Origin: Clostridia bacterium
GTDB taxonomy: Bacteria; Bacillota; Clostridia; Oscillospirales; Acutalibacteraceae
Assembly: GCA_017421045.1 (NCBI GenBank)
Contig: JAFQMC010000032.1
Location: forward strand, 1 to 50,019
Length of the DNA stretch: 50,019 nucleotides
Reading direction: 5' to 3'
Shown in pieces: positions 1 to 50,019 of the stretch; the stretch's first letter is position 1; every line of letters begins with the position of its first letter. The notes beneath the pieces are model-generated. The model searched no databases and was not told where the DNA came from. It saw only the letters and a list, made by a program, of their open reading frames with translations. A program made the position numbers and the translations under genes.

Positions 1-330
1 GAGATCGAGCGTGGTCAGGTTCTTGCAAAGCCCGGCTCCATCAACCCCCACACAAAGTTCCGTGGTCAGGTTTACGTTCTGACTAAGGACGAGGGTGGCC
101 GTCATACTCCCTTCTTCAACAACTATCGTCCCCAGTTCTACTTCAGAACAACTGACGTTACAGGTACAATCAGCCTTCCCGAGGGCACAGAGATGTGCAT
201 GCCCGGAGATAACGTTGAGATGGACGTTGAGCTCATCACTCCTATCGCTATCGAGGTAGGTCTGCGTTTCGCTATCCGTGAGGGTGGTAGAACAGTTGGT
301 TCCGGCGCAGTTATCGCTATCAACGAGTAA
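1..330 (+). CDS. tuf: Elongation factor Tu, C-terminal fragment
   Basis: This is the last 109 codons of EF-Tu, the GTPase that delivers aminoacyl-tRNA to the ribosome; the start lies outside the window. The visible part is the C-terminal beta-barrel. It carries the hallmark stretches [19 protein letters not shown] near the left edge, [19 protein letters not shown] in the middle and [13 protein letters not shown] just before the stop. Reading is open from base 1 in frame 1 and stops with TAA at 328-330. A strong intrinsic terminator follows at 383-416. The family call is secure. Whether this is the only tuf copy in the genome cannot be seen. Confidence 0.97.
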
Positions 331-382
331 TTCAGCACCTAAGGTATATCCTTAACTGAAACTCAATATCAAAGCAGTAACA

Positions 383-416
383 ATCGGTCTTCCGTTAATT
401 CGGAAGACCGATTTTT
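383..416 (+). terminator. Intrinsic terminator of tuf
   Basis: A perfect 12-bp stem (ATCGGTCTTCCG / CGGAAGACCGAT) with a 6-nt loop is followed directly by a T run. It lies 52 bases after the tuf stop codon. Confidence 0.93.
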
Positions 417-480
417 CTGTGTCTGTTCGTTTTTTTATTAATGGTTATTGATATAAATTCTTCTGCAACGATGAAAATTC

Positions 481-509
481 TTGACATACTATAATGAAGG
501 ATTTAAAAT
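481..509 (+). promoter_or_regulatory. Sigma-A type promoter of the LRR-dockerin gene
   Basis: TTGACA (481-486), a 17-base spacer and TAAAAT (504-509). It lies 34 bases before the start codon, which has the weak ribosome binding site AAAGGA. Confidence 0.7.
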
Positions 510-543
510 TATTCTTATAGAATAGGTCTAAAGGAATGTCTTT

Positions 544-2136
544 ATGAAACGAATAGTATCGTTACTTTGTATTATTTATTTGCTGTTGACTTTATTTTCG
601 ATGGTCCCTGTATCTGCTGCTGCATCAGCAGATGAACTGGATTATGAAATATCAAATGGCGAAGTTACCATCACCGCTTACACTGGTGATGCCACAGAAG
701 TCACAATCCCTGACACTATAGAGGGTTACCCTGTTACAGCTATCGGTGAAATGGCTTTCTACTGGTGTGAACTTGAAAGCGTAACGATTCCTGAGAGTGT
801 TACTTATATAGGTTATAGTGCTTTTTATGGTTGTGACAGACTTACTGATATCAATATCCCTAAAGGTGTTACCAATATCGAGGGTTGGACCTTCTCAGGT
901 TGTAACAATCTTACAAGTATCACAATTCCAGAGGGGGTAACTTATATCGGTGATGGGGCTTTCTTGAGTTGTAGCAAGCTTACAAGTATCAATATTCCCA
1001 AGGGCGTTACCTATATTGGGGACAAAGCTTTTTGCTCTTGTGAAAATCTTAAAAACATCAATATTCCTGAAGGTGTTACTTCTATTGGTGAATTGACTTT
1101 CTATAACTGCAAGAACCTTACAAATATTACTATTCCCGAGAGAGTTACCTATATTGGTGAGGATGTTTTCTACAGTTGTTTCAGCCTTACAAGCATCGAT
1201 GTAGAATTAAACAACAGAAACTATTGTAGCATTGATGGAGTGCTCTTTGATAAAAATAAAACAACTCTAATAAAGTATCCTGAAGGCAAAATCGATACAT
1301 CCTATTTTATTCCTGATGGTGTTATTAGTATCGGGTACAGGGCTTTCTCATGGTGCGTTAACCTTACAAGCATTACAATTCCAGAGGGAGTAACTTATAT
1401 CGGTGACTACGCTTTCTGCGATTGTGGCAATCTTACAAGCATCAATATTCCCGAGGGCGTTACTTCTATTGGTAACGGTGCATTCCTTCGCTGCGAGAGT
1501 CTTAAAAGCATCACACTTCCGGATAGTGTTGTTGTTATCGGTGATGAAGCATTCTACGATTGTGGCAATCTTACAAGGATCAATATTCCCAAGGGCGTTA
1601 CCTCTATTGGTGATTCTGTTTTTTCTGACTGCGGTAGCCTTATAGGTATAACAATTCCTGAGGGAGTTACTTCTATCGGCGAGTGTGCTTTCTCTGGTTG
1701 TAACAGCCTTACAAATATCATCATTCCCGAAGGTGTTGCTTTCATCGGTGATTGGGCTTTTAATCGTTGCAAGCATCTTTCAAGTATTACTATTCCTAAG
1801 AGCGTTGCGTTTATCGGGCATGAAGCTTTTAACGATTGTGAAAACCTTACGATTTACGGCTACCCAGGTTCTTATACTAAAACTTATGCGATAGAAAACA
1901 AAATCAATTTTGAAGTAGTTGACAGTAACAACAATCCTGTTAACTCCTATCAGCTTGGCGATGTAAACTGCGACGGTTCGTTGAATGTACGAGATGCAAC
2001 AGCAATCCAGAAGCATATCGCGGATATTTCAATTCTCAGCGATGAGGGGTTGGCAGTTGCAGATTACAACAGTGATAATTCAGTAAATGTTAAGGATGCT
2101 ACTGCAATCCAGAAATTCATCGCAGGAATTATTTGA
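544..2136 (+). CDS. Secreted BspA-like leucine-rich-repeat protein with C-terminal dockerin
   Basis: 530 residues. Residues 1 to about 27 are a signal peptide (Lys-Arg, a hydrophobic core, then an Ala-rich cleavage region). Residues about 45-445 hold about 15 LRR_5 (BspA/Treponema type) repeats of 23 residues following the pattern ITIPEGVTYIGDGAFxxCxxL. They are interrupted once, at about 222-262, by a non-canonical island of the kind seen in BspA proteins. Each repeat keeps a Cys. Residues about 468-530 form a dockerin: two Ca-binding loops (GDVNCDGSLNVRDA and ADYNSDNSVNVKDA), each followed by TAIQK. BspA-like repeats mediate adhesion or binding; the dockerin implies docking onto a cohesin scaffold outside the cell. 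No catalytic domain is visible. The gene is monocistronic, between its own promoter and a terminator. The ligand is unknown. Confidence 0.92.
   Translation: MKRIVSLLCIIYLLLTLFSMVPVSAAASADELDYEISNGEVTITAYTGDATEVTIPDTIEGYPVTAIGEMAFYWCELESVTIPESVTYIGYSAFYGCDRLTDINIPKGVTNIEGWTFSGCNNLTSITIPEGVTYIGDGAFLSCSKLTSINIPKGVTYIGDKAFCSCENLKNINIPEGVTSIGELTFYNCKNLTNITIPERVTYIGEDVFYSCFSLTSIDVELNNRNYCSIDGVLFDKNKTTLIKYPEGKIDTSYFIPDGVISIGYRAFSWCVNLTSITIPEGVTYIGDYAFCDCGNLTSINIPEGVTSIGNGAFLRCESLKSITLPDSVVVIGDEAFYDCGNLTRINIPKGVTSIGDSVFSDCGSLIGITIPEGVTSIGECAFSGCNSLTNIIIPEGVAFIGDWAFNRCKHLSSITIPKSVAFIGHEAFNDCENLTIYGYPGSYTKTYAIENKINFEVVDSNNNPVNSYQLGDVNCDGSLNVRDATAIQKHIADISILSDEGLAVADYNSDNSVNVKDATAIQKFIAGII
760..1855 (+). 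repeat. Tandem 69-bp coding repeats (LRR_5 array)
   Basis: Degenerate 69-bp units encode the 23-residue leucine-rich repeats. Several units share long near-identical stretches, for example CCTTACAAGTATCA followed by AT-rich text, which suggests expansion by unequal crossing-over. It is coding sequence and not a CRISPR array. Confidence 0.85.
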
Positions 2137-2159
2137 CAAATGAATTGATACGTTAATAT

Positions 2160-2188
2160 TACCGCCCGAGGATTTTACTCGGGCGGTA
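2160..2188 (+). terminator. Probable terminator after the LRR-dockerin gene
   Basis: An 11-bp perfect stem (TACCGCCCGAG / CTCGGGCGGTA) around a 7-nt loop lies 23 bases after the stop codon. The T run after it is poor (TATTGTAT), so termination may be partial. Confidence 0.7.
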
Positions 2189-2267
2189 TATTGTATCCGA
2201 TATACTCGTTTAGATGTTTTCAACAATTATGTGCGGAGATAATTATTATAAATAATCAAATTTATGC

Positions 2268-2296
2268 TTGCAATTTATAAAAAGATGTGATAATAT
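2268..2296 (+). promoter_or_regulatory. Promoter of the tRNA-Arg gene
   Basis: TTGCAA (2268-2273), a 17-base spacer and TAATAT (2291-2296), ending 24 bases before the mature tRNA 5' end. Confidence 0.55.
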
Positions 2297-2320
2297 ATTA
2301 AGGTCGTAAAAATGCGATAT

Positions 2321-2397
2321 GCGCTGCTAGCTCAGCTGGATAGAGTAACTGGCTACGAACCAGTAGGTCGAGGGTTCGAGTCCCCCGCAGCGCGCCA
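2321..2397 (+). tRNA. tRNA-Arg (anticodon ACG)
   Basis: 77 nt with encoded CCA. The acceptor GCGCTGC pairs with GCAGCGC (2387-2393), and the discriminator is G. The anticodon stem ACTGG / CCAGT encloses loop CTACGAA, giving anticodon ACG, which would be modified to ICG to read CGU/CGC/CGA. The T arm is GAGGG-TTCGAGT-CCCCC, so its second pair is an A-C mismatch. It is followed at once by a strong terminator. Confidence 0.95.
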
Positions 2398-2429
2398 AAC
2401 ACAGTACCCCTTTGGGTACTGTGTTTTTT
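2398..2429 (+). terminator. Intrinsic terminator of tRNA-Arg
   Basis: A 12-bp stem (AACACAGTACCC / GGGTACTGTGTT) with a 4-nt loop and a T run starts at the base right after the tRNA CCA end. Confidence 0.93.
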
Positions 2430-2454
2430 ATAGCTAAATAATACGATAAATGTA

Positions 2455-2628
2455 CTGTCGAACAGACACGAGTCTGAATGGACGGAACCCTGAGAGAGTG
2501 AGTGCCGTCAGGAAAAATAGTCCTGTGTACTGTTTTTAGGCACGAAGCGAGAAGGCGGGTACCGAATGCGAAGCATCGGGTCGCCGAGCGTAGCTGAATT
2601 TTTTAAAAATTCAGCGTCCCCCGCAGCG
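2455..2628 (+). other. Structured non-coding stretch with a second tRNA-tail-like sequence
   Basis: No convincing gene is seen here. The stretch is full of small hairpins: CAGAC-ACGA-GTCTG (2463-2476), GACGG...CCGTC (2481-2509), AGGA...TCCT (2510-2524) and a palindrome GCTGAATTTTT / AAAAATTCAGC (2593-2615). It ends with GTCCCCCGCAGCG (2616-2628), an exact copy of the T-arm/acceptor part of the tRNA-Arg gene (2380-2392). It may be a structured RNA, a miniature element or the scar of a second tRNA. Confidence 0.4.
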
Positions 2629-2632
2629 GCCC

Positions 2633-2663
2633 AAAACGGCAGGTTGTTAAGTCTGCCGTTTTT
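2633..2663 (+). terminator. Intrinsic terminator
   Basis: The stem AAAACGGCAG / CTGCCGTTTT with a 10-nt loop runs into a T tract. It follows the tRNA-tail-like sequence just as the real terminator follows tRNA-Arg. Confidence 0.75.
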
Positions 2664-2706
2664 ACTTTATATTATTTATTATCAGCCAAGGATAAGGATG
2701 GTATAT

Positions 2707-3492
2707 ATGAAAATAATCGACTTTCACGCACACATCTATCCCGATAAGATTGCCGAGCGTGCAACAGAAGCAATAGGCAAGTTCTACGATATCAAGATGG
2801 ACCGTGTAGGCTCCGTAGACAATTTACTGAAATACTCCGAGCGAGCAGGAATCACCACAAGCGTCGTACATTCTGTTGCAACCAGTGAACAGCAGGTTGA
2901 GCGAATCAACGACTTTATCACTGCGGAGGTTTCGGCACATCCCGGCAGACTCTTCGGATTCGGTACTATGCATCAGGATTATGAAGAAAAAATAGCCGAA
3001 GTTGACCGATGCATAAGCCTTGGTCTCAAAGGCATCAAGCTCCACCCGGATACCCAGATGTTCAATGTTGATGATGAGCGTATGCTCCTGATGTACGACT
3101 ATATGCAGGGCAAACTTCCTCTGCTTCTGCACTGCGGTGATTACCGATACGATTATTCTCATCCCCGACGTGTGGCACGCATCTGCAAGATGTTCCCGAA
3201 GCTTACCGTTATAGGTGCACACTTCGGTGGTTATTCCGTGTGGGACGAGGCCTACGAGCAGCTTAAAGACGTGAACTGTATGCTGGATACATCCAGTTCC
3301 TCTGCGCTGATGGAGGAAGGAATGTTTGCAAAGTATATAAACGCATACGGAGCCGACAGACTTCTTTTCGGTACAGATTTTCCCATGTGGGATCCTGCGG
3401 AAGAGTTGAATCGATTTATGGCTGTTCCCATGTCTGATTCGGATAGAGAGAAAATATTATTCACTAATGCGTCAAACTTATTAAAAATCTGA
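2707..3492 (+). CDS. Amidohydrolase family 2 metal-dependent hydrolase/decarboxylase
   Basis: 261 residues from the ATG at 2707, chosen because AAGGA lies 8 bases upstream; an open frame reaching back to 2566 crosses the terminator and tRNA-tail region and is not credible. The protein has the amidohydrolase_2 (TIM-barrel, ACMSD-like) layout. HxH metal ligands are in DFHAHIYP at the N-terminus, further ligands are in LLLHCGDYRYDYSHP and VIGAHFGGYSVWDEA, and the catalytic/metal Asp is in LLFGTDFPMWDP near the C-terminus. Such enzymes hydrolyse or decarboxylate small carboxylates in the cytoplasm. The substrate cannot be told from sequence. It stands alone, with no obvious operon partner. Confidence 0.88.
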   Translation: MKIIDFHAHIYPDKIAERATEAIGKFYDIKMDRVGSVDNLLKYSERAGITTSVVHSVATSEQQVERINDFITAEVSAHPGRLFGFGTMHQDYEEKIAEVDRCISLGLKGIKLHPDTQMFNVDDERMLLMYDYMQGKLPLLLHCGDYRYDYSHPRRVARICKMFPKLTVIGAHFGGYSVWDEAYEQLKDVNCMLDTSSSSALMEEGMFAKYINAYGADRLLFGTDFPMWDPAEELNRFMAVPMSDSDREKILFTNASNLLKI

Positions 3493-3501
3493 TAAAAACT
3501 G

Positions 3502-3530
3502 TTGATATCTAAAGGCTTTTGTTATATAAT
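3502..3530 (+). promoter_or_regulatory. Promoter of small lipoprotein gene
   Basis: TTGATA (3502-3507), a 17-base spacer and TATAAT (3525-3530), 28 bases before the start codon. Confidence 0.75.
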
Positions 3531-3558
3531 CAATGTATACTTTGTTGAGGTGATTATT

Positions 3559-3963
3559 ATGAAAAAGATTTTTGCGTTTACTTTGGCTATTGTTCTTGCA
3601 TTCTCTGTGTTTGCTCTTGCAGGATGTAATAATGGACCCAAAAACCTTTATGAGGATTTCGAGGAGTTCGATTCCTACGTTAGTGCCGACTCTATGATTC
3701 TTGGTCAGTGGAAGGAAACCTCCACAACTGACGAGTGGGTGTGGACATTCTTTGATTCCACTACTCTGCACAAGACAAGCATTATTGACGGTGTTTCCAG
3801 ATCCACTGTATGCACATTCAACTACAACGACGAGACAGGCGCTCTTTCCTTCTATGACATCAGCGGAAAACAAGAGTATGCATACAACGTTGTTCTCTCA
3901 GGCAAGACTATGACATGGACTTCTGCTGACAATACAGAGACAAAGACCTTTGAGAAAAAATAA
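3559..3963 (+). CDS. Small lipoprotein of unknown function
   Basis: 134 residues from the ATG at 3559, preceded by GAGGTG; an upstream in-frame ATG at 3502 lies inside the promoter. Residues 1-20 are a lipoprotein signal (MKKIFAFTLA... with lipobox LAGC), so the mature protein should be lipid-anchored outside the membrane. The remainder (about 110 residues) reads as a small beta-rich domain with alternating polar and aromatic residues, for example ILGQWKETSTTDEWVWTFF, resembling lipocalin-like or DUF-type domains that start with a GxW motif. No enzyme motif is visible. A shared terminator separates it from the sensor kinase that converges on it. Confidence 0.8.
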   Translation: MKKIFAFTLAIVLAFSVFALAGCNNGPKNLYEDFEEFDSYVSADSMILGQWKETSTTDEWVWTFFDSTTLHKTSIIDGVSRSTVCTFNYNDETGALSFYDISGKQEYAYNVVLSGKTMTWTSADNTETKTFEKK

Positions 3964-3978
3964 ATTACAGAGATAACT

Positions 3979-4010
3979 AAAAGAGGCTGCCTTGCAAGGC
4001 AGCCTCTTTT
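3979..4010. terminator. Bidirectional terminator
   Basis: A perfect 32-base palindrome with 16-bp arms (AAAAGAGGCTGCCTTG and its complement) sits between two converging genes. Its outer A and T runs make it usable on both strands. Confidence 0.92.
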
Positions 4011-4021
4011 GTGCATGTTTT

Positions 4022-5797
4022 TTATTTGCCAAAGCGAAGAGAAATAGAGAAAATGTTATTCTCAAGCTCCGTGGACAGCTTGTATCCGTGCATATCTGCA
4101 ATGGTTTTTACTGTTGAAAGGCCAAGTCCGTTACTCCTGGTTTCTCTGCTGCTGTCAGCTGTGAAGAATGGCTCGGTAATGTGTTTCAGGTCTTTTTCAG
4201 TAATGGTACTGCAAGTGTTGGATATAGTAAGTTCTTTGCTGTTAAGACGAATGTTTATGACGGAATTCGGGTCGGAGTGTTTTACGGCGTTGTCAATAAG
4301 GTTTGATACAGCTCTGACAATCAGCTCTCTGTCAGCCTTTATACGGCATTCGCCCTGTAAATCAAGGGAGAGTGTCCTTTCTTCTGCAACTTCGCTGAAG
4401 TCAGAGACCACTTTATTTACGAGTTCGGCCATATCAATGTTCTCTGAATTAAGCTTATAGCATACACTGTCGAGCTTTGAGAAATCAAGCATCTTGTGTA
4501 CCAGGGTGTTTACTTCTTTGGTACGCTCTATGATTCTGTCGGCGTAGTGCTCTTTCTTATCTGAATAAAGATTCTCTTTCAGGTTCTGGGCATAGCCTTC
4601 AATGATAAACAGGGGAGTCTTGATGTCATGAGCAAGGGCGTTTGTGACCTCTCTGCGCTTTTGCTCCTCTTGAATCTGAGTTTTCATTACCTTCCACAGC
4701 ATGACGGTCAGGATGATACCTATAATAAGCAGGAACAGGAACATTCCTCCTATGCCAAGAATCAGGGTGTCACTGCAACTTCCCAGAACATCAATTTTCT
4801 TGGCATACTTAATGATTATGGAGTAATGCTCTGCAATCTCTGTGAATCCCTCGGGGTCGGTATTATCTGCCACAACTGTATATTCTGTGGTGTTAAAACG
4901 ATAGTGATTGTAATAGAGGTAGTTTAAAGGAGAAATTTTAGTGACTGCAGGGAGAAGTGAACTGTATAATTGATCGGTATCGAGGGTGGCATACGGGTCT
5001 TCAATGAGGCCTTCGCTTGCAAATTCACCTGTTGCAAAGTCGTCGTCGATTACATTCCTGCTGTCCTGAGGAAGTTCGTAGAGCTCGAGTCCGGCTGTAC
5101 TTTCTGTAAGATTCAGCTCAAATGTTTCCACGGGCTCATCTTCGGCATACCAGATATTGCTTGCCTTGGTCTTGACGATTTCCACGGTCTTGGGGATTAT
5201 TTGATCATTTTCGTCGTCAAAGTAAAACTCTTTGCATATAAGCTCGTAGTATGCACCCTCTTTGTCGGGTTTTCTGCTCAGATAGTCTTTTATAGTATCG
5301 AACTCATCATCCGTCAGGGATGCCCTGTAGCTATCGTAGTTGAGAAGTCCCTGATAGGTGTCTTTAGTTTCATTTTGAATTCCGAAAAACGTTGTGCTTG
5401 TCGCCTTGTCTGTGTCTATTATAGGAATCTGGTCTCCGGTAGATTCCATTACAACGATCTGCATATTCTTGTCATAAGGGAAGTAGTTCGGCTTTTCCCT
5501 GAGCGGTTCTTCTGAAGAAGTTTTCTGCATATAGGCAAGCATTTCCTCGGAAGAAAGAAAATGGTACTTTGCTCGTGTAACTACACTGCAGACTTCTGTT
5601 CTCGGAAGATTCTGATATTCTGAAAGCCGATTCATCAGGATTTCTTCATATAGTTTTTCCTGAGCTATGAGGGTGTTTTTTTCTATAGTTGTAACAACTG
5701 CAAAGAACACGCCCGAGACAATCAGCCACACCGCGAACAACACGGCAAAGATTTTGATTGCTATATTTCGTTTCTGTTTCTTTAGTTTGTTTTTCAT
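4022..5797 (-). CDS. Membrane sensor histidine kinase
   Basis: 591 residues. Membrane segments lie at about 14-36 and 345-368 and enclose an extracytoplasmic domain of about 305 residues that I do not recognise as a known sensor fold. There is no clear HAMP domain; the second membrane segment runs almost directly into the HisKA helix. The phospho-acceptor is His390 in ALAHDIKTPLF. The HATPase_c part shows the N box (SNLIDNAVKHSD, Asn about 503) and the G box NGLGLSTVKTIADMHG. The gene overlaps the upstream response regulator by 4 bases (ATGA), so the pair is translationally coupled. The unusually large sensor domain suggests detection of an extracellular ligand such as a peptide or envelope stress. 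The signal is unknown. Confidence 0.94.
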   Translation of the reverse strand: MKNKLKKQKRNIAIKIFAVLFAVWLIVSGVFFAVVTTIEKNTLIAQEKLYEEILMNRLSEYQNLPRTEVCSVVTRAKYHFLSSEEMLAYMQKTSSEEPLREKPNYFPYDKNMQIVVMESTGDQIPIIDTDKATSTTFFGIQNETKDTYQGLLNYDSYRASLTDDEFDTIKDYLSRKPDKEGAYYELICKEFYFDDENDQIIPKTVEIVKTKASNIWYAEDEPVETFELNLTESTAGLELYELPQDSRNVIDDDFATGEFASEGLIEDPYATLDTDQLYSSLLPAVTKISPLNYLYYNHYRFNTTEYTVVADNTDPEGFTEIAEHYSIIIKYAKKIDVLGSCSDTLILGIGGMFLFLLIIGIILTVMLWKVMKTQIQEEQKRREVTNALAHDIKTPLFIIEGYAQNLKENLYSDKKEHYADRIIERTKEVNTLVHKMLDFSKLDSVCYKLNSENIDMAELVNKVVSDFSEVAEERTLSLDLQGECRIKADRELIVRAVSNLIDNAVKHSDPNSVINIRLNSKELTISNTCSTITEKDLKHITEPFFTADSSRETRSNGLGLSTVKTIADMHGYKLSTELENNIFSISLRFGK

Positions 5798-6474
5798 TTT
5801 GATTCCTCCAATACATATCCGCGTGACCGAACAGTTCTGATAAGTTTTGAGTTTGTCCCCAGAGCCTTTCTGAGGTTTTTGATATGTGAGTCCACTATAC
5901 GTTCGTCTATGTCTGAGTCATATCCCCACAGGTGTCGTATGAGAGTATCTCTCGACACAACTGCTCCCTTGTTTTCAAAGAGAATTCTCAGGATGGAATA
6001 CTCCTTTGCTGTGAGCGTGACCTCAACTGATTCTGACAAAACCTTGCCATTGTTGGGGTTCAGAGTTAATCCGCCTGATGTAAAAACAGACTGTCTGACA
6101 AGGCCTTTGGAACGTTTGATAAGTGCGTTGACTTTTTCATACAATACAGCCAGAGGGAAGGGTTTGACCACATAGTCGTCGCATCCCAAAGCATACCCGT
6201 GGAGCATATCCTCCTGGGCGGCTCGTGCTGTGATGAAAAGAATGGGTACATCGCTGTCGCGTCTTACTTCCTTGCAGATCTCGAAGCCGCTGAGCTCGGG
6301 CAGCATCACGTCCAAAAGCAGAACATCATATGCATTTTCGTAGGCTTTTTCTACGCCTGTCTGACCATCAGTTGCGGTCTCAATACAGATAGTGTTGTTG
6401 CTTTTTGCATGGAAATAGTCGCATATCAGTTCCCTGATATCAGGATCGTCTTCAACAAGTAGAATTTTGTACAT
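5794..6474 (-). CDS. OmpR-family response regulator
   Basis: 226 residues. The receiver domain is at 1-115, with acidic pocket VEDD, phospho-acceptor Asp55 in LLLDVMLPELSG, a Thr switch residue in ILFITARA and Lys in DDYVVKPF. The DNA-binding winged helix is at about 128-226 (LTAKEYSILRILFENKGAVVS, then a C-terminal RGYVL hairpin). It acts with the kinase encoded directly downstream (4-base overlap). Start: the GGAGGTGAG ribosome binding site lies just upstream. Its targets are not evident; no resistance transporter or other obvious client gene adjoins it. Confidence 0.95.
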   Translation of the reverse strand: MYKILLVEDDPDIRELICDYFHAKSNNTICIETATDGQTGVEKAYENAYDVLLLDVMLPELSGFEICKEVRRDSDVPILFITARAAQEDMLHGYALGCDDYVVKPFPLAVLYEKVNALIKRSKGLVRQSVFTSGGLTLNPNNGKVLSESVEVTLTAKEYSILRILFENKGAVVSRDTLIRHLWGYDSDIDERIVDSHIKNLRKALGTNSKLIRTVRSRGYVLEESK

Positions 6475-6560
6475 GTTCTCACCTCCGAATTAAAAATATC
6501 ACGCGAATATGAATTATTTATGGAGTAAATTAATTTTATCATATTATTAAAAAGAAAAAC

Positions 6561-6601
6561 AGGCTGTCTCTGCAAAAACTGAATTTGTACTGAGACAGCC
6601 T
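6561..6601 (-). terminator. Terminator of the SCIFF/decarboxylase operon
   Basis: The stem AGGCTGTCTC / GAGACAGCCT is followed on the minus strand by GTTTTTCTTTTT. It lies just past the stop codon of the decarboxylase-family gene. Confidence 0.85.
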
Positions 6602-6609
6602 TGATTTTT

Positions 6610-7950
6610 CTATTGATTTATTACAACACATTCTGTTATTCCGTAGTACAAAAAGCAATCTATGGCGTCCTCGTCTATTCTTTCGCCACACATGATTATG
6701 GGCACGGCAGGCGGACAGCCGACGTTTGCTTCAGCCAGAATCCTGCCCATACTCTGAGTTACGGGAATGGTTTCTCTCAGGCTCAGCAGAGCTTTGCGCA
6801 CAGAGGTGACAGCCTCGGGAATTGAAAACGCAGGTGGGGCGGTGCTGATGGGTGAGCGTTTCTCGATGCTTGTGAGAGCTTTCTCAAGAGCCAGCAAGTC
6901 TTTATTGCTCAGCTCGGGGGTCAGCATGAAAACTACATAGTCGGGGTCGGCAAACTCGTAGGTGATATTATTCTTTAAAAGAATATCTGCAAAGTCTGTG
7001 CCTGTATATCCGTAGGCTTTGGTGCATAGGGTGATTTTCAGTGGTTCGTCTGTCTGCAGAGTGTAGCCGTGAGAGATAAGTCTGTCTTTGAACTCAGAGA
7101 CTTTATCAGAAAACATACCGAGCTTCTCTCCATAGCCATTTTCCAGATACTCGTTGCAGAGGTCCAGTGACTGCAGTATCAGGTATGAGGGGCTTGTAGA
7201 GCCGAACATGCTCAGCGCGCTTTTGGCCTGACGGGTGAATACATCGGGTGCCTTGGGGGAGATGTGCAGGTAAGCGCCACCTGTGAGCACAGGCAGGGTC
7301 TTGTGTGCGGAGTCACAGCACATATCAGCACCCAGGTCGATAGGATGCAAAGACTCAGGGAAAAATCTCAGATAAGCTCCGTGGGCATTGTCAACAAGAA
7401 GAAGTACGCCGTGCTTGTGGCAAACCCCGGCAATTGATTTAATATCCGAAATATTGCCCAGGTAGTCGGGACTGGTCAGGTATACCGCCACAGGCTTTGT
7501 ATCTGAATTGCAGAGATATTTATCAAGCTCCTCAGAATTAATGAGGCAACTGAGGTATGAGTCTGTGTCTGCAGGGTACAGCCAGTTTACATCGAAATCC
7601 AGAAGTGCACAGGCAGAGAGAAAGGTCTTGTGTGCGTTTCTGCCTGCCAGTATCAGAGGTTTTCTGCTTTCTGCTTCAGCATACATATGTAAAAGACAGA
7701 GCATTGCCCTTATGCAAAGGGAAGAGCCTTCGGTTGAGTAGTAGGTGTCACAGCCGAAGAGTCGGCTTGCGTTTTGCTCGCTTTCTCTTATGATGCCTTT
7801 TGCCTCATAAAGGCTGTCAGCACCCTGAATCTCAGTGATATCCAGATGCTCAGTTCCAAGTATACTCTTGCCCTTGTGCCCGGGCATATGAAGCCTCAGA
7901 GCGTCGCTGTCTGCATAACTTTTTACAAAATCACAGATTGGTGTGTTCAT
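6610..7950 (-). CDS. Orn/Lys/Arg decarboxylase-family PLP enzyme
   Basis: 446 residues from the ATG at 7950, which overlaps the upstream stop codon (TAATG); a 16-codon upstream extension lies within the preceding gene. The family hallmarks are HMPGHKG (21-27), the PLP region STEGSS, the Asp of LLVDNAHGAY and the Schiff-base Lys217 in DSAHKTLP. The length matches the short Gram-positive class (about 450-490), which lacks the N-terminal wing domain of the E. coli enzymes. Such proteins decarboxylate Lys, Arg or Orn to polyamine precursors in the cytoplasm. The substrate is not decidable here. It is co-transcribed with the SCIFF maturase, an association whose meaning is unclear. Confidence 0.92.
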   Translation of the reverse strand: MNTPICDFVKSYADSDALRLHMPGHKGKSILGTEHLDITEIQGADSLYEAKGIIRESEQNASRLFGCDTYYSTEGSSLCIRAMLCLLHMYAEAESRKPLILAGRNAHKTFLSACALLDFDVNWLYPADTDSYLSCLINSEELDKYLCNSDTKPVAVYLTSPDYLGNISDIKSIAGVCHKHGVLLLVDNAHGAYLRFFPESLHPIDLGADMCCDSAHKTLPVLTGGAYLHISPKAPDVFTRQAKSALSMFGSTSPSYLILQSLDLCNEYLENGYGEKLGMFSDKVSEFKDRLISHGYTLQTDEPLKITLCTKAYGYTGTDFADILLKNNITYEFADPDYVVFMLTPELSNKDLLALEKALTSIEKRSPISTAPPAFSIPEAVTSVRKALLSLRETIPVTQSMGRILAEANVGCPPAVPIIMCGERIDEDAIDCFLYYGITECVVINQ

Positions 7951-9335
7951 TATTTGTTGTCTCCGAAAGCTCTGGCTATAGCTACCATGATTGCACATTC
8001 CATTCTCTTCTTGAACAGCTCACAGCCGTATTTGTATACACCCGTGATTGCACCTGTGGAGTGGTAGGCATTGGCGGCACAACCGCCTGAGCAGTAGAGT
8101 TTTGCCCAGCAGTCCTGACACTCAGGTCGTGCGTATACGTTACACTTCATAAACTCGTCCTGAATGTGGGTGTTTGTGACACCCTGATAGATGTCGCCCA
8201 GCTTGAACTTTTCTTCGCCTACAAACTGGTGGCAGGGGTAAAGGTCTCCCCAAGGGGTAACTGCCATATATTCCGTGCCTGAACCGCAACCGGAGATTCG
8301 CTTGTAGATGCAGGGACCGCCGGTCAGGTCTATCATATAGTGATAGAAAGTGAAGGGCTTGCCTTCGCGGTCGCGTCTGAGCATAAGTTCTGCAAGCTTC
8401 TCGTATTGTTCGAGTACAATGGGCAGATCCTCTGCTGTCAGCTCCTCCGGCTCCCCGGGAGCACTTACAACCGGCTCCATGCTAAGCTCTGTAAAGCCCA
8501 AGTCAAGCATCGTCTGAATGTCGTTCAAAAAGTCGGGGTTCGCGTGGGTGAAGGTGCCGCGCATATAGTAGTCCTTGCCGCCGCGGGCCTCAACCAGTTT
8601 TTGGAATTTGGGAACAATCTTCTCCCAGCTTCCGTTGCCCGAGTAGTCCACGCGGTAGCGGTCGTGGATTTCTTTTCTTCCGTCAAGGCTCAGCACCACG
8701 TTGCTCATTTCTTTGTTGGCAAAGTCGATGACGTCGTCATCGATGAGGACACCATTCGTAGTTAAAGTGAATCTGAAATTTTTGTTGTGTTCTTTCTCAA
8801 TACTGCGTGCATATTCCACGAGTTTTTTCACAACATCGAAATTCATCAGAGGCTCTCCGCCGAAGAAGTCTACCTCCAGATTGCGTCTGTTGCCAGAGTT
8901 TTCTATGAGAAAGTCGAGGGCACGTTTTCCCACTTCAAAGCTCATCATAGCTCTGTCGCCGTGGTACTTGCCCTGACTTGCAAAGCAGTAGGAGCAGTTC
9001 AGGTTGCAGGTGTGAGCAATGTGCATGCACAGCGCCTTGATTACACCCGAGGTCTTTGCTTTGAGGGTTGACGCCATAGGTCTGAAGGTATCCTCTGCAA
9101 AGAGCTTGCCCTGATTTTTCAGTGCCTCTACCTGCTCGTAACATTCCTCGATGTCTGCTTTTGTGATGTCTTCTCGGTCTGCGTATTTTTCGTTGATTGT
9201 TGTTAAAACTGCCTCACGGTTGTTTTCTTCAAACATACCGATGATGTCATAGGCTACCTCGTCAACAGCGTGGACAGAGCCTGAGCAAATGTCCAGAACG
9301 ATATTGTAGCCGCCAAGTTTATATTGATGTATCAT
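7950..9335 (-). CDS. scfB: Thioether-forming radical-SAM maturase of the SCIFF ranthipeptide
   Basis: 461 residues. An N-terminal peptide-recognition (RRE-like) region lies at about 1-85. The radical-SAM core has cluster motif C110-NLN-C114-SY-C117, then FFGGEPLMNF and LTTNGVLID. The C-terminal SPASM/twitch region has many Cys residues (GGPC, SGCGSG, YPCHQF, CNVYARPECQDCWAKLYC, CELF) that bind auxiliary Fe-S clusters. The enzyme is expected to install Cys-to-alpha-carbon thioether bridges in the SCIFF precursor encoded just upstream. The start follows AAAGGA about 9 bases upstream. A hairpin between peptide and maturase genes probably limits read-through. Length and motifs match the CteB/ScfB family. 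Confidence 0.95.
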   Translation of the reverse strand: MIHQYKLGGYNIVLDICSGSVHAVDEVAYDIIGMFEENNREAVLTTINEKYADREDITKADIEECYEQVEALKNQGKLFAEDTFRPMASTLKAKTSGVIKALCMHIAHTCNLNCSYCFASQGKYHGDRAMMSFEVGKRALDFLIENSGNRRNLEVDFFGGEPLMNFDVVKKLVEYARSIEKEHNKNFRFTLTTNGVLIDDDVIDFANKEMSNVVLSLDGRKEIHDRYRVDYSGNGSWEKIVPKFQKLVEARGGKDYYMRGTFTHANPDFLNDIQTMLDLGFTELSMEPVVSAPGEPEELTAEDLPIVLEQYEKLAELMLRRDREGKPFTFYHYMIDLTGGPCIYKRISGCGSGTEYMAVTPWGDLYPCHQFVGEEKFKLGDIYQGVTNTHIQDEFMKCNVYARPECQDCWAKLYCSGGCAANAYHSTGAITGVYKYGCELFKKRMECAIMVAIARAFGDNK

Positions 9336-9364
9336 ACCCTGATTTCCTTTGCATATATGATAAA

Positions 9365-9389
9365 AATGCCGCCTTTTTCAGGCGGCATT
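9365..9389 (-). terminator. Hairpin between scfA and scfB (partial terminator / attenuator)
   Basis: The stem AATGCCGCC / GGCGGCATT with a 7-nt loop and a following TTTA on the minus strand sits in the 65-base gap between peptide and maturase genes. It would give more peptide than maturase mRNA. Confidence 0.75.
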
Positions 9390-9400
9390 CTGTTTCGCAA

Positions 9401-9553
9401 TTACTTGCTTTCGCTCTGATTCTCGCACTGCTGATTTGCAATACCGCAGCTGGTCTTGCAAGCGGACTGGCAGGAAGTCTGGCACTCGCCGCAACCGCCG
9501 TTCTTTGCACTTTCGCAAAGGTTGCGAGTTTCAATTGTCTTAATGTGCTCCAT
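9401..9553 (-). CDS. scfA: SCIFF ranthipeptide precursor
   Basis: 50 residues from the ATG at 9553, with GGAGG placed well upstream; a longer frame from 9595 would start inside the promoter/leader. The SCIFF core GGCGECQTSCQSACKTSC is present, with the six canonical Cys at 21, 24, 28, 32, 36 and 43 and the conserved leader MEHIKTIETRNL. The maturase bridges these Cys to neighbouring residues. The biological role of SCIFF peptides is not settled; conservation across Clostridia suggests signalling or housekeeping rather than toxin use. An additional Cys13 in the leader makes seven Cys in total. Confidence 0.96.
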   Translation of the reverse strand: MEHIKTIETRNLCESAKNGGCGECQTSCQSACKTSCGIANQQCENQSESK

Positions 9554-9585
9554 GATAGAAACCTCCATCAAATTATTGTGTAAAA

Positions 9586-9614
9586 ATATTAGCACGTTTT
9601 TCGCTCAAAGTCAA
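9586..9614 (-). promoter_or_regulatory. Promoter of the scfA-scfB operon
   Basis: On the minus strand: TTGACT (9614-9609), a 17-base spacer and TAATAT (9591-9586), 32 bases before the scfA start. Confidence 0.72.
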
Positions 9615-9639
9615 TAGATATCGCCATAACCCTGAGTAA

Positions 9640-11028
9640 TTATTGTTTTTTCTTTCGTTTTCTGAAAATCTTTGAGCGGAAAAGAATCAGGTTCATCACT
9701 GCGAAGAAAATTACCAGAATAATCATTGTGAGCATTGGCTTCTGAGGAGCCAGTGTGGCAAGCAACATAATGGGGAAGCCGAACACAATGGCAGGGAAGT
9801 TCTGATATACCATATTGTCTGCGGCAGGAGTCTCAAATTCTCCGTCGATTTCGCGGAGAAGAATGATACCTGTGCTTGCAGTACCTGTGAGCATACCGTA
9901 CATCATCAGGAACTGCTCCTGCTCGTATTCCTTGAACAGTGTCTTTGCAACAAGGCGGTTGTAGAAGTAGGTGATGAACAGTCCCGCAACACCGAGGATG
10001 AGGACGATGCCCCAGTAATCCTCCAGAATACTCAGGCGGATTGCGGCAATACCTGCCACAACCATAAGGTCGAAGAAGAAGTTGCTGACTCTGGTCATAA
10101 GGAAATCGTTTATGTATTGTCTGTTGATGATCTTTTTGATTCTCAGTTTGTTCACAACCACCCTTACCAGCGTTGCAATAAGCACACCGATGAGGAAGTT
10201 GAATCCGTAGATGGTAGCTTTCATTCCCGGGAGCAGAAGCCCCAGTGCATACATCAGCCCATAGGTGAGGAGATACGCAATGGCAACGAAAGCAAGCTGT
10301 ACGGTGAGCTTATCCATACTGCCCTGCATGGGGATTTCATTGTCGCCTTCAACATTTTCTGCCTTGGCGGTGGAGTCGTCGGCGTGGGTGAGCTGAATCT
10401 TATTCTTCTTTTTAAGAATATTCAGATGAATAACACCGCCGATGGATGCGCTGAGGAATCCCAGTGCCGCAATAGTGAGGCCGAAGGTTTTTCCGCCTTC
10501 AAATCCATACTGAGTCTCGTAGATGTTGCCGTAGTTCATGGCCTGACCTGTGCCCTGGCCGAAACCAAAGGGCAGAAGTACACCTGCGGCAGAGAAAAAG
10601 TCTGCAAGTATCAGGGACGCGATTATCGTGATTCCGAAGCCTACCACTGCCTGAAGAAGGTAGGTGGAAACCGTAGTCACACCGGTGTTGAAAATCTCGG
10701 TGGAACGTTTTTTGGACATTTTGCCGCCGCTGCTTTTGAAGGTGGAAGCAATGAATCCCAGCGCCAGCGCATGGTAGGTGATGTTCTCCATAGTCGACAT
10801 ACCGTTGCCGCCGAAGAAGTCAGTGTTAAAGAGTATACCGTCTGTGATAATCTCGTACACTGAGGAAATAATGAGCAGAATTGCACCGCCTAAAACGGAC
10901 GTGGGTATCAGTGAATACTTCAGAAATTTCACTGAGCGTTTCAGCATATTTGCTGCTATGAGGCTTGCAAGAAGTACCGCAATTACATTGATAAAGCCCC
11001 ATACCTCAGAGTCCCAGAAATTTGTCAT
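9640..11028 (-). CDS. gltS: Sodium/glutamate symporter (GltS family)
   Basis: 462 residues with about 10-12 membrane segments. Family features include the N-terminal IPTSVLGGAILL, the central GFGQGTGQAMNYG of the first half and the matching YGMLTGTASTGIILLREID of the second half, reflecting the two inverted repeats. A charged cytoplasmic insert (about 205-235) separates the halves. It would import glutamate with Na+. The start codon lies 23 bases inside the 3' end of the upstream acyltransferase gene, with GGAGG 9 bases before it, so the two are co-transcribed. I see no clear terminator after it before the scfA promoter. Confidence 0.92.
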   Translation of the reverse strand: MTNFWDSEVWGFINVIAVLLASLIAANMLKRSVKFLKYSLIPTSVLGGAILLIISSVYEIITDGILFNTDFFGGNGMSTMENITYHALALGFIASTFKSSGGKMSKKRSTEIFNTGVTTVSTYLLQAVVGFGITIIASLILADFFSAAGVLLPFGFGQGTGQAMNYGNIYETQYGFEGGKTFGLTIAALGFLSASIGGVIHLNILKKKNKIQLTHADDSTAKAENVEGDNEIPMQGSMDKLTVQLAFVAIAYLLTYGLMYALGLLLPGMKATIYGFNFLIGVLIATLVRVVVNKLRIKKIINRQYINDFLMTRVSNFFFDLMVVAGIAAIRLSILEDYWGIVLILGVAGLFITYFYNRLVAKTLFKEYEQEQFLMMYGMLTGTASTGIILLREIDGEFETPAADNMVYQNFPAIVFGFPIMLLATLAPQKPMLTMIILVIFFAVMNLILFRSKIFRKRKKKQ

Positions 11029-12238
11029 CGGGATGTTCCTCCTTGATATTTATGTGTCTGTGATAGATGTTCAGATATTTCAGCGCATTGAACCGCTTGC
11101 AGCCTTTTATCTGATACACCTTTCCCTCATAATAAAGATTAAGTTTGTTTTTGCCGAGTATAACTACAGTGGCAGATGCATCCTCAAAGGGGATGTGAAG
11201 CTCAAAACCTTTAGAGCCTTTTGCTTCAATTCTGTCTCCGAAAAGTGATAGCTCTGCGTTTTTTACTATAAGCTTTTTGTTTTTGTACAGGATAACTTCA
11301 GATATTGATACTGTATCTATATATATCGGGGATTCGGTATGCTTTGTTGTATCAAACCCGTTTATGAAGTCACACTGGTAAGCATACCACTCAGTCGTGA
11401 ATCTGTACGGGAAGTCAAATCCCACACCCTGAAGTTCCTTGGTGGGCAGATAGCGAATCTGTCTGTGGCATTTTTTACATTCTATGATATCCCCGTGACT
11501 TTCAAATTCTGAAAGACCGCAGTACGGGCATACATACATTGCCCTCTCCAGATATTCAGCTGTCTTTTTGTGGCGGAATTCTCCGCTCAGAGAGCCTTCG
11601 TTCACGTAAAGCTCTTTTTCGATAAAGGTCCCCAGCTCCTCGTCGGTCATGGACTTGTATTCTTCCGGCTCCACAACACGGGATACATAGCCCCGCATCT
11701 TGCCTTTTCTGACCACATCGCTCCAACGGGGATGTACGCCGTAGCCTCCCTCAAGGCGGTAGAAAGCAAGAGGCAGGGAAAGCTTCTTTGCAAGTTTTGA
11801 GATTGCAGGGTTAATGTAGACAGTCTCACCCGAGAAGGTTCTGTTGCCCTCGGGTGCAAGGGCAATGGTGCCTCCCTCTTTGGCAACTCTCATACAGTTG
11901 AGTATGGCGTGGACATCGGTGGTCTGTTTTTTGATAGGAATTGGTGCCACCAGATAGTTTATAAGTTTTGAGATCCAGCCGTTTGAGAAGATATCCTCAG
12001 ACGCTATGTAATAAACAGCACCGGGAAATGCCATTCCCACAAAGAACTGGTCGAAGGCGGTCTGATGATTCATTACAATCAGATAGGGACGCTTCCTGCT
12101 GTCCTTGTGGCGTTCAATGGTGATGCCGTACTTTATTCGTGAGTAGGGGTACATAATTGCATAGGCAATATTGCGCACTACTCTATGACGCAATTTAATC
12201 CACTTTTTCTTTTTGCTCTTTTTTCCCTGTTTGCCCAT
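11006..12238 (-). CDS. PlsC-like 1-acylglycerol-3-phosphate acyltransferase with C-terminal zinc ribbon
   Basis: 410 residues from the ATG at 12238, right after GGAGGATGAA; a longer frame to 12286 has no ribosome binding site. Residues 1-13 are very basic. The acyltransferase motif NHQTAFD (His58, Asp63) and APEGNRTFSGE identify the PlsC fold, which acylates lysophosphatidic acid at the inner membrane face. The family is normally about 200-250 residues. Here about 180 extra residues follow: a four-Cys zinc ribbon (CPYCGLSEFESHGDIIECKKC) and then a beta-rich PH/GRAM-like stretch to the end. The role of this tail is unknown. It is first in an operon with gltS. Confidence 0.87.
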   Translation of the reverse strand: MGKQGKKSKKKKWIKLRHRVVRNIAYAIMYPYSRIKYGITIERHKDSRKRPYLIVMNHQTAFDQFFVGMAFPGAVYYIASEDIFSNGWISKLINYLVAPIPIKKQTTDVHAILNCMRVAKEGGTIALAPEGNRTFSGETVYINPAISKLAKKLSLPLAFYRLEGGYGVHPRWSDVVRKGKMRGYVSRVVEPEEYKSMTDEELGTFIEKELYVNEGSLSGEFRHKKTAEYLERAMYVCPYCGLSEFESHGDIIECKKCHRQIRYLPTKELQGVGFDFPYRFTTEWYAYQCDFINGFDTTKHTESPIYIDTVSISEVILYKNKKLIVKNAELSLFGDRIEAKGSKGFELHIPFEDASATVVILGKNKLNLYYEGKVYQIKGCKRFNALKYLNIYHRHINIKEEHPDDKFLGL

Positions 12239-12317
12239 TTCATCCTCCGGGATTCTGTTTATGGGATATACCCGATAAAGACACAAACTGATGTTGATGA
12301 AACAACATCCTTCATAT

Positions 12318-12326
12318 ATTATACCA
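12318..12326 (-). promoter_or_regulatory. Extended -10 promoter of the plsC-gltS operon
   Basis: The minus-strand sequence TGGTATAAT is an extended -10 about 80 bases before the start codon. The -35 position holds only a poor match (TAGAAA). Confidence 0.5.
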
Positions 12327-12378
12327 CACCTTGAATTATCTTTCTACCGAAAAAATGTCATTTTCATAAAAAAATAAA

Positions 12379-12409
12379 AAAGAACCCTGAAAAAATTTCA
12401 AGGTTCTTT
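12379..12409 (-). terminator. Intrinsic terminator of the 12435-13085 gene
   Basis: On the minus strand, AAAGAACCTTGAA pairs with TTCAGGGTTCTTT (one T-G wobble), then a T-rich run. Confidence 0.85.
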
Positions 12410-12434
12410 GAAAACAGGTTGTTGAATTGCAGGA

Positions 12435-13085
12435 TTAATGTACACGATAGGTGTAGGCATCTGCACTGCTGTGCCTGACAGCACGGGATGTCAGGGTGGC
12501 GAGCTGCCTCATTGTACATTTAGTGCCCTGAAGAAGATTGAGTTTAGAAAAATACCGGTCTGTTCGGTCTCCGCTGTCAGCAGCAAGGCCCGAAAGCCCG
12601 CCTTCATATATCATATAGGGTGTAAGGTCTTCGTCGAGAGCTTTGATGTTCATATAGTCCTTGCGAAGAACCTCTCGTGCAAAGCCGAGGCAGGTGTATG
12701 CACCGTTTACGGGAGCTCTGAGTTTTACGGAAGCGGCAACTATATCGAAGATGTTATATACATATCCACTGTTAAGATTTCCTGCTTTTGAGAACAGTTC
12801 GGTGAGTCGTGAGTAATCCTCGTCTGATATTTCTACTTTGAAGATGCGTACCAACACATCATCACCATTGCCGTCAGCAAGATACCGCTCTACGGGTTCA
12901 ACGATGAATCCTCCGTACAGAGGTGCGTTGTGAATATATCTTGCAAAGGAGACCCAGCGTCTGAACGTGGGATCAAGGGTGAGAGACACGTGGTTATATG
13001 TATATCGGGAGAAACGTCTGATAGCTTTGCCGATTCCGGTGTGGGTTCTGGAAATCATAATGTACAGATGCTTTTTATCTTCCAT
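12435..13085 (-). CDS. Probable permuted NlpC/P60-like (YiiX-type) hydrolase-fold protein
   Basis: 216 residues; GGAGGTGG precedes the start. I base the family guess on the order of a His in YNHVSLTLD (about residue 32) followed by a Cys in YTCLGFAREVL (about 130). This matches circularly permuted papain-like NlpC/P60 proteins, in which the catalytic His precedes the Cys. There is no signal peptide or membrane segment, so it should act in the cytoplasm. Such proteins include amidases and lipid-modifying enzymes. The neighbouring acyltransferase is only a hint. It has its own promoter and terminator, so it is a single-gene unit. Confidence 0.6.
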   Translation of the reverse strand: MEDKKHLYIMISRTHTGIGKAIRRFSRYTYNHVSLTLDPTFRRWVSFARYIHNAPLYGGFIVEPVERYLADGNGDDVLVRIFKVEISDEDYSRLTELFSKAGNLNSGYVYNIFDIVAASVKLRAPVNGAYTCLGFAREVLRKDYMNIKALDEDLTPYMIYEGGLSGLAADSGDRTDRYFSKLNLLQGTKCTMRQLATLTSRAVRHSSADAYTYRVH

Positions 13086-13111
13086 AGTATAACCACCTCC
13101 TCTTTTAATTC

Positions 13112-13140
13112 ATTATATCCTATTGTTCTGCGTAATTCAA
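13112..13140 (-). promoter_or_regulatory. Promoter of the 12435-13085 gene
   Basis: Minus strand TTGAAT (13140-13135), a 17-base spacer and TATAAT (13117-13112), 26 bases before the start. Confidence 0.78.
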
Positions 13141-13190
13141 CAGCTTTGTATGTGTTTTTTCAGGAATGTTGTGGAAATTTCTTAGATAAT

Positions 13191-13218
13191 AAAACCTCTG
13201 CAAAATTAATTGCAGAGG
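13191..13218 (-). terminator. Intrinsic terminator of the glycosyltransferase gene
   Basis: The minus-strand stem CCTCTGCAA / TTGCAGAGG is followed by TTTTATT, 9 bases past the stop codon. Confidence 0.9.
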
Positions 13219-13226
13219 CGAAAAAA

Positions 13227-14270
13227 TTATTTGTTTTTGATTTTTCCCGAAAGATGCAGAAGCCAGAAAAAAGGTTCCAGAGGCTGAAGATAGAACAGAG
13301 TCCTGCGCAGGAAACTCTCTTTGGATTTAAGTGCATCCTTTCTGAATTTATAAGGATAAATTTTCTGCTTTTTCAGGTCTTTAAGCTCTTGTTTGACATA
13401 GGAGCTGTCGGGAACAAGTGCAAGACAAACGGTGATATTTTGTTGCATGTGGTGCAGTTTGTGCAGAAGCACCGCCTTGTCTTTATAGTCGCCGGTTCTG
13501 AGATGCTCGCTGTAAACCCTGTGCATTATGCGCATGGATTCATAGTAGCGTTTTGACCTTTCTGCGCTTTTCGAGTGCATGACAGAGGTAGCTCGCTGGC
13601 GGTAAATATAACAAGGAGCGTTGTATTTGATGATACTGTCTGTTTTCAGTGAGAACTCATAGTAAAAGAGGGTGTCCTCCTGCGCAATCATTTTCTCCTG
13701 AAATGCAAGGTTGTGCAGGAGAAGAAAATCTCTTCTGAACATTCCGCATACGCAGGCACACATCCGCTTGCCGGTATCATCAAAGGGGAGAAAGTTGTTG
13801 CCGTCAGTATTGATTACTGAGAAAGAGGGGTCGTATTTGTCTGTGAAATCCTGAAGCTTTGCAGTTTCATCACAGTTTATGTAGTTACCCAGTATCACCT
13901 GTGTGTTGTGCTTTTCCGCTTCGATGAACATTTTTTCCACAGTATGGGGATACAGCATATCATCGGGGTCAACAAACCAGATGTATTTTCCCGTTGCGTT
14001 TTTTACAGCGCGGTTTCGGGTGTAGCTGACACCGCGGTTTTCGCTGTTATCAAAGACTCTTATCTGCGGATGTTTTTTTGCAAGCTCTTTGAGCACCTCC
14101 GCAGTGCCGTCGGTGGATTTATCCTCGACGCAGACGATTTCATAGGTAAAGGCGGAGGTTTCCTGAGCAATTATTGAGTTGATGCAATCTGACAGAAAGT
14201 TCTCCACGTTGTACACAGGCACACAAAAAGAAATATCCGGCGAATTGCCTGTTTTTAAAGTTGCGTTCAT
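13227..14270 (-). CDS. Family 2 glycosyltransferase
   Basis: 347 residues. The GT-A fold starts with DISFCVPVYNVENFL. The nucleotide-sugar motif VCVEDKSTDGT and the metal-binding WFVDPDD (Asp-x-Asp type) follow, then the acceptor-side region QEDTLFYYEF (ED motif). There is no membrane helix, though the C-terminus is basic and amphipathic. It probably adds a sugar to a surface polysaccharide or teichoic-type polymer. The donor and acceptor are unknown. It stands alone, with its own promoter and terminator rather than inside a polysaccharide cluster. Confidence 0.9.
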   Translation of the reverse strand: MNATLKTGNSPDISFCVPVYNVENFLSDCINSIIAQETSAFTYEIVCVEDKSTDGTAEVLKELAKKHPQIRVFDNSENRGVSYTRNRAVKNATGKYIWFVDPDDMLYPHTVEKMFIEAEKHNTQVILGNYINCDETAKLQDFTDKYDPSFSVINTDGNNFLPFDDTGKRMCACVCGMFRRDFLLLHNLAFQEKMIAQEDTLFYYEFSLKTDSIIKYNAPCYIYRQRATSVMHSKSAERSKRYYESMRIMHRVYSEHLRTGDYKDKAVLLHKLHHMQQNITVCLALVPDSSYVKQELKDLKKQKIYPYKFRKDALKSKESFLRRTLFYLQPLEPFFWLLHLSGKIKNK

Positions 14271-14300
14271 ACTTACCTCTTAAAAAATGTTTATATAAGA

Positions 14301-14329
14301 ATTATATAGCAAAGCCCTCGGAGTTTCAA
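14301..14329 (-). promoter_or_regulatory. Promoter of the glycosyltransferase gene
   Basis: Minus strand TTGAAA (14329-14324), a 17-base spacer and TATAAT (14306-14301). It is divergent from the symporter promoter 31 bases away. Confidence 0.82.
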
Positions 14330-14360
14330 GTATTAAGGAGAAATGAGTCGATAGGATTGA

Positions 14361-14389
14361 TTGACACTCTGCTCGGGTTCGGGTATAAT
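14361..14389 (+). promoter_or_regulatory. Promoter of the AGCS symporter gene
   Basis: Perfect consensus TTGACA (14361-14366), a 17-base spacer and TATAAT (14384-14389). Confidence 0.9.
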
Positions 14390-14423
14390 TTGTATATATT
14401 TGTTGAGGATAGGAGATTGGTAA

Positions 14424-15866
14424 ATGTTCGAAAATATCATTGCTTTTTTGAATGATGCACTGTATAGCTATATACTGATAATTATTCTGGTGCTGGGAGG
14501 ACTGTATTTTACCTTCAGGACGAAGTTTGTTCAGTTCAGATTGTTCAAAGAACAGATTCGTTGCGTAACCGAAAAGCCGGGAAATAAGGGTGCTGTGTCA
14601 TCTTTTCAGGCATTGATGGTGTCAACCGCCTCAAGAGTAGGCACGGGTAACATCATCGGCGTATCAACAGCCATTTGCCTCGGCGGTTTCGGCTCGGTGT
14701 TCTGGATGTGGCTCATTGCAATTGTGGGCAGTGCCTCTGCTTTTGTTGAGAGCACTCTGGCACAGATATTCAAGAAAAAGGGCAAGGATGGGGGATATGG
14801 CGGACCGGCCTATTACATACATGCCCTTTGCAAAAACCGTGTTCTTGCGGTTGCGTTCTCGGTGTTTCTTATTCTCACCTACGGCGTAGGCTTCAATATG
14901 CTTGCATCCTACAATCTCCAGTCCACTTTTTCCGCCTATGATTTCTATAATCTTCAGGTTGACTTTGCTCTTGCGGGCAAGGAGTTCAGTTTGAACCTTA
15001 TGCCATGGATAATCGGTCTGGTTATTGCATCGGTTGTGTGTTTTTGCCTTTTCGGCGGCGGAAAAAGAATCGTAAATGCCACAACTTTCATCGTGCCTGT
15101 TATGGGTGTTGCCTACATCCTTTTGGCAGTGATTATCTCGCTGATAAACATTCCTCAGCTTCCCGAGGATTTTGCCCGTATTTTTACAGAAGCTTTTGAC
15201 TTCAGAGCCATATTCGGCGGCTTCACCGGTTCATGCGTGATGTACGGCATCAAGCGCGGACTTTTCAGCAACGAGGCGGGCGTAGGTTCTGCTCCCAATG
15301 CTTCTGCTTCAGCAGAGGTCAGCCATCCTGTTAAGCAGGGATTGGTGCAGGTTCTGTCGGTATTCATTGATACAATTCTCATATGCTCTGCAACAGCATT
15401 TATGTGTATGAGCTCAGGCATTGAGCCTACCGCGGAGATTTCCGGCGCACAGTATGTGCAGATGTCGCTGGAGAAAACGCTGGGAGCTTTCGGCCCTGTG
15501 TTCATTACCGTTGCCATGGTGATGTTTGCATTCACAACCCTTATAGGCAACCTGTTCTACGTGGACAAAGCGGTCAAGTTTATTCTGGGCAAAGAACCCG
15601 ACAGGACTTTTCGCACAGTTTATTATCTGATTGCATCTCTGGTTATCTTCGTAGGTGCAGGCCTCAGTGCAGAAATGCTGTGGAATATCTCCGATTTGCT
15701 GATGGGCGGTATGACCCTCATCAATATGCCCGTGATTCTTATATTGGGCAGATATGTATACAGAGCGCTCAATGATTATGTAAAGCAACGCAAAGAGGGC
15801 AAGGAGCCTGTGTTCAAAGCAAAGAACATCGGATTGCCGTACAAAACAGATTACTGGAACGATTGA
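14424..15866 (+). CDS. Sodium:alanine/glycine symporter (AGCS family)
   Basis: 480 residues, the usual AGCS length, with about 11 membrane segments. Diagnostic stretches are FRTKFVQFRLF near the N-terminus, TASRVGTGNIIGVSTAI (substrate/Na+ site), GGPAYYI, GIKRGLFSNEAGVGSAPNA and a C-terminal LLMGGMTLINMPVILIL. It imports alanine or glycine with Na+ (or H+). The start is chosen from GGAGAT 8 bases upstream. It is a single-gene unit between a consensus promoter and a strong terminator. The exact substrate cannot be told from sequence. Confidence 0.94.
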   Translation: MFENIIAFLNDALYSYILIIILVLGGLYFTFRTKFVQFRLFKEQIRCVTEKPGNKGAVSSFQALMVSTASRVGTGNIIGVSTAICLGGFGSVFWMWLIAIVGSASAFVESTLAQIFKKKGKDGGYGGPAYYIHALCKNRVLAVAFSVFLILTYGVGFNMLASYNLQSTFSAYDFYNLQVDFALAGKEFSLNLMPWIIGLVIASVVCFCLFGGGKRIVNATTFIVPVMGVAYILLAVIISLINIPQLPEDFARIFTEAFDFRAIFGGFTGSCVMYGIKRGLFSNEAGVGSAPNASASAEVSHPVKQGLVQVLSVFIDTILICSATAFMCMSSGIEPTAEISGAQYVQMSLEKTLGAFGPVFITVAMVMFAFTTLIGNLFYVDKAVKFILGKEPDRTFRTVYYLIASLVIFVGAGLSAEMLWNISDLLMGGMTLINMPVILILGRYVYRALNDYVKQRKEGKEPVFKAKNIGLPYKTDYWND

Positions 15867-15874
15867 TAAAAAAG

Positions 15875-15906
15875 AGGCTGTCTCACTTTTCTTTGTGAGA
15901 CAGCCT
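15875..15906. terminator. Bidirectional terminator
   Basis: The stem AGGCTGTCTCAC / GTGAGACAGCCT with an 8-nt loop lies between converging genes. The minus-strand side has the longer T run (CTTTTTT). Confidence 0.93.
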
Positions 15907-15937
15907 TTAAGTTTGTGGTTGTGAACAGGCACCGCGG

Positions 15938-16402
15938 TCAGGTGTAAATGAATACATCAGGTCGGTTCTCGCTTACCCATTCGATCATTGATTTTGCTCT
16001 GCTTTCAAGGTTTGGCAAATCTTTAATGTCAAAATAATTAAGCTCAAAGCTTTCGCCATCAGTGATTTCCAAATCTCCGCTTACATTTTCAGCTACAAAC
16101 AAAGCAACTACAGAATACAGTATATCTCCGTTAGGATATTCAAAATAAAAATCTTTTCCTGAAAGCACAGTCAGCAGGCTCATTTTCTCAGCAGTAAGTC
16201 CTGTTTCTTCCCTGAGTTCTCTGTGGGCAGTTTCCTCTAAGGATTCCCCAAGCTCCAGAGCACCTCCGGGGATGCCCCAGGTGTTTGTGTCAGAGCGAAG
16301 ATTGAGGAGGAGTTTTCCGTTTTTTATTACAAGGACAGTTGCACCTGCAGAAAGCAAGGGTCTGTGCCCTACAACTTTGCGAAGCTCACCAAGATAGCTC
16401 AT
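15938..16402 (-). CDS. NUDIX hydrolase
   Basis: 154 residues. The Nudix box reads GGALELGESLEETAHREL followed by REETGL, with all catalytic Glu residues of the Gx5Ex7REUxEExGU pattern. TNTWGIPGGALE before it is typical of enzymes that cleave nucleoside diphosphates linked to another group. It is the last gene of a three-gene minus-strand unit with xpt and the FAD oxidoreductase (47-base gap), so a role in nucleotide clean-up or salvage is plausible. The substrate is unknown. Confidence 0.92.
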   Translation of the reverse strand: MSYLGELRKVVGHRPLLSAGATVLVIKNGKLLLNLRSDTNTWGIPGGALELGESLEETAHRELREETGLTAEKMSLLTVLSGKDFYFEYPNGDILYSVVALFVAENVSGDLEITDGESFELNYFDIKDLPNLESRAKSMIEWVSENRPDVFIYT

Positions 16403-16449
16403 AAATTCACCGCCTCATAAAAAGTAATGAGTATCATTATGAATAAAAC

Positions 16450-17034
16450 TTAGTCCTGCGCTCTGAAGACGATAGAGCCGTTTTCGGCATCCATGGCATC
16501 CACGATTGCAAGAGACTCCAGGTGATAGCCCATATTGCGGATGACACGGCCGCCGATCTGAAATCCTTTTTCAATAACAATACCGCAACCTTCAACGATT
16601 GCGCCTGCAGACTCAGCAATGGAAATAAGTCCCTGCAGAGCACATCCGTTTGCAAGAAAATCATCTATGATAAGAACGTGTTCGCCCTCGTGCAGGAATT
16701 TTTTGGACACGATAACCTGATTCTTGTTTTTGTGGGTAAAGGACTCGACCTCAGCCACAAACATCTCGCCGTCGATATTAATTGACTTGGACTTTTTTGC
16801 AAAAACCAAGGGAACACCGAATTCTTTGGCAACAAAAGCCGCGATGCCGATACCCGATGCTTCTATGGTCATAACCTTTGAGATGGTTTTGTGACCGAAA
16901 CGGCGCTTGAACTCACGTCCGATTTCCTCTATCAATGCAATATCCATCTGATGATTCAGGAAACTGTCAACCTTCAGAACATTGCCGGATTTTACAAGTC
17001 CGTCTTTTATGATTCTCTCTTCTAAAAAGTTCAT
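16450..17034 (-). CDS. xpt: Xanthine phosphoribosyltransferase
   Basis: 194 residues, matching Xpt length. The N-terminal MNFLEERIIKDGLVKSGNVL and SFLNHQMD stretches are family-specific, and the PRPP-binding motif is VLIIDDFLANGCA. The enzyme converts xanthine and PRPP to XMP for purine salvage in the cytoplasm. It is in an operon 26 bases after the FAD oxidoreductase. In Bacilli xpt often has a purine riboswitch; there is no room for one here and I see none. Confidence 0.95.
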   Translation of the reverse strand: MNFLEERIIKDGLVKSGNVLKVDSFLNHQMDIALIEEIGREFKRRFGHKTISKVMTIEASGIGIAAFVAKEFGVPLVFAKKSKSINIDGEMFVAEVESFTHKNKNQVIVSKKFLHEGEHVLIIDDFLANGCALQGLISIAESAGAIVEGCGIVIEKGFQIGGRVIRNMGYHLESLAIVDAMDAENGSIVFRAQD

Positions 17035-17060
17035 TTTATGTATCCTCTCTGCTGAATAGC

Positions 17061-18425
17061 TTAGTTTGCAATATCTCTTGCCACATAGACTCCGCTTGCT
17101 GACGCATGGGACAGAGAATGGGTGATTCCGCTTCCGTCACCGATAATGTAAAGTCCGGGATAGCAGGTCTCCAATTGCTTGTTGACCTTAACCTCCATAT
17201 TGTAGAACTTCACCTCAACACCGTAAAGCAGGGTGTCGTCGTTGGCGGTACCGGGAGCTACCTTGTCGAGGGCGTATATCATGTCAATGATAGCATCCAG
17301 AATTCGCTTTGGAAGTACCAGACTCAAATCGCCGGGAGTAGCATTGAGGGTCGGGGTGATAAAAGCATCGTTCATTCTTCCCGGGGTTGAGCGTCGTCCG
17401 CGAATCAGATCGCCGAAACGTTGTACAAGAACTCCGCCGCCCAGCATATTGCTCAGTCTTGCTATGGATTCGCCGTAGCCATTGGAATCCTTGAAAGGCT
17501 CCGATAAGTGCTGAGCTACAAGCAGAGCAAAGTTTGTGTTCTCTGTCTGCTTTGCAGGATCTTCGTAGCTGTGTCCGTTAACGGTGATGATGCCGTTGGT
17601 GTTTTCGTTCACAACTGCACCCTTGGGGTTCATGCAGAAGGTTCGCACCTTGTCGCCGTATTTTTCGGTGCGGTAGACAATTTTGCTCTCGTAAAGCTCG
17701 TCTGTCAGATGTGCAAAAACGCTGGCAGGCAGTTCCACGCGGACACCGATATCCACGCGGTTGGAGCTTGTGGGAATATCCAGATCTCTGCAAACCTGTT
17801 CCATCCACTTGCTTCCGCTTCTGCCTACAGAAACAATGCATTTGTAACATGAGTATAGTTTATCCTTGCATTTTACGCCGTAACCGCCTGCAATAATCTT
17901 TATTGCTTCAACGGGAGTGTCAAAGAAGAAATCCGCCTTGTCCTTGAGATATTTATAGATGTTTTCCAGAACAATGTAGTTAATATCCGTGCCGAGATGA
18001 CGAACGGAAGCATCCAGAAGGTGCAGGTCGTGCTGTATGCAAAGGGTCTTGAACCGAGTGCCTGCGGTGGAATAGAGTTTGGTTCCTTCGCCGCCGAATT
18101 TCAGGTTGATATCGTCCACATAATGCATCAGGTCCAGTGCAGGCTTCTTTCCGATGTATTCATACAGAGTACCGCCGAAATCGTTGGTGATGTTGTACTT
18201 GCCGTCAGAGAAAGCACCTGCACCGCCGAATCCGCTCATAATGGAACAGCTTTTGCATTTGATACAGCTTTTAATTTTGTCTCCGTCAATAGGACAGTGG
18301 CGTTTGCTCAGTTCGTGCCCTGCTTCAAACACCGCAATCTTTAAATCGGGCTTGTGTTGCAGCAACTCGTAAGTTGCAAAGATGCCTCCGGGACCGGCAC
18401 CGATAATAATTACATCATAGTTCAT
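17061..18425 (-). CDS. FAD-dependent oxidoreductase (NAD(P)/FAD-binding family)
   Basis: 454 residues. An N-terminal Rossmann FAD-binding motif GAGPGGIFATYELL is followed by FEAGHELSKRHCP and two CxxC-like pairs (CIKCKSC) near residues 52-58. SGFGGAGAFSDGK comes next, and a C-terminal FAD-contact motif GLYIIGDGSGITHSLSHA. It belongs to the group annotated as FAD-dependent dehydrogenases of unknown substrate, common in Firmicutes. It leads the operon with xpt and the nudix enzyme and has a GGAGG ribosome binding site. The link to purine salvage is contextual only. Confidence 0.88.
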   Translation of the reverse strand: MNYDVIIIGAGPGGIFATYELLQHKPDLKIAVFEAGHELSKRHCPIDGDKIKSCIKCKSCSIMSGFGGAGAFSDGKYNITNDFGGTLYEYIGKKPALDLMHYVDDINLKFGGEGTKLYSTAGTRFKTLCIQHDLHLLDASVRHLGTDINYIVLENIYKYLKDKADFFFDTPVEAIKIIAGGYGVKCKDKLYSCYKCIVSVGRSGSKWMEQVCRDLDIPTSSNRVDIGVRVELPASVFAHLTDELYESKIVYRTEKYGDKVRTFCMNPKGAVVNENTNGIITVNGHSYEDPAKQTENTNFALLVAQHLSEPFKDSNGYGESIARLSNMLGGGVLVQRFGDLIRGRRSTPGRMNDAFITPTLNATPGDLSLVLPKRILDAIIDMIYALDKVAPGTANDDTLLYGVEVKFYNMEVKVNKQLETCYPGLYIIGDGSGITHSLSHASASGVYVARDIAN

Positions 18426-18572
18426 CAGACTTCCTCCAATATTAAGTGTGGTAGATAAATCCTATTGTCTGAACATACAAATTAATATTAACACACCAGC
18501 GCCGAAAAGTAAATTGTATGTGATTAATCTTTTTCTGATTACCTCAGAAAATTGACAAATTTTAAAAATAAT

Positions 18573-18609
18573 AAGCACCTGAGACCGCTGATTACAGCTT
18601 CAGGTGCTT
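18573..18609 (-). terminator. Intrinsic terminator of the S11/GH25-dockerin gene
   Basis: On the minus strand AAGCACCTGA pairs with TCAGGTGCTT, followed by ATTATTTTT. It lies about 90 bases past the stop codon. The rest of 18426-18696 shows no gene. Confidence 0.85.
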
Positions 18610-18696
18610 TGCTTATGTTTGCTCGTTTTGATTTATCTTGCCAAAGGTTTTGTACTGACTTTGTATATCGGATATATGCAAGTGATTTTTAGAACG

Positions 18697-20826
18697 TCAA
18701 TAAAGAAATTCTTCGCCAATGGGATAGGGGACTTCCATTCCCGCAACAAATTTCTGGATAGCGGTTGCATCCTTTATGTTCACCATGCCGTCGCCGTTGA
18801 CCTCGGCTCGCATAGATTCCTCTTCAGATAAAGTGATAAGTAAAGCTATCGCTTTCTGAATTGCCGTTGCATCCTTGATGTTGACACTGCCATCACCGGT
18901 GGCGTCTCCCAGGATTCCCTTGTTGCCTACAGGCTCCGAGGGTTTTGTTTCATCCTCTGTGGAGGGCTTTGTCTCGTCCTCGGTAGAGGGTTTTGTGTCG
19001 TCGGGGTCGTATTTAGGTAATGGCTTTTCGTAGGACACACAGAGCGTGGTGTAGCCGTTCTGGCTTGACTGTGGGAAATATCCGTCGCTTCGGTATTCCC
19101 ACATATCCACCGACTCAGCGTTTACAGGAGTTGCAGGGGATGAAAAATCAATGATGTAGGGATAGTATCTGTAGTATATTCCCACATTGTTTTCCAGCAG
19201 AGTATCTATGTCCATATTGGAGAAAACAGTTTTGTTTGCACAGATGAGGGTATCGTAGCCGTGTTCGCCGAGTCGCTGTGCAAAGGCGAGAGCGATGTCG
19301 GTGTTGAGCTGAGCGGAGTTGTTGTAAAACGAACTGTCGGTCATATTATATACAACAGAAACCAGATGTTTCTTACCTTCCTCGGGGAAATATTCCTCCA
19401 TCTCTCTGAGGAAATATTCAGCTTCAGCTACGGCTCTTTCGCTGTTGCTTGCATAGGCGATAAAGCTCAGGTAGAAGGGAATGTTGTTCTCAGCGGCACC
19501 TTTGACGTTGGTAACGAACTGAGGGTCGTTCTGGTTGGGATAATCCTCGCTGCCCCAGCCTGCTCTTATTACGGCAAAGTCAAAGCCGTTACGCTTGATG
19601 GCATTCCAATCCACATCTTCCTTGACGCCTGTGGTGTAGTCGCCGTCTCGGGAAGATACCGTGATGCCGTTGTAGAATCCTACCGATACCAGCAGAGTGT
19701 CAAAGTTGCCCGTGGGAGTCATTGCGGTTATCTTTGCCTGGCCTTCGCTGATGCCGTAAACTGTGCCGTTTTCGTCTACAGTAGCCACATTCTCGTTAGA
19801 GGAGTACCAGCTTACTACAGAATCCTCTCCGGAGGTTGCGTTTGTGATTGTTGCCTGTGTGGATACGCTTTCGCCGATTCCGACGCTGGCATAGGAGTTT
19901 TCAATGTCGATATCGATGTTCTCGGTATAATTGGCAAATGCCCAGTCATAAAGTGCGGCGGTGTCTTTCATTGCGTGGTTTACAGTTCCGTTATAACCGC
20001 CGAGAGCGATGCAGAAAAAGCTGTCCTCACCCTTGGTGGCAGAAGACGCAAGACAACGTCCTGCCAATGTGGTAAATCCTGTTTTTACACCTGTAACATA
20101 TCTGTTGTATAAGCCTCGGTTGTTCTCCTCGGCGATAAGCTGATTGGTGTTGAAGAAAGGAGCGGAAAAGCCTTCCGGCTGATAGTATTCCGTGGATACG
20201 ATTTCTCTGAACAAGGGATTCTGCATTGCATATTCGGTGATGATCAGCAAGTCTTCTGCAGTTGAGTAGTTCTCGTCAGAAAGTCCGTGTGCTTCGGTAA
20301 AATATGTGTTCTCACATCCCAGCTCTTCGGCCTTGTTGTTCATCATTACAGCGAACTCGTCTGCCGTTGCGTCTGCACCAACTTCATAAGCAAGTATCTG
20401 GGCGGCTTCGCATCCTGAGGGTACCATCATTCCGTAGATGATGTCCATGGCGCTGTAGGTCTGTCCGATGTGATTTTCAAATCCTGCACAGGCGGCACCC
20501 TGATTCATTACATCGGCAATCGGCTCTTCTGTAATCTCAATCATGTAGCTCTCGGGATTTTCGATACTCTCCAAAGCAACGATACAGCTCATTATTTTTG
20601 TTATCGAAGCAATAGGGCGCTTTACATCGCTGTTTTTAGAGTACAAAACCTCATCGGTACTGGCGTTGACGAGAAGCAGAGTGTCCGTTAAAACCTCGCT
20701 GTCATCAAAAGGCACTGAGCTGTCAGCATATACGTTGATGCTCATTACGGATAATATCATAATAACAGATATTACGACCGATAAAATTCTGAGTAATGGG
20801 TTCCTCAATGATGTTGAATTGTTCAT
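18697..20826 (-). CDS. Secreted S11 D-Ala-D-Ala carboxypeptidase / Big2 / degenerate GH25 / dockerin protein
   Basis: 709 residues. Residues 1-35 are a signal peptide. A penicillin-binding S11 peptidase follows (about 40-305), with SxxK in ASITKIMS, an SGC motif in place of SxN (VPSGCEAAQ) and KTG in VKTGFT; it would trim peptidoglycan stem peptides. A Big_2-type Ig domain (about 318-385) has VSWYSSNENVATVDENGTV. A GH25 lysozyme-like barrel (about 387-600) begins GITVSSRDG and ends SVDMWEYRSDGYFPQ. The usual GH25 catalytic GID and DxE acids are not present (T and YNM at those places), so this part may bind rather than cut. A short acidic repeat linker (KPSTEDET, twice) leads to a C-terminal dockerin with loops GDATGDGSVNIKDA and VNGDGMVNIKDA. 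It suggests a wall-tethered scaffold client. Confidence 0.9.
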   Translation of the reverse strand: MNNSTSLRNPLLRILSVVISVIMILSVMSINVYADSSVPFDDSEVLTDTLLLVNASTDEVLYSKNSDVKRPIASITKIMSCIVALESIENPESYMIEITEEPIADVMNQGAACAGFENHIGQTYSAMDIIYGMMVPSGCEAAQILAYEVGADATADEFAVMMNNKAEELGCENTYFTEAHGLSDENYSTAEDLLIITEYAMQNPLFREIVSTEYYQPEGFSAPFFNTNQLIAEENNRGLYNRYVTGVKTGFTTLAGRCLASSATKGEDSFFCIALGGYNGTVNHAMKDTAALYDWAFANYTENIDIDIENSYASVGIGESVSTQATITNATSGEDSVVSWYSSNENVATVDENGTVYGISEGQAKITAMTPTGNFDTLLVSVGFYNGITVSSRDGDYTTGVKEDVDWNAIKRNGFDFAVIRAGWGSEDYPNQNDPQFVTNVKGAAENNIPFYLSFIAYASNSERAVAEAEYFLREMEEYFPEEGKKHLVSVVYNMTDSSFYNNSAQLNTDIALAFAQRLGEHGYDTLICANKTVFSNMDIDTLLENNVGIYYRYYPYIIDFSSPATPVNAESVDMWEYRSDGYFPQSSQNGYTTLCVSYEKPLPKYDPDDTKPSTEDETKPSTEDETKPSEPVGNKGILGDATGDGSVNIKDATAIQKAIALLITLSEEESMRAEVNGDGMVNIKDATAIQKFVAGMEVPYPIGEEFLY

Positions 20827-20850
20827 AGTATTACCACTTCCTTTATTTTG

Positions 20851-20879
20851 ATTATATCATCAGTTGAATGGAATGTATA
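20851..20879 (-). promoter_or_regulatory. Probable promoter of the S11/GH25-dockerin gene
   Basis: The minus-strand -10 TATAAT (20856-20851) has a weak -35 (TATACA) 17 bases upstream. Confidence 0.5.
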
Positions 20880-20957
20880 TAGCTAAATTATGTTCACTGA
20901 AGATAGCGAAACCAATTTAGCGTGCAAAGCGCATTTAGCTTATTTACTCAATTTTGC

Positions 20958-20981
20958 TCGCCGAGGGCGAATATAGCTGAA
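20958..20981. repeat. Intergenic motif shared with the tRNA-Arg region
   Basis: TCGCCGAG, 8 bases, then TAGCTGAA. The same two words occur closely spaced at 2581-2598, and both copies lie beside tRNA genes. The surrounding 20880-20980 is non-coding, with smaller recurrences of ATTTAGC. Confidence 0.4.
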
Positions 20982-21010
20982 AAGAGCACCGACAAAGTCG
21001 ATGCTCTTTT
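20980..21010 (-). terminator. Terminator of the tRNA-Thr/tRNA-Tyr unit
   Basis: The stem AAAAGAGCA / TGCTCTTTT, with an inner CGAC / GTCG helix, lies directly after the tRNA-Tyr CCA end on the minus strand. Confidence 0.9.
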
Positions 21011-21011
21011 C

Positions 21012-21096
21012 TGGTGGGAGAAGGTGGATTCGAACCACCGAAGTCACTGACAACAGATTTACAGTCTGCCCCCTTTGGCCACTCGGGAATTCTCCC
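21012..21096 (-). tRNA. tRNA-Tyr (anticodon GTA)
   Basis: 85 nt with encoded CCA. The acceptor GGGAGAA pairs with TTCTCCC and the discriminator is A. The anticodon loop CTGTAAA gives GTA. A long class II variable arm is present, as expected for bacterial tRNA-Tyr. Confidence 0.96.
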
Positions 21097-21101
21097 ATAT
21101 G

Positions 21102-21127
21102 AAAGACCTGCAAATTTGCAGGTCTTT
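21102..21127. repeat. Perfect 26-base palindrome between two tRNA genes
   Basis: AAAGACCTGCAAA and its exact complement, with no loop, fill most of the 37-base gap between tRNA-Thr and tRNA-Tyr. It could be a processing hairpin or weak terminator. No T run beyond the stem is present on the minus strand. Confidence 0.8.
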
Positions 21128-21133
21128 GTTTGC

Positions 21134-21209
21134 TGGAGCTGGTGGACGGACTTGAACCCCCGACCTGCTGATTACAAATCAGCTGCTCTACCAACTGAGC
21201 TACACCAGC
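21134..21209 (-). tRNA. tRNA-Thr (anticodon TGT)
   Basis: 76 nt with encoded CCA. The acceptor GCTGGTG pairs with CACCAGC and the discriminator is T. The anticodon stem GCTGA / TCAGC encloses loop TTTGTAA, giving TGT. It is first in the two-tRNA unit. Confidence 0.96.
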
Positions 21210-21225
21210 ACGAAAGTGCTTTATT

Positions 21226-21254
21226 AATATAACACAATGAAAATGGATTGTCAA
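21226..21254 (-). promoter_or_regulatory. Promoter of the tRNA-Thr/tRNA-Tyr unit
   Basis: Minus strand TTGACA (21254-21249), a 17-base spacer and TATATT (21231-21226), ending 17 bases before the tRNA-Thr 5' end. Confidence 0.85.
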
Positions 21255-21310
21255 CTGTTTTTTTGATAAATTTTTAATTTTTTTTCTTAGCAAATATTGT
21301 TTTTTCGCTA

Positions 21311-21339
21311 TTGTTTTTCTTTTTTGATTATAGTATTAT
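21311..21339 (+). promoter_or_regulatory. Probable promoter of the ABC-F gene
   Basis: TTGTTT (21311-21316), a 17-base spacer and TATTAT (21334-21339), 67 bases before the start codon. Confidence 0.55.
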
Positions 21340-21405
21340 TACTCATAGCGGAAAACCGCATGATTCGTGGAAAGCTTTACTTTTATTATAGAAAGAGGTG
21401 TTTGG

Positions 21406-23322
21406 ATGTCGGTGCTGAGCGTCAGAGGGCTCTCGTTAAGTTCTGTTGAGAGGACACTGTTTTCGGATGTGAATTTTGATATAGAAAAACGTGACCGCGT
21501 AGGATTTATCGGCAGAAACGGTACCGGCAAGACCTCGCTGTTTAAAATAATTACAGGGGAGTTGTCTCCCACTTCAGGCGGTGTGTTTGTAGCCCGTGAT
21601 ACGACGGTGGGCTATATGCGTCAGCACGCCTGCACTGACCCTTACGCCACTGTGTTTGATGAGCTGAAGAATGTTTTCAGATCCCTGATGGACATGGAGA
21701 CGGAGATTGAAAAGCTCACCTTGCAGATTGAAAGCGGAGTCGGAGATATAGATACTCTCGTGTCCCGACAGACAGCATTGATTGACCGCTTCAACTCGGA
21801 GGGCGGACTCACCTATGTGAGCCGTACCCGCTCGGCGCTTCTGGGTTTGGGATTTTCAGAAAGCGATTTTGACCGACAGGTTGGGACTCTCAGCGGAGGA
21901 CAGGCATCCAAGCTGTCTCTTGCCAAACTTTTGCTGTCAGGAGCAGATATGCTTCTGCTTGACGAGCCGACAAACCACCTTGATATTAATTCTGTGCGCT
22001 GGCTTGAAGGTTTTATCAAGGACTTTTCAGGTTCAGCACTGATAATCAGCCACGACAGATATTTTCTTGATGCCGTCACCAACAAGACCATAGAACTCGA
22101 GCACAAAAAGATAATAGCATACGACGGCAACTACACTTTGTTTATGCAGAAGAAAGCCCATGAGCTTGAGGCGGCACGGCGCTTGTATGAACGTGATTCC
22201 AAGGAAATAAAGCGGATAGAGGGAATTGTTGAACAGCAGAAGCGGTGGGGCAGAGAGCATAACTTTATTACTGCCCGGAGCAAGCAGAAAGAAGCTGACC
22301 GCATTAAAGAGAGACTTCAGAAGCCCGAGGACGAGGAGAGCACAATTCATCTGAATTTTGAGCCAAAGAGAGAAAGCGGAAACGATGTGCTCATATGCAA
22401 CAATATTTCAAAATCTTTTGACGGGGTGCAGGTGCTCAGCAATGTGAATCTGCATATCCGCAAAGGTGAGCGGGTTTTCATAGTTGGAGCGAACGGATGC
22501 GGAAAAACCACTCTGTTCAAGATTCTCTGCGGAATCTATGGGGCGGAGTATGACAAGTTGCAGTTTGGCGCAAGAGTGGATGTGGGATATTTTGACCAGA
22601 TGCAGTCAGACCTCACACCTGAAAACGATGCACTTTCCGAAATAAGCGACTCTTTTCCTTATATGAGCAATACGGAAATCCGCACGGCACTGGGTGCGTT
22701 TCTTATCAAGGGTGACGATGTGTTCAAGCCTGTCTCTGCACTGAGCGGTGGCGAGCGTGCACGCATATCGCTTTTGAAGCTTGTGCTCAAGGGTGCAAAC
22801 TTTTTCCTGCTTGATGAGCCTACAAACCATCTGGACACTCCCTCCAGAGAAGCTCTGGAGCAGACGCTTCTCGATTATGCGGGAACGATGCTCATCATCA
22901 GCCACGACCGATACTTTATAAATAAGCTGGCAGACAGAATCATCGAGCTTACTTCCGAGGGAGTAACCGAGTATCTGGGAAACTATGATTATTACGCAGA
23001 GAAAACAGCAACCGATGGGGAGGCCGTCCTCAGTGTTTCCCAAGGTTCTGAAAATAAACAGGAAAAGAAGCCCAAGGTCAACGAGTACAAACTCCGCAAG
23101 GAGGAGCAGGCAAGAGAACGCAAACGTCAGAATGACCTGAAAAAGGCGGAACTGCGCATCGAAGAACTGGATGCGGAAATAGAGAATCTCCAGACGGAAC
23201 TCCAGAGTGATGAGGTTACGGGAGACTATGAAAAGCTCATGGAGCTTACCGCAGAGCTTGAACAGCTTCAGACACAGCAGTCTGAGGTCTATGAGCTTTG
23301 GGAAAAGCTCATGGAGGAATAA
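21406..23322 (+). CDS. ABC-F family ribosome-associated ATPase
   Basis: 638 residues from the ATG at 21406 (GAGGTG upstream; a frame from 21367 has no such site). There are two ATP-binding cassettes and no membrane part. Walker A is GRNGTGKTS (about 36) and GANGCGKTT (about 363), the signatures are LSGGQASK and LSGGERAR, and Walker B is LLLDEPTNHLD twice, with ISHDRYF after each. The P-site tRNA interaction motif region between the cassettes carries a charged linker (EQQKRWGREHNFITARSKQK). The C-terminus (about 555-638) is a coiled coil, as in the Uup/YdiF groups. ABC-F proteins act on translating ribosomes. Housekeeping function is more likely than antibiotic protection, but the two cannot be separated here. 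Confidence 0.94.
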   Translation: MSVLSVRGLSLSSVERTLFSDVNFDIEKRDRVGFIGRNGTGKTSLFKIITGELSPTSGGVFVARDTTVGYMRQHACTDPYATVFDELKNVFRSLMDMETEIEKLTLQIESGVGDIDTLVSRQTALIDRFNSEGGLTYVSRTRSALLGLGFSESDFDRQVGTLSGGQASKLSLAKLLLSGADMLLLDEPTNHLDINSVRWLEGFIKDFSGSALIISHDRYFLDAVTNKTIELEHKKIIAYDGNYTLFMQKKAHELEAARRLYERDSKEIKRIEGIVEQQKRWGREHNFITARSKQKEADRIKERLQKPEDEESTIHLNFEPKRESGNDVLICNNISKSFDGVQVLSNVNLHIRKGERVFIVGANGCGKTTLFKILCGIYGAEYDKLQFGARVDVGYFDQMQSDLTPENDALSEISDSFPYMSNTEIRTALGAFLIKGDDVFKPVSALSGGERARISLLKLVLKGANFFLLDEPTNHLDTPSREALEQTLLDYAGTMLIISHDRYFINKLADRIIELTSEGVTEYLGNYDYYAEKTATDGEAVLSVSQGSENKQEKKPKVNEYKLRKEEQARERKRQNDLKKAELRIEELDAEIENLQTELQSDEVTGDYEKLMELTAELEQLQTQQSEVYELWEKLMEE

Positions 23323-23333
23323 AAGATAAAACA

Positions 23334-23359
23334 AAAGGACGAGAGCAATCTCGTCCTTT
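23334..23359. terminator. Bidirectional terminator
   Basis: An 11-bp stem AAAGGACGAGA / TCTCGTCCTTT is closed by a GCAA tetraloop between converging genes. Confidence 0.9.
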
Positions 23360-23366
23360 CTGCATC

Positions 23367-24224
23367 TTAGCCGATTTCTTCTTTTGAAAGAAATTTCTGT
23401 GTGAATTTGTTTATATTTCTCAGCACCACATCTCCCGTGATTCTGCGTTCGCTGGTGGTGTGTTCCTTGTTTAGCTCGTCGATTCCCTCGTAAATGGTTT
23501 CCAGGTCATCGGTGCCGTTTCTGAAGAGCTTGCTGAGTATTGCGTGGCACTTTTCATAGCCAACTTGAGTCATATTTGAGATAGAGGCTTTGTCCAGTGC
23601 AAGGAAGTTTTTGACCAGGGTGTCATCGTAGTAGTTTATCTGAATAATCCTGCGGTCGAAATGTTCGTTTTCGAATACATAGGATTTTTTGTCGAAGTGA
23701 ACCACGATGATGTAGTCAAGGTCGTGCTTGTGCATTGGAGTGACGGGGATGTTGTCAATCAGTGCGCCGTCGATGTATTTTTTGCCGTTAATTACCAGAG
23801 GTTTTGCAAAAAGAGGGAAACAGACACTTGCACGCATAAGTATGTTGTGGTCTTCTTTTGGGCGTTTCCTGAGATTTATGTATTTGACCTCTGAATCAGA
23901 GATGTTGTAGCAAGTGGTATACAGGTTCAGAGGGATAACGTCACTTTCGTCGATAAGTGCATCCACCGTGTCGTATACAAATGAAGTGAGGGCGAGTTTT
24001 CTGTAGGATGAGATCATGCCCTTGACTTCCAGATCGGACCAGAGTTTTTCTCCCAGTTCCATCTTGTTTGTGGCGTAGGCATATGCGTTGAGGATTCCTA
24101 CTGACGACGCACTCATACATATTAATTCTTCGGGAGAGAAAAACTCAGAGATGCATTTAAGTGCGCCCATCTGGTAGGCGCCTTTTGCCAGACCGCCCGA
24201 CAGTACAATGCCGACTCTTGCCAT
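23367..24224 (-). CDS. Patatin-like phospholipase
   Basis: 285 residues from the ATG at 24224 (GGAGGGAG upstream; the frame extends to 24299 without a site). The oxyanion glycine-rich loop is SGGLAKGAYQMG. The nucleophile Ser41 lies in SASSVG, where the first Gly of the usual GxSxG is Ala. The catalytic Asp is in YIDGALIDNIP (DGA). It has no signal peptide, so it is a cytoplasmic or membrane-peripheral lipid acyl hydrolase. The C-terminal 60 residues are charged and helical. It is monocistronic. Confidence 0.9.
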   Translation of the reverse strand: MARVGIVLSGGLAKGAYQMGALKCISEFFSPEELICMSASSVGILNAYAYATNKMELGEKLWSDLEVKGMISSYRKLALTSFVYDTVDALIDESDVIPLNLYTTCYNISDSEVKYINLRKRPKEDHNILMRASVCFPLFAKPLVINGKKYIDGALIDNIPVTPMHKHDLDYIIVVHFDKKSYVFENEHFDRRIIQINYYDDTLVKNFLALDKASISNMTQVGYEKCHAILSKLFRNGTDDLETIYEGIDELNKEHTTSERRITGDVVLRNINKFTQKFLSKEEIG

Positions 24225-24268
24225 AGTTTTAATCTCCCTCCTTCTAAAAAAGTATGATGATCTTTGGT

Positions 24269-24293
24269 GAGTATGGAAAAACAGAGCATACTC
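24269..24293. repeat. Inverted repeat upstream of the patatin gene
   Basis: GAGTATG (24269-24275) and CATACTC (24287-24293) form 7-bp arms 11 bases apart, about 50 bases upstream of the patatin start. It may be an operator or leader hairpin. Nothing else is recognisable in 24225-24415. Confidence 0.35.
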
Positions 24294-24415
24294 CTTCACT
24301 ATAACTTAGCATTAAAAAATTATATACTATTTGTCTTATTCTGTCAATAAAAATGCAGTTGGTGATTTTTAACATTTATTATGCTCTTCATAAAAGTTTC
24401 CGATAATTAAAGTTA

Positions 24416-24444
24416 TTGACAAAGTGCTCTGTTTGGTTTATGAT
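24416..24444 (+). promoter_or_regulatory. Promoter of the 24492 lipoprotein gene
   Basis: TTGACA (24416-24421), a 17-base spacer and TATGAT (24439-24444). Confidence 0.85.
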
Positions 24445-24491
24445 ATGCAAGGATAATAATAATGATTTATGTGTTTTCAGGAGGATGTATT

Positions 24492-25235
24492 ATGAAAAAA
24501 CGTACTGTTGCATTATGTCTTGCAGTTGTGCTTGTGTTCAGTGTTTTCTGCGGTTGCCAGAACGCTAAGGCAAACAAGCAGTTGTCTGTGATTGTTGATA
24601 ATATCAACACATGGCTTATGCAGGTAGAAAAGGGTACAACCATCTACAGCTATGCAGTTACCGATATGGACCACAACGGCAGACTTGAGGTTATTGCATC
24701 CCAGAACTACGGTGCAGCCGCTTCTTCAACTACCGAGAGCGTGTTCTATGAGATTTCAGAGGATGAAAAGTCACTGGTTAAGTGTGACTACACCTATGAG
24801 GGTGAATCCCAGGCAGATATTATGATTGAGTCTGCAGATTGTTACGAAGACCGTGAGACCGGCAACTTCTACTATATCTTCACCGACGATTCAGGTAACG
24901 GCTTCAGAGAGATATACAACACAAAGGTAGCTGTGTGCTTTGCTGACGGAAAGGTTACAGAACAGCGTCTTGCAACAAAAGCTGCAATCATCGAAGGAGA
25001 AAACGAAGAGCCTACAATCACATACACCGATGCTGACGGCAATGCTATCACAGAGGATGAGTACAAGTACATTGCTGACGAGTACTTCAAGGATTGTAAG
25101 AAGACAACGGCATCCTTCGGTTGGAAAGGCTTTACCTATGCAAACCACTCTCAGATGACTACCTACGGCGATTCAAAGCTTCTGGAAGTCCTCAAGGATT
25201 CCTACAATAAGTTTGACGGCAAAGACAAAGACTGA
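24492..25235 (+). CDS. Lipoprotein of unknown function
   Basis: 247 residues from the ATG at 24492, with AGGAGG 7 bases upstream; an upstream in-frame ATG at 24462 is rejected. A lipoprotein signal (MKKRTVALCLAVVLVFSVF, lipobox FCGC) anchors it outside the membrane. The mature domain has YAVTDMDHNGRLEVIASQN, a short DxDxNG calcium-loop-like motif of the kind found in FG-GAP/VCBS-like or dockerin-like repeats, followed by alternating strands. No catalytic signature is seen. It is a single-gene unit with strong promoter and terminator, so it is likely well expressed. The first 20 residues resemble those of the lipoprotein at 3559. Confidence 0.82.
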   Translation: MKKRTVALCLAVVLVFSVFCGCQNAKANKQLSVIVDNINTWLMQVEKGTTIYSYAVTDMDHNGRLEVIASQNYGAAASSTTESVFYEISEDEKSLVKCDYTYEGESQADIMIESADCYEDRETGNFYYIFTDDSGNGFREIYNTKVAVCFADGKVTEQRLATKAAIIEGENEEPTITYTDADGNAITEDEYKYIADEYFKDCKKTTASFGWKGFTYANHSQMTTYGDSKLLEVLKDSYNKFDGKDKD

Positions 25236-25254
25236 GATTAATAAGCGAAAACAG

Positions 25255-25281
25255 GCACCTGCATCAGCAGGTGCTTTTTTT
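25255..25281 (+). terminator. Intrinsic terminator
   Basis: GCACCTGC, loop ATCA, GCAGGTGC and a run of seven T. Confidence 0.95.
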
Positions 25282-25375
25282 GTACAGCTTACCTGCTTTG
25301 AGCACACTTTTTGTATGTTTTCATATTATGACAGTGGGAGCTTCCGAATATGAAAACAAATGAAAGGTGAAAAAA

Positions 25376-26224
25376 TTGGCAACAATTCTTAACAACTCTG
25401 CAACCCTCACTTACAATTCGGGTGCAGAAACAGGAAGTGCGGCTTCCAATGTAGTAACAACAAGTCTTCTTGATAGTGCCTCGGTGTCTGTTGAGAAATA
25501 TTCCGCAAACAGTAACTGGCGTCCCGGAGAGAATATAACCTATTTTGTAACTGTTACGAACACAGGCACACAGCCTTTGAATGATATAGTTCTCACAGAC
25601 GATCTTGGCGGCGATACTGCGCCTTTGGTCTATGTGACAGGCAGTGCCCGTGTGATTGACGGAAACGACGTTACAGCTGTAACACCTACGGATACAAGTC
25701 CTCTTACAATTTCTTTAGAGGATGCTCTTGAGCCTGATGAGTCGATTACAGTACTCTATGTTGCAAGGTTGAACACTGCCATAGACGATGACGTGGACAG
25801 CATCACCAACACAGTAGAGGTTCAGGCGGTGGGAGACGGTTGCGGTTTCGCAAACGCAGGAGATGAATCCTCGGTTACTCTTCCCCGAGCAGACTTTGCT
25901 CTGGTTGAGATAGTAAAGGCTGTGGATAAGGCAGTTGTTTCCTGCGGTGACACTCTGACCTATACTTTCACTATCGAGAATTCAGGTAACATTCCTGCTA
26001 CAGATGTAGTTATTACCGATACTCTCCCCGAGGGATTCACGGTAACATCCGTCACTTCGGTTACTGACGGCGTGACTACTGTATACAGTCCCGAGGACTA
26101 TTCAATAGATGAAAACAATACTCTGGTGTTGCCCACTTCAGATCTGACAATCACAGTGCCTGCCAGAACAGAGGCAGGAAACGGCATCACCGTGGTGACA
26201 GTGACGGGTGCTGTTACCGCCTGA
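25376..26224 (+). CDS. DUF11-type repeat protein without signal peptide
   Basis: 282 residues from a TTG start at 25376, chosen because AAAGGTG lies 6 bases before it; a GTG in frame at 25367 would overlap that site. The N-terminus (ATILNNSATLTYNSG...) has no signal peptide. Two DUF11-like immunoglobulin-type domains follow: one at about 45-165 with GENITYFVTVTNTGTQPL, and one at about 175-280 with CGDTLTYTFTIENSGNIPA and VVITDTLPEGF. Such domains usually occur in cell-surface or spore-surface proteins. The lack of an export signal is odd and might mean a spore-coat or non-classical location. The function is unknown. Confidence 0.82.
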   Translation: MATILNNSATLTYNSGAETGSAASNVVTTSLLDSASVSVEKYSANSNWRPGENITYFVTVTNTGTQPLNDIVLTDDLGGDTAPLVYVTGSARVIDGNDVTAVTPTDTSPLTISLEDALEPDESITVLYVARLNTAIDDDVDSITNTVEVQAVGDGCGFANAGDESSVTLPRADFALVEIVKAVDKAVVSCGDTLTYTFTIENSGNIPATDVVITDTLPEGFTVTSVTSVTDGVTTVYSPEDYSIDENNTLVLPTSDLTITVPARTEAGNGITVVTVTGAVTA

Positions 26225-26244
26225 CCTTTCCGGGTTGGGACTCA

Positions 26245-26280
26245 GACGGCTTTTCTACGGGAAGCCGTCATATTTTTTTT
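26245..26280 (+). terminator. Intrinsic terminator of the DUF11 gene
   Basis: The stem GACGGCTT / AAGCCGTC with a 9-nt loop is followed by ATATTTTTTTT. Confidence 0.88.
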
Positions 26281-26347
26281 GCGGAAATTACCTAATAAAG
26301 AGATGTATTTGTCACCCTGCTTTATGAAAAGTTTTACTGTTCGTTAA

Positions 26348-26376
26348 TTGTTTTTTGTCGGAATTTGTAGTATAAT
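26348..26376 (+). promoter_or_regulatory. Promoter of the dehydratase-like/activase operon
   Basis: TTGTTT (26348-26353), a 17-base spacer and TATAAT (26371-26376). The leader to the start codon is about 80 bases and shows no known riboswitch. Confidence 0.65.
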
Positions 26377-26464
26377 AATAAATTAAGCGTACATCGGCAT
26401 CTTCGATAATAATATATATGGACAGCCGATTGTTGTGCTGAAATAAATTTACGGGGGTCTTACA

Positions 26465-27712
26465 ATGCCCGAAATTGATTTTACAAAACAAATGAAAAAA
26501 GAGTATACCATACTTGCTCCTGATATTTTTCCCACTCATATGGAGCTTCTGGCAGAGCTGTTCCGTATGTACGGATACAACCTGGTGGTGCTTAAATACG
26601 AGGGGAAGAAAGTCATCGACACAGGGCTCAAGTATCTGCACAACGATATGTGCTATCCTGCAATATGTGCTCTGGGTCAACAGCTCTATGCTCTGACCTG
26701 CGGTGACTTCGACCCGCACAAGTGTGCTCTGGTGCAGTTTCAGACAGGTGGCGGATGCAGAGCCTCCAACTACATATGGCTTCTGAGAAAAGCTCTCAAG
26801 AATATGGGTATGGAGTATGTGCCCGTTATCTCTCTGAGCATGACAAGGCTTGAAAAATACAGCGGATTCAAGTTCACACTTCCCATGTTGCTCAAAGCTG
26901 TTATGGCAATTGTATACGGAGATATGCTTTTGCTTTTAAAGAACCAGACAGCTCCCTACGAAGTGAACAAGGGCGATACACGCCGTGTTGTGGAGAAATG
27001 GATACACGAGCTTACCGAGCAGTTCAGAAGGAATAAGGGACTGAGCCAAAAAAGTATGAAGAAAAATCTCAGTGCCATCGCTGAGGATTTTCATAATATA
27101 AAGCGTGAGAAAAGAGAGAAAACCAAGGTCGGAATTGTAGGAGAAATATACGTCAAATATTCTTCTTTCGGAAACAACGGACTGGAAAAGTTCTTAGAGT
27201 CTCAGGACTGTGAGTATATGCTTCCCGGTGTGCTTGGTTTCTTCCAGTACTGCTTCTCCAATATTGAGACCGACTATAACTACTACGGAGGCAGTAAACT
27301 GGTCCTCAAGGGAGGACACATTGCCGAGTGGATGGCTCGCAAGGTTGAGGGTGCCATGTGTGATGCGTTGAAGCCCTATCCCGAGTTTGTGGCACCTTCT
27401 CCCTTTGATGAGAAGAAGAAAAATGTGGAAAAAGTCATCGACCGCGGTGTTAAAATGGGCGAGGGATGGCTTCTGCCTGCAGAGGTTATCGAGCTTATAG
27501 AAAGCGGATACAGCAACATCATCTGTGCTCAGCCTTTCGGCTGTCTGCCGAACCACATTGTTGGCAAGGGTGTTATACGCACACTCAGAGAGCTTTACCC
27601 CGATGCCAATATTTTTCCTATAGATTACGATGCAGGTGCATCAAAGGTTAATCAGGAAAACCGTATCAAGCTCATGCTTTCCGTGGCAAGAGAGGACAAG
27701 GTAACCCTATGA
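26465..27712 (+). CDS. 2-hydroxyacyl-CoA dehydratase-like protein (COG3581 type)
   Basis: 415 residues; a GGGGG-rich site precedes the ATG. It resembles the D-component-like half of the large CoA-substrate-specific activase/dehydratase proteins. Conserved Cys positions that could bind an Fe-S cluster are in NDMCYPAICALGQQL, LTCGDFDPHKC and QTGGGCRASNYIW. The later SNIICAQPFGCLPNHIVGKG is another family hallmark. It overlaps the next gene by 4 bases (ATGA) and probably forms a complex with that activase. True 2-hydroxyglutaryl-CoA dehydratase subunits have a different arrangement; the substrate and even the reaction of this subgroup are not established. Confidence 0.85.
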   Translation: MPEIDFTKQMKKEYTILAPDIFPTHMELLAELFRMYGYNLVVLKYEGKKVIDTGLKYLHNDMCYPAICALGQQLYALTCGDFDPHKCALVQFQTGGGCRASNYIWLLRKALKNMGMEYVPVISLSMTRLEKYSGFKFTLPMLLKAVMAIVYGDMLLLLKNQTAPYEVNKGDTRRVVEKWIHELTEQFRRNKGLSQKSMKKNLSAIAEDFHNIKREKREKTKVGIVGEIYVKYSSFGNNGLEKFLESQDCEYMLPGVLGFFQYCFSNIETDYNYYGGSKLVLKGGHIAEWMARKVEGAMCDALKPYPEFVAPSPFDEKKKNVEKVIDRGVKMGEGWLLPAEVIELIESGYSNIICAQPFGCLPNHIVGKGVIRTLRELYPDANIFPIDYDAGASKVNQENRIKLMLSVAREDKVTL

Positions 27713-30639
27713 AAAAAATAGGTCTGGACGTAGGCTCCACCACTCTGAAATGTGTGGTACTGGACGAAGATAATAAGATAATTTACTCTACATACAAACG
27801 TCATTTCTCAAAAATTTCACAGATGACGTCCGAGCTTCTCTCGGAGCTTTCCGAGGAATATCCCCATGAGATGCTTCAGATTGTGGTATCGGGTTCTGCA
27901 GGTATGGGTATGGCAAACGACCTGAAACTGCCCTTTGTGCAGGAGGTGTATGCCACCAGAAATGCCGTGAGGAAAGCGGCTCCCGAGGCCGATGTGGTTA
28001 TAGAGCTGGGCGGTGAGGATGCAAAGATACTCTTCATTACGGGTGGTCTCGAGGTGAGGATGAACGGTACCTGCGCAGGCGGTACAGGTGCATTTATCGA
28101 CCGTATGGCTTCACTGCTGTCTGTGGACACTCCTAAGCTCAATGAGCTTGCGAAAGGACGAGAAAAGATTTACACGGTTGCATCCCGTTGCGGAGTGTTT
28201 GCAAAGTCCGATGTTCAGCCTCTTATCAATCAGGGCGCACGCAAGGAGGACATTGCTGCCAGCATCTTCTATGCAGTGGTGAATCAGACTATTGCAGGAC
28301 TTGCTCAGGGCAGGGAGATAAAGGGAAATATCCTCTATCTGGGAGGACCTCTTACATTTCTCTCTGAGCTGAGAAAAGCCTTTGACGATGTGCTGAAAAC
28401 GCGAGGAAACTGTCCCGAAAATTCCCTGTACTTTGTGGCATACGGTGCGGCATTGTCGGATTCAAGCGAGGGTTATGACCTTAAAGAGCTTTCGAAGCAG
28501 ATTTCGGAGTACAGCTCTGAGGGTGGCTACAATGCCTGCAAGCCGTTGTTTACTTCACAAGCACAATACGAGGAGTTTACCGAGCGTCACAAGTCCGCAT
28601 CCCGAGGAATCCGTCAGATAGATAAGCCCTCAGGGGATATGTATCTGGGAATTGATGCAGGCTCTACCACTGTCAAGGTGCTTATGTGCGACGAAAAGGG
28701 CAATATTTTCAGACCCCTTTATACAAAGAATAACGGAAATCCCGTGGCTATAGTCAAGGAATATCTCGAAAAACTCTACAGGGATTTTCCCGATATACAT
28801 ATAAGACAGTCTGCCGTCACCGGCTACGGTGAGGATATAATCAAAAGTGCTTTTCATATTGACCATGGCATCGTTGAGACTATCGCTCACTACACTGCCG
28901 CAAAGAAGTTCAAGCCCGATGTGGACTTCATACTGGATATAGGCGGTCAGGACATAAAATGCTTCAAAATCAGAAACGGCGCTATCGACAACATCTTCCT
29001 CAACGAGGCTTGTTCCTCAGGTTGCGGTTCGTTTCTGCAGACCTTTGCGGCGGCGCTTGGATACTCTATCGAAGATTTTGCCGACTTAGGTCTTTTTGCC
29101 GACAGACCCGTTGACCTGGGTTCCCGTTGCACAGTGTTTATGAACAGCTCCGTCAAACAGGCGCAAAAGGACGGAGCCAGTGTGGAGAATATCTCAGCAG
29201 GACTCTCCATAAGCGTTGTGAAGAATGCACTTTATAAAGTTATCCGATGTGCAAGTGCAGAGGATCTGGGAAAGAATATCGTTGTGCAGGGAGGAACCTT
29301 CCTTAATAATGCAGTCCTCCGCTCCTTTGAGCAGGAGATAGGCCACGATGTAATCCGTCCCGAATACTCGGCGGTTATGGGTGCCTACGGAGCGGCACTT
29401 TATGCACAGAGCAAGGCAAAGAAAAAAGAAAAAAGCTCTGTGCTTACCCAAAGAGAGCTCCAGCATTTTACACACAATGTCAAGGCTATAACCTGCAAGG
29501 GATGCACCAACCGTTGCCGTCTTACTGTGAATACCTTTACAGGCAACGACAGATTCATTGCAGGCAACCGCTGTGACCGACCCATTGACACAGCAAAAGC
29601 AAAAGAGAGATTCAATCTCTACGAATACAAAAACCGACTCCTCGATAAGTATCGTGACGTACGCCCGCAGGAGGGCAGGGCTACCATAGGTCTTCCCATG
29701 GGTCTCAATATGTACGAGCTTCTGCCGTTCTGGGCAACCTTCTTCAGGGAGCTTGGCTTCAATGTGCAGGTGTCTCCCGTGTCGAACAGAAAGATTTATC
29801 TGGAGGGTCAGCACACAATCCCCTCGGATACAGTCTGCTACCCTGCAAAGCTTATGCACGGCCACATCGAGGAACTGCTTAAATCGCAGGTAGATGCAAT
29901 CTTCTATCCCGGTATGACCTATAACTTTGACGAGGGGTTGACCGACCGCAACTTCAACTGTCCTGTGGTGGCATATTACCCTCAGGTTATAGGTGCGAAC
30001 GTGAAGGACCTGGAGAGCACGAAGTTTATCTGTGACTTCATAGGTCTTCATAAGAAAAAAGAGTTTGAAAAACACATAGCTCCCATACTCGGCAAGCATC
30101 TGGGTGTTTTCTCAAAGTCGCTTATTCACAAGGCATCGGAGTGCGCATATGCTGAGTATGAAAGCTACATGGAAAACGTCCGCCGAAAAGGGCAGGAGTT
30201 TCTCTCTCTGGCGAAGAAACGTAATATGCCCGTAATTGTGCTCAGCGGCAGACCCTATCATCTTGACCCCGAGATCAATCACGGCATCGACGAGCTTATC
30301 TGCAACCTGGGCGCGGTGGTTATTACCGAAGACAGCCTGAGTCATCTTGTAAGCCGATTCAGAGTAAGCGTGCGCAATCAGTGGACGTACCACGCAAGAC
30401 TCTACGCCGCCGCAAAATATGTGGCAGAATATCCGAAAGACCTTCAGATCAATCTGATACAGCTTGTGTCCTTCGGTTGCGGAGTGGATGCAGTTACCAC
30501 CGATGAAGTCAGGTCTATTATTGAGAGCAGTGGTAAAATTTACACACAGATAAAGATTGACGAAATCTCAAATATGGGTGCTGTAAAAATCCGCCTCAGA
30601 AGCTTGTTCTCCGCAGCTGTGGACAGAGATGGAAACTGA
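27709..30639 (+). CDS. Double-domain acyl-CoA dehydratase activase (BadF/BadG/BcrA/HgdC family) with DUF2229 tail
   Basis: 976 residues. There are two ASKHA ATPase domains. The first (1 to about 260) begins IGLDVGSTTLKCVVLD and the second (about 310-570) begins LGIDAGSTTVKVLM. Each keeps the two Cys that bridge a shared [4Fe-4S] cluster in HgdC dimers: NGTCAGGTGAF with ASRCGVFAKSD, and NEACSSGCGSF with GSRCTVFMNSS. A four-Cys patch (about 595-623) and a DUF2229 domain (about 640-900) follow, with SDTVCYPAKLMHGHIEELL. Such activases use ATP to inject low-potential electrons into a dehydratase partner. The partner is presumably the upstream gene. In many Firmicutes both parts are one chain of about 1,400 residues; here they are split, with the C-terminal part encoded first. 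Confidence 0.9.
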   Translation: MKKIGLDVGSTTLKCVVLDEDNKIIYSTYKRHFSKISQMTSELLSELSEEYPHEMLQIVVSGSAGMGMANDLKLPFVQEVYATRNAVRKAAPEADVVIELGGEDAKILFITGGLEVRMNGTCAGGTGAFIDRMASLLSVDTPKLNELAKGREKIYTVASRCGVFAKSDVQPLINQGARKEDIAASIFYAVVNQTIAGLAQGREIKGNILYLGGPLTFLSELRKAFDDVLKTRGNCPENSLYFVAYGAALSDSSEGYDLKELSKQISEYSSEGGYNACKPLFTSQAQYEEFTERHKSASRGIRQIDKPSGDMYLGIDAGSTTVKVLMCDEKGNIFRPLYTKNNGNPVAIVKEYLEKLYRDFPDIHIRQSAVTGYGEDIIKSAFHIDHGIVETIAHYTAAKKFKPDVDFILDIGGQDIKCFKIRNGAIDNIFLNEACSSGCGSFLQTFAAALGYSIEDFADLGLFADRPVDLGSRCTVFMNSSVKQAQKDGASVENISAGLSISVVKNALYKVIRCASAEDLGKNIVVQGGTFLNNAVLRSFEQEIGHDVIRPEYSAVMGAYGAALYAQSKAKKKEKSSVLTQRELQHFTHNVKAITCKGCTNRCRLTVNTFTGNDRFIAGNRCDRPIDTAKAKERFNLYEYKNRLLDKYRDVRPQEGRATIGLPMGLNMYELLPFWATFFRELGFNVQVSPVSNRKIYLEGQHTIPSDTVCYPAKLMHGHIEELLKSQVDAIFYPGMTYNFDEGLTDRNFNCPVVAYYPQVIGANVKDLESTKFICDFIGLHKKKEFEKHIAPILGKHLGVFSKSLIHKASECAYAEYESYMENVRRKGQEFLSLAKKRNMPVIVLSGRPYHLDPEINHGIDELICNLGAVVITEDSLSHLVSRFRVSVRNQWTYHARLYAAAKYVAEYPKDLQINLIQLVSFGCGVDAVTTDEVRSIIESSGKIYTQIKIDEISNMGAVKIRLRSLFSAAVDRDGN

Positions 30640-30732
30640 TTTTCGTCCATTAGGTTTCTGTAAAGAATTCACGAGCGGATGTGTTCAGATAACCTCCGGT
30701 TGCCTTTTTGTCAAAAAAGTTTCTGCATTGTG

Positions 30733-30761
30733 TTGACAAAGGGTGAGCAAAGGTTTATTAT
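30733..30761 (+). promoter_or_regulatory. Promoter of the antiporter gene
   Basis: TTGACA (30733-30738), a 17-base spacer and TATTAT (30756-30761). A small hairpin GCCC-TAAA-GGGC follows at the start of the leader. Confidence 0.8.
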
Positions 30762-30810
30762 TTAGTCGCCCTAAAGGGCAATAAAAAATTATTGAAATCA
30801 GGGAAGAACA

Positions 30811-32085
30811 ATGACAGTTTTACTTAGTCTTGCGGTGGCACTTTTCGCCGGACTTATGATGACACGACTTTGCAAACCTCTGGGTTTGCCTGCAGTTACA
30901 GGTTACCTCATTGCAGGTATTCTGGTGGGACCCTATTGTCTCGGTATGCTCGGCATTGAGGGTTTGGGTTTTACATCTATGGAGAATGTAGAGAAGTTTT
31001 CCATTCTCTCCGAGGCGGCACTGGGCTTTATCGCATTTACAATCGGTAACGAATTCAGACTTTCAAGCATTAAGCAGATAGGAAAACAGGCGGTTATTAT
31101 AGCACTCTTCGGTGCTGTGGGTGCAACCATACTTGTAGACGGAGCACTCATCGCCCTCAGCTTCCTGATGCCTGATGTTATCGATATCCCCATAGCACTC
31201 ACTCTGGGTGCTATAGCATCCGCAACAGCTCCTGCGGCGACACTGATGGTTGTCCGTCAGTACAAGGCAAAGGGCCCTGTTACTCAGATGCTCCTGCCTG
31301 TAGTTGCAATTGATGACGCCATCGGTCTCATTGTATTTGCTGTTTCACTGGGCGTTGCAAAGGCTTTTGATTCAGGCAATCTGGACGTGCTCTCCATTGC
31401 GGTGGAGCCGCTGGTCGAGATTGTATTCTCAATAGCAGCAGGTAGTATTCTCGGTGCACTTCTGTCATATACCGAGCGACTCTTCCATTCCAGAAGCAAG
31501 CGTCTTTCCATCACTGTTGCATACGTTCTTCTCGGCGTAGCTATCTCTCAGCTGAAGTTTAACATCGGCTCCGTACACTGCGGATTCTCATCACTGCTTC
31601 TGCTTATGATGATGGGAACTGTATTCTGCAATATGTGCGATTTCTCAGAGGAGCTTATGGACAGACTCGACCGCTGGACAGGACCTTTGTTTGCGCTGTT
31701 CTTTGTAATTAGCGGTGCAGAGCTTCAGCTTGCAACCTTTACCCAGTGGACTATGGTGGTTGTGGGTGCTGTATATATTGTTTTCAGGTGTCTCGGCAAG
31801 TATTTCGGTGCTTCCTTCAGTGCAAAGATTACCCACTGCGACCCGAACATTCAGAAATATCTGGGAATTACCTTGTTCCCGCAGGCAGGTGTTGCGCTGG
31901 GTATGACTCTCATTGCATCCGCTGAGTTCGGCGGAACTCAGGGAGATGTTATCCGCAATATCACACTCTTCTCGGTTATGATCTACGAGCTTGTGGGTCC
32001 CATGCTTACAAAAATTGCTCTCACCAAGGCAGGGGAGATTATCCCCGAGGGAAGAAAATCCTCCCGCGGAGTTATGCATCACTGA
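30811..32085 (+). CDS. Cation:proton antiporter (CPA2, KefB/NapA-like)
   Basis: 424 residues with about 12 membrane segments and no C-terminal RCK/TrkA domain. Features include GLPAVTGYLIAGILVGPYCLG in the first helices, ATAPAATLMVVRQYKAKGP and the ion-binding double Asp in VVAIDDAIGLIVFAVSLG. It exchanges Na+ or K+ for H+ across the membrane. The start follows AGGGAAG. It is a single-gene unit by its own promoter. The ion is not decidable. Confidence 0.9.
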   Translation: MTVLLSLAVALFAGLMMTRLCKPLGLPAVTGYLIAGILVGPYCLGMLGIEGLGFTSMENVEKFSILSEAALGFIAFTIGNEFRLSSIKQIGKQAVIIALFGAVGATILVDGALIALSFLMPDVIDIPIALTLGAIASATAPAATLMVVRQYKAKGPVTQMLLPVVAIDDAIGLIVFAVSLGVAKAFDSGNLDVLSIAVEPLVEIVFSIAAGSILGALLSYTERLFHSRSKRLSITVAYVLLGVAISQLKFNIGSVHCGFSSLLLLMMMGTVFCNMCDFSEELMDRLDRWTGPLFALFFVISGAELQLATFTQWTMVVVGAVYIVFRCLGKYFGASFSAKITHCDPNIQKYLGITLFPQAGVALGMTLIASAEFGGTQGDVIRNITLFSVMIYELVGPMLTKIALTKAGEIIPEGRKSSRGVMHH

Positions 32086-32124
32086 GAGTAAAAAACGTAA
32101 ACTTAACAGATTTTGTTCTTTATT

Positions 32125-32161
32125 CGGGGGCTGTTTCGGAAATAATGCCGAAAAGTCCCCG
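32125..32161 (+). other. Hairpin between the antiporter gene and the T-box promoter
   Basis: CGGGG pairs with CCCCG and TTTCGG with CCGAAA, with a small internal bulge. It could end antiporter transcription, but an A-rich rather than T-rich stretch follows, so this is uncertain. Confidence 0.4.
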
Positions 32162-32177
32162 AAGCCTTAAAAAAAAC

Positions 32178-32206
32178 TTGACAAAACCCCGATTCCGTCG
32201 TAATAT
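32178..32206 (+). promoter_or_regulatory. Promoter of the T-box operon
   Basis: TTGACA (32178-32183), a 17-base spacer and TAATAT (32201-32206). The word TAATATTAGTA starts at the -10 and recurs at 32227-32237, and ATTAGTACTAAT (32205-32216) is a perfect palindrome, so a repressor could bind here. Confidence 0.7.
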
Positions 32207-32242
32207 TAGTACTAATCTTTATTTTTTAATATTAGTATAAAT

Positions 32243-32487
32243 GCAGTGAAGGAAAATTGCGATTAGGATGTATCCAAAGAGAGCCGATGTATGCTGAAAT
32301 TCGGTGTTCTGAATAACCGCATCTCGTTCCTGAGCAAGGCTTCTGAAAGCAAGCGTTGCTTGCCGTTAGGAGGTTTCGGGTCGTTCCGTTAAAGACTTTT
32401 GAGCGGTCGCAATTCTTTGCGGCAATTAGGGTGGTACCGCGGTGTTATTAATCGTCCCCGAAGCATATCTTGCTTCGGGGCGTTTTT
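32243..32487 (+). promoter_or_regulatory. T-box riboswitch (probably tRNA-Leu; Ile possible)
   Basis: The conserved T-box AGGGTGGTACCGCGG is at 32428-32442 and is followed by a terminator stem CCCCGAAGCA / TGCTTCGGGG (32456-32480) with a T run. Stem I: AGGAA (32250-32254) pairs with TTCCT (32327-32331), and TGCGATTA (32258-32265) with TAACCGCA (32314-32321, one A-C mismatch). The specifier loop 3' strand left between them is TCTCG. By register with the B. subtilis glyQS leader (codon, one base, closing helix, GAGC), the codon is CTC at 32323-32325, meaning leucine. ATC (isoleucine), two bases earlier, is the alternative. Uncharged tRNA would favour antitermination and switch on the downstream amino-acid genes. 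Confidence 0.93.
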
Positions 32488-32515
32488 CAATTATTTACAA
32501 AAGGAGGATGCTGTT

Positions 32516-33928
32516 ATGAAAACAGTAAAAATTGCAGACGTGACCCTCAGAGAAGGCACAGTCGCAAAAACTGCAACACTTAGCTTCAAGGAGAAAATCG
32601 AAATTGCGAAGCTACTTGATCGCATTAAAGTTGACGTTATCGAAATGCCTGCTATTGAAAACGAGGCAACAGATACACTACTCATCAAGACGGTTGCATC
32701 AGTGCTAAGTAACAGTACCCTCAGCGTGGATGCAGGCATGACAGAAGAGTCTGCCGAAAAAGCATGGCAGTCAGTTTCAGCTGCAAAGAAGCCCAGAATG
32801 AGAGTATCTCTTCCCACATCCACCGTTCAGATGGAGTATATTGCACACTGCAAACCCAAGCAGATGCTGGCACTTATTGAGCAGATGGTTTCCTGCTGTG
32901 CAAAGGTTTGCAAGGACGTGGAGTTCTCTGCAGGGGATGCAACCCGCAGCGAGCGCGAGTTCCTCTCTGCAGCAATAAAAACTGCAATCAACGCAGGAGC
33001 AACAACAATCACTGTATGTGACAGTGAGAGCCGTATGCTCCCCGATGAATATAAGAGCTTTATTTCTGCTCTGTATGCTGATGTGCCCGAACTTGCTGAC
33101 GTGAATCTTTCTGTTTCTTGCAGCAGTGAGTTGGGTCTTTCAGGCGCCTGCGCTCTGACAGCTTTGTCTGCAGGTGCTGTAGAGGTCAAGACCGCGATTA
33201 CCAGAACTCAGCTTCCCACACTTGAAAACGTAGTACATCTTATCCGCACCCGTGGTGAGAGCGTAGGGGTGGAGTCTTCGGTGAATGTTACCGAGCTCAG
33301 CCGTACAGTGAAGCAGATAAAAGCAATCGCAAAGACAAAGCGCTCAGACAACACTCCCTTTGACAACAAGATTACAACAGAGTCTGAGGCAAGCATTAAG
33401 CTTGACGAGAGCTCAGATATTTCTCAGGTGAGCCGTGCAGTGAAATCTCTCGGCTACTCACTTTCCGACGATGACCTGGCAAAGGTTTTCGAATCCTTCC
33501 TCAGCACTGCAAAGAAGAAGCAGGTTGGCGCAAAGGAGCTGGAGGCTATCGTTGCAACAGAGGCACTGCAGGTTCCTCCCACTTACAGACTTGTAAGCTT
33601 CGTTGTTAATTCAGGCAACATCATCAGCCCTACTGCAAATATCGTTGTTGAGAAGCAGGGCAAGACCTACACAGGTCTCAGCTCAGGCGACGGCCCCATT
33701 GATGCGGCTCTTCTGGCTTTGGAGCAGATTATCGGTCATCACTACGAGCTGGATGATTTCCAGATTCAGGCAGTTACCGAGGGTCGTGAGGCAATGGGCG
33801 AGGCACTTATCAAGCTTCGCTGTGATGGTGCTCTCTATTCAGGCAGAGGTATCTCCACCGATATCATCGGTGCTACAATCCGTGCCTACCTGAATGCTCT
33901 CAACAAAATCGTATACGGGGAGAACTAA
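32516..33928 (+). CDS. LeuA-like (2-isopropylmalate/citramalate synthase family) protein with degenerate active site
   Basis: 470 residues from the ATG at 32516 with GGAGG upstream; the frame extends back to 32399 but that is T-box leader. The HMGL-like TIM barrel (about 1-270) starts IADVTLREG, against DTTLRDG in the family. It keeps EFSAGDATRSEREFL, but where the enzymes have VHCHNDLG it reads VSCSSELG, so both metal-binding His are Ser201 and Ser203. The GERAGN segment is also gone. The C-terminal LeuA allosteric domain (about 355-467) is well preserved (SGNIISPTANIVVEKQGK, GRGISTDIIGATIRAY). Catalysis of acetyl-CoA condensation is therefore doubtful. A leucine-binding regulatory role or a new reaction is possible. 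It is the first gene of the T-box operon. Confidence 0.85.
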   Translation: MKTVKIADVTLREGTVAKTATLSFKEKIEIAKLLDRIKVDVIEMPAIENEATDTLLIKTVASVLSNSTLSVDAGMTEESAEKAWQSVSAAKKPRMRVSLPTSTVQMEYIAHCKPKQMLALIEQMVSCCAKVCKDVEFSAGDATRSEREFLSAAIKTAINAGATTITVCDSESRMLPDEYKSFISALYADVPELADVNLSVSCSSELGLSGACALTALSAGAVEVKTAITRTQLPTLENVVHLIRTRGESVGVESSVNVTELSRTVKQIKAIAKTKRSDNTPFDNKITTESEASIKLDESSDISQVSRAVKSLGYSLSDDDLAKVFESFLSTAKKKQVGAKELEAIVATEALQVPPTYRLVSFVVNSGNIISPTANIVVEKQGKTYTGLSSGDGPIDAALLALEQIIGHHYELDDFQIQAVTEGREAMGEALIKLRCDGALYSGRGISTDIIGATIRAYLNALNKIVYGEN

Positions 33929-33929
33929 A

Positions 33930-36449
33930 ATGAAATTATCCTTTTCTACTAACGGCTGGGGCGGATTCGGCTGGGAGGATTTTTACTCCATGGCAAAGGA
34001 CCTTGGTTTCCAAGGCGTTGAAATCCACGACATCAGCCGAAGCGTTTACTACGGAGTGAACGGTCCTCTCCGCGAAGAAAATATAGCAAAGACCGTACGA
34101 ACCCTTGCTTCTCTGGAGCTTTCAATTCCTTGCATTGATGCATTGTGTGATATTTCCGATGAGTCGAAGGTTCAGGAAAATATAGAGGAAATCAATCGTC
34201 ATATAGAGCTTGCAGCACAGCTTAACTGTCCCTATGTCCGCGTTCACGCAGGCAGTGGTGCAGAGAATGCAGACAAAACCGCAGAGCAGGTGCTCAGAGC
34301 CTGTCTCGGAACAGCAGAGAATCAGAAAGTCGCAATGCTTGTTGAGACGGTGGGTATCTATGCAGATACACAGCGACTCCGCGATTTGCTCAATATTTTC
34401 GCAAGCGACAATGTGGCGGCTCTGTGGGATATGAATCATCCCTGCCGTGAATTTGACGAAACTCCTGAGCAGACAATCACAAACTTAGGTGCTTACATAA
34501 AGCATGTGCATATAAAGGACTCTGTGAAAGAGACAGGCAAAACAAGCTACCGCCTTATGGGCGAGGGAGATTTGCCCATTGACAAGATGATGTTCGCCCT
34601 GACTTCTATCAACTACGAGGGATTTATCTCCTTTGAGTGGATTCCTCAGTGGATAGAGGAGATAGGGGACGCAGGAATTGTATTCCCTCATTTCATCAAC
34701 TTCATGAGCCGTTTTGATACAGAGGCATCTGCACAGCCTCAGCTCTACGATAACAAGACAAAGACCGGTAAGTTTATATGGAAGAAAGAAACACTCATTG
34801 ATATGACCTGCTCTCAGATGCTGGATAAGATTTGTGAGCATTTCCCTGACCAGTACGCTTTCCGTTATACAACCCTTGACTACACCCGTACATACACGCA
34901 GTTCCGCGACGATGTAGATGAGTTCGCCAGAGTGCTTATATCTCTGGGTGTAAAAAGCGGTGACAAGGTTGCAATCTGGGCAACCAACGTGCCCCAGTGG
35001 TTTGTTACCTTCTGGGCAACAACAAAAATCGGTGCGGTTCTGGTAACAGTAAACACCGCATACAAGATCCACGAGGCAGAGTACCTGTTCCGTCAGTCAG
35101 ACACCCACACACTGGTGCTGATTGAAGGCTCCAAGGATGCAAGCTACGTTGACATTGTCCGCGAGCTTTGTCCCGAACTTGAGAACACGGTTCCCGGGGA
35201 GCCTCTGCATGCACGCAGACTTCCCTTCCTGCGTAATGTCATCACCGTCGGTTGTTCTATGAAGGGCGCCCTCACTTGGGAGCAGTCGTTGAAGTTTGCC
35301 GACAAAACTCCTCTGGAGGAGGTTCGCCGCAGAGCTTCTCTGGTACATCCCCATGATGTAGGCAATATGCAGTATACCTCAGGTACCACAGGCTTCCCAA
35401 AGGGTGTAATGCTCACTCACTATAACTTCCTCAACAATGGTAAGTGCATCGGCGACAGAATGGATTTGTCCACTGCTGACCGTATGATGATTCAGGTGCC
35501 TATGTTCCACTGTTTCGGCATGGTGCTGTCTATGACAGCCGCTATGACCCACGGTGTTACAATGTCACCCATACCTTACTTCTCACCCAAGAACTCACTT
35601 GCTTGTATCAACAACGAGAAGATTACCTGCTTCCACGGAGTTCCCACAATGTTCATCGCACTTCTGGAGCACGACGACTTTAAGAAGACAGATTTCTCTC
35701 ATATGCGTACAGGTATCATGGCAGGTTCACCCTGTCCCATTGCTGTTATGCAGGATGTTGTTAACAAGATGCATATGCCGGAGATTACTATTGTTTATGG
35801 TCAGACCGAGGCTTCTCCCGGATGTACCATGAGCAGTGCCGACGACCCGCTGGAGGTAAGAGTTTCCACCGTCGGCGGTCCTCTGCCGAAGATTGAGTGC
35901 AAAATTGTAGACCCCGAAACAGGCGAAGAGATGCCCGACGGCGAGAACGGAGAGTTTGTTGCCCGAGGCTACAACATCATGAAGGGTTACTACAAGATGC
36001 CTCAGGCCACCGATGCTGCAATTGATGCTGACGGATGGCTTCATACAGGCGACCTCGCCTGCCGTACACCCGAGGGTAACTTCCGAATCACCGGCAGACT
36101 CAAGGATATGATCATCCGTGGCGGTGAGAACATCTACCCCAAGGAGATCGAGGAGTTTATCTACACTCATCCAAAGGTAAGCGATGTTCAGGTAATCGGT
36201 GTTCCCGATGAGCAGTACGGCGAGGAGATTATGGCATGTGTCATCCTCAAGGAGAACGAGGAAATGACCGAGGATGAGCTGAAGAAGTATGTCCTTGACC
36301 ATATGGCTCGCCACAAGGTTCCCAAGTATATTGATTTTGTTGACGGATTCCCCATGAATGCCGCCGGCAAGATTCTCAAATATAAAATGCGTGAAGACGC
36401 AGTTAAGAAATACGGCCTTTCAAAAGCCGCAGAAATTGAAACAGCTTAA
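33930..36449 (+). CDS. Fusion of xylose-isomerase-like TIM barrel and acyl-CoA ligase
   Basis: 839 residues from the ATG at 33930, one base after the upstream stop; GGGGAG precedes it. Residues 1 to about 262 form an AP-endonuclease-2/sugar-phosphate-isomerase-like barrel: LGFQGVEIHD, then VETVG, ALWDMNHP, HVHIKDS and FEW, which supply candidate metal ligands. Residues about 285-839 are a full AMP-forming acyl-CoA ligase: P-loop YTSGTTGFPKGV, YGQTEASPG, the hinge region GRLKDMIIRGGENIYPKE and the catalytic Lys in AAGKILKYKM. The ligase half activates a carboxylic acid to acyl-CoA. I know of no standard pathway enzyme with this fusion. In this operon, branched-chain or related short acids are the likely substrates. 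Confidence 0.88.
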   Translation: MKLSFSTNGWGGFGWEDFYSMAKDLGFQGVEIHDISRSVYYGVNGPLREENIAKTVRTLASLELSIPCIDALCDISDESKVQENIEEINRHIELAAQLNCPYVRVHAGSGAENADKTAEQVLRACLGTAENQKVAMLVETVGIYADTQRLRDLLNIFASDNVAALWDMNHPCREFDETPEQTITNLGAYIKHVHIKDSVKETGKTSYRLMGEGDLPIDKMMFALTSINYEGFISFEWIPQWIEEIGDAGIVFPHFINFMSRFDTEASAQPQLYDNKTKTGKFIWKKETLIDMTCSQMLDKICEHFPDQYAFRYTTLDYTRTYTQFRDDVDEFARVLISLGVKSGDKVAIWATNVPQWFVTFWATTKIGAVLVTVNTAYKIHEAEYLFRQSDTHTLVLIEGSKDASYVDIVRELCPELENTVPGEPLHARRLPFLRNVITVGCSMKGALTWEQSLKFADKTPLEEVRRRASLVHPHDVGNMQYTSGTTGFPKGVMLTHYNFLNNGKCIGDRMDLSTADRMMIQVPMFHCFGMVLSMTAAMTHGVTMSPIPYFSPKNSLACINNEKITCFHGVPTMFIALLEHDDFKKTDFSHMRTGIMAGSPCPIAVMQDVVNKMHMPEITIVYGQTEASPGCTMSSADDPLEVRVSTVGGPLPKIECKIVDPETGEEMPDGENGEFVARGYNIMKGYYKMPQATDAAIDADGWLHTGDLACRTPEGNFRITGRLKDMIIRGGENIYPKEIEEFIYTHPKVSDVQVIGVPDEQYGEEIMACVILKENEEMTEDELKKYVLDHMARHKVPKYIDFVDGFPMNAAGKILKYKMREDAVKKYGLSKAAEIETA

Positions 36450-36464
36450 AAGGAGTTGTCAGAT

Positions 36465-37532
36465 ATGTTAGATATTAAGATTACAAAAACCGCAAATCCA
36501 AAGGCAAAGCCTCAGGACGAGTCAAAGCTCGGCTTCGGTAAGGTTTTCACTGACCATATGTTTGTCATGAACTACACAGAGGGTCAGGGCTGGCACGATG
36601 CACGCATCGTGCCCTACGAGAATATTTCTCTTTCACCTGCCGCAATGGTATTCCATTACGGTCAGGAGATGTTCGAAGGTCTCAAGGCATACCGAGGCAA
36701 AGACGGCGAGCCCAGACTTTTCCGTCCCGATATGAACGGAAAGCGTACAAACGACACCAATAAGCGTCTCTGCATTCCCGAGCTTCCCGTTGAGGATTTT
36801 GTAGAGGCTGTCAAGGCAGTTGTTAAGGTTGACGAGGACTGGATTCCCACAGCAGAGGGTACCTCTCTTTATATCCGTCCTTTCATTATTGCAACCGACG
36901 AGTTCCTGGGTGTTGCTCCCAGTAAGACATATATGTTTATGATTATCCTCTCACCCTCAGGCGCTTACTATTCAAGCGGTCTGGCACCTGTAGGCATCTG
37001 GATTGAGGACGACTACGTGCGTGCTGTCCGCGGTGGTATCGGCTTTGCAAAGACAGGCGGTAACTACGCAGCTTCTCTGGCAGCACAGGTCAAGGCTCAC
37101 GACGGCGGTTACAGCCAGGTTCTGTGGCTTGACGGTGTTGAGAGAAAGTACATTGAAGAAGTAGGCGCAATGAACATCTTCTTCAAGATTGACGGCAAGG
37201 TAGTCACACCTGCTCTCTCAGGCAGTATCCTGCCCGGTATCACCCGTAACTCTGTTATTACACTTTGCAAGAGTTGGGGTCTTGATGTTGAGGAGAGAAA
37301 GATTTCCGTTGACGAGCTTCTGGAAGCTCAGAAGAGCGGAAAGCTTGAGGAAGTATTCGGCACAGGTACTGCTGCTGTTATTTCTCCTGTCGGCACACTC
37401 CGCTACAAGGATGACGTTATGACTATCGGCGACGGCTCCATCGGCGAGCTTTCTCAGAAGCTCTATGATGCAGTTACAGGTATCCAGAACGGCACTGTAG
37501 CTGATGAGTTTGGTTGGATCACTCAGGTATGA
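36465..37532 (+). CDS. ilvE: Branched-chain amino acid aminotransferase
   Basis: 355 residues from the ATG at 36465, 9 bases after AGGAG; a TTG in frame at 36456 abuts that site and is rejected. It is a fold-type IV PLP enzyme of the long BCAT class, with MVFHYGQEMFEGLKAYR, TSLYIRPFI, GFAKTGGNYAASL (the PLP Lys lies in this region), YIEEVGAMNIFF and GTGTAAVISPVG. It interconverts valine, leucine and isoleucine with their 2-oxo acids using glutamate/2-oxoglutarate. It overlaps the next gene by 4 bases. It would perform the last step of amino-acid formation from oxo acids made by the ferredoxin oxidoreductase downstream. Confidence 0.96.
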   Translation: MLDIKITKTANPKAKPQDESKLGFGKVFTDHMFVMNYTEGQGWHDARIVPYENISLSPAAMVFHYGQEMFEGLKAYRGKDGEPRLFRPDMNGKRTNDTNKRLCIPELPVEDFVEAVKAVVKVDEDWIPTAEGTSLYIRPFIIATDEFLGVAPSKTYMFMIILSPSGAYYSSGLAPVGIWIEDDYVRAVRGGIGFAKTGGNYAASLAAQVKAHDGGYSQVLWLDGVERKYIEEVGAMNIFFKIDGKVVTPALSGSILPGITRNSVITLCKSWGLDVEERKISVDELLEAQKSGKLEEVFGTGTAAVISPVGTLRYKDDVMTIGDGSIGELSQKLYDAVTGIQNGTVADEFGWITQV

Positions 37533-38197
37533 TAAAGGATTTCAAGCGAATCACCATTTTCGCAGGACACTACGGCTCCGGAAAGACAAACATCGCAGTT
37601 AACTACGCTGTGAACATCAAGGAGCAGACAGGAAAAAACGTGGCACTTGCGGATCTGGATATAGTCAATCCCTACTACAGGGCAAAGGACAGCACCGACA
37701 TCCTGGAAGCAAAGGGTATCCGTATGATATCCTCACCCTTTGCTAATTCAAACGTGGATTTACCTGCACTGCCTGCTGAGGCTTATTCGCTTATTCACGA
37801 TAAGACCACATACGCGGTCTGTGATGTAGGCGGCGACGACCGAGGCGCCTATGCTCTGGGCAGATACAGAGAGGGAATTCTCAGCGAGGACTACGAGATG
37901 CTGATGATTGTCAATAAATATCGTCCTCTGACCCGTACCGTGGAGGATGTTCTCTCTATGAAAGAAGAGATTGAGACAGCGGCAGGGATCCCCTTTACAG
38001 GCATTGTTAATAATTCAAATATCGGAGTGCTTACCACATATGAAGATGTGGTAAGCTCCTTCGGCTTTATTGAGGAAATTGTCAAAAAGACGGGCTTGCC
38101 CTTGCTTTTTACAGCAGTATGGGATAAAATATATCCTGAAGTCTCACAAAAATACGAAAATATACTGCCTCTGATCCTGCAATCCAGGGTCTGGTAA
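37529..38197 (+). CDS. P-loop ATPase (SIMIBI/MinD-like) of unknown role
   Basis: 222 residues from the ATG at 37529, which overlaps the ilvE stop (ATGA). Walker A is AGHYGSGKTN (12-21), close to the deviant ParA/MinD type but with Ser before the Gly. ALADLDIVNPYYRAKDS and YAVCDVGGDDRGA supply switch regions, and MIVNKYRPLTRT resembles the NKxD base region. No Cys pair for cofactor carrying is apparent. Proteins like this help insert metal clusters, drive partitioning or activate partner enzymes. Its place between ilvE and the oxidoreductase suggests assembly or activation of that enzyme, which is inference. Confidence 0.78.
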   Translation: MIKDFKRITIFAGHYGSGKTNIAVNYAVNIKEQTGKNVALADLDIVNPYYRAKDSTDILEAKGIRMISSPFANSNVDLPALPAEAYSLIHDKTTYAVCDVGGDDRGAYALGRYREGILSEDYEMLMIVNKYRPLTRTVEDVLSMKEEIETAAGIPFTGIVNNSNIGVLTTYEDVVSSFGFIEEIVKKTGLPLLFTAVWDKIYPEVSQKYENILPLILQSRVW

Positions 38198-38213
38198 GAT
38201 GGAGGAAATGAAT

Positions 38214-38417
38214 ATGGCAAAGGTAACATTCAACAAAAATCTTTGTAAGGGCTGTGCTCTGTGCGTAGGCGCATGTCCCAAGGGGATTGTTGCTCTCTCC
38301 GATGAAATCAATCAGAAGGGCTATCATCCCGCAACCGTAACCGATCAGGAAAAGTGCATCGGCTGTGCATTCTGTGCAACCATGTGTCCCGATTGTGTTA
38401 TTACTGTTGAGAAGTAA
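38214..38417 (+). CDS. Ferredoxin-type delta subunit of 2-oxoacid:ferredoxin oxidoreductase
   Basis: 67 residues from the ATG at 38214 with GGAGG 8 bases upstream; an ATG at 38199 is the wrong side of that site. Two [4Fe-4S] motifs, CKGCALCVGACPKG and CIGCAFCATMCPDC, carry electrons between the TPP subunit and ferredoxin. It is the first of four subunit genes in the order delta, alpha, beta, gamma, with gaps of 0-14 bases. Confidence 0.95.
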   Translation: MAKVTFNKNLCKGCALCVGACPKGIVALSDEINQKGYHPATVTDQEKCIGCAFCATMCPDCVITVEK

Positions 38418-38431
38418 GGAGGAGAAGAGAT

Positions 38432-39499
38432 ATGTCAGAAAAAGTTTTGATGAAGGGTAACGAAGCTCTGGCAGAAGCTGCAATTATGGCAGGCTGCCGC
38501 CACTATCTGGGCTATCCCATTACCCCTCAGACTGAAATAGCAGCCTATATGGCTAAGCGTATGCCCAAGGTAGGCGGTACCTTCCTGCAGGCAGAGAGCG
38601 AAATTGCCGCTATCAATATGGTTATCGGTGTTTCTGCAGCAGGAAAGCGTGCAATGACCTCAAGCTCAAGCCCCGGAATCTCCCTGAAGGGTGAGGGCCT
38701 TTCATACCTTGCAGGCTGTGACCTGCCTGCTTTCGTTGTAAACGTACAGCGCGGCGGCCCCGGTCTCGGCGGTATCCAGCCCTCTCAGTCCGACTACTTC
38801 CAGGCAACCAAGGGCACATCCCACGGTGACTATCATATGCTGGTTCTTGCTCCTGATTCAGTTCAGGAGATGGTCTCCATGACCTTCAAGGGCTTTGATA
38901 TGGCCGATAAGTACAGAATGACCGTTATGCTTCTGGCTGACGGCACCATGGGTCAGATGATGGAGCCTGTATCCCTTGATATGGGTGAAGTCGCTGAGTA
39001 TGACAAGTCCTGGGCAGTTACCGGCACAGGCTGTGCACGTAAGCACAACGTTGTAAACTCTCTGTTCCTCAAGCCCGAGGAACTTGAGAAGAAGAACTTC
39101 GAGCGTTTTGAAAAGTACAGATACATCGAGGAGAACGAGGTTATGTACGAGGAGTACATGATGGACGATGCTGATATCTGCATCGTAGCTTTCGGTATTG
39201 CTGCCCGTGTCTCCAAGAATGCAATAGATATGGCAAGAGCCAAGGGAATCAAAGTCGGTATGCTCCGTCCCATTACCTTGTGGCCCTTCCCCAAGAAAGA
39301 GCTTCGTGAAATCGCAGACAAAGTTAAGTGCTTTGTAAGCGTTGAGATGTCCATGGGACAGATGATTGAGGATGTCCGTCTTGCAACAGAGTGCACCAAA
39401 CCCGTGCTTCTTTGCAACCGTGTAGGCGGTATGATCATGACTCCCGAAGAGGTTCTCGCAAAGATTGAAGAAGCTGACAAGACAGGAGGTAACAACTAA
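38432..39499 (+). CDS. vorB: 2-oxoisovalerate-type ferredoxin oxidoreductase, alpha subunit
   Basis: 355 residues, the length of VorB-type alpha subunits. It begins MKGNEALAEAAIMAGCRHYLGYPITPQTE, given here as MKGNEALAEAA and GYPITPQTE. It continues with LQAESEIAAINMVIGVSAAG, TSSSSPGISLKGEGLSYLAG and VVNVQRGGPGLGG. The enzyme family interconverts branched-chain 2-oxo acids with acyl-CoA plus CO2 using ferredoxin and TPP. In the reducing direction it carboxylates isobutyryl-, isovaleryl- or 2-methylbutyryl-CoA. Homologues use 2-oxoglutarate or indolepyruvate, so substrate identity rests on the operon (ilvE, acyl-CoA ligases). Confidence 0.92.
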   Translation: MSEKVLMKGNEALAEAAIMAGCRHYLGYPITPQTEIAAYMAKRMPKVGGTFLQAESEIAAINMVIGVSAAGKRAMTSSSSPGISLKGEGLSYLAGCDLPAFVVNVQRGGPGLGGIQPSQSDYFQATKGTSHGDYHMLVLAPDSVQEMVSMTFKGFDMADKYRMTVMLLADGTMGQMMEPVSLDMGEVAEYDKSWAVTGTGCARKHNVVNSLFLKPEELEKKNFERFEKYRYIEENEVMYEEYMMDDADICIVAFGIAARVSKNAIDMARAKGIKVGMLRPITLWPFPKKELREIADKVKCFVSVEMSMGQMIEDVRLATECTKPVLLCNRVGGMIMTPEEVLAKIEEADKTGGNN

Positions 39500-40248
39500 T
39501 GGCAGTAGTATTTGAAAAGCCCAAGGCACTCACCGATGCAGTGCTTCATTATTGCCCCGGCTGTACCCACGGTATCATTCACCGTCTGGTAGCTGAGGTT
39601 ATCGACGAGCTTGGTATTCAGGGTAAAACAGTAGGAATTGCTTCCGTTGGTTGCTCCGTTATGTCCTATGACTATTTTGATGTTGACATGGTTCAGGCAG
39701 CTCACGGCAGAGCTCCTGCAGTCGGCACAGGTGTCAAGCGTGCAAATCCCGACAATATCGTATTTACATATCAGGGTGACGGCGACTTGGCTGCTATCGG
39801 TACAGCAGAGACGGTTCACTCTGCTGCAAGAGGTGAGAACATCACCGTTATCTTTGTAAACAACGCAATCTACGGTATGACAGGCGGCCAGATGGCTCCC
39901 ACAACTCTCCCCGGTCAGGTCACTCAGACCTCTCCTTACGGCAGAGATACAAACACCGTAGGCTTCCCTCTCAAGGTCTGCGAGCTTCTGTCCAATGTGG
40001 ACGGCGCTACTTATCTTGAGCGTGTTGCTGTTAATAATGTCAAGAACGTAAAGGCTGCCAAGAAGGCTATCAAAAAGGCCTTCACATACCAGACAGAGGG
40101 CAAGGGTTTCTCTCTTGTAGAGGTAGTTTCCACCTGTCCCACAAACTGGGGTATGACACCTCAGAATGCTCTCAAGTGGCTGGAAGAAAACATGATTCCT
40201 TATTATCCTCTGGGTGTATATAAGGACAAGTACGCACAGGAGGGTTAA
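39499..40248 (+). CDS. 2-oxoacid:ferredoxin oxidoreductase, TPP-binding beta subunit
   Basis: 249 residues; the ATG overlaps the alpha-subunit stop (TAATG). It shows the cluster/TPP-region motif YCPGCTHGIIHRL and the TPP-Mg motif GDGDLAAIGTAE ending NNAIYGMTGGQMAPTT. The ACP-style CPGC and the short length fit the four-subunit VOR/KOR class. The beta subunit holds thiamine pyrophosphate and performs the carbon chemistry. Confidence 0.94.
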   Translation: MAVVFEKPKALTDAVLHYCPGCTHGIIHRLVAEVIDELGIQGKTVGIASVGCSVMSYDYFDVDMVQAAHGRAPAVGTGVKRANPDNIVFTYQGDGDLAAIGTAETVHSAARGENITVIFVNNAIYGMTGGQMAPTTLPGQVTQTSPYGRDTNTVGFPLKVCELLSNVDGATYLERVAVNNVKNVKAAKKAIKKAFTYQTEGKGFSLVEVVSTCPTNWGMTPQNALKWLEENMIPYYPLGVYKDKYAQEG

Positions 40249-40252
40249 GAGT

Positions 40253-40789
40253 ATGACAAAGAATATGCTTATTGCCGGCTTCGGCGGACAGGGTATCCTC
40301 TTCTCAGGAAAGTTTCTGGCTTATGAGGGACTTCTGGAGGACAAATCAGTCAGCTGGCTTCCTTCCTACGGCCCCGAGATGCGCGGAGGTACAGCAAACT
40401 GCTCCGTTATTATTTCCGACGCACCCGTTGGCTCACCCATTGTTTCAAACCCCGATATCCTCATTGCAATGAATATGCCCTCTCTTGATAAGTACGAGGA
40501 CGCTACTGTCAAGGGCGGACAGATTTTCATTGACAGTGCTCTCATCGACAGAAAGGTAGAGCGTGAGGACGTAGAGGCTTACTACATCCCTGCAACCAAG
40601 CTTGCAAGCGATGAGGGACTTTCAGGTCTTGCAAATATGATTATGCTGGGATACGTTATCAAGAAAACCAACATTATTCCTTTTGAGAATATTGACAGAG
40701 CTTTGCAGAAGGTTGTTCCTGCTTCAAAGCAGCATCTGCTGGATTCAAACAAGAAGGCTCTGGAACTGGGTTATAATTTTGCTGAGTAA
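40253..40789 (+). CDS. 2-oxoacid:ferredoxin oxidoreductase, gamma subunit
   Basis: 178 residues from the ATG at 40253 with GGAGGG upstream; a frame from 40214 lies within the beta gene. The CoA-binding gamma fold begins AGFGGQGILFSGKFLAYEG and has SYGPEMRGGTANCSVIIS. It completes the four-subunit enzyme. A small hairpin CAATCT / AGATTG lies right after its stop codon, in the 68-base gap before the regulator gene. Confidence 0.94.
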   Translation: MTKNMLIAGFGGQGILFSGKFLAYEGLLEDKSVSWLPSYGPEMRGGTANCSVIISDAPVGSPIVSNPDILIAMNMPSLDKYEDATVKGGQIFIDSALIDRKVEREDVEAYYIPATKLASDEGLSGLANMIMLGYVIKKTNIIPFENIDRALQKVVPASKQHLLDSNKKALELGYNFAE

Positions 40790-40857
40790 TGACAATCTCA
40801 GAAGATTGTGATATACTTGATGCAAGACTTCATTGAATTTGAAAAGGAGACATCGTC

Positions 40858-41409
40858 ATGACTGAACAATTAAGAGAAATCGGCACAAGACTGGAAGAAC
40901 TCCGTGAAATCTGTGACATTTCCGCAGAGGATATGGCACGACAGATGGATATGTCGGTAGAAGAATACCGCGCATATGAAGAGGGTCAGCTTGATTATTC
41001 TTTCAGCTTCCTCTATAATGCGGCAAATATTCTCGGTGTGGAAGTCGTGGATATTATGAGCGGTGATTCTCCCAAGCTCTCTACCTGCGTTGTCACCAAG
41101 AAGGGTCAGGGTATTGAAGTAAGCCGTAACGATTCCTACGACTACTCTCATCTGGCATTTACCTTCCGCGGTAAGCGTGCAGAGCCAATGATTGTTACCA
41201 CCGAGCCTTCAAAGAAGACTCCGGTGATGCATGAGCACGAGGGACAGGAGTTTGACTACATCCTTTCCGGCACAATGAAGTTTTACATCGGGGACATTTC
41301 CTATGAGCTGAGTAAAGGCGACAGCATTTACTTTGACTCCGGAAAACCTCATTCATTCAAGGCAATCGGCGAAAAGCCCCTGAAGTTCCTTGCAATAGTA
41401 ATTAAGTAA
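40858..41409 (+). CDS. XRE-type HTH regulator with C-terminal cupin
   Basis: 183 residues; AAGGAG precedes the ATG. Residues about 8-65 are a Cro/CI-type helix-turn-helix (LEELREICDISAEDMARQMD, then VEEYRAYEEGQ). Residues about 105-183 are a cupin: MHEHEGQEFDYILSG with His/Glu metal ligands and DSIYFDSGKPHSFKAIG. HTH-cupin proteins commonly sense a small metabolite. The acyl-CoA ligase gene 20 bases downstream suggests control of acid activation, possibly by binding the free acid or acyl-CoA. It could bind the palindrome at the operon promoter. Confidence 0.9.
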   Translation: MTEQLREIGTRLEELREICDISAEDMARQMDMSVEEYRAYEEGQLDYSFSFLYNAANILGVEVVDIMSGDSPKLSTCVVTKKGQGIEVSRNDSYDYSHLAFTFRGKRAEPMIVTTEPSKKTPVMHEHEGQEFDYILSGTMKFYIGDISYELSKGDSIYFDSGKPHSFKAIGEKPLKFLAIVIK

Positions 41410-41429
41410 TTTTCCGGGAGAATTTGGAA

Positions 41430-43154
41430 ATGGCAATATACGAAAAATATACAGGCAGAAGCAGAGAGTCTTTTACCTCTCTGGAAGATTGTCGCAAGAA
41501 CTATAAACTCACTTGGAACGATGATTTTAACTTCGCCTATGATGTAATTGACGAGCTGGGACGTACAAAGCCTCAGAAGTTGGCACTTATGTATATCTCC
41601 GCAGATAACGAGGAGAAGCGTTTTACTTTTGAGGATATGATGCTTCTCTCCAACAAAGCCGCAAACTACTTAAAATCCCTCGGCATCAAAAAGGGCGACA
41701 GAGTTCTGCTTATTCTCAGAAGAAGCTATCTGTTCTGGGTGGTGCTTCTGGGACTTCACAAGATTGGTGCAGTGGTGGTTCAGGCGAACGATATGCTCAA
41801 AACAGGCGAGTATATCTATCGCTGCAATGTAGGCCGTATTGATGCGATTCTTCTCACAGGTCACGGCAATTGTACCGAGAACTACGATGCAGGCGAGGGT
41901 CAGTATGAGACAGTCCGTCTGAAGATGGTCACTGAGCACAAGCAGGCAGGTGAGGGTTGGATAGACTTTGAAGAAGGTCTTGAGAAAGCCTCCGACAAGT
42001 GGACCCGTCCTACAGGCAGAGCCAACACCAAGGCAACAGATCCCATGATGATGTGCTTCAGCTCAGGAACTACAGGCTATCCTAAGATGATAGTTCACGA
42101 TTTTTCCTATCCTTTGGGTCACATTATGACAGGACTTTTCTGGCACAGAGTTGTGGATGGCGGTATGCACTTTACAATTTCCGACACAGGCTGGATGAAA
42201 TCCGTGTGGGGTAAGCTCTACGGTCAGTGGTTCGGCGAGACCGCTATAATGGTATATGACTTTGAGCGTTTCAACGCAAGAGACATTCTTGAAAAGCTTG
42301 AGAAATATCAGGTTACAACATTCTGCGTACCTCCCACAATGTATCGCTTCCTGCTTCAGGAAGATATAGAGAGCTTCGACCTTTCTTCAATTCAGCACTG
42401 CTGTACAGCAGGCGAGGCACTTCCTGCAGATGTTTTTGAAAAGTGGAAGGAGCTTACGGGTCTTGAGATTCACGAGGGGTTTGGCCAGAGTGAAACTCCC
42501 ATCTGTATAGGTACACTCTATCCCTGGAGCAAACCTGTTCCCGGCTCTATGGGACGTCCTGTTCCCGGCTATGATATAAAGCTTCTGGATGCAGACGGTG
42601 ACGAGTGCCGTCAGGGTATCACAGGTGAGATATGTATCAAAGCGCCCACTCTTGCAACCCGCCCCAGAGGACTTCTGTGCAACTACAACTGGAGCAAGGA
42701 AGATACCAAGGAGAAGTGGTACGGCGGTTACTACCATACAGGTGACGTTGCCTATGTGGATGAGGATGGTCTGTTCCACTATGTCGGCAGAAACGACGAT
42801 GTTATCAAATCCTCGGGATACCGTATCGGCCCCTTTGAGGTTGAGTCGGTACTCTTGGAGCATCCTGCGGTGCTTGAGGCAGCAGTTACTGCATATCCTC
42901 ACGAAACAAGAGGTCAGATAGTCAAGGCTAATCTGGTGCTTCGTCCGGGATTCACTCCTTCTGATGAACTTACTCAGGAGCTGAAAGATTATGTCAAGAA
43001 GAACACAGCTCCCTATAAGTACCCAAGAATGATTGAGTATTTTGATGCTCTGCCCAAGACTTTCTCAGGCAAAATCCGCCGTATTGAAATCCGTAACAAG
43101 GATATCGATAAATACCGTGCTGAAAAACTTGCCGCAGAAAAGGCAGAAAACTAA
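41430..43154 (+). CDS. Acyl-CoA synthetase (AMP-forming, medium/short-chain type)
   Basis: 574 residues from the ATG at 41430, 9 bases after GGGAG; a TTG at 41424 is rejected. The P-loop is FSSGTTGYPKMIVHD. The aromatic-rich TISDTGWMKSVWGKLYGQW is typical of the acetyl-/medium-chain (ACSM-like) group. YHTGDVAYVDEDG, GRNDDVIKSSGYRIGPFE and the catalytic Lys in TFSGKIRRIE complete the fold. It makes acyl-CoA from a carboxylate, ATP and CoA. In this operon isobutyrate, isovalerate or 2-methylbutyrate are the natural candidates. It is the last gene before the operon terminator. Confidence 0.93.
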   Translation: MAIYEKYTGRSRESFTSLEDCRKNYKLTWNDDFNFAYDVIDELGRTKPQKLALMYISADNEEKRFTFEDMMLLSNKAANYLKSLGIKKGDRVLLILRRSYLFWVVLLGLHKIGAVVVQANDMLKTGEYIYRCNVGRIDAILLTGHGNCTENYDAGEGQYETVRLKMVTEHKQAGEGWIDFEEGLEKASDKWTRPTGRANTKATDPMMMCFSSGTTGYPKMIVHDFSYPLGHIMTGLFWHRVVDGGMHFTISDTGWMKSVWGKLYGQWFGETAIMVYDFERFNARDILEKLEKYQVTTFCVPPTMYRFLLQEDIESFDLSSIQHCCTAGEALPADVFEKWKELTGLEIHEGFGQSETPICIGTLYPWSKPVPGSMGRPVPGYDIKLLDADGDECRQGITGEICIKAPTLATRPRGLLCNYNWSKEDTKEKWYGGYYHTGDVAYVDEDGLFHYVGRNDDVIKSSGYRIGPFEVESVLLEHPAVLEAAVTAYPHETRGQIVKANLVLRPGFTPSDELTQELKDYVKKNTAPYKYPRMIEYFDALPKTFSGKIRRIEIRNKDIDKYRAEKLAAEKAEN

Positions 43155-43164
43155 GCAATAATAG

Positions 43165-43194
43165 ATGAGGGTCTGGTTTCAGACCCTCATTTTG
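43165..43194 (+). terminator. Terminator of the T-box operon
   Basis: An 11-bp perfect stem ATGAGGGTCTG / CAGACCCTCAT with a GTTT loop is followed by a short T run. Confidence 0.92.
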
Positions 43195-43234
43195 AGATTT
43201 ATCGGAATGTTTTATTCAGAATCGAGGTTTGCGA

Positions 43235-43807
43235 ATGAAATTGTCAAAAGATAATCTGAAGCGATGTCTTGGGCTTTTTCTGGTGTTTTTTAAAATCGGA
43301 GCTTTCACCTTTGGCGGCGGAGTTGCCATGATTCCCTTTATGGAGAGGGAAGTGGTGGAAAAGAAAAAGTGGATAGACAAGGATGTGCTTCTTGATATTG
43401 TGGTGGTGTCGGAGTCTACTCCGGGTCCCATCGCCATTAATGCTGCAACTTTTATCGGATACAAAACAGCAGGCTTCTTTGGTTCAATGTTTGCAACCTT
43501 GGGTGTCGTTTTGCCGTCTTTCATTATAATTTTGGGTTTATCCTTCTGCCTTGAGTATGTGTGGACAGTGCCCGTGGTTCAATTTGCACTCAGAGGAATC
43601 CGTGCAGGAGTTCTGGCTCTTGTGGTTAAAGCACTCTGGTCTTTGTTCAAGAAAACTCCCAAGAATACCTTTGCTTATATAATGATTATCCTGAGCTTTT
43701 TAGCTGTTGTTATATTCGATATAAAGGTTCTCATCATCATTATTTCCGGTGCACTTCTGGGACTGGCTGTTTTCTTTATCACGAAGAAAGCGGGTGAGAA
43801 GAAATGA
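43235..43807 (+). CDS. Chromate transporter family protein, first half
   Basis: 190 residues from the ATG at 43235 (GAGG 7 bases upstream). It is a short CHR-domain protein with FKIGAFTFGGGVAMIPFMEREVV and VVSESTPGPIAINAATFIG, and about 5-6 membrane segments. Short CHR proteins work as pairs made of two homologous halves; the partner is the next gene, overlapping by 4 bases. The family exports or imports chromate or a similar oxyanion. The physiological substrate in gut anaerobes is unclear. Confidence 0.93.
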   Translation: MKLSKDNLKRCLGLFLVFFKIGAFTFGGGVAMIPFMEREVVEKKKWIDKDVLLDIVVVSESTPGPIAINAATFIGYKTAGFFGSMFATLGVVLPSFIIILGLSFCLEYVWTVPVVQFALRGIRAGVLALVVKALWSLFKKTPKNTFAYIMIILSFLAVVIFDIKVLIIIISGALLGLAVFFITKKAGEKK

Positions 43808-44403
43808 TATTCCTTGAACTTTTTCTCATTTTTCTGAAACTGGGCGCTTTTACCTTCGGTGGAGGAGCGGCGATGATGCCGTTTCTTGAGGACGAGGTGG
43901 TAAGCAGAGGCTGGCTGACTGCAGAGCAGTTTGTAGATTTTGTTGCCATAAGTGAGAGCACACCCGGTCCCTTTGCGGTAAATATTGCAACCTATGTCGG
44001 CTCACAGATGGGCAGTTCAGAAATGGGCGGTTCGTTTTTTTGGGGAGTAGTGGGTGCCGTATGTGCTACCCTCGGACTGGTACTTCCTTCCTTTGTTATT
44101 ATCTTGCTGATAGCCAGATTTTATGAAAAATTCAAGTCGAGCAATCTTGTGAAGGGTGCAATGACAGGGCTGAAACCAGTGTCTATCGGACTCATTGCCG
44201 CGGCGGTGGTATCTATTGGTCAGGTTGTGTTCTTCCCTCAGGGATTTGACCTCTCGGTGTTTATCAGCTACAACTTCATTACCTCGCTGATTATCTTTGC
44301 AGGTATGACGGTGCTTTGCTTTCGTAAGATTCATCCGATTCTTATAGTTGTATTTTCCGCCATACTCGGTATCGGATTCGGATATTTAGAAAAACTCTTT
44401 TAA
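43804..44403 (+). CDS. Chromate transporter family protein, second half
   Basis: 199 residues, with the start codon inside the end of its partner (ATGA). It has the same CHR hallmarks: LKLGAFTFGGGAAMMPFLEDEVV and AISESTPGPFAVNIATYVG. It probably forms a heterodimer with the preceding protein, with the two inserted in opposite orientation. Confidence 0.93.
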   Translation: MIFLELFLIFLKLGAFTFGGGAAMMPFLEDEVVSRGWLTAEQFVDFVAISESTPGPFAVNIATYVGSQMGSSEMGGSFFWGVVGAVCATLGLVLPSFVIILLIARFYEKFKSSNLVKGAMTGLKPVSIGLIAAAVVSIGQVVFFPQGFDLSVFISYNFITSLIIFAGMTVLCFRKIHPILIVVFSAILGIGFGYLEKLF

Positions 44404-44419
44404 TAAACAAACAGCAGCA

Positions 44420-44454
44420 GACCCACGTCTACAGGACGTGGGTCGTTTGCTTTT
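44420..44454 (+). terminator. Terminator after the chromate transporter pair
   Basis: A 10-bp stem GACCCACGTC / GACGTGGGTC with a 5-nt loop is followed by GTTTGCTTTT. It may also stop the small minus-strand gene that converges on it. Confidence 0.82.
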
Positions 44455-44469
44455 AGTTTACTTTGCTGA

Positions 44470-44595
44470 TTAGCAGCAGCCGCAGCCGTTGTTGTTGCAG
44501 TCGTTGCCGTTGTTACCGCAGCAAGCCCAAAGGATTACAAGCAGGATGATGATCCAGCAGCAGTTGCCGCCGCCGAAGAAGCCGTTATTGCACAT
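44470..44595 (-). CDS. 41-residue Cys/Gly/Asn-rich single-pass membrane protein (YjcZ-like)
   Basis: 41 codons from the ATG at 44595, with a GGAGG ribosome binding site 7 bases upstream. The product starts MCNNGFFGGGNCC, has a hydrophobic segment WIIILLVILWACC (14-26) and ends in an Asn/Gly/Cys tail (NNGNDCNNNGCGCC). In all it has nine Cys. It resembles the tiny Gly-rich YjcZ/YrrY-type proteins linked to spores in Firmicutes, but has far more Cys. It is too small for a usual ORF cutoff. The function is unknown; metal binding or a disulphide-linked surface role is conceivable. Confidence 0.82.
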   Translation of the reverse strand: MCNNGFFGGGNCCWIIILLVILWACCGNNGNDCNNNGCGCC

Positions 44596-44752
44596 TGTGT
44601 TTCCTCCTTTCGTTGGTTACAGTATATACTATTGTGAATGAAGGCTTTTGGTTACAAAAACTTTTGGGAGCAGTTGCAGACAGTAATATATCGAGAAATA
44701 AAATTGATTATCAATGTTTTATAAAAAAACTGACTGTAAATACAAATAACTG

Positions 44753-44781
44753 TTGAATTTGCAAAAATGATGATGTATAAT
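44753..44781 (+). promoter_or_regulatory. Promoter of the first starch-binding dockerin gene
   Basis: TTGAAT (44753-44758), a 17-base spacer and TATAAT (44776-44781). Confidence 0.85.
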
Positions 44782-44792
44782 TTATGTTGTAT

Positions 44793-44807
44793 TAGCAGAT
44801 ATTGCTA
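44793..44807 (+). promoter_or_regulatory. Leader inverted repeat TAGCA-N5-TGCTA
   Basis: Arms TAGCA (44793-44797) and TGCTA (44803-44807) lie just downstream of the -10. The same arms with a 4-base gap occur at the same place before the next gene (48035-48048). Confidence 0.5.
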
Positions 44808-44834
44808 CTATTATTTTTAAGGAGGAATACCCCT

Positions 44835-47800
44835 ATGAAAACAGCAAGAAGAATTATGTCAATTTTATTGGCAGTTATGATGCTTCTTTCTATGTCGGTG
44901 ATTGCTGTTTCTGCATATACCGTGCCCCACGGCTTCAAGGTTGCAGGAAAAGACTATCCCGAGTCTGTAGAATTTGATGGAAGAGCCATCGGAATTTTGG
45001 GCGATGCTGACCTTGACGAAAAGGTCACAATAAAAGACGCCACCCTCATCCAGAAAGCAGTTGCACTGCTTGAAGAGCTGACACAGCAGCAGGAGTACCT
45101 TGCTGATGTAAACTTCAGCCTGGATATAAATGTCAAGGATGCAACCCTTATCCAGAAGTATATTGCACTATTTGATATTGAGTTCCCCATCGGACAGATT
45201 CTCTACGATCCTTACGACAAGCCCGTTGGTGCCGAGACGGAGTATTTCATCAATACCGAGAACTGGGAAGACGTATATGTTTACGCATCTTCTCCTGCAG
45301 ATTGGTGGACGGGTGAGATTGAAAATGCACCCTATCCCGGCGAGCTTGCAGAGTTTGTTGAGGTAAACGACGACGGCTTTGAGGTTTATTCATTTACCTA
45401 TGCAACAGCTGCCTACACAAATATCGTCTTCAATCCCGGTTTCCAGGAGACAACCTCTGAGGTTACAACCGCTCCCACAGAGACAACAGCAGCAGACACA
45501 ACCGCTCCCACAGAGACCACAGCAACAGACACAACTGCTCCCACAGAGACAACAGCAGCAGACACAACTGCCCCCACAGAGACCACAGCAGCGGACACAA
45601 CCGCTCCCACAGAGACCACAGCAGCGGACACAACCGCTCCCACAGAGACAACAGTAGCTTCTGCAGATGAAACCACAGTCGTCCCCGGTACAACATCCGC
45701 AGGCACAACTGTTCCTGTACCGGAGGATATTACGGTTTATTTCACCAATTCAGAGAAGTGGGAAGATGTTCAGATTCATTATTGGAATGACAACACAGGT
45801 GTGGGTACAGATTGGCCGGGTAAGGCTATGGAGTATGTAGAGACCAACGGCTACGGTCAGGACATCTACTGCTACACAATCCCCGGTGATACAACAGGAA
45901 TCGTGTTCAACACTGTTAACGGCAGCACTCAGACAGTTGATGTTGTGGAAGGTATCGCAGATTGTGCAGGATTCTATCCCACAACTCAGAATTCACAGGG
46001 ACACTGGGAACTCGGCACATATACATACATTGAAGTTGTCGAGACTACCGCTTCTGAAACTACAACTCCCGCTGTTACAACAGTGACAGCAACAGACGCA
46101 CCTGAGACCACAGTTGCTGAGACAACAGCTGATGAGACAGATCCCGTTGAGACAACCACAACGGCTATCGAGACAACAGCTGCAACCGTACCCGACACAA
46201 CAGCTACCGATGCTCCCGAGACTACTATTGCACCTGAGCTTGACTACTATCTGGTTGGCTACATCAATGGTGCAGACTACGGCATTGAGGGCGACTGGGA
46301 AAACCTTGGCGAGTATAAATTTGTAGACGGCAAGGTCACAGCTGTACTGACAGCAGACAGCTATGTTGCAGTCAAAGACCAGAACAATCTGTTCTACATG
46401 ACAGACGGCTGGCTTGGCACAACTGTAACAAGCGCAGTTCTCACCACCGAGGCAGGAGCAAACTCCGATAAGCTCTATGTTCCCAAGGGTGAGGTTACAT
46501 TCACATTTGATGTAGCAACAAAGACAATTTCCTATGAGGTAAAGGTTCCCGAGACAACAGCTCCCGTAACAACTGTTGCTCCCACAACCATCGCACCCGA
46601 GACCACAGTTGCTCCCACAACAGTTCCCGGGACTACTGCTCCCACAGAGACAGAGCCTCCCACAGATCCTGACAAGACCTACTATACCATCGGCGAGGCA
46701 CAGGCTCTCACTGCAGGTACAAAGAATGTTACAGTTCGCGGAACAGTTACCTATGTAAACGGCAGAACTGTATATATAGAAGATGCAACAGGCGCCATGA
46801 TGGTTTACTTCAAGAATACATCAGGCGTTGCAACCACACCTGCAGCTCTTGCAGCAGGCGACTATGTTGAAGCAACAGGTACCACCCAGAGCTATATGGG
46901 TATCACTCGTTTCAATAGCGTCAACGGCGCAGATACAAACGTATTCAGCATTCTCTATTCCGGCAAAGATCTCCCTTCGCAGACAGTGACTGTTGCAGAT
47001 CTTCTTGGCGATACAGACCTTGAATACAACTGTGAGAGAATTTATGTTGAGAAGGCAACACTTTCTGACCTGACAGCAACATCATTCACAATTACCCAGA
47101 ACGGTAAGTCTATTGCTGTAACTTCTGCAACAGACTTTACCGCACTCTATGAGAACGGCGATATTGTAAATCTGTACATTGTCGCTCACTATAACTCCAA
47201 CAACGGCTATCAGCCCGTAATTGGTAAAGCTTCCGAGATGTCAGAAGTTCCTGCAGAGGAAGTTCCTGTCACAATCACCTTCTATGCAGTGAAGACAGGT
47301 TGGGTATCTGAGGCAGACGCAATTATTACCCTTGTTGACAACGACACAAACGAAGAGTACACAATGACAAAGGATGCAGACGGCAACATCTGGACAGTTG
47401 ATGTTCCTTCCTCAGTTGTTGATATCACCTTCAACAGATACGACCCTGCAACCGGAGTCATCTGGAACTACTGGGTTACAGGTGACCGCGGTGAAGCTGT
47501 TACATTCCAGACTGCCGACCACGAGTCCGGCGAGTGGAACGATGAGATTGCCGCTATTACCGATGTTACCGTTTACTTCGACAACTCTGCTACCAAGTGG
47601 GATTATGTTGCTCTCTACCAGTGGAGCGACACCGTAGGCTTCCCTCAGTACAGCGTCATGACCCAGATTGAGGGCACAGATATCTGGAAGATTACAGTAC
47701 CTTCCAATATTACAAACGGTCTCTTCAAGGGCACAGCCGCAGGTGCTTGGGATGATCCAATGCAGACAGTTGACATTAAGATTGATTCTGAAAAATATGG

Positions 47801-47873
47801 TAACGATATCCTCTTTACTCCCTCAAGCACAGGTGGAAAGTGGAACGTATCCTCTTCTGCATACACAGGATAA
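44835..47873 (+). CDS. Secreted multi-modular starch-binding-like protein with N-terminal dockerin
   Basis: 1012 residues from the ATG at 44835 (GGAGG upstream). Signal peptide 1 to about 27. The dockerin at about 53-117 has loops GDADLDEKVTIKDA and ADVNFSLDINVKDA; the second lacks the usual Gly. CBM26-like domains (YFxNxxxWxxVxxY) are at about 134-202, 297-400 and 909-1008. An 11-residue Thr-rich repeat linker (TTAPTETTAAD, six units) is at 210-276. A SusE/F-like module (YYLVGYINGADYG) is at about 467-570 and an OB-fold-like region (YYTIGEAQAL, VRGTVTYVNG) at about 612-803. A further beta module (about 810-892) matches the repeated module of the next gene. No catalytic domain is seen. It is likely a starch-adherence component of an extracellular complex. 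Confidence 0.9.
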   Translation: MKTARRIMSILLAVMMLLSMSVIAVSAYTVPHGFKVAGKDYPESVEFDGRAIGILGDADLDEKVTIKDATLIQKAVALLEELTQQQEYLADVNFSLDINVKDATLIQKYIALFDIEFPIGQILYDPYDKPVGAETEYFINTENWEDVYVYASSPADWWTGEIENAPYPGELAEFVEVNDDGFEVYSFTYATAAYTNIVFNPGFQETTSEVTTAPTETTAADTTAPTETTATDTTAPTETTAADTTAPTETTAADTTAPTETTAADTTAPTETTVASADETTVVPGTTSAGTTVPVPEDITVYFTNSEKWEDVQIHYWNDNTGVGTDWPGKAMEYVETNGYGQDIYCYTIPGDTTGIVFNTVNGSTQTVDVVEGIADCAGFYPTTQNSQGHWELGTYTYIEVVETTASETTTPAVTTVTATDAPETTVAETTADETDPVETTTTAIETTAATVPDTTATDAPETTIAPELDYYLVGYINGADYGIEGDWENLGEYKFVDGKVTAVLTADSYVAVKDQNNLFYMTDGWLGTTVTSAVLTTEAGANSDKLYVPKGEVTFTFDVATKTISYEVKVPETTAPVTTVAPTTIAPETTVAPTTVPGTTAPTETEPPTDPDKTYYTIGEAQALTAGTKNVTVRGTVTYVNGRTVYIEDATGAMMVYFKNTSGVATTPAALAAGDYVEATGTTQSYMGITRFNSVNGADTNVFSILYSGKDLPSQTVTVADLLGDTDLEYNCERIYVEKATLSDLTATSFTITQNGKSIAVTSATDFTALYENGDIVNLYIVAHYNSNNGYQPVIGKASEMSEVPAEEVPVTITFYAVKTGWVSEADAIITLVDNDTNEEYTMTKDADGNIWTVDVPSSVVDITFNRYDPATGVIWNYWVTGDRGEAVTFQTADHESGEWNDEIAAITDVTVYFDNSATKWDYVALYQWSDTVGFPQYSVMTQIEGTDIWKITVPSNITNGLFKGTAAGAWDDPMQTVDIKIDSEKYGNDILFTPSSTGGKWNVSSSAYTG
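45465..45662 (+). repeat. Six tandem 33-bp repeats in the Thr-rich linker
   Basis: Units begin with ACAAC at 45465, 45498, 45531, 45564, 45597 and 45630. They differ by only a few third-position changes and keep frame. Such an array can change copy number by slippage. Confidence 0.93.
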
Positions 47874-47902
47874 TCACAGCGTGCAAAATAATATTAAATA
47901 AT

Positions 47903-47944
47903 ACAGATGGAGAGTTCTGCTTTTTGCGGGACTCTCTGTTTTTA
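47903..47944 (+). terminator. Terminator after the first starch-binding dockerin gene
   Basis: ACAG and AGAGT pair with ACTCT and CTGT across a 4-base bulge, followed by TTTTTAT. Confidence 0.75.
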
Positions 47945-47994
47945 TGTAATGTGTTAAAGTAGTGGCAAAATTTGACTATTTTATAAGATTGTGG

Positions 47995-48023
47995 TTGTAA
48001 TTGTGAAATCAATAGTGTATAAT
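47995..48023 (+). promoter_or_regulatory. Promoter of the second starch-binding dockerin gene
   Basis: TTGTAA (47995-48000), a 17-base spacer and TATAAT (48018-48023). Layout and leader closely match those of the preceding gene. Confidence 0.82.
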
Positions 48024-48076
48024 CTAATGTGAGTTAGCATTATTGCTATAAATATTTCTTTAAGGAGGATTTTATT

Positions 48077-50019
48077 ATGAACATGGCAAAAAGAGTTCTG
48101 TCGATCGTCCTGGTCGTTATGATGCTTCTTTCTATGTCCGCTGTGGCTGTTTCTGCTTACACAGTTCCTGATGGCTATCAGGTAGCAGATAAACCCGGCA
48201 TTGACGCTGAGATTGGCATTGACGGCGAGGTTTACGGCCTTGTGGGCGATGCTGACATGAACGACAAGGTGAATGTGCGTGACGCAACAAACATCCAGAA
48301 GTATGCAGCACTTCTCATTAACTTCGATGAGATTCAGCTGGTACTTTCCGATGTAAACTTTGACGGAAGAACAAACGTTAAGGATGCCACCACAATTCAG
48401 AAGTGGGTAGCACTGATGGCTGTAGATTCACCCATCAATCATCTCATCTACATCCCTGCAGAAGAGACCCAGCCCACAACAACAGAGGCAACACAGCCCA
48501 CAACTACAAAGGCAACAGAGCCTGCAACATCTGAGGTCGTAGTAACCACTACAACCAAGGAGACAGAGCCTGCAACAACAAAGGCTACAGAACCCGTAAC
48601 AACTACTGATGCAACAGAGCCTGTAACAACTACAACTCCCATGCCTCAGACAGTTGTAATCACAGTTAAGGACAACACCACAGACAAGTGGCTTGCAAAC
48701 GGCGCAGCAGACGGCAGCCGTGCACTGAGACTTATTGATAAAGCAACAGGCACTCAGTATGCACTCACATCTGCAGACGGATACAATACCTTCACAGCAG
48801 AGGTTCCCGCAACTGTAACAGACATCACATTCGAGAGATACAACACAGAGACAGGTGCAGTAAGAAACACCTGGGCAGCAGGCAACAGAGGCAACTCCAC
48901 AGTATGGGTTGTTCTCGATGATGCAGGCACAGAGGAAGGCATCGGCAACGGCTACTGGGAGGACAAAACCCCCGAGACAACCACTACCGATGCTCCTGAG
49001 ACAACACCTACAACAGATGCTCCCGAGAAGCTTTCTGAGGGCTACTACCTTGTAGGTTCTCTCAACGGCAAGTCCTGCTGGACAGCAGATACAATCACAG
49101 CAGACAGAAAGCTCAAGGAGAATCCCGGTCTTGCAGGCGAGTATATGCTTGATTACACCTTCTATCTTAACGATGCAGTAAAGGTAGTATACTTCGACGG
49201 CACAGACATCAAGACATGGTACAACGATGGCGGTGAAAACTACGGCATCGGTGAGAAGAAGGTAGGCGAGGGTACAGTTTACTTCAGACCCGAAGGCAAC
49301 GACCTCTGGTCATACTTCTACTTCACAATCCAGCCCAAAGAGCCTGTAACAGGCGAGACAACAACAGCAGCACCTGCAACAACAGCAGCACCTGCAACAA
49401 CAGTAGCACCTGCAACAACACAGGCTGCAACAACTCCCGATTCCGACACAGTTGTAATCACAGTAAAGGACAACACCACAGACAAGTGGCTTGCAAACGG
49501 CGCAGCAGACGGCAGCCGTGCACTGAGACTTGTAGACAACGCAACAGATAAAGAGTATGCACTCACATCTGCAGATGGATACAATACCTTCACAGCAGAG
49601 GTTCCCGCAACTGTAACAGACATCACATTCGAGAGATATAACACAGAGACAGGTGCAGTAAGAAACACCTGGGCAGCAGGCAACAGAGGCAACTCCACAG
49701 TATGGATTGTTCTTGATGATGCAGGCACAGAGGAAGGTGTCGGCAACGGCTACTGGGAGGGTACAACTCCCGGCACAGTTCCCGGCACAACAGCAGGCGG
49801 TACTGAGGGCACAAAGACTGTTTACTTCTCAAACACTCAGTTCTGGGAAGGCACAATCTATGCTTACACATGGTACACAGGCTCCAATGGCGATCCTGAG
49901 TGGCCCGGTAAGGCAATGACAAAGGTTGAGACCAACGAGTATGGTCAGGACGTATACAGCATTGAGATTCCTGCTGATATGGACAACATCATCTTCAACA
50001 ACGGTACTGCACAGACCGA
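48077..50019 (+). CDS. Secreted multi-modular starch-binding-like protein with N-terminal dockerin (3' truncated by window)
   Basis: At least 647 residues from the ATG at 48077; the frame stays open to the window edge. Signal peptide 1 to about 29, paralogous to the preceding gene (MMLLSMS...VSAYTVP). The dockerin at about 52-125 has GDADMNDKVNVRDA and SDVNFDGRTNVKDA. Thr-rich linkers alternate with modules: module A at about 193-295 (VVITVKDNTTDKWLANGAAD), an YYLVGSLNGK module at about 321-420, a near-identical copy of module A at 459-561, and a CBM26-like domain (VYFSNTQFWEGTIYAY) starting about 580. No enzyme domain is visible so far. It is probably a starch-adherence partner of the upstream protein. 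Confidence 0.9.
   Translation, partial: MNMAKRVLSIVLVVMMLLSMSAVAVSAYTVPDGYQVADKPGIDAEIGIDGEVYGLVGDADMNDKVNVRDATNIQKYAALLINFDEIQLVLSDVNFDGRTNVKDATTIQKWVALMAVDSPINHLIYIPAEETQPTTTEATQPTTTKATEPATSEVVVTTTTKETEPATTKATEPVTTTDATEPVTTTTPMPQTVVITVKDNTTDKWLANGAADGSRALRLIDKATGTQYALTSADGYNTFTAEVPATVTDITFERYNTETGAVRNTWAAGNRGNSTVWVVLDDAGTEEGIGNGYWEDKTPETTTTDAPETTPTTDAPEKLSEGYYLVGSLNGKSCWTADTITADRKLKENPGLAGEYMLDYTFYLNDAVKVVYFDGTDIKTWYNDGGENYGIGEKKVGEGTVYFRPEGNDLWSYFYFTIQPKEPVTGETTTAAPATTAAPATTVAPATTQAATTPDSDTVVITVKDNTTDKWLANGAADGSRALRLVDNATDKEYALTSADGYNTFTAEVPATVTDITFERYNTETGAVRNTWAAGNRGNSTVWIVLDDAGTEEGVGNGYWEGTTPGTVPGTTAGGTEGTKTVYFSNTQFWEGTIYAYTWYTGSNGDPEWPGKAMTKVETNEYGQDVYSIEIPADMDNIIFNNGTAQT
48653..48962 (+). 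repeat. Module A, copy 1 of a 310-bp internal duplication
   Basis: It matches 49451-49760 without gaps, offset 798 bases, with about 16 differences counted by eye, nine of them clustered in one 30-base stretch. Confidence 0.92.
49451..49760 (+). repeat. Module A, copy 2 of a 310-bp internal duplication
   Basis: Second copy of the repeat at 48653-48962. The near identity, including third positions, points to recent duplication or gene conversion. Confidence 0.92.

Follow-up and report, generated by a model that had tools for sequence, protein, structure and literature searches.

A leucine T-box operon in a gut Clostridia bacterium that probably makes branched-chain amino acids from branched-chain fatty acids

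Results

Organization of the operon

A ten-gene operon of a gut Clostridia bacterium very probably responds to leucine and builds branched-chain amino acids out of branched-chain fatty acids of external origin, as judged by comparison of its genes and leader with known families and related genomes. It lies in the window analyzed here, the whole 50,019-nucleotide stretch that spans positions 1 to 50,019 (forward strand) of contig JAFQMC010000032.1 of Clostridia bacterium assembly GCA_017421045.1 (Acutalibacteraceae), and its features are listed in Table 1. The ten same-strand (+) genes occupy positions 32516-43154 with intergenic gaps of -4 to +68 nt, and profile matches identify among their products two AMP-forming acyl-CoA ligases, IlvE and a four-subunit 2-oxoacid:ferredoxin oxidoreductase (VOR). 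A first-pass annotation of this DNA had claimed a T-box leader followed by ten tightly packed same-strand genes, and two acyl-CoA ligases, a four-subunit oxidoreductase and ilvE among them; the RF00230 match and the gene map bear out the former and the profile matches the latter. The search for the same gene order in relatives that it had suggested found this set of ten genes between the same neighbours in all seven same-genus genomes (window included), among those compared, that have a gene 1 of at least 64% identity. The LeuA-like gene 1, the TIM-barrel half of gene 2, the P-loop gene 4 and the HTH-cupin gene 9 are absent from that annotation.

Table 1. Coordinates and supporting matches of the operon's features in the window.
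Feature	Coordinates	Strand	Evidence
Sigma-70-like promoter, TTGACA-17 nt-TAATAT	32178..32206	+	10/12 matches
T-box leader RF00230, specifier CUC (leucine)	32237..32462	+	104.0 bits vs gathering 93, E 5.6e-22
Specifier CUC, then G	32323-32325	+	register from alignment + script reading
Leader terminator hairpin with T run	32456..32487	+	scan (10-bp hairpin + T run, 32456-32480), folding (fold z = -4.4)
Gene 1, LeuA-like, 470 aa; barrel without HxH pair, LeuA_dimer domain kept	32516..33928	+	profiles, alignment
Gene 2, AP_endonuc_2 TIM barrel fused to AMP-forming acyl-CoA ligase, 839 aa	33930..36449	+	profiles
Gene 3, ilvE, branched-chain aminotransferase	36465..37532	+	NF009897 508.9 vs 307; TIGR01123 417.8 vs 250.05
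Gene 4, P-loop protein of CobQ/MinD/ParA kind	37529..38197	+	CbiA 24.6 bits, just below gathering 25.4
Gene 5, VOR delta subunit, ferredoxin-like, 4Fe-4S motifs	38214..38417	+	profiles
Gene 6, VOR alpha subunit (VorB)	38432..39499	+	NF005507 535.6 vs cut-off 399
Gene 7, VOR beta subunit (TPP-binding)	39499..40248	+	profiles
Gene 8, VOR gamma subunit	40253..40789	+	profiles
Gene 9, HTH-cupin protein; part of a ligase fusion in sister T-box operons	40858..41409	+	profiles
Gene 10, AMP-forming acyl-CoA ligase, MbcS/MacsMa kind	41430..43154	+	MbcS 414.9 bits; 3etc_A 628.9 bits
Terminator-like hairpin closing the operon, 11-bp inverted repeat	43165..43190	+	inverted-repeat search

The promoter-like site begins at 32178, the left edge set by the first-pass annotation, and is one of 15 such sites in the region, a number not clearly above chance (shuffles gave a mean of 12.7, sd 3.4). 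The terminator with which that annotation closed the operon is present as a + strand inverted repeat, but only three T follow it on that strand and the terminator scan flagged the - strand only, so that a role as the operon's terminator is likely but falls short of shown.

Specificity of the T-box leaders

The leader carries a competing terminator, the 5' side of which overlaps the antiterminator (CGUCCCC), and its specifier matches the pathway that it would control, CUC being a leucine codon; the leader would respond to uncharged tRNA-Leu. An isoleucine reading (AUC, within CAUCUCG in the window) was rejected, since the base before UCUC is G or A in the wider family while CUC is constant, and since only CUC keeps the register found in other T-boxes. 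The specifier had been left unsettled at first pass, where an unrelated tRNA was named as grounds for refutation, and this did not materialize. All four reading controls in the same genome were right: the script gave UUC for PheST and ACC for ThrS, and inspection of the Rfam alignment gave UGG for TrpB and GCC for AlaS.

Related loci were read in the same terms. The 113 gene-1 starts (exact duplicates removed) gave 66 CTC, 9 CTG, 1 TTG, 1 GCT, 33 with none read and 3 at contig edges. Of the 77 readings made by the script, 76 are leucine codons; the remaining one, GCT, is a register misread of locus L018, where the alignment gives CUC. The script also erred in the register of the Tyr T-box of contig 9, and it gave one edge artefact, at L051. 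By cmscan, seven of the 33 unread gene-1 loci carry a Leu T-box, and no T-box was found at 22 or more of the 110 gene-1 starts with upstream sequence (L131, L132 and L140 at E up to 1, the other 19 at gathering score); this re-check covered the script-missed loci other than L147, L150, L174 and L196.

In sister operons an Ile (AUC) or Val (GUA/GUC) T-box precedes a fusion of an MbcS-like ligase with an HTH-cupin domain. The 108 starts of such fusion ligases (exact duplicates removed) gave 49 ATC, 31 GTA, 4 GTC, 19 with none and 5 edges; thus the 84 T-boxes read comprise 49 Ile, 35 Val and zero others. Codon changes among related T-boxes are synonymous and leave the amino acid unchanged. Sister lineages have three T-box units, Leu before genes 1-2 and Ile and Val before two HTH-cupin-ligase fusions, and one genome (G110) has three tandem T-boxes, Leu / Ile / Val, with ilvE and the VOR genes after the Val unit. 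The leucine specifier and its Ile and Val sisters name exactly the three amino acids of the proposed route and so support this reading of the operon.

The LeuA-like protein of gene 1

Gene 1 has HMGL-like and LeuA_dimer domains and its best profile matches are LeuA models, which would suit a working 2-isopropylmalate synthase in an operon that lengthens the 2-oxo acid of valine to give leucine, and the Asp of the LRDG column (Glu in the window protein) is kept in 10 of 35 homologues. It misses the LeuA equivalog cut-offs, however (TIGR00973, 292.6 vs 598.7; NF002086, 318.7 vs 532), and alignment with E. coli LeuA shows 35/35 homologues to be without the HxH pair, which we take to be the metal-binding pair of LeuA, and to have a four-residue gap in the GERAGN loop; a lone His remains in the second HxH column in one of the 35. 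Bacterial LeuA has the pair and the loop. In addition, leuB above cut-off is missing in 39 of 42 carriers of gene 1. An active LeuA was rejected on the missing catalytic residues, and we regard chain extension by gene 1 as practically untenable. The dimer domain, predicted to bind leucine as in bacterial LeuA, scores 109.7 bits (PF08502, threshold 24.9), and it is conserved no better than the barrel (29% and 28% identity to E. coli LeuA, respectively). Gene 1 is most likely a LeuA homologue turned leucine reporter, which would throttle the ligase of gene 2.

The acyl-CoA ligases

Barrel and ligase parts of gene 2 follow gene 1 in 71/71 named loci of sufficient length. A catalytically active TIM barrel was considered and rejected: its presumed metal ligands are constant in the window's clade and altered in others, and because they vary between clades a conserved catalytic role was not adopted. 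The ligase part is a candidate isovalerate ligase.

The best NCBIfam match of both gene 10 and the fusion ligase of the same genome is MbcS, although gene 10 (Table 1) and the fusion ligase (434.2) both fall below the equivalog cut-off of 850 (NF047394). MbcS of Staphylococcus aureus prefers 2-methylbutyrate and isobutyrate and is poor with isovalerate (PMC10026030, in part), and MacsMa of Methanosarcina acetivorans (PDB 3ETC) prefers 2-methylbutyrate (PMC10455477, in part). That the nearest characterized ligases favour 2-branched acids fits the Ile and Val T-boxes before ligases of this type and the pairing of the Leu T-box with another ligase, and gene 10 is predicted to be a 2-methylbutyrate/isobutyrate ligase. 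It would share with MbcS and MacsMa (PMC10026030 and PMC10455477, each in part) the AMP-forming kind and 2-branched substrates; it differs in that such ligases here adjoin or are fused to an HTH-cupin domain, stand under Leu, Ile or Val T-boxes, and miss the MbcS cut-off.

MbcS serves lipid synthesis (PMC10026030, in part), and its being the best match of both ligases could mean that they mainly feed branched acyl-CoA primers to membrane fatty-acid synthesis, with VOR and IlvE supplying or balancing the pool. We consider this improbable: T-boxes for three amino acids, each with its own ligase, sense whether tRNA is charged rather than the condition of the membrane, IlvE and VOR share the operon, and most of these genomes lack leuB and ilvC.

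The oxidoreductase and the aminotransferase

Gene 3 passes the IlvE equivalog cut-off. As in the known 2-oxoisovalerate:ferredoxin oxidoreductase, four subunits (alpha, beta, gamma and delta) are encoded together in genes 5-8 and the alpha subunit exceeds the cut-off of the VorB subfamily model; the proposed reductive direction sets genes 5-8 apart from known VOR, and the substrate is predicted from sequence. Beta, gamma and delta score below the curated cut-off of every family listed (delta: best 25 of 58), which speaks against a firm assignment of the 2-oxo acid. The best-scoring models of delta and beta, far below cut-off, are of 2-oxoglutarate oxidoreductase, as if the enzyme were a 2-oxoglutarate or pyruvate synthase that supplies anabolic carbon in general, with the branched route left to the ligases and IlvE. 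This is a very slim prospect, since alpha is above the VorB cut-off and without VOR there is no evident way from CoA esters to 2-oxo acids. Within the genus, moreover, 28/30 genomes with gene 1 and 0/60 without it have VorB (E up to 1e-80), so that VorB belongs to the branched route; outside the genus, where 26/46 genomes without gene 1 also have it, the link is weaker. The VOR is predicted to act on branched 2-oxo acids. A search of the window's own genome for an indolepyruvate oxidoreductase alpha subunit (a possible tyrosine branch) gave nothing above cut-off.

VOR enzymes are reversible and commonly oxidative. An operon that degrades branched-chain amino acids, in which IlvE and an oxidative VOR generate acyl-CoA along with reduced ferredoxin and the ligases work on what results, would agree with this; T-boxes, however, turn genes on when charged tRNA is scarce, AMP-forming ligases represent the costly, activating direction, and most carriers lack the de novo genes, all of which make degradation highly unlikely.

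De novo pathway genes

The biosynthetic reading of the operon was compared with the presence of de novo genes in 148 genomes, 42 with gene 1 and 106 without (counts uncorrected for kinship). Above cut-off, leuB is present in 3/42 gene-1 genomes vs 90/106 others, leuA in 3/42 vs 88/106, ilvC in 5/42 vs 77/106 and ilvD in 6/42 vs 75/106; leuB is thus also missing from 16 genomes without gene 1. Two copies of the fusion ligase, some of them partial, occur in 26 genomes, and none of these has ilvC or ilvD above cut-off. Among genomes with the identical ten-gene operon, G038, G058 and G069 have none of leuA, leuB, ilvC and ilvD above cut-off, and G064, G080 and G024 have all four. The window's own genome (68% complete) contains ilvD (764 bits) together with a fragment of ilvC that lies at the end of a contig, so the branched-acid route may be supplementary to the de novo route there. 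Absence of ilvC/ilvD or leuB, a check named at first pass, was therefore strongly favourable over the 148 genomes and mixed among those with the identical operon, the own genome having ilvD. No Ruminococcus was among the organisms named in plasmid records (part of 127 records), and the scan of named genomes covered the best 80 loci.

Discussion

The first-pass annotation had read ligase, VOR and IlvE as a biosynthetic pathway, and the Leu, Ile and Val specifiers and the loss of de novo genes support it, with flux direction and substrates inferred. In the proposed mechanism, the leader would antiterminate when tRNA-Leu is uncharged, gene 2 would convert isovalerate to isovaleryl-CoA (ATP to AMP) and gene 10 would activate 2-methylbutyrate and/or isobutyrate. 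VOR (genes 5-8) would then carboxylate the acyl-CoA with CO2 and reduced ferredoxin to the 2-oxo acid, and amination of this by IlvE would give Leu, Ile or Val. Signalling of leucine to gene 2 is the most likely task of gene 1, so that leucine would act at both transcript and protein level, and gene 9 may regulate gene 10 likewise. The branched acids appear to be made by neighbouring microbes and used by this gut bacterium. The chances seem about even for a broader proposal, a modular system in gut Clostridia with a T-box and ligase each for Leu, Ile and Val, with the leucine branch under feedback control by a dead 2-isopropylmalate synthase, an allosteric leucine sensor that outlived the loss of the de novo route and was re-coupled to the isovalerate ligase.

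Rumen cocci have a growth requirement for branched acids, and such dependence in rumen bacteria has been observed since the 1960s. Isovalerate, 2-methylbutyrate and isobutyrate are amino-acid precursors in rumen cocci and leucine is formed from isovalerate in the rumen (PMC7356843, in part); carboxylation of isovalerate to leucine in rumen bacteria was described by Allison and co-workers in 1962 and 1966 (cited in PMC7356843, in part). That route, like the one proposed here, carboxylates and then aminates a branched acid, with the same substrates and products, in rumen anaerobes; it is known as physiology, whereas the operon offers candidate genes, T-box switches and a pseudo-LeuA. The Bacillus subtilis ilv-leu operon also places a tRNA-Leu T-box over leucine synthesis, but there one T-box governs the de novo genes ilvBNC-leuABCD (PMC12452182, in part) and here the branched-acid route. 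Among the matches listed in a literature search that left most subscription journals outside, no title or abstract describes this gene system, and word searches (terms differed by paper) within PMC2494555, PMC3766115 and PMC12452182 found no T-box-controlled ferredoxin oxidoreductase or AMP-binding ligase.

The branched-acid physiology is long known, its genes and control were not found in the literature searched, and this operon would supply the genes. Each T-box specifier shows in the DNA itself which product its ligase is meant for, and this gives amino-acid-level substrate predictions for three ligase groups: gene 2 would take isovalerate, Ile-type fusions 2-methylbutyrate and Val-type fusions isobutyrate. 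Genes 1-2, the fusion ligase and VorB without leuB/ilvC would mark gut bacteria that depend on cross-fed branched acids, and gene 1 is apparently a case of a biosynthetic enzyme converted into a regulator.

Operon structure and conservation

The first-pass annotation had described one T-box leader and ten same-strand genes including two ligases, a four-subunit oxidoreductase and ilvE, and this description holds: a covariance-model scan finds the leader at 104.0 bits (gathering score 93), a hairpin with a T run follows it, and the ten genes downstream, with intergenic gaps of -4 to +68 nt and reaching position 43154, have the contents listed in the table below. The genome to which the window belongs (GCA_017421045.1; 1.34 Mb, 68% complete) contributes it as contig 22.

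Locations of the operon genes, their surroundings and related loci (C, contigs of the same genome; L, sequence loci)
Location	Feature	Remarks
32237–32462, +	T-box leader	
Gene 1, +	LeuA-like protein	
Gene 2, +	TIM barrel fused with AMP-forming ligase	
Gene 3, +	IlvE	
Gene 4, +	P-loop protein	
Genes 5–8, +	delta, alpha, beta and gamma subunits of 2-oxoacid:ferredoxin oxidoreductase (VOR)	
Gene 9, +	HTH-cupin	
Gene 10, +	MbcS-like ligase	
43229–44403	gene pair after operon	resembles chromate transporter by eye; in 7/7 same-genus copies
44802–47873	large secreted-looking protein	dockerin-like repeats near start, long Thr-rich linkers (by eye)
27709–30639	976-aa protein	by eye, similar to a BadF/HgdC-type activator of 2-hydroxyacyl-CoA dehydratase; also upstream of operon in G058, G080, G069
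C20:1178–3826 (L066)	HTH-cupin–ligase fusion behind Ile T-box	T-box reads AUC, 57.6 bits, below gathering; contig also carries ilvD and truncated ilvC
C15:9868–14100 (L048)	second Leu T-box with diverged gene 1–gene 2 pair	identity to window operon: 48% (gene 1), 41% (barrel), 68% (ligase)
C9:90405–90665 (L002)	tyrosine T-box (UAC)	precedes another AMP-forming acyl-CoA ligase (L062:10683–12359)
L192:5315–5492	L10_leader RNA match	56.7 bits, over the gathering score of 44; a T-box-less gene 1 match begins ~10 nt after it
L049:10402–11205	Amidohydro_2 protein	the one scanned of ~268-aa genes after genes 1–2 in several relatives

The order recurs in related genomes, a check that the first-pass annotation had proposed: all seven same-genus genomes of our 148-genome set with a gene 1 at least 64% identical (the window, G064, G038, G058, G080, G069 and G024) have the identical ten genes, the same flanking neighbours on both sides and a CUC T-box. 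Among the best 80 loci of named records, mostly assemblies labelled Clostridia and many of ruminant-gut origin by their titles, the nearest gene 1 (74% identical; L122) lies in an assembly of a Ruminococcus sp. sampled from the rectum of a roe deer, and the barrel and ligase of gene 2 directly follow gene 1 in 71 of the 71 assessable loci (nine were too short to judge and were left out). Sister operons carry a fusion ligase, in which HTH-cupin and MbcS-like ligase are joined, under its own T-box. G110 (L059) has three T-boxes in series, Leu before genes 1–2, Ile before a fusion ligase, and Val before a second fusion ligase followed by ilvE, the P-loop gene and VOR (in this assembly its VorB reading frame is broken into two); Ile and Val T-boxes both precede fusion ligases in 16 of the 20 stretches examined.

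Specifier codons

Rfam alignments, together with 18 stem I sequences aligned by MAFFT, put the specifier at a constant position ahead of the stem I base; that of the window is CUC, followed by G. Codons were then tallied, after removal of exact duplicates, by a script that requires the paired stem base and is blind to the codon. The 113 gene 1 starts gave 66 CTC, 9 CTG, 1 TTG and 1 GCT, with 33 lacking a reading and 3 at edges. The single GCT is L018, for which the Rfam alignment gives CUC, and seven of the 33 do carry a Leu-codon T-box by cmscan (L038 and L200; L165, L183 and L141 with CUC; L179 and L167 with CUG). The tRNA concerned is that for leucine, not an unrelated one: 84 of the 110 gene 1 starts with upstream sequence have a leucine T-box, 22 have none at the sensitivities used and four (L147, L150, L174 and L196) were unchecked, the loci here and below being mutually related and the counts not independent events. 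No T-box precedes gene 1 in L131, L132 or L140 even at E up to 1, nor in L136, L176 and 17 other loci at gathering score; the five named loci have window-like gene sets, and must be under some other control. The L10_leader match in L192 may represent a different kind of attenuator or may be fortuitous; a weak match (30.1 bits) is present elsewhere in L140.

The 108 fusion ligase starts, a tally that excludes 108 tblastn pieces starting beyond residue 60 or scoring <200 bits (plain ligases and fragments), gave 49 ATC, 31 GTA and 4 GTC, with 19 unread and 5 at edges. Six of the 19 (L041, L042, L046, L122, L136 and L140; 43–44% identical) are taken to be separate gene 9–gene 10 pairs of the ten-gene operon; L072, the copy in the window's own genome, has a sub-threshold AUC T-box of 57.6 bits. 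The synonymous swaps (CTC/CTG/TTG and GTA/GTC) are the pattern expected from selection for the amino acid. Control readings in the same genome were correct by script (UUC before PheST, ACC before ThrS) and by eye on the Rfam alignment (UGG before TrpB, GCC before AlaS); the script read the contig 9 Tyr T-box in a wrong register and produced an edge artefact in L051.

Gene 1 and the ligases

Aligned with E. coli LeuA, all 35 gene 1 homologues, including that of the window, lack the catalytic HxH pair (one retains the second His) and have a four-residue gap at the GERAGN loop, and the LRDG Asp, which is Glu in the window, is kept in 10 of the 35. Mean pairwise identity within the family is 68% in the LeuA_dimer domain versus 46% in the barrel, but the domains hardly differ in their identity to E. 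coli LeuA (29% and 28%). These features fit a leucine sensor without synthase activity, and its constant adjacency to gene 2 and the shared leucine T-box lead us to predict that it would act on gene 2. In gene 2 the ligase's AMP-binding motif is kept in 21 of 21 sequences, mean identity is 44% for the barrel versus 76% for the ligase, and the barrel residues that we take to be metal ligands are lost outside the window clade.

The best solved relative of gene 10 is 3etc_A (628.9 bits), the MacsMa enzyme, which favours 2-methylbutyrate as substrate according to the available text of PMC10455477; that of PMC10026030 has MbcS active on 2-methylbutyrate and isobutyrate and hardly on isovalerate. 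The T-boxes, an independent indication, say the same, with Ile and Val on the MbcS-like ligase type and Leu on the other. Separately, the ligase behind the tyrosine T-box occurs in 7 of 9 relatives searched (UAC was read in the three of these whose leader the script caught), which suggests synthesis of tyrosine from 4-hydroxyphenylacetate, but no indolepyruvate oxidoreductase is over cut-off in the window's own genome.

Replacement of the de novo route

Gene 1 is present at ≥38% identity in 42 of the 148 genomes (the window's own, and others all at least 80% complete), the G035 and G070 copies being cut by contig ends. Classical genes are rare in these 42 and VorB and the fusion ligase are common, as tabulated here.

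Genomes carrying each gene, by presence of gene 1 (f, families)
Gene	Genomes	With gene 1	Without gene 1	Remarks
leuB	all	3/42	90/106	above cut-off; Fisher p 2.5e-19
leuB	within genus	3/30	58/60	
leuB	rest of order	0/12	32/46	
leuB	f3	0/3	1/1	
leuB	f14	0/1	1/1	
leuB	f18	0/1	2/2	
leuB	f20	0/2	1/1	
leuB	f19	0/1	0/2	uninformative
leuA	all	3/42	88/106	70 genomes over NF002991 cut-off, 21 judged classical form by analyst
ilvC	all	5/42	77/106	
ilvC	rest of order	2/12	23/46	p 0.05
ilvD	all	6/42	75/106	
VorB	all	39/42	26/106	E up to 1e-80
VorB	within genus	28/30	0/60	E up to 1e-80
VorB	outside genus	11/12	26/46	E up to 1e-80
Fusion ligase	all	41/42	14/106	hand-picked; some partial copies, three with in-frame stop (G090, G103, G109)

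The contrasts within f3, f14, f18 and f20 point the same way as the overall trend, and neither ilvC nor ilvD is above cut-off in any of the 26 genomes carrying two fusion ligases (some copies partial). There are exceptions: both routes coexist in G064, G080 and G024, ilvC and ilvD are found in G102 and G143, and leuB is not above cut-off in 16 of the genomes that lack gene 1 either. The absence of the classical genes raised in the first-pass annotation is seen in most gene 1 genomes; the window's own keeps ilvD and an ilvC piece that runs off a contig end. In G064 the ilvC contig continues to leuB and leuA, so their absence from the window's genome may be an assembly loss.

Proposed pathway and known physiology

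Leucine shortage would leave tRNA-Leu uncharged and the leader would antiterminate; the ligases would then form branched acyl-CoA at the expense of ATP, converted to AMP, VOR would add CO2 to it with reduced ferredoxin, and IlvE would aminate the product. T-box control and AMP-forming ligases together argue that the direction is synthesis. The sequences themselves establish the RNA element and its codon, the gene content, its conservation and co-occurrence, and the replacement; the substrates, the direction and the leucine control by gene 1 are inferred. No paper on this gene system was found in the literature searched, most subscription journals being outside its scope. T-boxes on leuA and on ilv-leu are described in the available text of PMC2494555, PMC2700814 and PMC12452182. 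Conversion of isovalerate to leucine (available text of PMC7356843) and of isobutyrate to valine (its reference list) is old physiology, also reported for methanogens (available text of PMC10658910). The conversion proposed for the operon would match this rumen physiology (PMC7356843), for which the operon offers candidate genes.
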